Of a stretch of DNA of 39,201 nucleotides, positions 1 to 39,201 are shown in pieces. This stretch comes from Bacteroidaceae bacterium. GTDB taxonomy: Bacteria; Bacteroidota; Bacteroidia; Bacteroidales; Bacteroidaceae. The stretch spans positions 1-39,201 of the forward strand of contig JAGCPY010000066.1 in the NCBI GenBank assembly GCA_017965425.1, given 5' to 3'. Below the pieces are notes generated by a model. That model was not told where the DNA came from. It made no database searches and saw only the letters and a program-made list of their open reading frames with translations. A program made the position numbers and the translations under genes. Numbering within the stretch: the first letter of the stretch is position 1; each line of letters begins with the position of its first letter.

Positions 1-643
1 ACAGTCCGAGCACCACCTGTGATTCTGCCGTCTTACCATCCTTCGAGAAGCCCGGTTCGCGCAGGACATCCGTCTTTGAGGTTTCGAAATATAGCGTACT
101 TACATCGTAGAACATCAGCCCGATGCTGCCTCCGAGAATCTTTCGCGTGTGTTCAACGCTGATTTGCTGAACCAACTCCTTCTGCGTATTGTAGAGTTTG
201 TCCATGTAGCGGTAGATATGGTTGAGATCGATGTCTTCATCGTAATACGACTTCAGATAGGAGACTGTAGCAAGCTTGCTCCTTGGCTGCGACACTCTGG
301 CAATCACCAGATGACGGAGAATCTCATCAGGAATTCGGTTGAAGCCGATGCAGTCGTATATCCGATTCAGCAACAGCTGGATGCCGTTGATCATAATGGC
401 ATCCATGTTGTCAAGCACACGAGCGGTCTCTTCCTGTTCTTTACCGCACACGTCATCGAAGTCCAACTCCTGCTGGCCACCATGTTTGCGAATCCAGTCA
501 TGCGCCTTCAATAGCAGGGCATCGGCTTCCTCATCAGTTTCTACTGTGCCCATATTGTGGACATACCTTGTCTTGCCATGCGACTTGCTCACAACGACCA
601 CACTGATCGTACCGGAGCGGTTGGGTTTCTTGCGTGGATACAT
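1..643 (-). CDS. IS1634-type DDE transposase, N-terminal part (cut by window edge)
   Basis: The minus strand is open from the ATG at 643 to the window edge, giving 214 residues. It starts MYPRKKPNRSG, as Bacteroidetes IS1634-like transposases do, and carries the motif GLMFYDVSTLYFET near residue 182, where the first catalytic Asp of this DDE family lies. The remainder of the catalytic core would be beyond position 1. A -7 box TACCTTTG lies only four bases before the ATG, so the mRNA would be leaderless or nearly so. A perfect palindrome at 723-739 (GTGCCATA, T, TATGGCAC) lies between this gene and its neighbour and may belong to the element's end. Whether the element is intact cannot be seen here. 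Confidence 0.85.
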   Translation of the reverse strand, partial: MYPRKKPNRSGTISVVVVSKSHGKTRYVHNMGTVETDEEADALLLKAHDWIRKHGGQQELDFDDVCGKEQEETARVLDNMDAIMINGIQLLLNRIYDCIGFNRIPDEILRHLVIARVSQPRSKLATVSYLKSYYDEDIDLNHIYRYMDKLYNTQKELVQQISVEHTRKILGGSIGLMFYDVSTLYFETSKTDVLREPGFSKDGKTAESQVVLGL

Positions 644-647
644 GGCG

Positions 648-655
648 CAAAGGTA
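648..655 (-). promoter_or_regulatory. -7 box of the transposase
   Basis: TACCTTTG on the minus strand fits the Bacteroidetes -7 consensus TAnnTTTG. It ends four bases before the transposase ATG, which implies a leaderless transcript. No well-spaced -33 TTG is seen. Confidence 0.5.
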
Positions 656-755
656 GTAATTTTTCGGCTTGCGACACCCAAAGACACCCAACAAATCTCT
701 CAAAACCCCTTTAAAACCGTAGGTGCCATATTATGGCACAGGACAAGTGATGAAG

Positions 756-974
756 TCAGGTGTAGGTGAACTTCAGCCGTCGGTGTTCCTCGTCGCTGTC
801 CGTCACCTCTGCGGTCATGTCAGTGATTAGCACATCCTCTAACGAACCGTCTTCCTCGAAGCCCTGCAGTCCGGTGACACGGCAGAACCTGAATCCCTTT
901 TCTTTGGCCAGCTTGTTCTGCTCGGTAAGTTCTTGAAAGAACGCCGTGGCGTTCCAGTTGAAGTTTGTTATCAT
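756..974 (-). CDS. Small phage-like protein related to the tail of the 371-residue phage-like protein
   Basis: A 72-residue protein. Its last third (LEDVLITDMTAEVTDSDEEH and onward) is nearly identical to the region near residues 325-350 of the gene at 6286-7401 (TDILITDMNAEVTDSDEEH). Nucleotide similarity between the two stretches is also high. Homology stops at KFTY, a few codons before the TGA and close to the transposase region, so this may be a gene cut by the insertion or a short relative with a naturally different end. Function is unknown. It is the last gene of the left phage-like run, downstream of 1258-2004. Confidence 0.5.
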   Translation of the reverse strand: MITNFNWNATAFFQELTEQNKLAKEKGFRFCRVTGLQGFEEDGSLEDVLITDMTAEVTDSDEEHRRLKFTYT

Positions 975-1018
975 TTGAAGGAGATTTGAAAATGAAAAGT
1001 GAAAAATGAAAAATTATA

Positions 1019-1244
1019 TTGGGGGCATGGGGTACTCCCCATAAACACCTTGGGGCTTGGGCAACTCCCAAAAACACACTATCGGAGATATGGGGCTTGG
1101 GGACTCCCAAACAGCTTGCGTCCTTCTGATTGGGGTTCTTCGCAGAGCGAAGCGGCAAAGCCGAGCGCGGGCATTCTCCCGAATAGCGGCAGCGTCTGTC
1201 TTGGGGGCATGGGGTACTCCCCATATACACACCATCGGAGATAT
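1019..1244. repeat. Cluster of GGGG/CCCC hairpin repeats
   Basis: Four related units lie in the 283-bp gap between two phage-like genes: 1019-1048, 1050-1091, 1092-1115 and 1201-1244. The core is TTGGGGGC followed by a small hairpin such as ATGGGG, TACT, CCCCAT. Two units are followed by ATCGGAGATAT. The first and last units share 25 identical bases. Between them lie three more small hairpins, CTTCGC/GCGAAG, CGGC/GCCG and CGGG/CCCG. No gene is credible here. The role is unknown; possibilities are a terminator cluster or a small dispersed repeat. Confidence 0.6.
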
Positions 1245-1257
1245 GCCCCGAACAAGT

Positions 1258-2004
1258 TTACTTGTTAATCTTCCGAAGCTCTTCATATTCTTTCGCTTGT
1301 GCATTGAGTTCTGTAAGGGCTCTCCAAGTGTCCAATTGAAGGACTTCGGCTTCTTTTGTGACATCACCTTTGGTGAGGGCACGTATCTGAGCATCCATCG
1401 ATTCCTGAAGATGGATCGACAGCGAGGCACTGCCGAGCATATTCCCCAGCTTGGGGTCAAAGGGCTGGAATAGATGTGTGAAGCGGCTGCGTAACATCGT
1501 CTTGACGGAGGCGAACCAATAGAACACCGCGACAGTCTGCGTCTTGTTGAGCCGGATGTCTTCAGCATCGTAGAGAATCGCTGCCATCTGGCGTATGATG
1601 TCCTCATCCTGTGTCTGTAGGAAACCTTGGTAGAGGTTATCCAGACAGAGATACTTTTCAAAGGGCACCCCCATCAGGTCTGCGGGCAATGACTCATGTC
1701 CGTCAATGCTCTCAGCCTTAATGGGAACAGGTGGCAGTTCATTCAGGAAAGACAGTTCGGTAGCGGCTGCTGCCACTTGCGAGGCAGACAAGATTCCTTT
1801 TTGCTTGCCCAGTTGAACGAGGAAGTTGTGCTTGCCCTGTGTTGCCAGAACCTTGATGCCGCTCCACCGGATTAGGCAGAAAGAACGGATAGCGGCAGCG
1901 TCATATCCTTCTGAAAGAAGGAAATAAACATATAGCTGCTGCGCAGTTGTCAACTCATCCCAGGCCTTGGGTAGTGACAGAGAAAAAGAAATAGCTGTTT
2001 CCAT
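1258..2004 (-). CDS. Unknown protein of the phage-like operon (248 aa)
   Basis: A 248-residue soluble protein starting METAISFSLSLPKAWDELT, without signal peptide or membrane segment. I do not recognise a named domain. It lies in line with the portal-like and DUF6712-like genes and on the same strand, but is now separated from them by the oppositely oriented toxin-antitoxin pair. By position it could be a virion-assembly or tail-associated protein; that is context only. The ATG at 2004 is the first in frame and is followed by typical coding sequence. Downstream is the hairpin-repeat cluster. Confidence 0.65.
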   Translation of the reverse strand: METAISFSLSLPKAWDELTTAQQLYVYFLLSEGYDAAAIRSFCLIRWSGIKVLATQGKHNFLVQLGKQKGILSASQVAAAATELSFLNELPPVPIKAESIDGHESLPADLMGVPFEKYLCLDNLYQGFLQTQDEDIIRQMAAILYDAEDIRLNKTQTVAVFYWFASVKTMLRSRFTHLFQPFDPKLGNMLGSASLSIHLQESMDAQIRALTKGDVTKEAEVLQLDTWRALTELNAQAKEYEELRKINK

Positions 2005-2156
2005 ACTGCAAAAGTACGGTAACAGCCATCAATGCGAAAAGACAAAAAAGCAGATAATAGAACACAAAAGAGACTCAATTCTCTAATTAGTGTTAAATTG
2101 TAAAGCTGAATAATCATTCTTATTGGTGAAAATTACCATATTTGGGAATTTTACTT

Positions 2157-2164
2157 TACCTTTG
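2157..2164 (+). promoter_or_regulatory. -7 box of the toxin-antitoxin operon
   Basis: TACCTTTG fits TAnnTTTG and ends 30 bases before the toxin ATG at 2195. The surrounding AT-rich stretch (2030-2160) contains no gene. A well-spaced -33 TTG is not evident. Confidence 0.55.
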
Positions 2165-2194
2165 CGGCGTCGTTAGACAATAAATTACATCCTT

Positions 2195-2527
2195 ATGGTA
2201 ATAACATTCAGAGATGATGCATTATCTGAACTTTATACAACAGGAAAGACCAATGACCGGAAATATAAGCAAATCTGCAAGAACAAAAGACTCATAGATG
2301 GTTATATCCGCGCTGTAAATATCATGTACAACGTAGATTGTACTGCGAAATTGTCAGCATTTAGTTTTCTTCATTATGAGAAGCTAAAGTACCAACGAGA
2401 TGAACCCAAAAGTTCTGTACGACTTGTAAATGGTTTGGTTGAACGCCTGTTGTTTACGGAAACAGAAGATGGCATCGAAATAGAATTAATTGAAATTGAT
2501 AGTACGCATTATGGCAACAAGAAGTAA
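2195..2527 (+). CDS. higB: HigB/RelE-like toxin
   Basis: A 110-residue basic protein placed immediately before a HigA-type antitoxin, the gene order typical of HigBA modules. The fold suggested by the sequence (start VITFRDDALSELYTTGK, late segment RLVNGLVERLLF) fits the RelE/HigB superfamily of ribosome-dependent mRNA interferases, though one catalytic residue cannot be singled out with certainty. Its last 17 bases overlap the antitoxin gene, so the two are translationally coupled. It is oriented against the flanking phage-like operon and has its own -7 box and terminator, consistent with insertion as a self-contained unit. Confidence 0.75.
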   Translation: MVITFRDDALSELYTTGKTNDRKYKQICKNKRLIDGYIRAVNIMYNVDCTAKLSAFSFLHYEKLKYQRDEPKSSVRLVNGLVERLLFTETEDGIEIELIEIDSTHYGNKK

Positions 2528-3620
2528 CAGATTAGTTCCTGTCAGGGCAATACATCCAGGAGAAATCTTGCGTGAAGAGTTGCGGGAACGTGGTATCAAG
2601 CAGAATGAATTTGCCCAAATGATAGGTGTGCAAGCTACGCACCTTAATGAATTCATCAAAGGAAAAAGGAATCTGAGTGAATCCTTGGCCATGAAGTTGG
2701 CGCAACATTTAGGTATCCCCTATCAAACCTGGATGAGTCTTCATAGCGGGTATATGTATGATTGCCATGCAATATCAGAACAAAAGACTCTCGAACAAGA
2801 AGCATACGATTTTGAGGCAGCCTGCGCCGAGGTCTTCAATATCCGATTGCTATATAGCAAATTGGAAATGAAAATGCTTTCTATTGTTGAGAGGGTGAAT
2901 CTTATCAAGTCAATGTTCACTTTTGATTTGCTTTCCCCTGCTGAGCTTCAACTTCAAGTAGCTGGATTGTATAAGCATAGCGAGAAAGTTCAGATTGATG
3001 AAAAGAACATGAGGACATGGTTGATTCTCAATTGGCTGGAATCCCACAAGACATCATTACAGGTACCATATAGTAAAGGGAATGGTTTGAAAGCGGCCCA
3101 TGAAATAGCTACAATGGCAAATCGCAGAATCCTTTCAACAGCAAGCATGAAAGAAACCCTCAACCGATATGGCATAACTTATATTAAAGTTGACAAATTA
3201 GATCGGGTCCCCGTTGATGCTTATTGTTCCTTCATAAATGGACATCCAGTGATTACTGTTACATATCGTTATAATGATATGGACAAACTCGCTTTCGATG
3301 TGCTACATGAACTATGCCACATAGAGAAGCATCTTTCGGATGAGAATCAGGCGTTCATAGCCATGGAGGGGACATTGTATTCCACAGACCCCCGTGAAAA
3401 AGAGGCAAATGAATTTGCCAGACAACATTTAATACCCGATGAAGTGTGGAATGCCATTCTTAAGGTTGGAAGTAAGAGCCTATATCCCTATCAGATTGTC
3501 AAGACGATTGCACAGGAGGCTGAGCGGCGAGGGATAAGTCCTTCCATTGCTGTCTCAAGATATAAGCACGACACCAATTGGTATCAGACATCATCCTATA
3601 AATCTCCAAAGATATATTAA
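2511..3620 (+). CDS. higA: HigA-type antitoxin with ImmA/IrrE-like metallopeptidase domain
   Basis: The 369-residue protein is taken from ATG 2511 (MATRSNRLVP), which overlaps the toxin by 17 bases; an upstream in-frame start at 2490 would add seven residues. Residues about 10-75 form an XRE-type helix-turn-helix of the HigA kind (IHPGEILREELRERG ... LAQHLGIPYQTW). The C-terminal half carries an ImmA/IrrE-like zinc peptidase motif HELCHIEKH at about 266-274 and a downstream REKEANEFA that can supply the third ligand. Expected role: repress the operon, neutralise the toxin, and possibly cleave a partner. Longer than a minimal HigA (about 100 residues) because of the added peptidase domain. Confidence 0.85.
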   Translation: MATRSNRLVPVRAIHPGEILREELRERGIKQNEFAQMIGVQATHLNEFIKGKRNLSESLAMKLAQHLGIPYQTWMSLHSGYMYDCHAISEQKTLEQEAYDFEAACAEVFNIRLLYSKLEMKMLSIVERVNLIKSMFTFDLLSPAELQLQVAGLYKHSEKVQIDEKNMRTWLILNWLESHKTSLQVPYSKGNGLKAAHEIATMANRRILSTASMKETLNRYGITYIKVDKLDRVPVDAYCSFINGHPVITVTYRYNDMDKLAFDVLHELCHIEKHLSDENQAFIAMEGTLYSTDPREKEANEFARQHLIPDEVWNAILKVGSKSLYPYQIVKTIAQEAERRGISPSIAVSRYKHDTNWYQTSSYKSPKIY

Positions 3621-3624
3621 TGTT

Positions 3625-3666
3625 CAAGTGGGTCTATGAGAAACAAATAGACCCACTTGTTTTATG
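3625..3666 (+). terminator. Rho-independent terminator after higA
   Basis: A perfect 13-bp stem (CAAGTGGGTCTAT, 3625-3637, with 3647-3659) and a 9-nt loop, followed by TTTTATG. It lies five bases after the HigA stop and ten bases before the stop of the converging phage-like gene. Confidence 0.85.
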
Positions 3667-3675
3667 TAGTTTCTT

Positions 3676-4524
3676 TTAGAAGAAGTACCCCTGTGCTTCC
3701 TTCTTGTTCTCGAATATGGGCGGCTCGAACAATTTGGCCGTGTCGGAGCTATGCCATTGCGGGAATATGTCTGTCTGTGAACGGATGACGTTCACCAAGT
3801 CTGACATATAGCGATGGCGAATGGGGTTGCCATTCAGCTGTGATACAATCTCTGCTGTAAGGTGTGTTAGGACGTAGGCACGGCCAGACTGTTCGGCGGG
3901 TGACAGTTCGGCATAGCCGATGCCAAACTGATACGTATGCAGATGTGCCAGCAATTCAGGACTGATGAACGAGTTAGCCAGTTCATCCTCAATCTGAATG
4001 ATGCGAGGCACCAGTGCGCGGTAAGCCACAAAACGATGCTCGCAGATCTGCAGCTGATGACAGACCGAGATATTGGGAAGCAGGGTCTGCGCCCAATATC
4101 CGAACACTTCCGACTGTTGCCAGTCGGCGCGTTTGAATAGTGCCTTCTGCAGAAGTATAATGGCATCGTCGCGCTGCATCTCTATTGAGCCAATCAGTCT
4201 ATCGACGCGATCACGCGAAGCCGGGGCGATATTCTGATTGCTGACGATGCCGAATCCGTTAGGTGTCAGTACCAGGTCCAGGGACGGTATGGCGTGAATG
4301 AGGGCATGACAAACCACGATGCGGCAGCAGAGTGGTCTATTTGCGCCCTCATTCTCAGCCGTGATAGCGGCCAATGGTGCTGCACCTGTGATATAGTTGG
4401 CCAGCCATGTTTCAGCCTCTGAGAGATAAGCACTCAGCTTCTCGAAAAGCGAGGCTTCCCCCTCGACAGTGACGAGAGCATTGGGAAAAAAGGAACGGAG
4501 TTCCTGGTCATTTGTGATTAGCAT
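3676..4524 (-). CDS. DUF6712-like phage protein
   Basis: A 282-residue protein from the ATG at 4524 (MLITNDQELRSFFPNAL); an upstream TTG at 4557 would add eleven residues of poor quality. The segment LTPNGFGIVSNQNIAPASRD near residues 90-110 resembles a family I know as DUF6712 in Bacteroidetes phage-like loci, where it sits near portal genes. A head-tail connector or completion role is plausible from context only. No membrane segment. It lies directly downstream of the portal-like gene, separated by a very strong hairpin. Confidence 0.6.
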   Translation of the reverse strand: MLITNDQELRSFFPNALVTVEGEASLFEKLSAYLSEAETWLANYITGAAPLAAITAENEGANRPLCCRIVVCHALIHAIPSLDLVLTPNGFGIVSNQNIAPASRDRVDRLIGSIEMQRDDAIILLQKALFKRADWQQSEVFGYWAQTLLPNISVCHQLQICEHRFVAYRALVPRIIQIEDELANSFISPELLAHLHTYQFGIGYAELSPAEQSGRAYVLTHLTAEIVSQLNGNPIRHRYMSDLVNVIRSQTDIFPQWHSSDTAKLFEPPIFENKKEAQGYFF

Positions 4525-4560
4525 AGGGCAATTTATTATTGACGATTTATAGATCAATGC

Positions 4561-4629
4561 CTATCAGCCTTGCCGTGAGCCGCTTCGCTGCACCGCTGCG
4601 AAGCGGTCTCATCACGGCAAGGCTGATAG
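4561..4629. repeat. Long nested hairpin between portal-like and DUF6712-like genes
   Basis: Outer arms of 18 perfectly paired bases (CTATCAGCCTTGCCGTGA, 4561-4578, with 4612-4629) enclose a second perfect 9-bp stem (CCGCTTCGC, 4580-4588, with 4598-4606). It starts three bases after the portal-like stop codon. There is no U-run behind it on the minus strand, so it is not a classical terminator; it could be a processing or attenuation signal or a mobile palindrome. Confidence 0.8.
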
Positions 4630-4632
4630 TAC

Positions 4633-6018
4633 CTATGATTGATTCTCTTCGGTAGTTACTTTCTTGGCATCCTTGTTTTCATCAAGGGTGGTAAGCTGTA
4701 TAAATGGACAGTCCGGCGTTACGCCGTCCCATTTGTTGAACTTGATGATGATGCGATGCATGGTGAAGAGCAAATCATGATACGGCTTCTGCAGGGCCTG
4801 TGCGATGGTATAAAGCTCCCGTTTGTCCGATCCGGAGTTGTTTGACTGCGACTTGCCGGGAACTGAACCCACGAGGTTCGAGTGTACGCGCATGGTAAAG
4901 CAGATGATGTTGATGGCTTCGGCGATGTCCGATGCCCAATCACCACCCTCTTTGTCCGTATCAATCTTGTTGATAATGACATCATGATTCTCCTGTCCGT
5001 CCGGTGTTTTGTAGTGGCAAGAGAACCACACTTTTCCCGAGTTCTCAACGCCAGTGAGGAAGTCAAGAATCTCCTGTTTTGCTTTCTTGACCCTTGCCTG
5101 CTGTTTCTTGCGGTCAGTGATACCTTCCGAACGGAAAAGATTCTCCCAATACTTATTTGAAATCTCGATGTGGTACTTGATGGGTGCCGTATTCTTCAGC
5201 TTGCTTTCCTTGGCAATGCCTATGAGCCTCTTGATGTTGTACCACTTCCCTTTGAACAGCGCTGCATAGTACGGTATGGGATAATACGTACTGTCAGGCG
5301 TGGGAATACGCGTGACGATGGCGAACTTATGTCCCTTTGTGCTAACCTTCGTATTCCCGTCTGCCCCCGGCATCTTTCCCATTCGCACGGCGAGGTCAGC
5401 CCAAGGTGCAGAGACGGAAAGCAGTGGAATCTTCTCGACCTTTTCCTTGTCGAAGGAAGACTCCCGCCAGTTCGCATAGAGGATATAGGGAATATCCCCG
5501 TTCTTGTCAGCCGGAGCGAAGCGGCAGTAGCACGCCTCCTTGCGTAGCAGTCTGACGATTCGGGTATTATCCCCGTTGAGGATGATGACAGAGACGCAGA
5601 AAGCGAAGTGCTTCAGATCCTGGCAAACCCCGAGGTAGTAGCTACTGAGGTCGTTTGACAGAAGGAACTCCTCTACCTGCTCTTTCACCTCTTTACTTGC
5701 TGCCTCCGTATTGTAACGCAGTCCGTCCCCATAGACGATTTCAGCATTGAACATCTGGCAGGTGGAAAGTGTCTCGTCATCCTCAATATACCTCAGGATG
5801 TCGTAAGGCATCTGGTTATCCCCGCCCCAAGGCATGTATTCCATCTTGTCATTGAGCTTGATGGGGCTGGTGTCTGTCGTTTCCTTGAATACAGCGCTGC
5901 TGTCCGAGGTAAACGCCGCTCGTGCTTCTATGCCTGGAATGTCCTCGATGGATGCAAAGCCATACTGAGGCATATCCACAGGCACCGTATGAACTTGATT
6001 AAAAGATTTCCTTTTCAT
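4633..6018 (-). CDS. Portal-like phage protein
   Basis: A 461-residue protein. The segment from about residue 60, YMPWGGDNQMPYDIL, followed by NAEIVYGDGL, matches the pattern seen in Bacteroidetes phage portal proteins, where a proline/tryptophan-rich loop precedes a helix and YGxG. Length fits a portal monomer (400-500 residues). In a phage it would form the dodecameric channel through which the terminase pumps DNA; a terminase remnant lies at 33,314-34,590. No peptidase domain is fused. The C-terminus is charged (KDAKKVTTEENQS). The reading frame is intact, so the gene has not visibly decayed. An anchoring or capsid protein is not excluded. Confidence 0.6.
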   Translation of the reverse strand: MKRKSFNQVHTVPVDMPQYGFASIEDIPGIEARAAFTSDSSAVFKETTDTSPIKLNDKMEYMPWGGDNQMPYDILRYIEDDETLSTCQMFNAEIVYGDGLRYNTEAASKEVKEQVEEFLLSNDLSSYYLGVCQDLKHFAFCVSVIILNGDNTRIVRLLRKEACYCRFAPADKNGDIPYILYANWRESSFDKEKVEKIPLLSVSAPWADLAVRMGKMPGADGNTKVSTKGHKFAIVTRIPTPDSTYYPIPYYAALFKGKWYNIKRLIGIAKESKLKNTAPIKYHIEISNKYWENLFRSEGITDRKKQQARVKKAKQEILDFLTGVENSGKVWFSCHYKTPDGQENHDVIINKIDTDKEGGDWASDIAEAINIICFTMRVHSNLVGSVPGKSQSNNSGSDKRELYTIAQALQKPYHDLLFTMHRIIIKFNKWDGVTPDCPFIQLTTLDENKDAKKVTTEENQS

Positions 6019-6048
6019 TGTATTGTTATGTGTTTGTATGTGTTGTGT

Positions 6049-6282
6049 TCAAAGATACACTTCCATCCCATTAAGCCGGAAGATGCAAACATCCCGGACT
6101 TTACGTATCTCGTTGGAAGGTCTGAGCTTTACATTGCGCGTCCCTTCATAGAAGTTATAGCGCAGGGATATACAGTCATTGTATGTCTGAATCTCCCCCT
6201 TGGAAGTCCAGAAAGAGATGCTGACAGGATCGTGGCTGTCCATTATCTTCTTGGCGGTGGTGATGTGTATTGCGTTTGCCAT
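6049..6282 (-). CDS. Small unknown protein of the phage-like operon (77 aa)
   Basis: A 77-residue protein (MANAIHITTAKKIMDSHDP...). Its start lies three bases after the stop of the 371-residue gene, so the two are probably co-transcribed and coupled. It ends 30 bases before the portal-like start. No domain recognised, no signal peptide. Confidence 0.55.
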   Translation of the reverse strand: MANAIHITTAKKIMDSHDPVSISFWTSKGEIQTYNDCISLRYNFYEGTRNVKLRPSNEIRKVRDVCIFRLNGMEVYL

Positions 6283-6285
6283 GAG

Positions 6286-7401
6286 TTATGCGAATTTATT
6301 GTTGAACTGAGCCGAGAACTTCCGTGTTACCTCGTTCGTTTCGGTGAGCGTTGTCAATGTCGCTCCCTGCCGTTTCAGGCGGTACGTGAACTTGATGCGT
6401 CGGTGTTCCTCATCGCTGTCCGTCACTTCGGCGTTCATGTCGGTAATGAGGATGTCCGTAAATGTGCCGCCATTTTCTACTCTCTGCACCTTATGAGACA
6501 GCAACAGTTGTGCTGCCCAATCCGCTTCCTCGGTACTGAGCGGTGCGGTAGTGACTTCATACTCCTGTGAGTCCACCTGATCATAGAAGAGCAACTGGCC
6601 ATGAGAAGTAGCTATGCTGCGCTCTGTGTCCGTCTTCGTCACCGTCACCGCATCGAGGTATATCATTTCCTCCACGTTGAAAACGTTTTTGAAGCGGAAC
6701 CTCTGCGTAGGTTTGAAATCGTAGTCCACATAATACGTGAACAGCCGCGCTCCCGCTTTCACGGTATAATACATCAGCTTCATCTCCTCGATGGTGTATT
6801 CATCCGGGTCATAGTTGCTGTCACAGGCATCCCAGACGGCATTATAGCCGATAGCGAGTGCTTTTCTAACATAATATCCCGTAATTGGAAACGTCATTTC
6901 CAGCGTGAAGATGGTATCTGCGGGAGTCAGGAAGTACGCTGTCAGCGTGTAGCTGTTCGGCGCATTCCCTTCTTCCGCCGAATAATTCAGCCACAGGCGT
7001 TCCTTATCGCTGCTGCTCCCTGCAGGGATGCGTTTGGCAGTCAGTGAACTCAGGAAATGATTGGCGAGGAACCTTGCACAGTCAACGTTTGTGCTGAACG
7101 GGCAGTGATAAGCCACGAAGGGCGTGCTCAGAATACGATTATTCCCAGAGTAGAATGAGACGTCAATGACGCTTTCCGTGATGTCACCATTTCTCATGTC
7201 CTCCTCAATGAGCGGTCCAAGGTCGTAAAGGATTACTTTCCCATTGACCGGATAGATTGTCGTATTCAGGATGCGATGACGGCTTTCTTCACAGTCGCCG
7301 TATATCTGCACATTCAGCGGGTCGATGCCCGCCTGTGCATATTCCAGCGGCGGGATCTGCGAAGTGAAGAGACATTGTGTTATGGATGTAACGAGGTTCA
7401 T
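6286..7401 (-). CDS. Unknown phage-like protein (371 aa), beta-rich
   Basis: A 371-residue protein without signal peptide, with many short beta-type segments and alternating aromatic residues (TYYVDYDFKPTQRFRF). I do not know the family by name. Its C-terminal region (ILITDMNAEVTDSDEEHRR) recurs almost unchanged in the 72-residue protein at 756-974. It is followed after three bases by the 77-residue gene and then the portal-like gene, so it is part of the same operon. A structural virion role such as tail or baseplate is possible by context. Confidence 0.6.
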   Translation of the reverse strand: MNLVTSITQCLFTSQIPPLEYAQAGIDPLNVQIYGDCEESRHRILNTTIYPVNGKVILYDLGPLIEEDMRNGDITESVIDVSFYSGNNRILSTPFVAYHCPFSTNVDCARFLANHFLSSLTAKRIPAGSSSDKERLWLNYSAEEGNAPNSYTLTAYFLTPADTIFTLEMTFPITGYYVRKALAIGYNAVWDACDSNYDPDEYTIEEMKLMYYTVKAGARLFTYYVDYDFKPTQRFRFKNVFNVEEMIYLDAVTVTKTDTERSIATSHGQLLFYDQVDSQEYEVTTAPLSTEEADWAAQLLLSHKVQRVENGGTFTDILITDMNAEVTDSDEEHRRIKFTYRLKRQGATLTTLTETNEVTRKFSAQFNNKFA

Positions 7402-7504
7402 TGTGCGGTGTTTGTGTTGTTGTCAGTTACCGAATGCAAAGTTACAATAACATGTACGCACGCGAAAAGACAAAAAAGAGGGGTTAAAAGAGGAGGAAGG
7501 AGGG

Positions 7505-7759
7505 CTAACTGCCCTCCTCTTCCTCCGTACTCCAATGCGGAGTCTTGACAATCGCGTTGAAGTCGCGGGGGAATTCCTCCCATCCTCGTTCTTCATCGAG
7601 GAAATCAATAAGTTCCTTGAACTCCTCTTCCTCAACGAGGACGAATGTACGGCTTTTCTCGCCGATGACAACTTCTGCCTGATGATCATACTTGGCATCT
7701 TGTAAATGTTGGACTGCCTTCAGGACCAACTCTGTGACGATGAATGGAATTTCTTTCAT
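7505..7759 (-). CDS. Small acidic unknown protein (84 aa)
   Basis: An 84-residue acidic protein (MKEIPFIVTELVLKAVQHLQ..., ending STEEEEGS). The middle and end are rich in Glu and Asp. It follows the 122-residue gene after 55 bases and precedes the 371-residue gene by 103 bases. No domain is recognised. The coding frame is supported by the in-line position and good codon use, not by homology. Confidence 0.5.
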   Translation of the reverse strand: MKEIPFIVTELVLKAVQHLQDAKYDHQAEVVIGEKSRTFVLVEEEEFKELIDFLDEERGWEEFPRDFNAIVKTPHWSTEEEEGS

Positions 7760-7814
7760 AATGCTGAATGATTAGAGAGTGGATAAATGAGGATTATTGA
7801 GTGAGGGAAGTGGC

Positions 7815-8183
7815 CTACGCGGCCACCTCCTCTATCTGCTTCTTCGTGCGACGTGTGCGCTTCTTGGGTTGGGCATCCTCTGCGGGCTGTTCCTCGACGG
7901 CCTCCGTGGGCTGTGCCTCCTCTTTGGGAGTGCGGGGCTTGTACCAATTGAGCTTGCCCTTCTCGTTCTCGGCGTAGTAGCTCTTCAGCTGCTCCAGTGT
8001 GTTGTCCTCGATGGGGAACTGTGTGCGGGCTTTGAGGATGAAGCAGAACTGCATGGCCTTGATGGCGTGCTTGCAGTACCCCTGGAGTTCGGGATTGTCG
8101 CATCCGGTGACGTGGACGAACCACACATTGTTGTTACTCTTGTTCGATTGAACCATCTCTGCTACGATTGAATACTGTGACAT
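7815..8183 (-). CDS. Unknown protein with basic tail (122 aa)
   Basis: A 122-residue protein. Residues 1-85 look like a compact domain (MSQYSIVAEMVQSNKSNNNVW... up to KGKLNWYKPR). Residues 88-122 are a low-complexity tail rich in Glu, Pro and Ala that ends in a basic cluster (KKRTRRTKKQ) and IEEVAA. The basic patch could bind DNA or RNA. It sits in the phage-like operon between two small unknown genes. Overlapping reading frames on the opposite strand arise from the GC-rich tail and are not genes. Confidence 0.6.
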   Translation of the reverse strand: MSQYSIVAEMVQSNKSNNNVWFVHVTGCDNPELQGYCKHAIKAMQFCFILKARTQFPIEDNTLEQLKSYYAENEKGKLNWYKPRTPKEEAQPTEAVEEQPAEDAQPKKRTRRTKKQIEEVAA

Positions 8184-8220
8184 AGTTGTAAAGTTGTTTA
8201 GGGGTTATTGAATTATTGGA

Positions 8221-8445
8221 TTAGTAAGCGTTGATATTCATGAAGGAAATCTGTATGCAGTCATGGAATGCAAGATTCTCGGCCTCACGTGCTGCATCCT
8301 CGAAGCTCTCAGCCGATACGCTGTATTCTCTTGATTCTCCGTCGAAGTCCACCACCTCTACGGTGTAGATATTGCTGAGGAAAACTTTTGCACTTCTTTT
8401 GTGTGAGCGAAGGCGGAAATCTGCTGTCATGTAGTGAGTTGTCAT
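8221..8445 (-). CDS. Small unknown protein (74 aa)
   Basis: A 74-residue protein (MTTHYMTADFRLRSHKRSAK...) with an amphipathic helix-like segment (SAESFEDAAREAENLAFHDC). It is the first gene of the left phage-like run as read on the minus strand, 37 bases ahead of the 122-residue gene. The upstream boundary at about 8446 is where the gene-poor region begins. No domain recognised. Confidence 0.5.
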   Translation of the reverse strand: MTTHYMTADFRLRSHKRSAKVFLSNIYTVEVVDFDGESREYSVSAESFEDAAREAENLAFHDCIQISFMNINAY

Positions 8446-8653
8446 AATGATGAAGAGTTTTTGTTATTGATTTTGTGTGCCGAAGCACTTTTGAATTTTG
8501 ACAGTGCTTTACCAAGGTAAGCCAGGCGAAGAGCAGCAAGGCCGAAGCAAATTATTTTCACCCCTTGCGGGCTTTAGCAGAAATTAGTCTGACCCACGGC
8601 TCACGGCTCATTTGTTTGAAAATAATTTGTGTAGCCAAGGCCTCCGGCCAGCC

Positions 8654-8683
8654 TTGCAGCACGAGAATGGCGATCTACCTTTG
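8654..8683 (+). promoter_or_regulatory. Candidate plus-strand promoter in the gene-poor region
   Basis: TTG at 8654-8656, a 19-nt spacer and TACCTTTG at 8676-8683 match the Bacteroidetes -33/-7 pattern. It points into about 800 bp without a recognised gene and so could start a non-coding transcript. Confidence 0.4.
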
Positions 8684-9147
8684 CAGTGGCAAAATCATAA
8701 GTGTGCTTCAGGTACGATAACAAAAGCAAGTGAAGACAAAAGCTCCATGGTGACAACTCAATGACAGTAGATTGCCCGCTCACATAGAGATAAGAAGCGC
8801 GTACCGATTTAGCAATATCCGTAGAGTCAGGTGGACTTGGAGAAATAAGGGAATGTATCGGTAGGGAGCGGACGCAGAAACGATGGCCATAGCAGAATCC
8901 CCATGACCAGCAGACAGATACATGAATAGCAACAAACAAGCTCTAATCCATCAATAACCTACAACGTGCAACGTCACAAAGTATGGTAGCATTAGAGATA
9001 GTGACGAATAAGAGTCACATAGAAACAATGCTAGTCCGTCCACGCGGATGCGACCCGAAGACACAAGATTATGGGTACAATCGGCATCAAAGCCAATGAT
9101 GCAGTAGCTTCATTCCAAATTCCAAGCCCACAGAGCACCAGCTAAGA

Positions 9148-9222
9148 GACCTCCCCGAAACAAAACGCCTCGCAGTTCGCCACTCCCTTGGGACTGGCGA
9201 ACTGCGAGGCGTTGGGGAGGTC
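9148..9222. repeat. 28-bp GC-rich hairpin with one bulge
   Basis: Outer arms GACCTCCCC (9148-9156) and its complement (9214-9222) continue, after a 7-nt bulge on one side only, into 19 perfectly paired bases (AACGCCTCGCAGTTCGCCA, 9164-9182, with 9195-9213) and a 12-nt loop. No U-run follows on either strand. It lies 250 bp beyond the stop of the last GLPGLI gene and could end or protect that transcript, or form the fold of a plus-strand RNA. Confidence 0.75.
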
Positions 9223-9472
9223 AAAGCCAGCGGACAACACAGGAGCAGCGGCTACTATGCCAACAGAGAACATGAAACGGCAAGCTCGGTACATGCCCCA
9301 TCAAGCAGCACACACCTCAGAGGCCATCCAGCAGCCCGCCGCCAAGCCCTGCACACATAGCATAAATATAGAAGCAAGAGAGGTAGCCGATGGCCACAAA
9401 AACAAATGCCTCCCCAATACTTTTTATCAAAACTATGTGGGAAGGCGCACTCTTAAGAACTGGTATGTGGAG

Positions 9473-10354
9473 TTATTCTAATTCCATTGGATCGTAGTCA
9501 TGCGGCGAGGATTGCAGGTCGCCGACGGTGCCATCGGGGTTGAAATCGCGGATGCCGGCAGTTTTCCTGTAGTTACGGTTAAAGGCTATTTGAAGTTTCC
9601 ACGTATGGGTGCGACTGGACTTCATGAATTCCTCCTTCGGATACTGCCAGATGGGGAATTCGCCCTTCTCTATGGCCACGGCCTCGAAGACATAAAGACT
9701 ATCGACATCGTAAATCTTCAAGATAAGGCCAGGCAAGCCTCCGAACTTCCACGGCCCGCGACGGATGGGGATGTCAGGCGCAAACCAGGCGATGTAGTCA
9801 CGACCGCGCCAGCGGCAGGTGGCTTTCTGGCATGGATGGCCGAGGATGGTCTGCGTATCGTCGGTCAGTTTCCACTCCTGCCCCGTCCACTTCTCCTCAT
9901 ACCGCTGGGGCCATTCCTGTCCGGCAGGCATGACGGCCCATTCGTTGAGGGTGTCGCCGTGGATGAAGATGTTGGAGTGTTGGTACTCGCTCCAAATATC
10001 AGGCTTACGGCCTCGCATCCACCAAGTGCCGTTTGGATAGCCTTTGGGATGTGGATTGGCCTTGGCCCATTTTATTCGCTCGTCATCGGCTTGCTCCACG
10101 AAGAGGCTGCAATACTTCGTCATCCGCTTGCCAATCTGCAACTGTCCGCAGTCGAGATACGTGCTGTCCTGGGTGATGTCCGTGGCACCCCAGGCATAGA
10201 GTATGCGTAAATCCGCCGTGTCGATGGCTTTACGTGCCAAGACCGTGTTGTGCTTATTCATAGGCAGCATGGCACCACTCTGTTTCTGTTGCGCCCCAGC
10301 ATGGCCGTACAGGGCGGCGAGGGCGATGATGATTGAGATGATTTTCTTGCTCAT
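9473..10354 (-). CDS. GLPGLI family exported protein, copy 7 (operon end)
   Basis: A 293-residue protein with a signal peptide (MSKKIISIIIALAAL..., cleavage near AGAQ at about 22), so it is exported to the periplasm or surface. It carries CQKATC at 175-180, RGRDYIAWFAPDIP at 183-196 and the family motif GLPGLI at 206-211, and it ends DYDPMELE. The GLPGLI family is Bacteroidetes-specific with no assigned biochemical role that I know of. It is the last gene of the operon, 11 bases after the outer-membrane protein gene. It is clearly closest to the first copy (18,133-19,011): long stretches such as DTLNEWA and QEWPQRY are shared only by these two. Confidence 0.85.
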   Translation of the reverse strand: MSKKIISIIIALAALYGHAGAQQKQSGAMLPMNKHNTVLARKAIDTADLRILYAWGATDITQDSTYLDCGQLQIGKRMTKYCSLFVEQADDERIKWAKANPHPKGYPNGTWWMRGRKPDIWSEYQHSNIFIHGDTLNEWAVMPAGQEWPQRYEEKWTGQEWKLTDDTQTILGHPCQKATCRWRGRDYIAWFAPDIPIRRGPWKFGGLPGLILKIYDVDSLYVFEAVAIEKGEFPIWQYPKEEFMKSSRTHTWKLQIAFNRNYRKTAGIRDFNPDGTVGDLQSSPHDYDPMELE

Positions 10355-10365
10355 ACATTTATATA

Positions 10366-13149
10366 TTAAAGTAATTTGAAGCGAATGGTGGCGAGGATGT
10401 TCCGTGGGCGTAACTGTGATGTATTGGTGTAGATGTCAAGGCCGGAATAGGTGACGCGGGTGTAGTGGCGCTGGTCGAATAGGTTGTTGAGTTGAAGTTC
10501 CAGGTCACAACGCCCCAGCTTGTACTTAGCTTTGATGTCGCCAAACCAAGCATGGCGGTTCTCTGCAGTAAGATTCGTGTAGTTATCCTCGACGGCTGCG
10601 GAGAGGGTCATCTGTTTGGTGACATAGACATTCATCGAGAGACGCTGGGTGGCGGTACGCACGGTACGTGAAAGGTCACTTCCGCCACTGTCGGTGTAGC
10701 TGCTGTTCCAAGAGTAGCCACTGCTCAGTACAAAGTTAAGCCATGGCAGGGGTGTTATAGTACCACCAGCTCCAATGCTGATGGTCCGTGTATTGAATGG
10801 ATAGAGCTGATCGGCTATCAGTTGTTCGCTGTGTGAATGGCCGTAGCCGCCGAAAGCTCGAATCGTGGTCTGTAGCCAGTCGAAGCCTTTGCTGAAATCG
10901 AAACTGAGGTTGTATGAGTCTGCGGTAGTAGCCTGATCCACGGCCTGTACAACGCTGGTGGCCCCTTGATAGGAGTAGCCGTAAATCTGATTGTCGCGGG
11001 TGTGGTTGTAACTGGCATTCAGACGGAAGAAGGTGGCGTTCAAGGCACTGCGATAGCCGATGCTGGCGCTGGTGCCGATACGGTCAGTTTCGGAGAGCTG
11101 TTCCACATACGACCTCTGGAACGAGCGGTAGTTGTTCATAATGTAGCCGCTGTAGATGCCGCCCGGGTCGCCAACGTTTCTGTAGTACGAGGCTCCGATG
11201 TTGCCGCTCCAATCGCGCCACTCATAGCTGGTGGAGAACGTAGGCGAGACAAGCAAGTGGACGTAGCTGTGCTTGTCATCGCGGACGCGGTCATCAAGGG
11301 TCTGCGTGTAAAGGTTCAGCGGACAGCCGAGGCTGATGCGCCAGCCGCCGCGCTCCCATTTATAATGCTGACCAAGGGTAAGCTCGTAGGTGTTATACCA
11401 AAGGTCGTTGCGTAGAGAGGGGGTGTCGCTGGTAGAACTGCCGACCTCACTGCCAGAAGCGGCAGGAGGCGTGAATCCATCCAAGTCGGTGGTAATACCA
11501 TGCAAGCTGGCATTGGCTATAATCCCGTATGACAGGGTAAAGTAACCGAAATGGAAATTATAGTTTGTGTGGAAATTAGCGTTGATATGACGCGAGTTAA
11601 TGTCTTGCTGATAGTATTGAGAATTGAAAACCGTCTGCTGAGCATTAAGTGAGTCTATTCCCACGGTGAGCGTATTTGGCCGTTGAGCATAGCCTGCCGA
11701 GAAATGCAGGTCGAGCGTATGCGAACGAATATTCTTGATGAGATTCGTGGTGTTGCTTACAGCTAAAGATGGGCGGTCGAAGTGCTGATGCGTTCTTTCG
11801 CTGCCATAATTAATAGGCTGTGGGCCATCCAACTGTGATGCCAGTAATCCCTCCACCTTGTCGTTGTTCCAACTACCGTCGAACTTGATAACATTTGCCA
11901 GAAAGCCGTCCTTGGCATTCCACATATAGCGCAGATTGCCACTGAGGTCATTCAAGTGCGTCTGCGATGTCAGCGTCTCGGCAGTCAGCAGACGACTGTC
12001 ATCGGTGATGAAACGGTCGCTTTCCGATGTACCCTCGCGGCGAATGTCATCGTGGTGATAGGCTACATTCATCGTTATCTCCGAGTCCTCACCCACTTTC
12101 TCCAAATGGTTCATTGTGGCGATGTGGCTGTGATTGTCGAAGGTGCGTTTTTGCGGCAGGCCGGAGCCGTTGGGCAGTACTGCATTCATTGGGCAGAACG
12201 GGTACAGTCCCACACTGTTGATGTTGGAATAATGTTCGGTCAGTTCGCGACTCACGTCATCGCCCGTGTTATTACCTTTATATAAGGTCATGTTCTGCCG
12301 CTTTTTAGCGAAGTACATGCCTACGACCTCCGCTGTCCGAAGTGGGTTTGATCCGATGACCGTCTGTCCGTCCGTGAGCGGTCGGCTACCGATGCGCCAC
12401 GGGCCGGACTGTTGCCATCCACCACCCACCATCGTGTTTATTGCCACCGTCCCTTTTGCTGCGTTCTTCAGCTTCAGGTTGATGGCCACATCATCCGTCA
12501 GGCTCTTGTCCTGTAGTGCCTTGATGGGCTGGTGGTGTTCCAAAACCTGCACTGTGGCTACGTCCGAGGCGTTTATGTTGTTCGTCGCTAGCCCGTAGCG
12601 TCCTTGTAGCAGATCCATGTCCTCCACGTAGAATTTCTTGATGGCCTTGCCGTTGAACTTGATGGCGCCGCTCTCCGATACCTCAATGCCCGGCATCCGT
12701 TTCAGGACGTCACCAATGACGCGGTCGCCCTGCTGCTGGTAGGCACCAACGGTGTAGTTCAACGTGTCGCCGTGTTGGCGTATCTTATCCGCTTTCACCG
12801 AAACCTCCTTCAGTTCTATCGCTTTCTGTCGCGCGCGGATGTCAACCCTCTGCGACTTGTTCGCCACCACCCGCGCCACATTGCCGATGGCCATGCCCGC
12901 CGCCGTCACTATCACCGAGTCTGTCGCGCTCTTGAACTGCAACTTATAATATCCCTTCGCGTCCGTGTCCGCAAAGCCGATAATGCTCCCCGTCCCTTTC
13001 GGCGACACCGTGACGTAAGCATCTACCGCCTGTCCGAGCGAGTCCGTCACAACGCCCTCGATAACAGTTTGAGCATGTGCCGAACTCAATCCTAATCCAG
13101 CCACTATTGCAGTCATGATGAATATGACCCTAAAGATTCTTCTATTCAT
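10366..13149 (-). CDS. Outer-membrane beta-barrel protein with carboxypeptidase-like and plug-like domains
   Basis: A 927-residue protein. A signal peptide (about 1-27) is followed by a carboxypeptidase-regulatory-like beta sandwich (about 28-115: VIEGVVTDSLGQAVDAYVTV), a plug-like region (about 120-225: IGDVLKRMPGIEV, with NGKAIKKFYVEDMDLL) and a long barrel to the C-terminus. This is the architecture of TonB-dependent-receptor relatives without a SusD partner; such proteins are often neighbours of GLPGLI genes. It probably sits in the outer membrane and moves or holds a ligand or partner protein. Its ATG overlaps the stop of the 55-residue ORF (ATGA), so translation is coupled. The next gene downstream is the seventh GLPGLI copy, 11 bases away. 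Confidence 0.85.
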   Translation of the reverse strand: MNRRIFRVIFIMTAIVAGLGLSSAHAQTVIEGVVTDSLGQAVDAYVTVSPKGTGSIIGFADTDAKGYYKLQFKSATDSVIVTAAGMAIGNVARVVANKSQRVDIRARQKAIELKEVSVKADKIRQHGDTLNYTVGAYQQQGDRVIGDVLKRMPGIEVSESGAIKFNGKAIKKFYVEDMDLLQGRYGLATNNINASDVATVQVLEHHQPIKALQDKSLTDDVAINLKLKNAAKGTVAINTMVGGGWQQSGPWRIGSRPLTDGQTVIGSNPLRTAEVVGMYFAKKRQNMTLYKGNNTGDDVSRELTEHYSNINSVGLYPFCPMNAVLPNGSGLPQKRTFDNHSHIATMNHLEKVGEDSEITMNVAYHHDDIRREGTSESDRFITDDSRLLTAETLTSQTHLNDLSGNLRYMWNAKDGFLANVIKFDGSWNNDKVEGLLASQLDGPQPINYGSERTHQHFDRPSLAVSNTTNLIKNIRSHTLDLHFSAGYAQRPNTLTVGIDSLNAQQTVFNSQYYQQDINSRHINANFHTNYNFHFGYFTLSYGIIANASLHGITTDLDGFTPPAASGSEVGSSTSDTPSLRNDLWYNTYELTLGQHYKWERGGWRISLGCPLNLYTQTLDDRVRDDKHSYVHLLVSPTFSTSYEWRDWSGNIGASYYRNVGDPGGIYSGYIMNNYRSFQRSYVEQLSETDRIGTSASIGYRSALNATFFRLNASYNHTRDNQIYGYSYQGATSVVQAVDQATTADSYNLSFDFSKGFDWLQTTIRAFGGYGHSHSEQLIADQLYPFNTRTISIGAGGTITPLPWLNFVLSSGYSWNSSYTDSGGSDLSRTVRTATQRLSMNVYVTKQMTLSAAVEDNYTNLTAENRHAWFGDIKAKYKLGRCDLELQLNNLFDQRHYTRVTYSGLDIYTNTSQLRPRNILATIRFKLL

Positions 13150-13313
13150 GGTGTTGTTTTCGTTTTCTCTTTACCTTGTTCAATGATACCTATTATTTCC
13201 TTAACTTCTTTATCAGAGAGATTTTCTTTAGGTGCAAAAGGACCATTGACGATACTCGAATATGAGCCAAAGGACATTACTTTGTCTCGTATGTATTTCC
13301 AAATATGTTTCAT
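13146..13313 (-). CDS. 55-residue small ORF coupled to the outer-membrane protein gene
   Basis: An ATG at 13,313 opens a 55-codon frame (MKHIWKYIRDKVMSFGSYSS...) whose TGA overlaps the ATG of the outer-membrane protein gene as ATGA. It begins 10 bases after the stop of the preceding GLPGLI gene, so it fills exactly the only large gap (174 bp) in an otherwise tightly packed operon. The product is basic at the start, has no signal peptide and ends in a charged stretch (EQGKEKTKTTP). No family recognised. The spacing and ATGA coupling argue that it is real, but homology is lacking. Confidence 0.6.
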   Translation of the reverse strand: MKHIWKYIRDKVMSFGSYSSIVNGPFAPKENLSDKEVKEIIGIIEQGKEKTKTTP

Positions 13314-13323
13314 GTCTTCTGAT

Positions 13324-14220
13324 TTATTCCAATTCCAATGGATTGTAAGGTGTGTAGATGGACATAGCTTCGCCTATTGTCGTAGTTCCATCGGGATTTA
13401 TCGTGGCTTTATGGAAGTCGGTGGCCTTGAACCAGTTCTCATGGTATGAGCGTTGCATCTTCCATACCTTCTCGCGGGAGTAGCTCGTGTATTCCTTGTA
13501 CTGTTTGAAGCGTGTGATGGGATGCGGGCGAGTCTCGATGCCGATGGCCTCGAAGGTGTAAAGTCCATCCTTGTCCTGTACCTTTAGGATAAGTCCAGGC
13601 AAACCGCCGAACTTCCACGGCCCGCGCTTTACTGGGATGGAGGGAGCGAACCAAGCGATGAAGTCACGTCCACGGAAACGGCATGTCGCCTTTTGACATT
13701 TATAATCGATGATGGTCTGTGTCTCGTTGGTCAACTTCCACTCTTGCTTCGGCACTGCCTCCGTATATTTCGAATTGTAGCGATGCAGATACAATGGCAT
13801 CTGGCAGTATTCCGTCAGTTGTCCGTTTTCAATGAAGTAGTCGCTCCACTCGTATTCGCTCCATTGGTCGTTCTCACGGCATTGCACGCCCATCCAACTC
13901 GGAGCGGATTGTGCACCGGGATGCTCCTTGGCATACTTAGATCGTAGCGAGTCACTCTGATAGACAAACTGGCTGTAGTACTTCGTCACGCGCTTGCCCA
14001 CATCGAGTCGCTGTAGGTCGATGTACGTCAGATGGTCATTAATCTTCTCGGCACAGAAAGCGTAACGGACTCGCAACCGCGTGGTATCGACCACTTCCAT
14101 CTTCGAGAAATCTCTTGCATAGATAGGTGCCGGACATCGCCCGCCCTCTTTGGGTTGTGCACTTGCCCCACCGCATACGGCGGCGAGGACGATGATGATG
14201 GTGATGATTCTCTTGTTCAT
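13324..14220 (-). CDS. GLPGLI family exported protein, copy 6
   Basis: A 298-residue protein with signal peptide (MNKRIITIIIVLAAVCGG..., cleavage near SAQ at 22). It shows CQKATC at 175-180, RGRDFIAWFAPSIP at 183-196 and GLPGLI at 206-211, and it ends YNPLELE. Additional Cys residues occur at 17, 29, 56, 114 and 139. It begins five bases before the stop of copy 5 upstream, measured as a four-base gap, and is followed by the 55-residue ORF. Function is unknown; the role of the paralogues is treated in the findings. Confidence 0.85.
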   Translation of the reverse strand: MNKRIITIIIVLAAVCGGASAQPKEGGRCPAPIYARDFSKMEVVDTTRLRVRYAFCAEKINDHLTYIDLQRLDVGKRVTKYYSQFVYQSDSLRSKYAKEHPGAQSAPSWMGVQCRENDQWSEYEWSDYFIENGQLTEYCQMPLYLHRYNSKYTEAVPKQEWKLTNETQTIIDYKCQKATCRFRGRDFIAWFAPSIPVKRGPWKFGGLPGLILKVQDKDGLYTFEAIGIETRPHPITRFKQYKEYTSYSREKVWKMQRSYHENWFKATDFHKATINPDGTTTIGEAMSIYTPYNPLELE

Positions 14221-14224
14221 ACGT

Positions 14225-15055
14225 TTATTCTTTCTCTAACTGTTCAAACGGCTTATCGGGAAATTCATTTGACTGTGCTGTGGCTTTCCAGAAATTCACT
14301 TGCAGCACGCGCTGCAACTTCCGAACTCTTTGCCTTGTGGACTTCATGTAATTGAATTCGTAGAGCATCATCAGCTCGTTCACTTTCTTCAGACTGACGG
14401 CCTCGAAGGTGTAGAAACGGTCTGTGTCATACAGCTTGAGAATCAGTCCCGGCAAGCCGTTGAAACGCCACGGGCCTCGCTTTATGGGAATATCAGGGGC
14501 GAACCATGCCACATAGTCACGCCCACGCCAATGACAGGTTGCCTTTTGGCAGCGGTGCTCCAGTATAGTCATTGTCTCGTTGTGCAGCGTCCACTGTTGC
14601 GGCGGACATGGCTCGGTAAACTGGCTATTATTGCTTTCGTGGTACATGGGCATGTCGGCATACTCTGTGACCTGACCGTCCTTGAAGAAAAGGTCGGTAA
14701 ACTGAATATCGTTCCAGAAACCATTATTCTTACCTGGCTTGCCTCCTCGCAGAATGGCTTGCCCGTCTTTGGTTGGGCGTGTGCTGCCAACAAACTGTTT
14801 CAGAAACAGGCTGCTGTACTTCGCACAGTCTCGTCCTATTTCCAGACGTTGCTTGTCGATGTAGGTCTGTTCCTGACCAATGGAGTCTGCATTCATGGCA
14901 TAGTCCACATACATGATGGTTGTGCCTACCTGTTTCTCTTTTAGCCCACGGCGCGTTTTTGTACTCGGAATCACTTCGCCTTGGTTCTGCTGGGCGTTTG
15001 CATCGCCGAATACAGCAGCAAGGGCCAGTAAGATGCTGATGATTCTCTTATTCAT
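14225..15055 (-). CDS. GLPGLI family exported protein, copy 5
   Basis: At 276 residues this is the shortest copy. The signal peptide is MNKRIISILLALAAV with cleavage near NAQ at 22. It shows CQKATC at 169-174, RGRDYVAWFAPDIP after it, and GLPGLI at 200-205, and it ends in EQLEKE rather than LELE. The central third differs most from its neighbours (KNNGFWNDIQFTDLFFKDG), which suggests a different partner or ligand. Four bases separate it from copy 6 and twelve from copy 4. Confidence 0.85.
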   Translation of the reverse strand: MNKRIISILLALAAVFGDANAQQNQGEVIPSTKTRRGLKEKQVGTTIMYVDYAMNADSIGQEQTYIDKQRLEIGRDCAKYSSLFLKQFVGSTRPTKDGQAILRGGKPGKNNGFWNDIQFTDLFFKDGQVTEYADMPMYHESNNSQFTEPCPPQQWTLHNETMTILEHRCQKATCHWRGRDYVAWFAPDIPIKRGPWRFNGLPGLILKLYDTDRFYTFEAVSLKKVNELMMLYEFNYMKSTRQRVRKLQRVLQVNFWKATAQSNEFPDKPFEQLEKE

Positions 15056-15067
15056 GTTGATGTCTGC

Positions 15068-15931
15068 TTATTCTAACTCCATCGGGCTATAGGGCTTGTC
15101 GTGGAAAGTGTTTCCTTCGAGTGAAGTGACCTTGCCCCCATAAAGCACGGTAAGCCAGTTGATGTTGATTTTCTTCTGAAGCTTCAGCATGTTCTCACGC
15201 TTTACTTTCTTAAACCGCGAGAAGTTCCATTGCATAATGGGACGTTTCACCCGTTCCAATTTCACCAGTTCGAAATTGTACTCCTTCTTAGCATCGGAGA
15301 TTTTTACGATGAGTCCAGGCAGGCCGCCAAACTTCCACGGGCCGCGCTGGATGGGAATTTCAGATGTGAACCACGCCTCGTAGTCACGGCCACGCCATCG
15401 GCAGGTGGCCTTCTGACAGCGGTAGCCGTGTATGGTCTTCTGCTCGTCTTTCAGTGTCCACTGCTGTTTGGGTACAGACTCGGTATACTGGCAACATCCG
15501 TGGTCAAGATTCATCGGCATGATGGCATACTCCGTCAGCTGACCATCCTTGATGTAAATCTCGTCGAACTGGTATTCCGACCAACGACTGGGGAACTTGC
15601 CGCCGTAAGTCCGCTGGGCAATGCCGCTTTCTCCTCTACTGTTTTTGATCATCTTGGGTTGGTAGGTCGAATCGCTGTGTGCCACGAAATAGCTGGCAAA
15701 CTTTGAGTACTGCCTGCCCACCTGCAGCCACCCGAGGTCGATGTAGGTGTTCTCGTCCTTGATGTCGTCGGCGTTGAAGGCGTAGTACACCGTCACCAAT
15801 GCCGTATCTATAGCCGTCGGCGTGCTACCGCCACGTCTGAAAGACGGTGGCACATCACCCTGTTTCCATTGGGCACTTGCCCCGCAACATAAGGCAAGAG
15901 TCAGAATGAGAGTGAAGAAACTCTTGTTCAT
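15068..15931 (-). CDS. GLPGLI family exported protein, copy 4
   Basis: A 287-residue protein with signal peptide (MNKSFFTLILTLALCCGASAQ). It contains CQKATC, RGRDYEAWFTSEIP and GPWKFGGLPGLIVK in the usual order near residues 170-210, and it ends YSPMELE. In the acceptor-like segment it has EAWF in place of the IAWF or VAWF of most copies. It lies three bases after copy 3 and twelve bases before copy 5, deep in the operon. Biochemical role unknown. Confidence 0.85.
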   Translation of the reverse strand: MNKSFFTLILTLALCCGASAQWKQGDVPPSFRRGGSTPTAIDTALVTVYYAFNADDIKDENTYIDLGWLQVGRQYSKFASYFVAHSDSTYQPKMIKNSRGESGIAQRTYGGKFPSRWSEYQFDEIYIKDGQLTEYAIMPMNLDHGCCQYTESVPKQQWTLKDEQKTIHGYRCQKATCRWRGRDYEAWFTSEIPIQRGPWKFGGLPGLIVKISDAKKEYNFELVKLERVKRPIMQWNFSRFKKVKRENMLKLQKKININWLTVLYGGKVTSLEGNTFHDKPYSPMELE

Positions 15932-15934
15932 AAT

Positions 15935-16804
15935 TTACTCCTTTTCAAGTGGTTCAAATGCCACCTTCTTTGGTGTCCGTTTACCTTCAAGGCTCGTCCA
16001 GCCGATGGCCTCCCAATAATCCTCGTTGTACTTCTTCTGCAGCTTCCATATCCTATCGCGACTGGCCTTGGGATAGAGCTTGTCGGGGTATTGCGCAATG
16101 AGGAAAGTGCCGCGCTCGATGGCCACTGCCTCCCAGACGTAGATTTTCTGCACGTCATAGACCTTGAGGATACAGCCGGGCAAGCCGCCGAACTTCCACG
16201 GCCCGCCCTTGATGGGTACGTCGGCAGCAAACCACGCCACGAAGTCGCGGCCACGGAAATGGCACGTGGCTTTCTGGCAGCGGTGGCCGAGGATGGTCTG
16301 CTGCTCGTCGGCCAGCGACCATTGCATCAGCGGCCACGGCTCCGTATAGCTGCTGTTATCACGCTCTGCCCACCAAGGGAAACAGGCGTATTCCTTCAGT
16401 TGATTGCCACGAATGATGTAGTCAGAGAATACCAATTCGCTCCAATGGTCGTCGTGCTCCTTTGGACCGCCCATCCAAAAGTTCCTCGGCACATAGCCGT
16501 TCCACTTTTTCTCTTTCTTCCACTTGACAGCTTCCACGTCGGACACATCAAGGAACTCGCTGCTGTATTTCTTGACTCGCTTGCCCACCTCCAGTTTCCC
16601 AAGGTCGATATAGGTATTCTCGTCCTTGATGTCCTTGGCATTGAGGGCATAGAGCACGCGCACACGTGCCGTGTCGATGATGCATTGCTTGTCGTAGCCA
16701 CGCTTTTCGCGGACTGGCACGCGCCCATTCCGCTTGGGCTGCGCCATCGCCCCGCTACAAAATGCGGCGAAAGCGAAGAGGATGGTGATGATTCTATTAT
16801 TCAT
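15935..16804 (-). CDS. GLPGLI family exported protein, copy 3
   Basis: A 289-residue protein with signal peptide (MNNRIITILFAFAAF..., cleavage after GAMAQ). Motifs in order: CQKATC, RGRDFVAWFAADVP, GPWKFGGLPGCILK. The family motif is altered here to GLPGCI, the only copy with a Cys at the fifth position, which gives it an extra thiol. It ends FEPLEKE. It starts twelve bases after copy 2 and ends three bases before copy 4. Confidence 0.85.
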   Translation of the reverse strand: MNNRIITILFAFAAFCSGAMAQPKRNGRVPVREKRGYDKQCIIDTARVRVLYALNAKDIKDENTYIDLGKLEVGKRVKKYSSEFLDVSDVEAVKWKKEKKWNGYVPRNFWMGGPKEHDDHWSELVFSDYIIRGNQLKEYACFPWWAERDNSSYTEPWPLMQWSLADEQQTILGHRCQKATCHFRGRDFVAWFAADVPIKGGPWKFGGLPGCILKVYDVQKIYVWEAVAIERGTFLIAQYPDKLYPKASRDRIWKLQKKYNEDYWEAIGWTSLEGKRTPKKVAFEPLEKE

Positions 16805-16816
16805 AATATGATTTGT

Positions 16817-17677
16817 TTACTCTAACTCCAACGGTTCATACGAATGCGGATTTGACTTTGGTTGTCCCGTTGTTCTGTCAATGGCGCCACCTGCTTTCAG
16901 GTGGTCGCGATTGGCGGCTACCTGTAGTTTATAGACATGGGCACGGCTGTCCTTGCGGAAGCCCTCGTATTTGCGCTTGGTGATGGGAAACGTGCCGGAA
17001 CGCAGGCTGACGGCCTCCCATGTGTAGAGCCGCTGCGTGTCGTTGAGTTTCAGTATCAGCCCGGGCAGACCACCAAACGACCACGGGCCGAGGCGCACGG
17101 GGATGTCGGACGCAAACCATGCCTCGAAGTCGCGGCCCCGCCAGTGGCATGTCGCTTTCTGGCATTCGTGGCCGAGGATGGTCTTTCGCTCGTTGGCCAG
17201 CGTCCATTTCTGCTGTGCGGCAGGCTCTGTGTAGTAGGCATTGTAGCGCTCCATGGCCCACGGCATCCAGGCGTAGAAGGTCTGCTGTCCCTGCTCGGTG
17301 AAAATCTCTGTTGATTGGTACTCGCTCCAGTACTGCCCCTCGCGGCCTATCGTATAAAAGGTGCTGGGCACGCCCTCGGCGTTCGGGTTGGCCTTCATGT
17401 AGGCATCATAGAGCGAGTCGCCCCGTTCCAGGAAGCGGCTGTAGTGCTTGCTCAGCTGCTTGCCCGCCCGCAGAATGTGGAGGTCGAGGTACGTGTCAGG
17501 GTTGCGGATGTCTGTAGCATTCAGCGCATACTCCACTTCGAGTTGTGCCTGCCCCACTACGGTGGTCTTTCCCACGCCCCTTGGCTTCGGCCTCATGACG
17601 TGTCCCTGCTTCTGCTGCGCCATCGCACTGCCGCAAATGGCGGTGAGGACAAGGACTGCCAAGATGATTTTTTTCAT
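16817..17677 (-). CDS. GLPGLI family exported protein, copy 2
   Basis: A 286-residue protein with signal peptide (MKKIILAVLVLTAICGSAMAQ). Motifs: CQKATC, RGRDFEAWFASDIP and GPWSFGGLPGLILK; it is the only copy with GPWSF in place of GPWKF or GPWRF. It ends YEPLELE. It is translated nine bases after the TonB C-terminal gene. The first third (QAQLEVEYALNATDIRNPDTYLD) shows that the block ahead of the CX4C motif is also conserved across the family, which has a regular beta-strand pattern. Confidence 0.85.
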   Translation of the reverse strand: MKKIILAVLVLTAICGSAMAQQKQGHVMRPKPRGVGKTTVVGQAQLEVEYALNATDIRNPDTYLDLHILRAGKQLSKHYSRFLERGDSLYDAYMKANPNAEGVPSTFYTIGREGQYWSEYQSTEIFTEQGQQTFYAWMPWAMERYNAYYTEPAAQQKWTLANERKTILGHECQKATCHWRGRDFEAWFASDIPVRLGPWSFGGLPGLILKLNDTQRLYTWEAVSLRSGTFPITKRKYEGFRKDSRAHVYKLQVAANRDHLKAGGAIDRTTGQPKSNPHSYEPLELE

Positions 17678-17686
17678 AGCTACACC

Positions 17687-18097
17687 TTATTTACATCTGA
17701 ACTGCACGGCATGTGAGGCACTTTGACGGACAGTCTTGCCCTTCAGTTTGGCGGGCTTCCATTTAGGCATCTTCTTGACGAACTCCACTGCAGCAGCATC
17801 GAGGGCGGGGTGGATTTTGAGGCTGTCGGGAACCTTGATATTGCTGATGCTGCCGTCGGCTTCAATGACAAAATGGACGACGACTGTCCCCTGTGCCTTG
17901 TCCTTCTCAGCTTCAGCGGGGTACTTCATGTTTCGCATCATGAAGCTCATCATGCCCTCCTGACCACCGGGGAACATAGCGCGCTGGTCCACCTGCTCGG
18001 CTGAATAAATGGGATTTGCTGTCTGTGCCGAACTCTCGGCTGTGCCTGCCACCAGCATCATGGCTGCGGCAAAGGCGATCATCATGTACTTTTTCAT
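17687..18097 (-). CDS. Secreted TonB C-terminal domain protein
   Basis: A 136-residue protein. A cleavable signal peptide (about 1-25, ending ESSAQ) is followed by a TonB C-terminal fold (about 45-136: FPGGQEGMMSFMMRNMKYP ... GTVVVHFVIEADGSISNIKV ... VKKMPKWKPAKLKGK). It lacks the N-terminal membrane anchor and Pro-rich spacer of TonB, so it would be a free periplasmic protein rather than an energy transducer. It lies second in the GLPGLI operon, 35 bases after copy 1. The sigma-TonB fusion at 32,126-33,070 has the same type of C-terminal domain, which may matter for signalling. Confidence 0.85.
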   Translation of the reverse strand: MKKYMMIAFAAAMMLVAGTAESSAQTANPIYSAEQVDQRAMFPGGQEGMMSFMMRNMKYPAEAEKDKAQGTVVVHFVIEADGSISNIKVPDSLKIHPALDAAAVEFVKKMPKWKPAKLKGKTVRQSASHAVQFRCK

Positions 18098-18132
18098 GTT
18101 GTTAATGTTTTTAAGTTGTTTATAAAAATGGG

Positions 18133-19011
18133 TTATTCAAGCTCTAAAGGGTCATACGGATGTGGTTCGGACAGCAGGTCGCCAATGGTGCCGTCCGGGT
18201 TCATGCGTCGTCGCCCTGAGGTCTTCTTGAAGTTACGGTTGTAGGCGACTTGCAGCTTCCATGTATGGGCGCGGGTGGACTTCATGAATTCCTCCTTGGG
18301 ATATTGCCAGAGAGGGAACTCGCCCTTCTCGATGGCCACAGCCTCGAAGACGTAGAGGCTATCGACATCGTGAATCTTCATGATCAATCCTGGCAGTCCG
18401 CCGAACTTCCACGGGCCACGTCGGATGGGGATGTCGGGCGCAAACCAGGCAATGTAGTCACGCCCCCGCCAGTGACAGATGGCGCGCTGACAGGGATAGC
18501 CGAGAAACGTATCCGTTTCTTCCACAAGTGTCCACTCCTGCCCAGTCCACTTTTCGTCATACCTCTGCGGCCATTCTTGTCCCATCGGCATGATGGCCCA
18601 TTCGTTGAGTGTGTCGCCGTGGATATAGATGCTGGAGTACTGGTATTCGCTCCAGATGCCTGGCTTTTTGCCCCGCATCCACCAGGTACCGTTAGGAACG
18701 TTCTGTGCGTGCGGGTTCTTCTTTGCCCACTCCACGCGCTGACTGTCAGCCACCTCAATGAACCAGCTGCTGTATTTTGTCATGCGCTTCCCTACGAGCA
18801 ACTGCCCGCAGTCGAGATACGTACTGTCCTGGGTGATGTCCAAAGCTCCCCAAGCATACCTGATGCGCAGGTTTGCCGTATCGATTGCCTTGCGTGCCAG
18901 AACGGTGTTCTGATTTCCATTGGCGTATGCTCCGCTCTGTTTCTGTTGTGCCTCAGCCGTCATGCCACAAGCCATGAGCGCTGCAACAAGGAATATAGTC
19001 TTTCTTTTCAT
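18133..19011 (-). CDS. GLPGLI family exported protein, copy 1 (operon start)
   Basis: A 292-residue protein with signal peptide (MKRKTIFLVAALMACGMTAEAQ). Motifs: CQRAICHWRGRDYIAWF (here CQRAIC instead of CQKATC) and GPWKFGGLPGLIMK, ending YDPLELE. It is the promoter-proximal gene of the operon: its ATG lies about 36 bases downstream of the GCGTTATAA element. It is most similar to copy 7 at the far end of the operon, suggesting that the two derive from a recent duplication or gene conversion. Confidence 0.88.
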   Translation of the reverse strand: MKRKTIFLVAALMACGMTAEAQQKQSGAYANGNQNTVLARKAIDTANLRIRYAWGALDITQDSTYLDCGQLLVGKRMTKYSSWFIEVADSQRVEWAKKNPHAQNVPNGTWWMRGKKPGIWSEYQYSSIYIHGDTLNEWAIMPMGQEWPQRYDEKWTGQEWTLVEETDTFLGYPCQRAICHWRGRDYIAWFAPDIPIRRGPWKFGGLPGLIMKIHDVDSLYVFEAVAIEKGEFPLWQYPKEEFMKSTRAHTWKLQVAYNRNFKKTSGRRRMNPDGTIGDLLSEPHPYDPLELE

Positions 19012-19046
19012 TCGTTCTTTTTATGAGTTATTTTTGTTTTCTGTCC

Positions 19047-19092
19047 TTATAACGCTTTTACCCCCGAATCTTTACCCATAAAAGATGTTAAA
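19047..19092 (-). promoter_or_regulatory. Candidate ECF promoter of the GLPGLI operon
   Basis: On the minus strand: TTAACATCTTTTAT, then GGGTAAA (GGTAAA at 19,076-19,071), a 15-nt spacer, and GCGTTATAA (19,055-19,047). Two further copies with the same spacing lie upstream of 21,404-23,554 and 32,126-33,070. A -35 of GGTAAA with a GC-flanked -10 is of ECF rather than housekeeping type. Confidence 0.7.
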
Positions 19093-19131
19093 AATGAAGG
19101 CCCCGCCTCGTCATCACAACGAAGCGGGACC
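19088..19131 (-). terminator. Terminator-like element E1 after the peptidase operon
   Basis: On the minus strand a hairpin (CCCGCTTCGT ... ACGAGGCGGG) with loop TGTGATG is followed by TTCATTTTT. It lies downstream of the lipoprotein gene and directly upstream of the GLPGLI-operon promoter. The core CGT-GTGATGACG recurs in three other elements. Confidence 0.7.
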
Positions 19132-19180
19132 AATGTGCCTATAGGTCTTACATTTACTAACTACTTTATGAAATCAATGT

Positions 19181-19474
19181 TTATGGATTGAGTTTATTCA
19201 TCCTTTTCATAAACTCATCTGCCTCTCTCTTCAAAACGGCAGCACAAGAGTCGGACGTAGAGCGATAAAGGGTGTAATATTGATTGGCTATAGAGGTTTC
19301 GCCCAATACTGTGTACTTTTCAAGAGAATCTCTGTAGGCTTTCTCTTGGCGTTCCAACTTTAACAACTGTTCGCTTGCTGGAAGCTCGTAGATAACCTTT
19401 TCGGTCTTCTTTTGCTTACAACTCCATATTAAGGCAATTCCAACAATAGCGATGAAGATTATTATTTTATTCAT
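19181..19474 (-). CDS. Small lipoprotein
   Basis: A 97-residue protein. The N-terminus (MNKIIIFIAIVGIALIWSC) is a lipoprotein signal with Cys19 as the acylation site, after the loose lipobox LIWSC. The mature part is a charged, mostly helical segment (EQLLKLERQEKAYRDSLEKY ... EADEFMKRMNKLNP) that could form a coiled coil. It is the last gene of the peptidase/thioredoxin operon, 27 bases after the TlpA-type gene. No named family recognised. Confidence 0.7.
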   Translation of the reverse strand: MNKIIIFIAIVGIALIWSCKQKKTEKVIYELPASEQLLKLERQEKAYRDSLEKYTVLGETSIANQYYTLYRSTSDSCAAVLKREADEFMKRMNKLNP

Positions 19475-19501
19475 AACTCATAATTGTTTGATGTGATACA
19501 G

Positions 19502-21373
19502 CTATTTACATACTTTCTCTATTTCTTGAAAGATGGTGCCAATGGTGGCGTCATCGAAGCCTGTTTGCTGCCAGGAACAGCGTCCTTCAGAGTCATAGAG
19601 GAAGTACTGTGGAATTGAACTGACGTCAGGAATCTTCGACCATAGGGCGTTGGGAATTCGGTAGTGTTGGCCAGGTATGCGAAGAACTTGCTCGCTCCAT
19701 TCATTTAAGGGGCTGCTCTCGTTTGTAAGATAGACGAAATAAACATCTTTTCCTTTAAGTTCTTCCTTCATAGGTTCCATAGCATGGATACCCTTCATAC
19801 ATGGACCGCACCAAGTAGCCCATAGATCAAAGAAGACAGCCTTGCCAGGGTATTGTGCGGCTATCGTTTGTAGGAGCTGGTCGGCTGGTACATCGGGCGT
19901 GGGCTTCATGCGTTCCTTGGCTTCACGCTGCAAGCGTTCCACGAGCATACGCGTGCTATCGTTGAAGGCGCGTAGTACGGGTTGGAAGTAAGGATGTATG
20001 CGGGCGATGGCGCTGTCTGTCTGCACCTCGACTTTCTTCATCTTTTGTCCGAGGGCTATGGCTTCGTCGAAGGCAGCGAGGAAGTCATACACCTCGCCGT
20101 GGTCGAGGCCATTGGCACGGAGATATGGCAAATAACTTGTGTTAGTCGTGGCGTAGTAGGTAGTTCCATCTCGGAAGAGATGCAGGTCTCGGGCGTGCGG
20201 GTCTTCGAGGGTGTATGTGGTCTTCAGCCGGGAAACAGCGCTGTCGGCATTGAGTCTTAGCGTCCACATCTTATATCGGAGCGCAGGTTCATAGTTCTGG
20301 CGGATATTCAGGTAGGCGCGGTCGGCCAGCAATTGTGCGTAGTCGCGTTGACGACGTGTGTAGTCTGGGCGTTGCAGCATACGCTGCCTGATTGAGTCGA
20401 TACTTTGCCACAGGCGTTCGCTCCACTGCGTGAATGTCTCGCCGTCATGATACTCCGGCACCTCCTTAATCTGCGTATGCGCTAATGTTTGGTTCTCCAA
20501 TAATACTTGGTTCAGATCGGCCAGTGTTCCACCCAGCCTGTAGCAGTCTTGCGGGGTGATGGTGCTTTTACATCCAAGGCTACGTTCTGCGCAAGTAAAG
20601 GCATCCACATCAAGCGTTAACGTCTCACCTGGCACATGTAACAGGGGGAAATCTCCGTTGTAGCCTGTTGGATCAATATCAAACCCAATCCATACCATTC
20701 GCATAGGTAGGTATGCAGGGTGGCAGAAAATAGTGGTGGAGTCAAGATATTGCGTCTCGGATTCATATTGGCCCGTGATAGGGTCGCAAGCAGGTTGACC
20801 ATAATAAGAAAAGCACTTTCCGCCATGCACTGTCACCGTTGCTGTTGCCTTGCCGTAAGTTGGCGTGATCGGCTTTAACGGCTGGCCGTCATCCACATGT
20901 GGTTGATAGGCGGGGAATATGGATGAGTATTTTTTTCCGTCAAGCCGGATACCGCGAATCTGCCATGCACCCTCGGCATTGCCCTCTATGTAATCGAACG
21001 CCTTAACGTCCTTGGGCAATGCCTCGAAGGTGAGGATTAGCGAATCCTGCTGCGCGTTCCGCGTATATCTCCTGCCTAATTCAAAAACGTCATCGGCCAG
21101 CACCTGACCGCTGTCGTGCGTAATAATGCGCCCCGTCTTGAAGGCAATCTTTTGACCGCAGCATTCTAACCGTGCACCGTCCATGCTCCAATCACGCCTG
21201 TGGGCACAGGCTATATGAAAATACACGACCGTCTCTTTCTTCCTCAATTCTACCTTGACAGGACAAAGGCTATTGCTTGTTGTGCGGAAAGCGGGTCGCT
21301 CAACGACAATGTCTTTTGCCAAAGCCGATAACGACAGCACAAAGACAAACATTGCAAAAAGAATCTTTTTCAT
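19502..21373 (-). CDS. TlpA-type periplasmic thioredoxin with long N-terminal region
   Basis: A 623-residue protein. A signal peptide (about 1-19, LSLSALA) is followed by a 480-residue N-terminal region, including a beta-rich first part, and then a TlpA/thioredoxin domain with the active-site motif WCGPC at about 521-525 (context DLWATWCGPCMKG) and a cis-Pro segment SIPQYFLYD. It would act as a disulfide oxidoreductase in the periplasm. It is the second gene of the operon behind the peptidase; 30 bases separate them. The N-terminal block resembles that of the second TlpA-like protein (23,900-24,838), so the two are paralogues of different length. Its likely substrates could include the CX4C-bearing GLPGLI proteins; that is inference. 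Confidence 0.85.
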   Translation of the reverse strand: MKKILFAMFVFVLSLSALAKDIVVERPAFRTTSNSLCPVKVELRKKETVVYFHIACAHRRDWSMDGARLECCGQKIAFKTGRIITHDSGQVLADDVFELGRRYTRNAQQDSLILTFEALPKDVKAFDYIEGNAEGAWQIRGIRLDGKKYSSIFPAYQPHVDDGQPLKPITPTYGKATATVTVHGGKCFSYYGQPACDPITGQYESETQYLDSTTIFCHPAYLPMRMVWIGFDIDPTGYNGDFPLLHVPGETLTLDVDAFTCAERSLGCKSTITPQDCYRLGGTLADLNQVLLENQTLAHTQIKEVPEYHDGETFTQWSERLWQSIDSIRQRMLQRPDYTRRQRDYAQLLADRAYLNIRQNYEPALRYKMWTLRLNADSAVSRLKTTYTLEDPHARDLHLFRDGTTYYATTNTSYLPYLRANGLDHGEVYDFLAAFDEAIALGQKMKKVEVQTDSAIARIHPYFQPVLRAFNDSTRMLVERLQREAKERMKPTPDVPADQLLQTIAAQYPGKAVFFDLWATWCGPCMKGIHAMEPMKEELKGKDVYFVYLTNESSPLNEWSEQVLRIPGQHYRIPNALWSKIPDVSSIPQYFLYDSEGRCSWQQTGFDDATIGTIFQEIEKVCK

Positions 21374-21403
21374 GAGTTGTGTAAAATGTGTTTGGGGATT
21401 AAA

Positions 21404-23554
21404 TCAAGTAGTACGCCTCTGGCGGATGAATAAGATGATTAGGAGAAAGACAACAGCGGCGAGGGCGTATGGCAGGGATTTCCAGCCTTTGCGTGTATCG
21501 ACGGCGGGGATTTCGAGGTAGGTGCCTTCGGCGATGAGCTGGAGGGTGCGGTCGAGGATGTAGTCGCCGTCGTAGTGGAACTCAGCCTCAGACATGGGGA
21601 TGTCGCAGTCGGGGATGACGCCGCGGAGGGCGGGCAGACGGTCAGTGACGGTCTCGTCGATGACCACGCGCACCATGGGTATGGTGGCGGTGAACTGGCT
21701 GTTCGGGAGGCTGATGTTGGCGAACTTGATGCAGGTTTCGGTGTGGTAGGCGCTCATGGTCTCGCGACCTACTACGTAGCCGCGGTCGTTGCGCTTGATG
21801 GCTCCTGCCAGGAAGGCAGATGCTGAGGCAGAGCGGCTGTCGATGAGGACGTAGAGACGGCCGTTGTAGCCCAGGGAGTCGATGGAGGAAATGGTGGCGT
21901 TATCATCTTCCTCCTGCATCAGATAGAGTCCCTTGCGGCCTTCGACGGGTTTGAAGCCCGCGAAGATGGTGTCGCCCGGAATCAAGTTCATGGTGGGGCT
22001 TTGAAAGAGGGCGGCGTTGACCTTCTGATAACTTGTGTGCGGGCGGTCGGCAATGCGGCCGAGCAGGGTACGGGTGATGCGAGCCTGCACACCCGCATCG
22101 CCGCCGTAGTTGTTGCGGACGTCGAAGATGAGGAACGGCACGCTGTCGCGCTCGGCCTGGTGAATGGCATCGACAACGCTGTCGCAGTCCAGCTGACTGA
22201 GGCTGAAGGTGCTGATGCCGATATACATGACGCTATCGTTTTCCATGCGCACTTCGAAGGGCCCGCGCTTGCGGCGGTTGATGTACTGGTTACGCGCCCA
22301 TTTCTCCGTGGGGTATATTTTATTTGAATAGTTTGGAACCATGGGAAGTTCCATTCGCTCGCCGTCCTCGAACTCATAGACAATAGTCCTGCCTTCGGGT
22401 TGAAGTCCGAGTTCGAGGCCATAGTCAATAGCGTTCCAGTAGCAAGCGAAGTAGTCGCCTACGGAGTGGACGCGAGCATCGTAGTTTGTAGAGTTGCGGC
22501 GGGTGATGGCGATGAGGTCAGCGGCGGGCTTTCCGTCGATGCGGGCGATGCGGCGCCCCACGTAGGCGGCGTGTGCACTGTCGGCCATCAGCACTACGCA
22601 CTCCATCGTTCCTAATGAATCGCTGTTAACCACATGGCCGAAGAACAGCGACGGCAATCCGTAGCGAAGGCTTCGTCCCTGTTCCTTCGGGTCGGCAGGC
22701 ACGCGGCAGTTGATGTTGAAGTGTGAATCGTGGATGACGGCGTTGTAGTCTTTGACGAGAGCGGCGAAGTCCTTCAGCGCGATGCCGTCGGCAGGGATGC
22801 GAGCCAGCTGCTCCTTGACAAAGGTATCATACTCCGCCTCACTCATCAGGTCGTCCAAAGAAGGATACATCTCCTTCACGCTACTAGCCAGCTGGCGGTA
22901 GTCGGCCACTGCCTCATCGTGTGTCAGATGGAATTTGGTCGGGCGCGCTTCGGGCTTGCGGAAGGTGGTGCGTAGGCCGAAGGGTGTCATGGGGTCGTCT
23001 GCCACGGAATGCCTGGAAACAGAGAGGTCGATGTGCGGCTGGCTGATGGCGTTGTAGGCATAGCCCACCGTACCAAGCACGTCGCCCCGCTTCAGACGAG
23101 TGCCTGTGGGGATGGAACCACCATCTCCGAGAGGCCGAAGTCCATTAATCCATAGTGTCTTGTCACCTATCTTCAGACCGATGGACAACATGAGATAACG
23201 GATGTCCCAGCCCTTGCTGCGGAAGTAGTCCTTCTGTTCGGCTACAAGCGCATCATAGCCTTGGTCGCTTCCTCCCCAAGTGGTCGAGTTGGTTAGTGAC
23301 ATATTGTAGGTGTAGTTGTAACTCGTAACCACGGCATCGGCGGGACACACCACCCGCGTCCCCTCCGGCGCGCCGATGAAGAGATTCCCGAAGTTGAATT
23401 CCTTCTCGATGTTGTCCTGCGGACGGTAGAGGATACCCTCGCCCGTGTTCTGTCCCTCAATGGGCCACAGCCACACCTCTTCGGCTGCAAGCGATAAGCT
23501 GACGGACATGAACAGTTCCGCAAAAAAGAAGAGGAAAAAGATTTTTGTTTTCAT
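21404..23554 (-). CDS. S41-type peptidase with M23-like N-terminal domain and C-terminal membrane anchor
   Basis: A 716-residue protein. Signal peptide about 1-24; an M23-like segment about 60-200 (APEGTRVVCPADAVVTSY ... LKRGDVLGTVGYAYN ... QPHIDLSV), in which the usual zinc-binding HxH is not preserved in full, so activity is doubtful; then an S41 C-terminal-processing peptidase domain with the catalytic-serine loop SRSASASAF at about 573-581 and GYVVGRETMSA after it. It ends with a membrane helix (about 693-711) and RQRRTT. First gene of its operon, preceded by an ECF-like promoter. The role is processing of an exported protein or peptide; the substrate is unknown. Confidence 0.85.
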   Translation of the reverse strand: MKTKIFFLFFFAELFMSVSLSLAAEEVWLWPIEGQNTGEGILYRPQDNIEKEFNFGNLFIGAPEGTRVVCPADAVVTSYNYTYNMSLTNSTTWGGSDQGYDALVAEQKDYFRSKGWDIRYLMLSIGLKIGDKTLWINGLRPLGDGGSIPTGTRLKRGDVLGTVGYAYNAISQPHIDLSVSRHSVADDPMTPFGLRTTFRKPEARPTKFHLTHDEAVADYRQLASSVKEMYPSLDDLMSEAEYDTFVKEQLARIPADGIALKDFAALVKDYNAVIHDSHFNINCRVPADPKEQGRSLRYGLPSLFFGHVVNSDSLGTMECVVLMADSAHAAYVGRRIARIDGKPAADLIAITRRNSTNYDARVHSVGDYFACYWNAIDYGLELGLQPEGRTIVYEFEDGERMELPMVPNYSNKIYPTEKWARNQYINRRKRGPFEVRMENDSVMYIGISTFSLSQLDCDSVVDAIHQAERDSVPFLIFDVRNNYGGDAGVQARITRTLLGRIADRPHTSYQKVNAALFQSPTMNLIPGDTIFAGFKPVEGRKGLYLMQEEDDNATISSIDSLGYNGRLYVLIDSRSASASAFLAGAIKRNDRGYVVGRETMSAYHTETCIKFANISLPNSQFTATIPMVRVVIDETVTDRLPALRGVIPDCDIPMSEAEFHYDGDYILDRTLQLIAEGTYLEIPAVDTRKGWKSLPYALAAVVFLLIILFIRQRRTT

Positions 23555-23587
23555 ATTCGTAAGTAATGTGTTAAATACCTTGCAGTC

Positions 23588-23633
23588 TTATAACGCAAAA
23601 GTGTCCGAATCTTTACCCATAAAAGATGTTAAA
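23588..23633 (-). promoter_or_regulatory. Candidate ECF promoter of the peptidase/thioredoxin operon
   Basis: Same pattern as ahead of the GLPGLI operon: TTAACATCTTTTAT, GGGTAAA (GGTAAA at 23,617-23,612), 15 nt, GCGTTATAA (23,596-23,588), then 34 bp to the ATG at 23,554. The spacer differs from the first copy except for its start (GATTCGG), so the conserved parts are the outer elements. Confidence 0.7.
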
Positions 23634-23672
23634 AATGAAAGCCCCGTCACGTCATCACGACGCAGCGGAAGC
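23630..23672 (-). terminator. Terminator-like element E2
   Basis: Minus strand: imperfect hairpin with stem CGTC/GACG and conserved loop GTGAT, followed by CTTTCATTTTT. It lies between the relic gene and the promoter of the peptidase operon. The sequence is part of the 165-bp duplication shared with 32,003-32,168. Confidence 0.6.
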
Positions 23673-23796
23673 TATGTGCCTATAGGACTTTCATCTTCTT
23701 GCTCAGCTGTGCCGCTTGCTCGGCCAAGACATGTTTTTATGAAACACAATTATTTATCTTAATCTGAACGTGATGGGCATACAGAAATGGCTACGG
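23632..23796 (-). repeat. 165-bp direct duplication, copy A
   Basis: This stretch matches 32,003-32,168 with only about three differences (two substitutions near 23,670 and a one-base gap near 23,719). It contains the terminator-like hairpin, a conserved CCTATAGG block and the last 12 codons of the sigma-TonB gene with its stop. Confidence 0.85.
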
Positions 23797-23870
23797 TCAA
23801 GCACCTTATCCTTTGCCTGCGCCGACATCGTCAGCGGCATGGCACACAGAATAGTCAATATCTTTTTCAT
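23754..23870 (-). CDS. 38-residue relic: signal peptide joined to the C-terminal tail of a TonB protein
   Basis: The frame runs from ATG 23,870 to TAA 23,754. Residues 1-19 are a signal peptide (MKKILTILCAMPLTMSAQA), nearly identical in DNA to that of the TlpA-like gene just upstream. A short linker (KDKVLD) follows, and residues 26-38 (RSHFCMPITFRLR, apart from its first residue) equal the C-terminus of the sigma-TonB fusion. Everything between is missing. It looks like a secreted TonB-domain protein from which nearly the whole domain was deleted, or a recombination product. Too short to fold as TonB; whether it is expressed is unknown. Confidence 0.5.
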   Translation of the reverse strand: MKKILTILCAMPLTMSAQAKDKVLDRSHFCMPITFRLR

Positions 23871-23899
23871 TTTTAGCTTTGTCTTCGTATTCTATCTCT

Positions 23900-24838
23900 T
23901 CACTCTCCCAATGCTTTCAGAATTCCTTCCTTAAAGTGTTGTTCTGCGCCGTCCGCAAAACCAATCCAGTACAAAACACGCTTGCCTTGGCGGTCGAAAA
24001 GCGCATACTGTGGAATGCCGCTATGTTCGATGTTGCAGGGTAGCTTGTCCCAATAGTCATTGGGCAACATCAGGTGATAACCTTTGATGCCAGCGATGCT
24101 CTTCTTCCACAAATCCTTGTCGCTTGTCTCGTTGGTTAGATAGACAAACACAACATCCTTGCCCGCCAGTTCCTCTTTTATGGGCGCCATCTTCCTGATG
24201 CCTTGATTACAGGGACCACACCACGTTGCCCACAGGTCGATAAAAACCACCTTGCCAGGGAACATGGCGGCAATGGCTTCAAAGCAACTATCTGGCACCA
24301 CATCGGGCATGGGAAGGATGTGCTGCTCCCAGTCGTATTGGATGCTCTTGGTAAGGCTGATGTTGAGGATGTCTGTGGAGAAGTCAAAGACAGTGGCGTC
24401 GGCAGGTAGCGGGTCGAACCACATCACCAGCGAGTCGGCAACACTGGTGTGCTCGTACTTCTTCCATTCCACAAACGGCTCTTCCTTGGGTACATGGGAA
24501 ACAAGAACCGTGTCGCCCTTGCTGTTGCGGAAGGGAATGGTCTCGTCTTTCTCGTAAGCTGCTTTTCCCTGTCCGAATGTACTGATGCGCCGTCCGCCTC
24601 GAAGGGTATACTTCTTGTCGCCGGTCTTCAGCCAGACTTCTCCCAGTGCATATCCTGAGAAATTACTGTTCACGCTGATGTGTAACACCGTGGCTGTGTC
24701 GGTCAGTTCCACACGCTTCGGCTCCAGATCGGGAACTCCCTCGGGCCTGTCATATTCAGGGTTCATAATCACTCGGTACTGCGCCTGTGCTGACAGCGTC
24801 AGCAGCAAGGCACACAGAATAGTCAATAGCTTCTTCAT
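23900..24838 (-). CDS. TlpA-type periplasmic thioredoxin (short form)
   Basis: A 312-residue protein from ATG 24,838 (MKKLLTILCALLLTLSAQAQ signal peptide); an upstream in-frame start at 24,889 would put an unlikely basic segment ahead of the signal and overlap the -7 box. The N-terminal half is a beta-rich domain like that of the long TlpA-type protein. The thioredoxin domain has WCGPC at about 206-210 and the cis-Pro segment GIPQYALFD. It would act in the periplasm on disulfides. It has its own housekeeping-type -7 box and no ECF-like promoter, so unlike its long paralogue it is probably made constitutively. Confidence 0.85.
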   Translation of the reverse strand: MKKLLTILCALLLTLSAQAQYRVIMNPEYDRPEGVPDLEPKRVELTDTATVLHISVNSNFSGYALGEVWLKTGDKKYTLRGGRRISTFGQGKAAYEKDETIPFRNSKGDTVLVSHVPKEEPFVEWKKYEHTSVADSLVMWFDPLPADATVFDFSTDILNISLTKSIQYDWEQHILPMPDVVPDSCFEAIAAMFPGKVVFIDLWATWCGPCNQGIRKMAPIKEELAGKDVVFVYLTNETSDKDLWKKSIAGIKGYHLMLPNDYWDKLPCNIEHSGIPQYALFDRQGKRVLYWIGFADGAEQHFKEGILKALGE

Positions 24839-24866
24839 TTTCGAATCTTTTTTAGGATTTCGGTCG

Positions 24867-24874
24867 CAAAGGTA
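24867..24874 (-). promoter_or_regulatory. -7 box of the short TlpA-type gene
   Basis: TACCTTTG fits TAnnTTTG, 28 bases before ATG 24,838. No well-spaced -33 TTG is seen (the nearest is 12 nt away). It supports the downstream start codon. Confidence 0.5.
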
Positions 24875-24942
24875 CTGCCTTCTCTTCAATGTACCATTTT
24901 AATGGGTTGGCAAGTTGTTGGCATTTGCTTTGGGTCACATAA

Positions 24943-24975
24943 AAAGAGTTTGCAAATAGTTTGCAAACCCTCTTT
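24943..24975 (-). terminator. Terminator of the LuxR-type regulator gene
   Basis: Minus strand: AAAGAGGG then TTTGCAAA, CTA, TTTGCAAA, then CTCTTT and a further T-run. The arms pair over about 15 bases. It begins seven bases after the regulator stop codon at 24,983. Confidence 0.75.
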
Positions 24976-24982
24976 AACTTGT

Positions 24983-26005
24983 TTATAATGAGAGAATGAA
25001 CTCATCCCATTCCTTCCCGCTCCCCTCCTTGCCAAAGACCTTCTTGTAGAGTCGCTTGCGGATGGAGCTGATGGTGCTCTTGTCCTTGCAGAGCACATCG
25101 GCCATCTCCTTGGGCGTGCTGCGGATCTTGGTGAGTAGGCAGACCTGATACTCCGTTGGCGAGAGGTTATAAAGTCCGTAGAGGCTGCTGATGAAACGGG
25201 GATAGATGGCTTTCAGGTGCTGCTCCAGTTCTTTCCATTCATCAGGCTTGATGTTATCGCCCGCCTCAATTCGTCGGCGCAATGCCAAATAATAGTCCGA
25301 CTGGAAGAAAGCGGCTTCCACCTGTTTCATCGCATCGGCTACCAAGGCCGGGCGCAGCGTGTGTTCCTCTTCAATCTCTGCCAGCTTACGCTCCACCTCG
25401 CGCTTGCGTTTCCGCAACTGCCACACATACACCGCAACCCCTGCCGCCACGAGGCACATACCAACAATAATATATAGGAACACGCGGTTCTTTGCCTTCA
25501 GCTTACGTTCGGTGGTGGACAGTACGAAATGCTTCACTGGCGAATTCCCATCATTGGGGTGCTGCCTCACCAGTTCGCGGATCTCTTCCATGCGTTCCTC
25601 CGTCATCGTGGACGAACGTACCATCAGCTCTTTGTAACCCTCGAATGTGGTGATGAAGGTGGTGTCATCCACCCACTCGAAGGGCATCACACGGTCACGC
25701 TCCATGTAGAGCGAGTCGTTGAGATGATACCGCCCCATCTCATGTGCAATAATCATTATCTCGTCGCCCACGGCATGCAGCTGTATGCTGTAGTAGGTGC
25801 TGTCGGCATCGAAAATCTTGCAGCGAGTGTAGCCGGTGTAGATGGATTCTGCCACCCTGCCGTCGGGTGCCGTCTCACTCTTCATCACCCACGCGCCAAA
25901 GACCGAGCGCTCCTTATCATCTGAGCCTCCTTCATTCGTAGTGTTCTGTGTATATCCTTCAAGAATAATGAAAGCGAGGATAACGGGTAATATAATCTTC
26001 TTCAT
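24983..26005 (-). CDS. Membrane-spanning LuxR-type regulator with extracytoplasmic sensor
   Basis: A 340-residue protein from ATG 26,005 (MKKIILPVILAFIILEGYTQ signal). An extracytoplasmic beta-rich domain (about 30-150, FGAWVMKSETAPDGRVAES) leads to a membrane helix (about 178-198, VFLYIIVGMCLVAAGVAVYVW), a charged coiled coil (KRKREVERKLAEIEEEH) and a C-terminal helix-turn-helix (SPTEYQVCLLTKIRSTPKEM) of LuxR/GerE type. This arrangement puts the DNA-binding domain in the cytoplasm and a sensor outside, so one protein may sense an envelope signal and bind DNA. It overlaps the ATPase gene by 47 bases, so the two are co-translated. The lipocalin-like nature of the sensor is a guess. Confidence 0.75.
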   Translation of the reverse strand: MKKIILPVILAFIILEGYTQNTTNEGGSDDKERSVFGAWVMKSETAPDGRVAESIYTGYTRCKIFDADSTYYSIQLHAVGDEIMIIAHEMGRYHLNDSLYMERDRVMPFEWVDDTTFITTFEGYKELMVRSSTMTEERMEEIRELVRQHPNDGNSPVKHFVLSTTERKLKAKNRVFLYIIVGMCLVAAGVAVYVWQLRKRKREVERKLAEIEEEHTLRPALVADAMKQVEAAFFQSDYYLALRRRIEAGDNIKPDEWKELEQHLKAIYPRFISSLYGLYNLSPTEYQVCLLTKIRSTPKEMADVLCKDKSTISSIRKRLYKKVFGKEGSGKEWDEFILSL

Positions 26006-27386
26006 CCTTATATATTTGTTTTTGGAACAGATTTGAGATGGCATAGAGCGGTAGAATCTGAATGCGGCGGACGGCATCATCAGCCTTTTTATCACAACTC
26101 TCTAACAGAGCGAAGTTCTCCAGCGAACAACGGATGGCGTCTGTCAGATGCTTGTTATGCATGAACAGGTGCAGACTCTTCATCTTGCCGCTCGTGCCGG
26201 ATTTGCACTCTATGGGCAGTACTTTCATATCACGGGCGATGATGTAATCAACCTCCGAACGAGTGCCATCGGCTGTATTTTCCCAATAATAGAGATCGTG
26301 TTGCGAACGAGGGTTGTTGTATTTAATAAGTTCCCCACCCAGCACCATTTCTGCCAATCCGCCTTTGTTCACCAAGTCCTCGGCTGTGCCAGCCACAATC
26401 AAATCTGTCAGCTGGCGTGCGCCACCTAAATCCATATCAAGTATGCGCAGCAGCAGAGCACTGTCGAGATAAATGTATTTTCGGAACTTCTCGTTGACTT
26501 CTGCCCCCAGCGGCAGGCCATTAGCCGCAGTATGACTGACACGCTTGACGATGCCTGCATCAGACAACAGCTTCAGGGCTTTCTTTACCTCTTCTGCACG
26601 GTAAGAGCCATCTACCTTGCTGTAAGTGAATTTGTTTCCTATTTGTAGGATGACGCTTTGCAACGTATTTCTGAGCAACGTAGGATCAACCTTCTTGGCA
26701 TACTTCTTGAAGTCGTCGTAATAGGTCAGCTGTATATCATCGAGTTCCGTCTGACAATTTCGATAGTCGTGTGTTGTCACCCAGGCTGCCACACTGGCTG
26801 GCATTCCCCCCACCATCAAGAAAGTGCGATAGTGCTGAACGATGTCGTTGTGTAAAGGCATGAGCAAAGGATTCTCGTTGTCGGCTTGCTGCTTGGCTTC
26901 CAGCCAAGACGATTTGCCCTCGGCCACGAGGAACTCGTCAAAAGAGAAGGGATAGACAAATAGCGAGCGTATCCGCCCCACGCCGAAGGAGGGCAAGTCC
27001 TGCAAGGCAAATTCCAACAACGACCCTGCAGCCACCACATGCAGCTGCGGGAAGTCTTCCTTAAACGCCCACAGACTCTTGATGGCAGCGGGGCAGTCCT
27101 GGACTTCATCGAGGAACAGCAGGGTCTGGCCAGCCACCACTGGTACATTGTATAACAAACTCAAGTTGTTTGCAAGATCGTGCACTTCATGTACCCGCTC
27201 GAACACATTCTTTATATCCGGACGCTTCTCAAAATTGACCTCAAGATAGTAGGTGAACGATTCTCCGAGATGCTTGACAGCCCATGACTTACCGACCTGT
27301 CGCGCACCTCGCAGCAACAGTGGTTTCAGGCTGCTGCTGTTTTTCCACTCCAACAGCAGTGCATCAATATACCTTTTTATATACAT
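25959..27386 (-). CDS. AAA ATPase with DUF4143 domain
   Basis: A 475-residue protein. Walker A GARQVGKS at 27-34 and Walker B LLFLDEVQ at 89-96 place it in the AAA_14 group; the C-terminal part (about 215-420) is of DUF4143 type with CKSGTSGK near the end, a patch common to restriction-like nuclease folds. Such ATPases are widespread in Bacteroidetes and their role is unclear; effects on DNA or on defence have been suggested. Upstream is a good housekeeping promoter with three 33-bp-spaced repeats. Downstream, the gene overlaps the LuxR-type regulator by 47 bases, an unusual pairing. Confidence 0.85.
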   Translation of the reverse strand: MYIKRYIDALLLEWKNSSSLKPLLLRGARQVGKSWAVKHLGESFTYYLEVNFEKRPDIKNVFERVHEVHDLANNLSLLYNVPVVAGQTLLFLDEVQDCPAAIKSLWAFKEDFPQLHVVAAGSLLEFALQDLPSFGVGRIRSLFVYPFSFDEFLVAEGKSSWLEAKQQADNENPLLMPLHNDIVQHYRTFLMVGGMPASVAAWVTTHDYRNCQTELDDIQLTYYDDFKKYAKKVDPTLLRNTLQSVILQIGNKFTYSKVDGSYRAEEVKKALKLLSDAGIVKRVSHTAANGLPLGAEVNEKFRKYIYLDSALLLRILDMDLGGARQLTDLIVAGTAEDLVNKGGLAEMVLGGELIKYNNPRSQHDLYYWENTADGTRSEVDYIIARDMKVLPIECKSGTSGKMKSLHLFMHNKHLTDAIRCSLENFALLESCDKKADDAVRRIQILPLYAISNLFQKQIYKDEEDYITRYPRFHYS

Positions 27387-27431
27387 ACTCGTCTATGGTT
27401 ATAAAGATGATTATTATTGCCTTTTCGACTG

Positions 27432-27462
27432 CAAAAGTACACTATTTTTGATGAATGGCCAA
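27432..27462 (-). promoter_or_regulatory. Housekeeping promoter of the ATPase gene
   Basis: TTG (27,462-27,460), exactly 20 nt, then TACTTTTG (27,439-27,432) on the minus strand: a full Bacteroidetes -33/-7 match, 45 bases before ATG 27,386. Confidence 0.7.
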
Positions 27463-27483
27463 GCTTTTTTGCAATTATTCGGC

Positions 27484-27567
27484 AAAATCGAGAGGAATAA
27501 AAAGCCTTTTTATGATAAAACCGAGAGGAATAATCTGTGGTATTTTGACAAAACCGAGAGTAAAATA
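27484..27567 (-). repeat. Three direct repeats spaced exactly 33 bp upstream of the ATPase promoter
   Basis: The motif AAAAYCGAGAGGAATAA (plus-strand spelling) begins at 27,484, 27,517 and 27,550. The third copy differs at the end. The group ends 22 bp upstream of the -33 element, on one face of the helix every three turns, as expected for a regulator binding site. Confidence 0.75.
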
Positions 27568-27612
27568 GCTTAAAGCAGGGTGCAAGGCGTGCATTAACAA
27601 GCCACACGAGAA

Positions 27613-27645
27613 ATCCCTGCTGCGTCATCACGACGCAGCGGGGTG
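27613..27645 (-). terminator. Terminator-like element E3 after the STN-receptor gene
   Basis: Minus strand: perfect stem GCTGCGTC/GACGCAGC with loop GTGAT, flanked by CCCC and GGG. It belongs to the same family as E1, E2 and E4 (conserved CGT-GTGATGACG core and nearby CTATA). The following T-run is weak (ATTTCTCG). Confidence 0.65.
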
Positions 27646-27712
27646 GATGCCTATAAGACTTTGCTTTGCTAACAATTTTACTTCTTTATGAAATCAAGTA
27701 ATCAACATTTTA

Positions 27713-30700
27713 CTACTTCTTTTTCGGGTTTTTGTTGAAGTGCCATACGGCGTGGAGCATGAGGTAGTGGGGGAGGGAGCGGTAGGTGGTGATGGTGCGG
27801 CCTTGAGCATTGATGACGTAGTCGGTAGGTGAAAGTTGGTGCAGGAGGTCGAAGCCATCGAGGCGGAGGATAAGCTTGCCGCTGAGGAATGACTGGCTGA
27901 GGGAGGCGTTGACAACGAAGTCGTCGCGATTGAGTGTGGCGGTTCCGTAGCCACGACGGCTGTACATGCAGGCATCGGCGGCGATGGTCAGGCCTCCTAT
28001 CTTCTTGCCAGCGAGGGCGGGGGTGGTGTAGCTGGCTTCGAGACCATAGCTGAAGTCGAGGGCATTGAGGGTGGAGAAATCGTACATCCGGCCTTCGCTG
28101 TGCCGCCACTCAATACTGCCCACGGCGCGGACGTAGAGGGTCTTGCAGTTGTAACGGATGTTTGCACCGCTGTTGAGGGTGAGAGTATTCACGGTATTCA
28201 CTTGACTTTCTGTCTGCCCCTCTAACAAGGCATGATCTTTGGAATGGTTCCAGTCGGCTCCGGCATTGACGTGCCACGACCAATAGCGTTTCTCGCCGAT
28301 ATTGTGATAGGTGCTGAAGTCGGCGTGGGCTTGGTAGGCACCGCCAATGTTCATGGGCTTGTAGGTATAGACTCCGGTAGAGGGGTTGTAGGCGACTGAC
28401 TGGGAGATGTCGCGGTGGTGGTAGTCGAAGGAGGCGGAGAGGTTATACATGCCCTGATTGCGCCCTGTTCCATCGTAATAACGGGCGTTGAGATGCGTGA
28501 CAGCGGTCGATTTCAGGTCGGAGTTGCCGAGCTTGACAACGAGCGGACGGCTGTCGTCGCGGAAGTTGATGCGGTCGAGGAGAAGAGGCGTGTGTTGACT
28601 GAAACTGACGTGGGCTTGGAAGTCGCGCAGCGCGCCTCTCCACGAGTGGCGGAACCAGAACTTGGGCTCGGGCAAGAACATGGTCTGACGGGCGAGAGTG
28701 TCGAGCCTTCCGCGCTGATAGTGCAGCTTGTTGCTATAGACGGGGAGCTTCAGTTCCAAGCGCCAGCGGTCGTAGTTCACCTTCATGTGTACTTGTGGGT
28801 GCATGTAGTAGGAACTCTTGCTTAGGTGGATGGTGAAGTCGTTCTGCCAGTTGTCGGTGCGGCTCTCGTAGGAGTTGGAGTAGTCGGTGATGGCTTCGAG
28901 GGCATCGAGCTGGGAAGGGAGCACAAGGGTGTCGGGATGATACAAATAGTCGCGGGTGTGTACGTGGCTTTTGTAGAGCATATTGGAGAAGCCCAGGTGA
29001 AGGTCTTTTGCAATCTCGTGACCGTAGCCAAAGTTTACCAAGCCCCATGTGTTGCGATTGAAGAGGGAAGAGGAGTTGTGTGACTCTTTTCTCGACGGGG
29101 AAACCGTCGAGCACACTGCCGTATGCTGGGTTTGGAAGTGGGTGGCACTTTCGCCCTCATCGCTGTCGTGAGCCACCGAAACGTAATAGTCGATGTGGCT
29201 CTTCTGTTTACCGGGCCTCACGGTGCCTTGGACATCGATTTTGGCATTCCACTTCGTGCCCTCGCTGATGCCCACGGTGCGCTGAGAGATGCTGAGGCTG
29301 TCGGATTGCTCATCGAAGGCAGAATGGAAAGAGCCGTCGCGGCGAGTGTGCTCGAAAGTGGCATAAATGTCCATCCATGCAGGTAGCCTCAACACCAGAT
29401 GGTTGTTGAGCGTCCAACGGCGGTTTCCAGCACGGTTGAAGGACTCGGTGATGGACGTTGGTGAGCAGCCTTCAATGAAGCGCTCTGTGTGTTGGGTGAT
29501 GGTCTGGTCGTCTGTGGTTGAGGTGAACTCTGCGCGGAAGGTCTCTTTGATTTCCTTGTTCTTGTCGCCCTTGGCCTCATAGTTCAGTTCCCCGGCTATG
29601 CTGCGGGTGGTCAGGAGTGAACGGGGCTGACGGGCGGGGCTCCACTGGTCGGACTGTCCGATGTGGCGGCTTTCATTGACGTTGTTGGCGTTGGCGAGAA
29701 GCGTAAACCTCAACTTGTCGGTGAAGCCCAACAAGAAGCCGCGCCCCAGCCATCGCTCGTTTGTTCCCCCTGCCGCTTCCACGTTGCCGATATATCCTTG
29801 ATTGTATTCATCTTTGAGAATCACGTCCATGACGTAGCGGCGGGGATCCACGTCGTAGCCAAGAGCCTCGCTGCGGTCGGTCTGCTTCTCATAGACCTTC
29901 AGGTGCCTGACGGTGTAGTATGGCAGGTTCTCAAGCAGCACTTTCTTGTTGCCGCCGAAGAAGGAGCGTGAGCCGAGCAACAGTTCATCCACCTTACGGC
30001 CGTTGACAAATATCTCGCCGTCGGCATTCATGGTTACGCCCGGCAGCTGGCGGATGAGGTCGTCGAGCATGGAGCCATCGGGCATCTTGAAGGCCGTGGC
30101 GTCGTAGATGAGCGTATCGCCGCGGTAGTACATCTTGATCTTCGTGGCAGTGACGGTCACCTCGCGCATGGTCTTGGTGGTACTCTTGCGCATCTTCAGT
30201 GCTGGCACATCTACGTCATCTTGTGAGGGGTCGATGATGGCGACGCGCTGCCACACATCGTCGTAGCCATCCATCTGTGCACGCACCAGATACTCGCGTT
30301 CGGCAGCGCTCACGTCTAAGTTGAAAACCGCCTTGTCAATGCGCATGTCACCCCTGTAGAAGACAACCATCCGTAGGGAATCGGCCACCATCGTGCTGTC
30401 GGCCTTGAACACGGAGATGCGGGCATGAGGCAGCGGCATATCCAGGAAACCGTCTTTCACCTCGCCCGAGAGGTGGATCTTCTTGCCCGTGAAATCCTTC
30501 TCTGGCTTATACTGTACGAAGATGTTCTTACCCTTCGTTTTTACCTTCACTGGCTGTCCTTTGCACACCCGTTCCACCGCCTTATTAGCCTTGAGTTTCT
30601 TGATACGAGCTGAAACGCGCAGGTGTTCTATGTCATTCTTGATAAAGTGGATGTCATATTCTGTTTGCGAGTCGCGGATGGCGGCTAAGGCTGCGGAGAG

Positions 30701-30790
30701 AGAATCGTCCTTGAAGACGAAATCCTGCGCCGAAACCTGTACGCCCGCACACATATATATAATAATGTATAGGATTATTCGTTTCATCAC
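27713..30790 (-). CDS. TonB-dependent-receptor-like outer-membrane protein with STN domain
   Basis: A 1025-residue protein. Signal peptide (about 1-22, GVQVSAQ); STN domain (about 23-95: DDSLSAALAAIRDSQTEYDI); a beta-sandwich segment (about 98-190); a plug-like region (about 225-310: MLDDLIRQLPGVTM, VNGRKVDELLL); then a long beta-barrel. The STN domain is the part that contacts FecR-type anti-sigma factors. The receptor is encoded with such an anti-sigma factor and an ECF sigma factor (order sigma, anti-sigma, receptor), so it is the outer-membrane sensor of a trans-envelope signalling system. Its ATG overlaps the anti-sigma stop. The ligand is unknown; no SusD gene lies next to it. Confidence 0.85.
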   Translation of the reverse strand: MMKRIILYIIIYMCAGVQVSAQDFVFKDDSLSAALAAIRDSQTEYDIHFIKNDIEHLRVSARIKKLKANKAVERVCKGQPVKVKTKGKNIFVQYKPEKDFTGKKIHLSGEVKDGFLDMPLPHARISVFKADSTMVADSLRMVVFYRGDMRIDKAVFNLDVSAAEREYLVRAQMDGYDDVWQRVAIIDPSQDDVDVPALKMRKSTTKTMREVTVTATKIKMYYRGDTLIYDATAFKMPDGSMLDDLIRQLPGVTMNADGEIFVNGRKVDELLLGSRSFFGGNKKVLLENLPYYTVRHLKVYEKQTDRSEALGYDVDPRRYVMDVILKDEYNQGYIGNVEAAGGTNERWLGRGFLLGFTDKLRFTLLANANNVNESRHIGQSDQWSPARQPRSLLTTRSIAGELNYEAKGDKNKEIKETFRAEFTSTTDDQTITQHTERFIEGCSPTSITESFNRAGNRRWTLNNHLVLRLPAWMDIYATFEHTRRDGSFHSAFDEQSDSLSISQRTVGISEGTKWNAKIDVQGTVRPGKQKSHIDYYVSVAHDSDEGESATHFQTQHTAVCSTVSPSRKESHNSSSLFNRNTWGLVNFGYGHEIAKDLHLGFSNMLYKSHVHTRDYLYHPDTLVLPSQLDALEAITDYSNSYESRTDNWQNDFTIHLSKSSYYMHPQVHMKVNYDRWRLELKLPVYSNKLHYQRGRLDTLARQTMFLPEPKFWFRHSWRGALRDFQAHVSFSQHTPLLLDRINFRDDSRPLVVKLGNSDLKSTAVTHLNARYYDGTGRNQGMYNLSASFDYHHRDISQSVAYNPSTGVYTYKPMNIGGAYQAHADFSTYHNIGEKRYWSWHVNAGADWNHSKDHALLEGQTESQVNTVNTLTLNSGANIRYNCKTLYVRAVGSIEWRHSEGRMYDFSTLNALDFSYGLEASYTTPALAGKKIGGLTIAADACMYSRRGYGTATLNRDDFVVNASLSQSFLSGKLILRLDGFDLLHQLSPTDYVINAQGRTITTYRSLPHYLMLHAVWHFNKNPKKK

Positions 30791-31413
30791 TCTTCCTCCC
30801 CATCAACAGAATCTACAAACACGGTATCTCTCTCGTCTGTAAGATGCAAGCCGTCGAATACATTCAGGGTGCCGATGTACTCCGCCAGCGACCCATTGCG
30901 GTTCCACGACGTGAAAAGCCGCATTTCACGTAGAGTCGTATCAACGAAGCAAAGTTCACGTCCGTAGTAGCTGCACACGATGGTTAAGATGCTGTCTAAG
31001 CGTGTGTCGGGAAAGTGGACGATGGAGTCGGACATAGAAGACCCTCCTCCCGCTTTCCCTGTCAAGGAAGGAGTAGTTGCCTCAGTCAATTGCGGGGTTT
31101 TGATGGGCGAAAGGACGCGATATGCGGCATAAGCCAGTCCGCTGATGAGAACTGCCGCAATAAACATGGCTGCAATCTTGCGAAGTGAGGTGTTAAGGAC
31201 AATCATTCTAGCATTGCGTGTCTCTGCCATTTGTATCTTGGAAGATTCAGGCAATATACTTTCTCCTGTTTCCTTAGCGAACGCTTCACGCAACAGTACC
31301 ATCACCTCGTAATGCTTACGCACGTCATCATCGGACAGCAGTTCATGAACTTCCTGTTCCGTGTAGTTTTCGGGATGCTCAATCATGTTGAGCAAGAGTT
31401 CCAATTTGTCCAT
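30787..31413 (-). CDS. FecR-like anti-sigma factor with DUF4974 domain (short)
   Basis: A 208-residue protein: a cytoplasmic N-terminal segment (1-78), one membrane helix (about 79-101, KIAAMFIAAVLISGLAYAAY) and a periplasmic DUF4974 domain (about 130-200, DTRLDSILTIVCSYYGRELCF). The usual FecR beta-domain between helix and DUF4974 appears to be missing; here there is only about 28 residues of low-complexity linker. It would hold the partner sigma factor (31,426-31,914) inactive until the receptor signals. It begins 12 bases after the sigma gene and its stop overlaps the receptor ATG (ATGATGA). Confidence 0.8.
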   Translation of the reverse strand: MDKLELLLNMIEHPENYTEQEVHELLSDDDVRKHYEVMVLLREAFAKETGESILPESSKIQMAETRNARMIVLNTSLRKIAAMFIAAVLISGLAYAAYRVLSPIKTPQLTEATTPSLTGKAGGGSSMSDSIVHFPDTRLDSILTIVCSYYGRELCFVDTTLREMRLFTSWNRNGSLAEYIGTLNVFDGLHLTDERDTVFVDSVDGEEE

Positions 31414-31425
31414 ATCAGTCAGGGA

Positions 31426-31914
31426 TTAAGGATTGAATCGTTCTTTGAGTCGGCTGATGGCCTGAACGAGATGCTTGTACACTGCCACCTCGCTGATACC
31501 GAGGCGCGTGGAAATCTCGCGGTAGCTCATCTGTTCCTGAAAGCGCAACCGCACCACCTCACGTGTCTGAGGTGTCAGTTCCGTATCAACGAACTGCAAC
31601 ATAGCGTCCAGCACGTCCTCCGTCTCATCAATCTGCGGTTCCTCTACCATCTCTTCACCGATAGGAAGTAGTTTGTGTACACGTTCGGACAACCGCTTAT
31701 GACGCAACAGGTTTAGGCAACGGTTGCGCACGGAAGACAGCATATATGACGCTGCATTGTCTCGGATGGCGGCAGGGGTTTCTACGATGTGTGCAAACAC
31801 GTCACTCACCACATCATTTGCCTCCTCACTGTCGCCTAACAATCGCAGTGCCAGCCGCATCATCGGCTCGCGATGCTGCTCATAGACACGGTATATGTCG
31901 GATGTCACTTCCAT
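31426..31914 (-). CDS. ECF sigma factor (FecI-type)
   Basis: A 162-residue protein with sigma region 2 (about 8-75: YEQHREPMMRLALRLLGDSE, VSDVFAHIVE) and region 4 (about 100-155: LDAMLQFVDTELTPQTREVV, SYREISTRLGISEVAVYKHL). It is the first gene of the sigma, anti-sigma, STN-receptor operon. It lacks the membrane and TonB extensions of the sigma factor at 32,126, so the window holds two quite different ECF factors. A candidate ECF-type promoter lies upstream at about 31,934-31,965. Confidence 0.9.
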   Translation of the reverse strand: MEVTSDIYRVYEQHREPMMRLALRLLGDSEEANDVVSDVFAHIVETPAAIRDNAASYMLSSVRNRCLNLLRHKRLSERVHKLLPIGEEMVEEPQIDETEDVLDAMLQFVDTELTPQTREVVRLRFQEQMSYREISTRLGISEVAVYKHLVQAISRLKERFNP

Positions 31915-31933
31915 TAGCTTTACCTTTTACTTA

Positions 31934-31965
31934 TATGACACTCGAACGCTCGTTTTCCTAACCCT
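31934..31965 (-). promoter_or_regulatory. Possible promoter of the sigma/anti-sigma/receptor operon
   Basis: Minus strand: AGGGTTAGG about 20 nt ahead of GAGTGTCATA, near the sigma ATG at 31,914. It differs from the three conserved ECF-like copies elsewhere in the window. A FecI-type self-regulated promoter is plausible but the motif is weak. Confidence 0.3.
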
Positions 31966-32002
31966 TTTCTTCATTTTTTACTCAAAAAAGCTATTTTTGT
32001 TC

Positions 32003-32045
32003 AAAATGAAAGCCCCGTCACGTCATCACGACGCAGCGGAGCCTA
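32003..32045 (-). terminator. Terminator-like element E4 after the sigma-TonB gene
   Basis: Minus strand: the same hairpin core (CGTC, GTGAT, GACG) followed by CTTTCATTTTG. It lies 81 bp beyond the stop of the sigma-TonB gene and is the near-identical partner of E2. Confidence 0.6.
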
Positions 32046-32168
32046 TGTGCCTATAGGACTTTCATCTTCTTGCTCAGCTGTGCCGCTTGGCTCGGCCAAG
32101 ACATGTTTTTATGAAACACAATTATTTATCTTAATCTGAACGTGATGGGCATACAGAAATGGCTACGG
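32003..32168 (-). repeat. 165-bp direct duplication, copy B
   Basis: Near-identical partner of 23,632-23,796. It covers the last 42 bases of the sigma-TonB gene, its stop, a spacer and terminator element E4. Because here it continues into a full gene, this copy is likely the source. Confidence 0.85.
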
Positions 32169-33070
32169 ACGGGGCGACCTTCGTTTTGTGCGGGAATCCA
32201 TGGCTCCGTCTGGTGTAAAACACGGAGGGCTTCCTTACTTAGAAGATCATCAGGTGATTTCAGCACCTCGAAGTTGGTCAAGCGACCGTCTTTCTCCACC
32301 ACGAAACGGATGATGACGCGCCCTTCTATGCCTTTTTCTATGGCTGAATCAGGATAGTGCATTTCGAAGGCGATGTGGCGGTAGAGGGCATCGACATCCC
32401 CACGATAACTGGGCAGACACTCCGGAGTCTCATAAATAGTAGTGTCCTCTGGCAAGTTGAAAACCTTTTCTATGACGCCGCGAACCCGGCCCGCAGGGCT
32501 GATGATAACAGCAATAGCAATACCTGTTGACAAAGCCAATAGAGCAAACAATAGAAGATGGCGAAGCCCTATGAAATGACGGCGCAGCTCGGTACGCAGG
32601 CGGCTACGTACATGCGATATGGTTTTGCGGACGGTGGCAACAGAAACACCACGTACTTCAGCTATCTCCTCAACGGTCAGGCCTTGCTCATAGAACAAAT
32701 CCCAAACTTCCTGCTCTGTCTTGGGTAGCTGTTTGAGACGTGACTGCAACCACTCGGAGTTCTCGCGTTCCTCCATCTCTTCTTCGGGTGTGACCTCAGA
32801 AACAACAGAACCCTCTTCGTCTGTCAATTCCACCTGCGTCCGATGGCCGCGCCACATCGATACGCAGCAGTTTCGGGCGATACGCAGGACGTAGGCATCT
32901 GTTAGCATCACTTTTTCACGTACATTCCATGCCCTCAGCCATGTTTCCTGCACCACCTCCTCAGCCTCGGTGTCGGAGCCGAAGAACTCACGTCCCATCT
33001 GCATTAGCCTTGGTCGCATCCTTTCGACCATTTGCTCAAACTCCTGTTCTGTCATTACGCTTTTATCCAT
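32126..33070 (-). CDS. ECF sigma factor fused to a membrane helix and TonB C-terminal domain
   Basis: A 314-residue protein from ATG 33,070. Sigma region 2 about 9-75 (EAEEVVQETWLRAWNV, AYVLRIARNCCVSMW), region 4 about 110-165 (LPKTEQEVWDLFYEQGLTVE, GVSVATVRKTISHVRSRL), a membrane helix about 169-191 (LRHLLLFALLALSTGIAIAV) and a TonB C-terminal domain about 218-314 (YRHIAFEMHYPDSAIEKGIE ... VIIRFVVEKDGRLTNFEVL). The TonB part would be in the periplasm and the sigma part in the cytoplasm. I know of no characterised sigma factor with this layout. An in-frame ATG at 33,160 would add 30 residues encoded by the promoter region itself. A long leader from the upstream -7 box could use it. Confidence 0.85.
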   Translation of the reverse strand: MDKSVMTEQEFEQMVERMRPRLMQMGREFFGSDTEAEEVVQETWLRAWNVREKVMLTDAYVLRIARNCCVSMWRGHRTQVELTDEEGSVVSEVTPEEEMEERENSEWLQSRLKQLPKTEQEVWDLFYEQGLTVEEIAEVRGVSVATVRKTISHVRSRLRTELRRHFIGLRHLLLFALLALSTGIAIAVIISPAGRVRGVIEKVFNLPEDTTIYETPECLPSYRGDVDALYRHIAFEMHYPDSAIEKGIEGRVIIRFVVEKDGRLTNFEVLKSPDDLLSKEALRVLHQTEPWIPAQNEGRPVRSHFCMPITFRLR

Positions 33071-33098
33071 CTTGTTCGCTTTTTGGTTCGTCTGCCTA

Positions 33099-33143
33099 TA
33101 TAACGCAGAAGCCCCAAAAAGTTTACCTATAAAAGATGTTAAA
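33099..33143 (-). promoter_or_regulatory. Candidate ECF promoter of the sigma-TonB gene (third copy)
   Basis: Minus strand: TTTTAACATCTTTTAT, AGGTAAA (GGTAAA at 33,127-33,122), 15 nt, GCGTTATA (33,106-33,099), 28 bp before ATG 33,070. It has the same layout as the two operon promoters, which suggests autoregulation. Confidence 0.7.
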
Positions 33144-33191
33144 AGTCGTTCGTAGTCCATAAGATGCTGTTAAAGATCCATGTTTCGAGTA

Positions 33192-33199
33192 CAAAAGTA
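33192..33199 (-). promoter_or_regulatory. Upstream housekeeping-type -7 box of the sigma-TonB gene
   Basis: TACTTTTG on the minus strand fits TAnnTTTG. It lies 31 bases ahead of the alternative ATG 33,160. It would give basal transcription and, if used, a longer protein. No clear -33 TTG. Confidence 0.4.
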
Positions 33200-33268
33200 G
33201 TCATTATTTCATCTGCGATATGAAACGAGTGCGTGAAAAATTGCAAAACGACTTTGGAAAAGGGTATT

Positions 33269-33285
33269 TTGTCTTCAGAAGACAA
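33269..33285. repeat. Short palindrome after the terminase remnant
   Basis: TTGTCTTC, A, GAAGACAA: eight perfect bases on each side of one base. On the minus strand it is followed by AAAATACCCTTTT. It may be a weak terminator for the terminase or an operator. Confidence 0.4.
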
Positions 33286-33313
33286 CATTTTAGCATCATT
33301 ATACCCCAAATAA

Positions 33314-34590
33314 TCACATCACCCCTCCACCGGAAAAATTGTATATGTCATGCTGCGGGAACTTTTCACACCCGATATAGAGGGTGTCAAAAGCATCCGT
33401 TCCGTCGGTACGATGTTCGAGAAGATCCTCTTCTGTCTCGGGGTTCTTCTCGTCGTTCTTGTTCTTGCGGAAACCAAGCCGGCCACGATACACCTGTGCC
33501 GTCTGAACTGCAAGAATCAAGTCGTCATTGTTCTGACGGTTGAACATCGGCATGAGACGTTGTTTTCCGGCAAAGCCCCGGTTGATGAGCAGGTATTTCT
33601 CATCATGCTTCATCGGATTGCCGAGATAAACATCCGCGACTTCCCATCCACGGCGTTCAAACTCATGCATAATGACCCAATGAAAGTCCTGGTCATTCAC
33701 GGCATAGTTTGAACCGAGCGCCGTGGCATCATAGTAATAGATGACCGTCTTGTTCTCGTGGTAGGCGTAGTAGTTGCAGAAGTCCTCGACCAGTGCCGAC
33801 AGCTTGCGTTCGAACTTGACGAAGAACGACTTCAGCACATTCAGCCTGCGCCCTGAAGGCTGTCCCGCTACAAGCCAGTTGATATTGGCATTGTAGTCCA
33901 TGCCGATGCAGATAGGAGCCTGACGGTTCAGGTCCTTGTCGGCGCGGCAGTCCATGGCAGCATCGTCAAACTCATATCCGAGGCTGTCCAGGTATTCAAA
34001 ATCCGAAGCGTTGTATTTGTGGCCTTCCCGCATGGACGAGTAGAACCCATCCTTGCGAGTCCCAATCCGCTGACAGAGAATTGAAGTCTGGAATGTCAGC
34101 GGAGTCAGGTCGCGCTTCATCTGCCGGATATAATTTTCTCCAAGTAGCTCCACATTCTCAATGCTGGAGTATTCCTTGTAATACACAGCCACAGAGCGCA
34201 TCTTATTCAGCTGTGTGTCCAGCTTGCGAAGATACCCTTTGAGGTACGCAGGCACTTTCTGTTTCTTCTTTCGCATCTCACGAATCCGCTCCTTCGTGTG
34301 CCAAATCTCATAGAGCGTGGCCTTGATGCCCTCGATCAGATCCTTGTCCATCTTCTCGCGGTAGTGAAGGAACCATGACCCTTTCTGCGTCTGCGGCATA
34401 TCAGACAGAATCATCAAGGCATGGTTATAACTATGCTTCCCGAAGAACGTCTTGATGCCGCCATTAGCAGGCAGCGTCTCATCCTTCAGCTTTTGGTAGT
34501 CAATGCGCTCGGCTTTGCCGCTTCAAACTTGAAGACCTTCGCTTCATTGTCGAATTGAACGAATACAATAACTCCGCCCCGCAAGCTCAT
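33314..34590 (-). pseudogene. Terminase large subunit, truncated and frameshifted
   Basis: The minus-strand frame from 34,417 to 33,314 encodes the nuclease half of a phage terminase large subunit: IGMDYNANINW (first acidic residue of the RNase H-like site), IYYYDATALG (second) and RTDGTDAFDTLYIGCE (last). Upstream the frame continues as far as ERIDYQKLKDETLPANGG and SYNHALMILSDMPQ, then meets TGA. A second frame from ATG 34,590 (MSLRGGVIVFVQFD...) runs into the same point; one extra base near 34,516 (AAA to AAAA) would join the two. The ATPase motor with Walker A is absent, so packaging is not possible as encoded. It follows the HU-like gene. Confidence 0.7.
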
Positions 34591-34606
34591 ACGTCATGCG
34601 GGGCGG
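34574..34606 (-). terminator. GC-rich hairpin after the HU-like gene
   Basis: Perfect 10-bp stem (CCGCCCCGCA, 34,574-34,583, with 34,597-34,606) and a 13-nt loop. It lies 44 bases after the HU-like stop and overlaps the start of the truncated terminase frame. No U-run, so termination would be only partial. Confidence 0.5.
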
Positions 34607-34649
34607 ACATGGTTTTCATGGGTTAGATTCAAGGTCGGCAGGATATGGG

Positions 34650-35120
34650 TCAGTCACCACTCAATCCATCGGCACTCCAGTCGGCAGAAGTCTTGCCCTC
34701 GGTCTGGGCAGCCAGAGCGGCAGCAACAGCCTTGCGGGTGGGCACGCGGTGGAGCGACACGTTCTGCACCAGGTCGCCGAACTGCTTGCTGGCAGTAAAG
34801 TTCACGCGAATCTCGCGGATGTTGTCGCGGGTGAAGTTAGCCAGCGTGCTGGCACCGATGCTGCGGCAGGTGAGGTACAGGTTTCCGAGGTCGCCCAACT
34901 GGATGCGGTAGCCGTCCAGCATCAGCTCCTTGGAGCAGTTCACGAGCTTGACTAGGATGGCGATGATGTCGCCGCGGTCGTACTGGCAGCCGTGAGCCAC
35001 CATGTGGTCGGCAATCTCGTCGATGGAGAGGGTGGCGCGGCTCTGGAGGAAAGCGTAAGCCTTCTTGGGGTCGTTTTCGTTCATGGGGTTAGCCATGAGA
35101 GTAACAGCGTAATCAATCAT
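34650..35120 (-). CDS. HU-like DNA-binding protein (HU-related family)
   Basis: A 156-residue protein from ATG 35,120 (MIDYAVTLMANPMN); an upstream in-frame ATG at 35,174 is not preceded by a promoter-like spacing and is less likely. Features match the Bacteroidetes HU-related family: an N-terminal extension, the helical dimer part (DPKKAYAFLQSRATLSIDEI) and a C-terminal beta-arm part (GDLGNLYLTCRSIGAST). A role in DNA bending or compaction of the phage-like element is probable. It is the first gene of the operon that continues with the terminase; its promoter and a long structured leader lie upstream. Confidence 0.75.
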   Translation of the reverse strand: MIDYAVTLMANPMNENDPKKAYAFLQSRATLSIDEIADHMVAHGCQYDRGDIIAILVKLVNCSKELMLDGYRIQLGDLGNLYLTCRSIGASTLANFTRDNIREIRVNFTASKQFGDLVQNVSLHRVPTRKAVAAALAAQTEGKTSADWSADGLSGD

Positions 35121-35205
35121 AGTTGTGTTTTTCGATTTAGAGGTTAATGAATGTGTTTGCTTCGGCTCACCCACGCCACGCCCGTGGACGTCCTTGGAAG
35201 GGTCT

Positions 35206-35280
35206 TAAGAGGGTACGCGCACCCTCTTATGTCCCTCGCCTGACCCTCTTAAGAGTCTGCGCGTAGCCTCTTATGAGGGT
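35206..35280 (-). promoter_or_regulatory. Two tandem hairpins in the leader of the HU-like gene
   Basis: First: TAAGAGGGT/ACCCTCTTA (35,206-35,214 with 35,221-35,229), loop of six. Second: 12 of 13 bases paired between 35,243-35,255 and 35,268-35,280 around ACCCTCTTAAGAG. The arms share the same AGAGGGT word, so either arm could pair with either partner, as in an attenuator or switch. They lie between the promoter and ATG 35,120. Confidence 0.6.
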
Positions 35281-35311
35281 CTGCGGGCGGGCTTGGGTTT
35301 GAAAGCCGAGA

Positions 35312-35341
35312 CAAAGGTACAGCGGGACGCTTGATTTCCAA
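35312..35341 (-). promoter_or_regulatory. Promoter of the HU-like gene
   Basis: TTG (35,341-35,339), 19 nt, TACCTTTG (35,319-35,312) on the minus strand. It predicts a leader of about 185 nt that contains the two hairpins. Confidence 0.6.
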
Positions 35342-35379
35342 AAGACACAAAATAGCCTCTTTCCATGCCTGCGTGACTG

Positions 35380-35669
35380 CCTTTTCACTTTCAGCCACAC
35401 CTTTCTTGCCATGCGCAAGTCCGTTTTCCATCCTCGCCAAACCATCGCCTCATTGCGCAAGGATGTTTCAATTTGATTTCATCATCGCCCGACATTTGCA
35501 AGTGCGAAGCTTTCTGATTTCATCTTTGCGCCACCCATGCAAGCTTGTTTTCAATTCATTTGGTCTTTGCGCACGATGAAGATGCGCCTTTCGGATTCAT
35601 TAGGCTTTTGCGCGTTCTGCGCAAACGTGTTTCAAATCCATTTCACTTTTGCCCACTCCGCGCAAGCAC
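35380..35669. repeat. Array of seven degenerate repeats, about 42 bp each
   Basis: Units begin at about 35,380, 35,424, 35,466, 35,510, 35,548, 35,587 and 35,630. Each starts with a CTTTC or TTTTC word followed by ATTTCATTT-like bases, then CTTTGCGC, and ends in a form of TGCGCAAGNNNG. Spacings are 38-44 bp. No gene is visible. No identical spacers or repeats of CRISPR type. It lies directly upstream of the HU-like gene's promoter. Confidence 0.55.
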
Positions 35670-36033
35670 TATTTATTGCAGAACCGCCATAGAGAATGCC
35701 CTTTTGCCTTTCCCCACAAACCATTTCGCATAAAATTGTCATATTTTATCCCCATTTCTATGATTTTTTGACCCATCCCGTCTCCTCTTTCAGAGAATTT
35801 CACTATTTTTGCAGCGGATTTGAGGCCAACAAGCCCTTTTCCAAGACATATTGCTCTATAGCCTCACTTTCACCACCACGAGAAGAGCAATTACACATTA
35901 TAGGAGCTGCACCTTAGGGCGCAGATTTCTCCCATATATGTGTATGGCTTGTGGTGAGCCGTGAGGCGTATGGTGAAGGTCTGCGCTTCTTTGCATTCAA
36001 ATAATTCAAATTCAAAAAATGAGACCGTAAAGC
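35670..36033. other. Gap with leader of the surface-protein operon
   Basis: About 360 bp with no gene. It holds a -7 box (TATTTTTG at 35,804-35,811) and a long leader to the ATG at 36,034 with CATATATG-like palindromic bases. Otherwise I see nothing in it. Confidence 0.5.
35804..35811 (+). promoter_or_regulatory. -7 box of the secreted surface-protein operon
   Basis: TATTTTTG matches TAnnTTTG; the leader to ATG 36,034 would be about 215 nt. No well-spaced -33 TTG. Confidence 0.4.
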
Positions 36034-36501
36034 ATGAAAACTAAACAGATTATACTTTTAGCTTTGCTCCTGATGATTATTAGGAGCTTGAATGCACAGG
36101 CACAGACACTTGTGCTATGGCATTCCGATGGAACTTCCACAGAAGTGGAACTTTACACCCAGCCCAATATTCAGTTCAATCAAGACAAAGTTCTAGTCAC
36201 TTCACCTGTCGCAAACCTTGAATATGATGCGAAAGATGTCATTCGATTTACTTACAAGGGGGTAAATACGGGAGTCAGTTCTCCAACAGAAGAAGCAGAC
36301 TATATACAGGAAAAAGAGCAGATAGTTTTTCGTAACATCAAATCTACTGACAAAATTGCCTTATACAAGACCAATGGTATTCGCGTTCCTGTTCGTTTAA
36401 CCCGTCATGGCGATTCTGCCGTTCTCCCTCTCTCGTCCATCCCTACTGGAATATATATGCTAAGCGTAAACGGTCGTACCTCTAAATTCTCGAAGAAATG
36501 A
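36034..36501 (+). CDS. Small secreted protein with T9SS-like C-terminal domain
   Basis: A 155-residue protein. Signal peptide about 1-22 (LLLMIIRSLNAQAQ). Residues about 25-75 form a beta-rich segment (LWHSDGTSTEVELYTQPNIQ) also known from the N-termini of Prevotella surface proteins. Residues about 95-155 (IALYKTNGIRVPVRL ... LPLSSIPTGIYMLSV) are like a type IX secretion sorting domain: a beta-hairpin unit with GIY and a Lys-rich end. Its stop overlaps the next ATG (ATGA), so both genes are one operon. It could be an exported partner of the large protein. Confidence 0.75.
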   Translation: MKTKQIILLALLLMIIRSLNAQAQTLVLWHSDGTSTEVELYTQPNIQFNQDKVLVTSPVANLEYDAKDVIRFTYKGVNTGVSSPTEEADYIQEKEQIVFRNIKSTDKIALYKTNGIRVPVRLTRHGDSAVLPLSSIPTGIYMLSVNGRTSKFSKK

Positions 36502-39201
36502 AAAAACTTGGTCTTTCCTTATTCATGTTGTTCCTTTCCATTGCAGGAATCGCACAGAACATTGGCGAGGCATTCTATATCTATCGCAATGACGGACAGT
36601 TCAATGCTTTCTTTCGCGACGAGGTAGATTCTATTGCCTACTCTTATTTCGATGCCGACAGCATATTCTACGAGGAAATCGTCATGCAAGTGGTCTATAC
36701 AGCGGATAGCGTTTACCGTATTCCATTGGCTGCTATTGATAGCGTGAGTTTCGTAACGCCAGAGACGAAGTATAGCCCGGATGCTGTTCAACTCTCTGGA
36801 AATCTCTTTGATTATGTTGTATCTGTAGATGGAATGAATGTGACATTATCGCATGAGACACCTGCATCCATTATTCCCAAGATAGGCGACAAACTTGCAG
36901 CTATGGAATTATCGGATAAGTTTCCTTTGGGGTTTGTCGGTAAGGTAGCACAAATATCTGCTAATGATGATGGGTTAACGCTCCACTGCGATAGTATAGA
37001 AGTGGAAGAGGTCGTGACTCAGTTCTATGGCGTTGCAGAACTTGTCTCTTCGCAAGACGGAAATGTGCGCAGATATATCCGTCGGAAGACTCCTAAACCC
37101 TCTTTTCCTATTGATATGACCATTCCGCGGGTACATGTTCCTATAGAACTTTCAGGATTTATTACGAAGAAAAAGGTTTTTGATATAGACGGCTGTGCTG
37201 ATATGGATGTTTACATTAAGCCATATATTACAGGCAAGGTTGTCATGGTCATTGATAAGTATTTGGGCATTTCTGTATTCAATATCCATGCAGATACAGA
37301 CATCGAAACCCTTACGGAAATCGATATTGCAGGGACGGCTAATAAAGATTTAAAGAAAGAACTTATTGGGGGTGACTTTCCAATGCCGTGGGGCTACCCT
37401 CTTTATATAGAGTTAGGACCGAAATTGGAGCTTAAGGGCGAATTGGCTGCAGGCTTCAGTTTAACTGCCAATTTCCATCATTCAATAGACATCACTTATT
37501 ATCCCTTAACAACCTCTTTAACGACAATCACACCAGCAGTGAACTTTTTTAATTCTGTTTCCGCGTATCCGAAATCATCATCATTAAATATGAATTGGAA
37601 GTACCTTGCGGCTCGTGGTTCTATTAAGGGTGGAATGTATCTACGTATTGGCGTGCCGTTTGGAAAACACGAAATAGGATGGGTCGGAGGTGAATTTGAG
37701 GGTGGCGCGAAGATAGACTTGGATTTCATGTTTGATTTTGAGAGATTAAAACTGGCAGACAGAAATACTTTGTTATACGACGAGATAAAAGATTTATGCA
37801 AATTAGAAATAAGACCTTTTGTCTCTGCCCATTGCGTAGCGTCCGTTAAAGATGACAAATATCAGTTCAAAGTCGGGAAAGACATAGACATGCTTAGTAA
37901 ACCATGGTACTCCGGACGTTTGATTCCATCTTTTTCCAACACGAAGATGGAACGAACGGACTATTATACTGCTACTGTAAGTACCGAAATCTCTCATGCC
38001 TGCCCGTTGCCATATACTGTTGGATTCTCTGTATTCGATTCAAACAATGATAACGTGGGTACATTATACAATCAAGAAAAATATGGATGGACGAATAAGT
38101 ATCCGTCATATCAATTGGTCTTTAACAATCTGCGTGGTGGAAGTAATTACAAAGTTTATCCTGTAGTGAAACTATTTGGATACGATATGCTTGCCTCTCC
38201 ATCTGCTGAAATTGAAATAGAAGCACCTATCACGCTCGATGTTGAAGATATCGAAGCGACAACGGCCACAGCTTTCGGTAAAATAGAAGGACTTGATAAT
38301 CTGGGTGATGATGTCCGTTATGGTATAGGCTGTGCTATAGAAGGAGAAAGCGGTTGGGAAGGCTTTGATGCGATGGAAGAATACGGTTCAGGTTATTTCT
38401 CGGTTGACCTGATAGGCCTTAAGCCAAATACAAATTACATATACTTTGCTTATCTATACATAGACGGGAAATATATTTATGGTGAAGAAAAGAAGTTTAC
38501 AACGACTTCAAAAAATGAGGATGGTGAATTGGAAGCTTATTGTGTGTTAGAAAACGACACTCTCACTTTCTATAATGATAGTCATAAGAACGATAGGGTG
38601 GGAAAAAGATGCTTTGAAATAAAAGAATCTTATAATCGAGATTGTCGTCCCGATTGGAATAATCGTTATTACATATACTACTATGTGTTCGATTCGTCCT
38701 TTTCGTCTTTTTTTCCGACCAATACTGCATATTGGTTCAGCGGCCATTCAATACAAGGTATTGTTAACATGAATTATTTGAACACGTCTAATGTCACGAA
38801 TATGAGTGGAATGTTTTCGGATTGTGTTATTCAGAATTTAGATGAGACATCCATAGATGGCATAACCAATTTAAACACTACCAATGTTACAGACATGAGT
38901 TATATGTTCTGTGGTAGCCGAATAGATAATCTTGATTTAAGGAATTTAAACACATCCAATGTTACAGATATGAGTTGGATGTTCTATGGATGCCGAGTAG
39001 ATAATCTTGATTTAAGCAATTTAAATACATCCAATGTTACGGATATGAGTTATATGTTCTATGAATGCCGAGTAGACGATCTTGATATAAGCAATTTAAA
39101 CACATCCAATGTTACGGATATGAGTCATATGTTCGAAGGTTGCCGAGTAGATAATCTTGATGTAAGCAGTTTCAACACATCCAATGTTACGGATATGAGT
39201 C
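36498..39201 (+). CDS. BspA-like surface protein with DUF285 repeats (cut by window edge)
   Basis: ATG 36,498 overlaps the upstream stop; the frame stays open to the window end (901 residues). Signal peptide MKKLGLSLFMLFLSIAGIAQ, an N-terminal segment typical of Prevotella surface proteins (FYIYRNDGQFNAFFRDEVDS), a long middle region with beta-sandwich-like parts (up to about residue 680, NYIYFAYLYIDGKY), and from about residue 760 tandem 25-residue repeats around LNTSNVTDMSYMFYGCR, the DUF285/BspA pattern. These repeats form solenoids used for adhesion. The C-terminus, including any secretion signal, is outside the window. Confidence 0.8.
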   Translation, partial: MKKLGLSLFMLFLSIAGIAQNIGEAFYIYRNDGQFNAFFRDEVDSIAYSYFDADSIFYEEIVMQVVYTADSVYRIPLAAIDSVSFVTPETKYSPDAVQLSGNLFDYVVSVDGMNVTLSHETPASIIPKIGDKLAAMELSDKFPLGFVGKVAQISANDDGLTLHCDSIEVEEVVTQFYGVAELVSSQDGNVRRYIRRKTPKPSFPIDMTIPRVHVPIELSGFITKKKVFDIDGCADMDVYIKPYITGKVVMVIDKYLGISVFNIHADTDIETLTEIDIAGTANKDLKKELIGGDFPMPWGYPLYIELGPKLELKGELAAGFSLTANFHHSIDITYYPLTTSLTTITPAVNFFNSVSAYPKSSSLNMNWKYLAARGSIKGGMYLRIGVPFGKHEIGWVGGEFEGGAKIDLDFMFDFERLKLADRNTLLYDEIKDLCKLEIRPFVSAHCVASVKDDKYQFKVGKDIDMLSKPWYSGRLIPSFSNTKMERTDYYTATVSTEISHACPLPYTVGFSVFDSNNDNVGTLYNQEKYGWTNKYPSYQLVFNNLRGGSNYKVYPVVKLFGYDMLASPSAEIEIEAPITLDVEDIEATTATAFGKIEGLDNLGDDVRYGIGCAIEGESGWEGFDAMEEYGSGYFSVDLIGLKPNTNYIYFAYLYIDGKYIYGEEKKFTTTSKNEDGELEAYCVLENDTLTFYNDSHKNDRVGKRCFEIKESYNRDCRPDWNNRYYIYYYVFDSSFSSFFPTNTAYWFSGHSIQGIVNMNYLNTSNVTNMSGMFSDCVIQNLDETSIDGITNLNTTNVTDMSYMFCGSRIDNLDLRNLNTSNVTDMSWMFYGCRVDNLDLSNLNTSNVTDMSYMFYECRVDDLDISNLNTSNVTDMSHMFEGCRVDNLDVSSFNTSNVTDMS
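38784..39201 (+). repeat. 75-bp tandem coding repeats (DUF285)
   Basis: The word ACATCCAATGTTAC or close forms begins at 38,784, 38,877, 38,952, 39,027, 39,102 and 39,177. Spacing is exactly 75 bp from 38,877 on and 93 bp for the first interval. DNA identity between neighbours is high, so the array can expand or contract by recombination. Confidence 0.85.

Follow-up and report, generated by a model that had tools for sequence, protein, structure and literature searches.

We found that a Bacteroidaceae genome (assembly GCA_017965425.1) encodes a single protein in which an ECF sigma factor is joined through a membrane helix to a TonB C-terminal domain (TonB_C), and comparison with related genomes confirmed that this fusion is real. 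The gene lies in a 39,201-nt stretch of DNA, contig JAGCPY010000066.1, which was analysed as a whole and is called the window here. Sequence comparisons suggest that the fusion turns on its own gene and a small set of neighbouring envelope genes. We favour, with a probability of roughly 0.6, a one-protein cell-surface signalling switch with a tethered sigma domain, a TonB_C tip, proteolytic release and a regulon defined by a shared promoter.

Fusion gene and protein architecture

The fusion gene occupies 32126..33070 on the minus strand and was delimited by homologues and by domain and hydropathy matches. Its frame runs from an ATG at 33070 to a stop ending at 32126 and encodes 314 aa with no internal stops. 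An ORF finder gave an alternative start at 33160 (344 aa), which was rejected in favour of 33070 because the added 5' stretch overlies a promoter-like element and loci L018 and L022 have no open frame across it. Pfam placed Sigma70_r2 at residues 14-77 (E 1.8e-10), Sigma70_r4_2 at residues 106-158 (E 1.3e-10) and TonB_C at residues 237-313 (E 2.6e-18; 66.7 bits vs a cut-off of 24.6). Sigma regions 2 and 4 are adjacent and region 3 is absent, the layout of ECF (group 4) sigma factors, and the sigma part matched TIGR02937 with 82.4 bits vs a cut-off of 42.9. The single hydropathy peak (residues 172-190, mean 2.79) follows sigma4 after ~10 residues and is separated from TonB_C by a linker of 33-46 residues, depending on where the domain start is set. 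The three parts thus stand in the order, and in the uninterrupted frame, that an earlier sequence-only reading of this DNA had described. TonB_C was the only domain after the helix, and no FecR-like periplasmic domain was found there with Pfam up to E 0.1. The predicted topology has the sigma domain in the cytoplasm and the TonB_C tip in the periplasm.

Among solved structures, a profile built from nine fusion copies matched TonB C-terminal domains (9e-6) as well as ECF sigma factors, SigW among them at 4e-14. In the AF2 model (mean pLDDT 64.4, pTM 0.40), residues 144-190 form one unbroken helix, the last sigma4 helix running into the membrane segment. Compared with the PDB, the model gave weak matches to SigW for the sigma fold (E 6.6e-6, target TM 0.45) and to the H. 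pylori TonB C-terminal domain for the TonB fold (E 2.6e-3, target TM 0.60). The YP pair, which is important in TonB C-terminal domains, was kept in 24/24 aligned fusion copies (by eye).

Distribution and conservation

Full-length open fusion frames recurred at 66-96% identity. Among 139 genomes of the same genus, 16 carried the fusion at 18 places, 15 of them full length and three partial, and all three partial copies ran into a contig end. A family-level profile search (E 1e-28) found full-length fusions in 12/399 genomes (own genome included) from six genera, as well as fusion pieces in G762 and G717. With a profile at E 1e-30, the order sample (393 genomes) and the phylum sample (395 genomes) each returned one fusion genome, the window's own, with at most five candidates scored per genome, so that a distant fusion could be missed. 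Ten loci matched in named genome records: eight with the fusion, of which one is truncated at a contig end, and two as distant sigma-only matches. The eight fusion-bearing records were titled uncultured Bacteroidales, Prevotellaceae, Prevotella or Bacteroidaceae, and three of them mention goat rumen or omasum.

The sigma/TonB_C junction was the same in 24 aligned full-length copies. Mean pairwise identity among these was 0.80 for sigma2, 0.79 for sigma4, 0.58 for the helix, 0.56 for the linker and 0.67 for TonB_C. The corresponding median dN/dS values were 0.11, 0.11, 0.24, 0.27 and 0.12, based on 141-219 of 276 pairs with saturated or near-identical pairs omitted. Every part of the fusion is under purifying selection, including the helix, which was present across the 24 copies and whose conservation the sequence-only reading had made a test of its proposal. 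In the sigma-part tree the fusions formed one clade (23 rows, support 100/99), and in the TonB-part tree one group with weaker support (84/79, 21 rows), for which a single fusion event would be the simplest reading. The genomes are drafts and many are metagenome-assembled, but an assembly error, the objection that the sequence-only reading had itself raised, or a dead fusion of two genes is refuted and left with practically no probability: the fusion is found in 16/139 genomes of the genus, spans six genera within a single family, groups as one clade, and has an identical junction, open frames and dN/dS well below 1 in all parts.

Unfused relatives and the place of the anti-sigma factor

The best NCBIfam match of the fusion sigma part was the GFO_1088/PG0214 family (NF058625), with scores below the cut-off of 130 bits in the window's fusion (100.3) and in two others (97.1 and 74.2). 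The unfused sister sigma L161 passed this cut-off and L156 did not. The nearest unfused relatives of the sigma part belong with the GFO_1088/PG0214 family. We examined eight unfused sigma genes that were 32-39% identical: L155 (8382 and 1730), L156, L157, L158, L159, L160 and L161. These comprise six of the seven sister-clade members, L146 being the seventh, and two others. In gene calling an overlapping ORF took the place of the L160 sigma ORF, whose position comes from the homology search. In 8/8 cases the gene after the unfused sigma encoded a protein with a hydrophobic helix (hydropathy peak at least 1.6; range 1.68-2.59), that of L156 being FecR-like. By position and layout these proteins appear to be anti-sigma-like.

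For the fusions, the neighbourhood sample comprised 27 genes, of which 22 were assessable; four ended at or within ~100 bases of a contig end, and G003, with 1.07 kb and no called genes left after the fusion, was also excluded. A lone anti-sigma gene stood directly downstream of the fusion in 0/22 assessable loci, and another complete sigma/anti-sigma pair did so in 2/22. Together with the helix protein after 8/8 unfused sigmas, this supports the earlier proposal that the fused part replaces a separate anti-sigma factor, the helix and TonB_C tip probably standing in for the helix-bearing protein that neighbours of related sigma genes encode. An outside anti-sigma role is conceivable at some loci, since the fusion of G018:C50 has upstream of it an S41 gene and one for a zinc-finger (zf-HC2) protein.

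Gene neighbourhood

The next same-strand gene after the fusion was a barrel-type gene (orthologue of 10366-13149) or a GLPGLI gene in 18/22 assessable loci. As in cell-surface signalling, a dedicated outer-membrane barrel-type gene is linked to the fusion sigma gene. Two genomes, that of the window and that of its near relative G487, have an S41 gene and an ECF/FecR-like/barrel triplet between the fusion and the operon, whose promoter-like element lies ~13 kb from the fusion in the window and ~9 kb from it in G487. In G491 the S41 peptidase gene is next after the fusion, ~100 bases away. The fusion of G018:C141 has no adjoining operon, and its next gene is unrelated and on the opposite strand.

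GLPGLI operon. All genes of this operon in the window are on the minus strand. The first (18133..19011) encodes a GLPGLI family protein (TIGR01200 7.5e-33, PF09697 4.3e-9), a family annotated in Pfam as of unknown function. It is followed by the gene of a 136-aa stand-alone TonB_C protein (17687..18097; PF03544 1.9e-18) with a signal-peptide-like N-terminus (by eye) and no hydropathy window of at least 1.6. Next are five GLPGLI genes within 13324..17677 (16817-17677, 15935-16804, 15068-15931, 14225-15055 and 13324-14220), each above the PF09697 cut-off, then the gene of a 927-aa outer-membrane barrel-type protein (10366..13149), and last a further GLPGLI gene (9473..10354; PF09697 2.3e-10), so that 7/7 GLPGLI genes of the window passed the Pfam cut-off. 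All seven GLPGLI proteins (9473-19011) also matched the PNGase F-II N-terminal domain (best 7.7e-11), six passing the cut-off of 27.6 bits and one scoring 24.4, which we treat as a hint of fold. A stand-alone TonB_C gene was present in the GLPGLI operon of the window and of G002, G003, G434, G452, G487, G710 and G712; in G003 the operon and the fusion are on different contigs.

Barrel-type protein. The N-terminus of the 10366-13149 product is CarboxypepD_reg-like, at a score below the cut-off, and the protein also has a plug-like segment. Pfam gave no barrel match for the window copy and OMP_b-brl_3 in 4/13 orthologues (best 6.3e-10), the family had no PDB match, and the one NCBIfam match was irrelevant. 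The plug segment aligned with that of the window's other barrel (27713-30790, OMP_b-brl_3) with an hhalign probability of 96.8 (E 2e-10). We accepted the protein as a barrel because of the OMP_b-brl_3 matches in orthologues and this plug alignment. The Pfam families of the 13 orthologues (E 0.1) included no STN signalling domain.

S41 peptidase. A predicted member of the regulon is the 716-aa S41-family peptidase encoded at 21404..23554 on the minus strand (PF03572 1.6e-16), with hydrophobic helices at both ends by hydropathy. It matched the NCBIfam prc model partially (48.4 bits vs a cut-off of 218.6), and a Prc-like catalytic lysine, sought with the residue pattern that we take to mark it, was not seen in the stretch inspected by eye. 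The next gene (19502..21373, minus strand) encodes a 623-aa thioredoxin-like protein (Redoxin, 26.1 bits vs a cut-off of 26.6) and probably belongs to the same operon as the preceding peptidase gene.

Other features. Two copies of a 170-bp direct repeat, 98% identical, lie at 31998-32168 and 23627-23796, the former overlapping the very end of the fusion gene and continuing past it. The genes between the repeats (an ECF/anti-sigma/barrel triplet, an ATPase and a thioredoxin-like gene) look like a later insertion between the sigma and peptidase genes, because in G491 the S41 gene directly neighbours the fusion. The triplet itself (27713-31914), consisting of a separate ECF sigma, a FecR-like helix-bearing protein and a barrel, is directly downstream of the fusion, and L148 and L149 have comparable triplets on the upstream side of theirs. 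A terminase-like gene (33314-34417) had no PHROG match of its own and was 97% identical to part of a 551-aa L117 ORF with a PHROG terminase match (1e-6), and a portal-like gene (4633-6018) had a PHROG match of 6e-5. With such genes flanking it on both sides, the envelope gene cluster sits as if inside prophage remains. Small cNMP-binding (Crp-like) proteins are encoded close upstream of the fusion at L117:4509-5743, L127:5825-6412, L152:13132-13584 and L153:13772-14149. PF00027 was found in 6/6 tested cNMP-binding proteins, among them L130:1159-1617, several genes away from the fusion, while look-alikes in L126 and L150 were recognised by their N-terminus only.

Promoter-like element and predicted regulon

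One element, TTTAACATcTTTTATgGGTAAA-N16-CGTTATA, occurs three times in the window: ahead of the sigma gene, ahead of the S41 peptidase gene and ahead of the GLPGLI operon. Its core is GGTAAA-N16-CGTTATA in every copy. The copies are on the minus strand at 33099..33143 (sigma gene; TTTAACATCTTTTATAGGTAAA-N16-CGTTATA), 23589..23633 (S41 peptidase gene) and 19048..19092 (GLPGLI operon). At the sigma gene, the -35/-10 core covers 33099-33127 and ends 28 nt before the ATG, and a 22-mer covers 33122-33143. This layout is that of an ECF promoter. The 22-mer, TTTAACATCTTTTATRGGTAAA, had three sites in the 3.73-Mb genome with up to 3 mismatches allowed, all of them exact and all in the window, and the reversed 22-mer had none.

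Across the 139 same-genus genomes, with C or T permitted at the first -10 base, the exact core occurred in 12/16 fusion genomes (26 sites) vs 10/123 genomes without the fusion (10 sites), and the reversed core gave 20 sites in all 139. The co-occurrence had a Fisher P of 1.3e-8 (6e-8 without the window's own genome), both made optimistic by shared ancestry. Sites matching the core pattern, 38 of them distinct and nearly all from fusion genomes, have the upstream box TTTAACATcTTTTATg in common, which was not part of the pattern used to collect them. The exact core was absent from G452, G506, G507 and G462; on looser inspection the first three had a variant -10 (CGTTAAA or CGTTATT), and G462 had no core variant in the 5.8 kb inspected. 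Eight of the ten sites in genomes without the fusion were chance-like judged by the spacer alone. G432 contained an S41-type site and no fusion was found in it, and the G521 contig stops 36 bases past a sigma-type promoter, where the gene may be lost at the edge. Allowing one mismatch in the core was uninformative, as sites then appeared in 58/61 genomes with the reversed control similar or higher in most; in the window's own genome the core search gave 3 exact sites and 2 reversed-control sites at one mismatch. The S41 gene adjoining the fusion in G491 has no copy of the element and may be carried on the sigma transcript.

Because the element co-occurs with the fusion and precedes the fusion's own gene, we infer that the fusion sigma reads GGTAAA-N16-CGTTATA. 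The gene set of the sigma itself, a barrel operon and a peptidase fits the pattern of an autoregulated sigma factor, and most likely the fusion controls its own gene along with a small set of envelope genes. The element and an S41 gene also stood after an M56-type gene in L105, L110, L119, L121 and L123 (in L119 after a Penicillinase_R gene), and in L115 after an ECF/helix-protein pair. Several envelope regulators seem to collect around the S41 gene.

Proposed mechanism and alternatives

In the switch that we propose, the ECF sigma domain would be held in the cytoplasm at the inner membrane by the helix that begins ~10 residues after sigma4, and the periplasmic TonB_C domain would be the regulatory tip, substituting for a separate helix-bearing protein. 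At rest the tether would keep the sigma domain away from RNA polymerase and promoters, since a sigma tethered to the membrane at so short a spacing would be expected to form little holoenzyme on DNA. A partner in the periplasm or the outer membrane, probably a product of the neighbouring operon, would perturb the tip, upon which one or more periplasmic proteases, possibly of the S41 type, and then a site-2 protease would cut the protein and free the sigma domain. From the shared promoter, the freed sigma would transcribe the S41 peptidase gene and the GLPGLI/barrel operon as well as the gene that encodes it. Proteolytic release is proposed by analogy, and the signal and partner of the tip are putative. 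An M50 (RseP-type) protease gene is present in the window's genome (8.5e-48), which is weak, permissive evidence because M50 proteases occur in all 14 control genomes. A role of the regulon's S41 peptidase as a feedback protease is speculation, given that its match to the Prc model was partial and far below the cut-off.

The TonB_C tip could meet a TonB-box-like stretch of the barrel, the stand-alone TonB_C protein or a small molecule. A specific form of this idea, in which the tip binds the barrel's TonB-box-like stretch or the stand-alone TonB_C protein in competition with energised TonB and transcription reports receptor occupancy, is tentative and on balance doubtful. The short linker of 33-46 residues speaks against the tip alone reaching the outer membrane. 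If correct, such competition would be a new trans-envelope signalling layout that uses neither an STN domain nor an anti-sigma factor.

The same short linker would suit a tip that senses a ligand or stress near the inner membrane with no outer-membrane contact, like the tips of BlaR1-like M56 proteins. The best-scoring non-sigma relative among the ORFs of the examined loci was an M56-TonB_C protein (L143, 116 bits), and the M56 genes that precede the element and S41 gene in the five loci named above carry TonB_C above cut-off in L105, L110, L119 and L123 and below it in L121. This alternative is plausible but rather unlikely, as the close linkage to a barrel-type gene points to a partner, or failing that an output, in the outer membrane, and the TonB tree leaves the fusion outside the M56 set.

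ToxR and CadC are membrane-bound activators that work in the membrane, and the fusion might likewise act uncleaved, with a change at the TonB_C tip such as dimerisation bringing the sigma domain within reach of RNA polymerase. TonB C-terminal domains are able to dimerise, the tip could pair with the stand-alone TonB_C protein encoded in the GLPGLI operons of eight genomes, the window's included, and a site-1 protease for the cleavage route was not identified. We nevertheless consider uncleaved action improbable: the ~10 residues between sigma4 and the helix, modelled by AF2 as one helix, leave little room for holoenzyme at the membrane, and IutY, a characterised hybrid of the same layout, undergoes cleavage.

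An energised TonB has a helix with a Ser-x3-His pair for ExbB/ExbD and a long, proline-rich, periplasm-spanning linker. The fusion could in principle be such an energiser carrying a sigma domain that reports receptor engagement, in keeping with its good TonB_C match, the YP pair in 24/24 copies and the matches to solved TonB C-terminal domains, but none of the 24 aligned copies had a Ser-x3-His pair in the helix (by eye), which speaks against ExbB/ExbD coupling, and their linker is short and not proline-rich. These helix and linker features make a true TonB energiser very unlikely.

Comparison with known systems

FecI/FecR/FecA-type signalling connects an outer-membrane barrel, a periplasmic relay and an ECF sigma. 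Such systems, of which the window's triplet at 27713-31914 is one, encode sigma and anti-sigma as two proteins, whereas the fusion is one chain. Sigmas of the GFO_1088/PG0214 family (NF058625) do not have the fusion's extra helix and TonB_C. BlaR1-like M56 peptidases with a TonB_C tip (L143, L119, L123) resemble the fusion as inner-membrane regulators with TonB_C, but their output is the M56 peptidase and not a sigma factor, and in L119 the gene lies beside a Penicillinase_R (BlaI-type) gene. Two tandem TonB_C domains were found in the M56 peptidase L143:1090-2874, and a 292-aa protein of the window's own genome (L002:1063-1941) also has two. The occurrence of sigma, M56-peptidase and stand-alone forms in related genomes suggests that TonB_C is a general tip module.

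The sequence-only reading is supported on the protein layout, the helix and the replacement of an anti-sigma factor; it missed the downstream operon and the shared promoter element, and its statement that no protein of this type had been described was too strong. In the parts of the sources consulted, IutY of P. putida (PMC5411451) and ECF48, ECF52 and ECF53 (PMC8999054) are already sigma-helix hybrids. A search of one open-access library yielded no description of a sigma-TonB_C fusion, though the large ECF re-classification may list this architecture. Membrane-bound ECF hybrids are thus already known, and the TonB_C tip and the clear predicted regulon are the unusual features here.

VreA of the PUMA3 system of P. 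aeruginosa shares with the fusion a TolA/TonB-like C-terminal domain in ECF cell-surface signalling, a likeness derived from modelling; as portrayed in the sections drawn on, VreA, which has an STN-type domain, stands alone as a periplasmic protein, encoded next to separate sigma and regulator genes (PMC2729926). In the Fox system, the transducer is reported, in the excerpt used, to shield the anti-sigma protein from proteolysis until the signal comes (PMC11637429). ECF48, ECF52 (SCO4117) and ECF53 of Actinobacteria are, like the fusion, sigma factors with a C-terminal transmembrane-helix extension, but they carry a zinc-finger domain and other extensions; the portion of the text consulted mentions no TonB_C, and the term TonB occurs 0 times in the paper (PMC8999054).

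The predicted promoter and small linked regulon of the fusion make sigma specificity, release and signal testable in one reporter system, and the fusion offers a regulatory handle on GLPGLI proteins. Its closest described counterpart in layout is IutY, an ECF243 hybrid that, in the available parts of its description (PMC5411451, PMC8999054), likewise combines a cytosolic ECF sigma, a single helix and a periplasmic regulatory part in one chain, with an outer-membrane receptor gene adjoining. The periplasmic part of IutY is an anti-sigma domain and its receptor gene is the siderophore receptor iutA, whereas the fusion has TonB_C and a GLPGLI/barrel operon. Processing by Prc and RseP, through which IutY is activated, is experimental for IutY in the same parts of the source (PMC5411451) and predicted for the fusion. 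The comparison suggests that a sigma switch made of one chain and tipped with a TonB-type domain evolved within Bacteroidales in parallel to IutY of P. putida.
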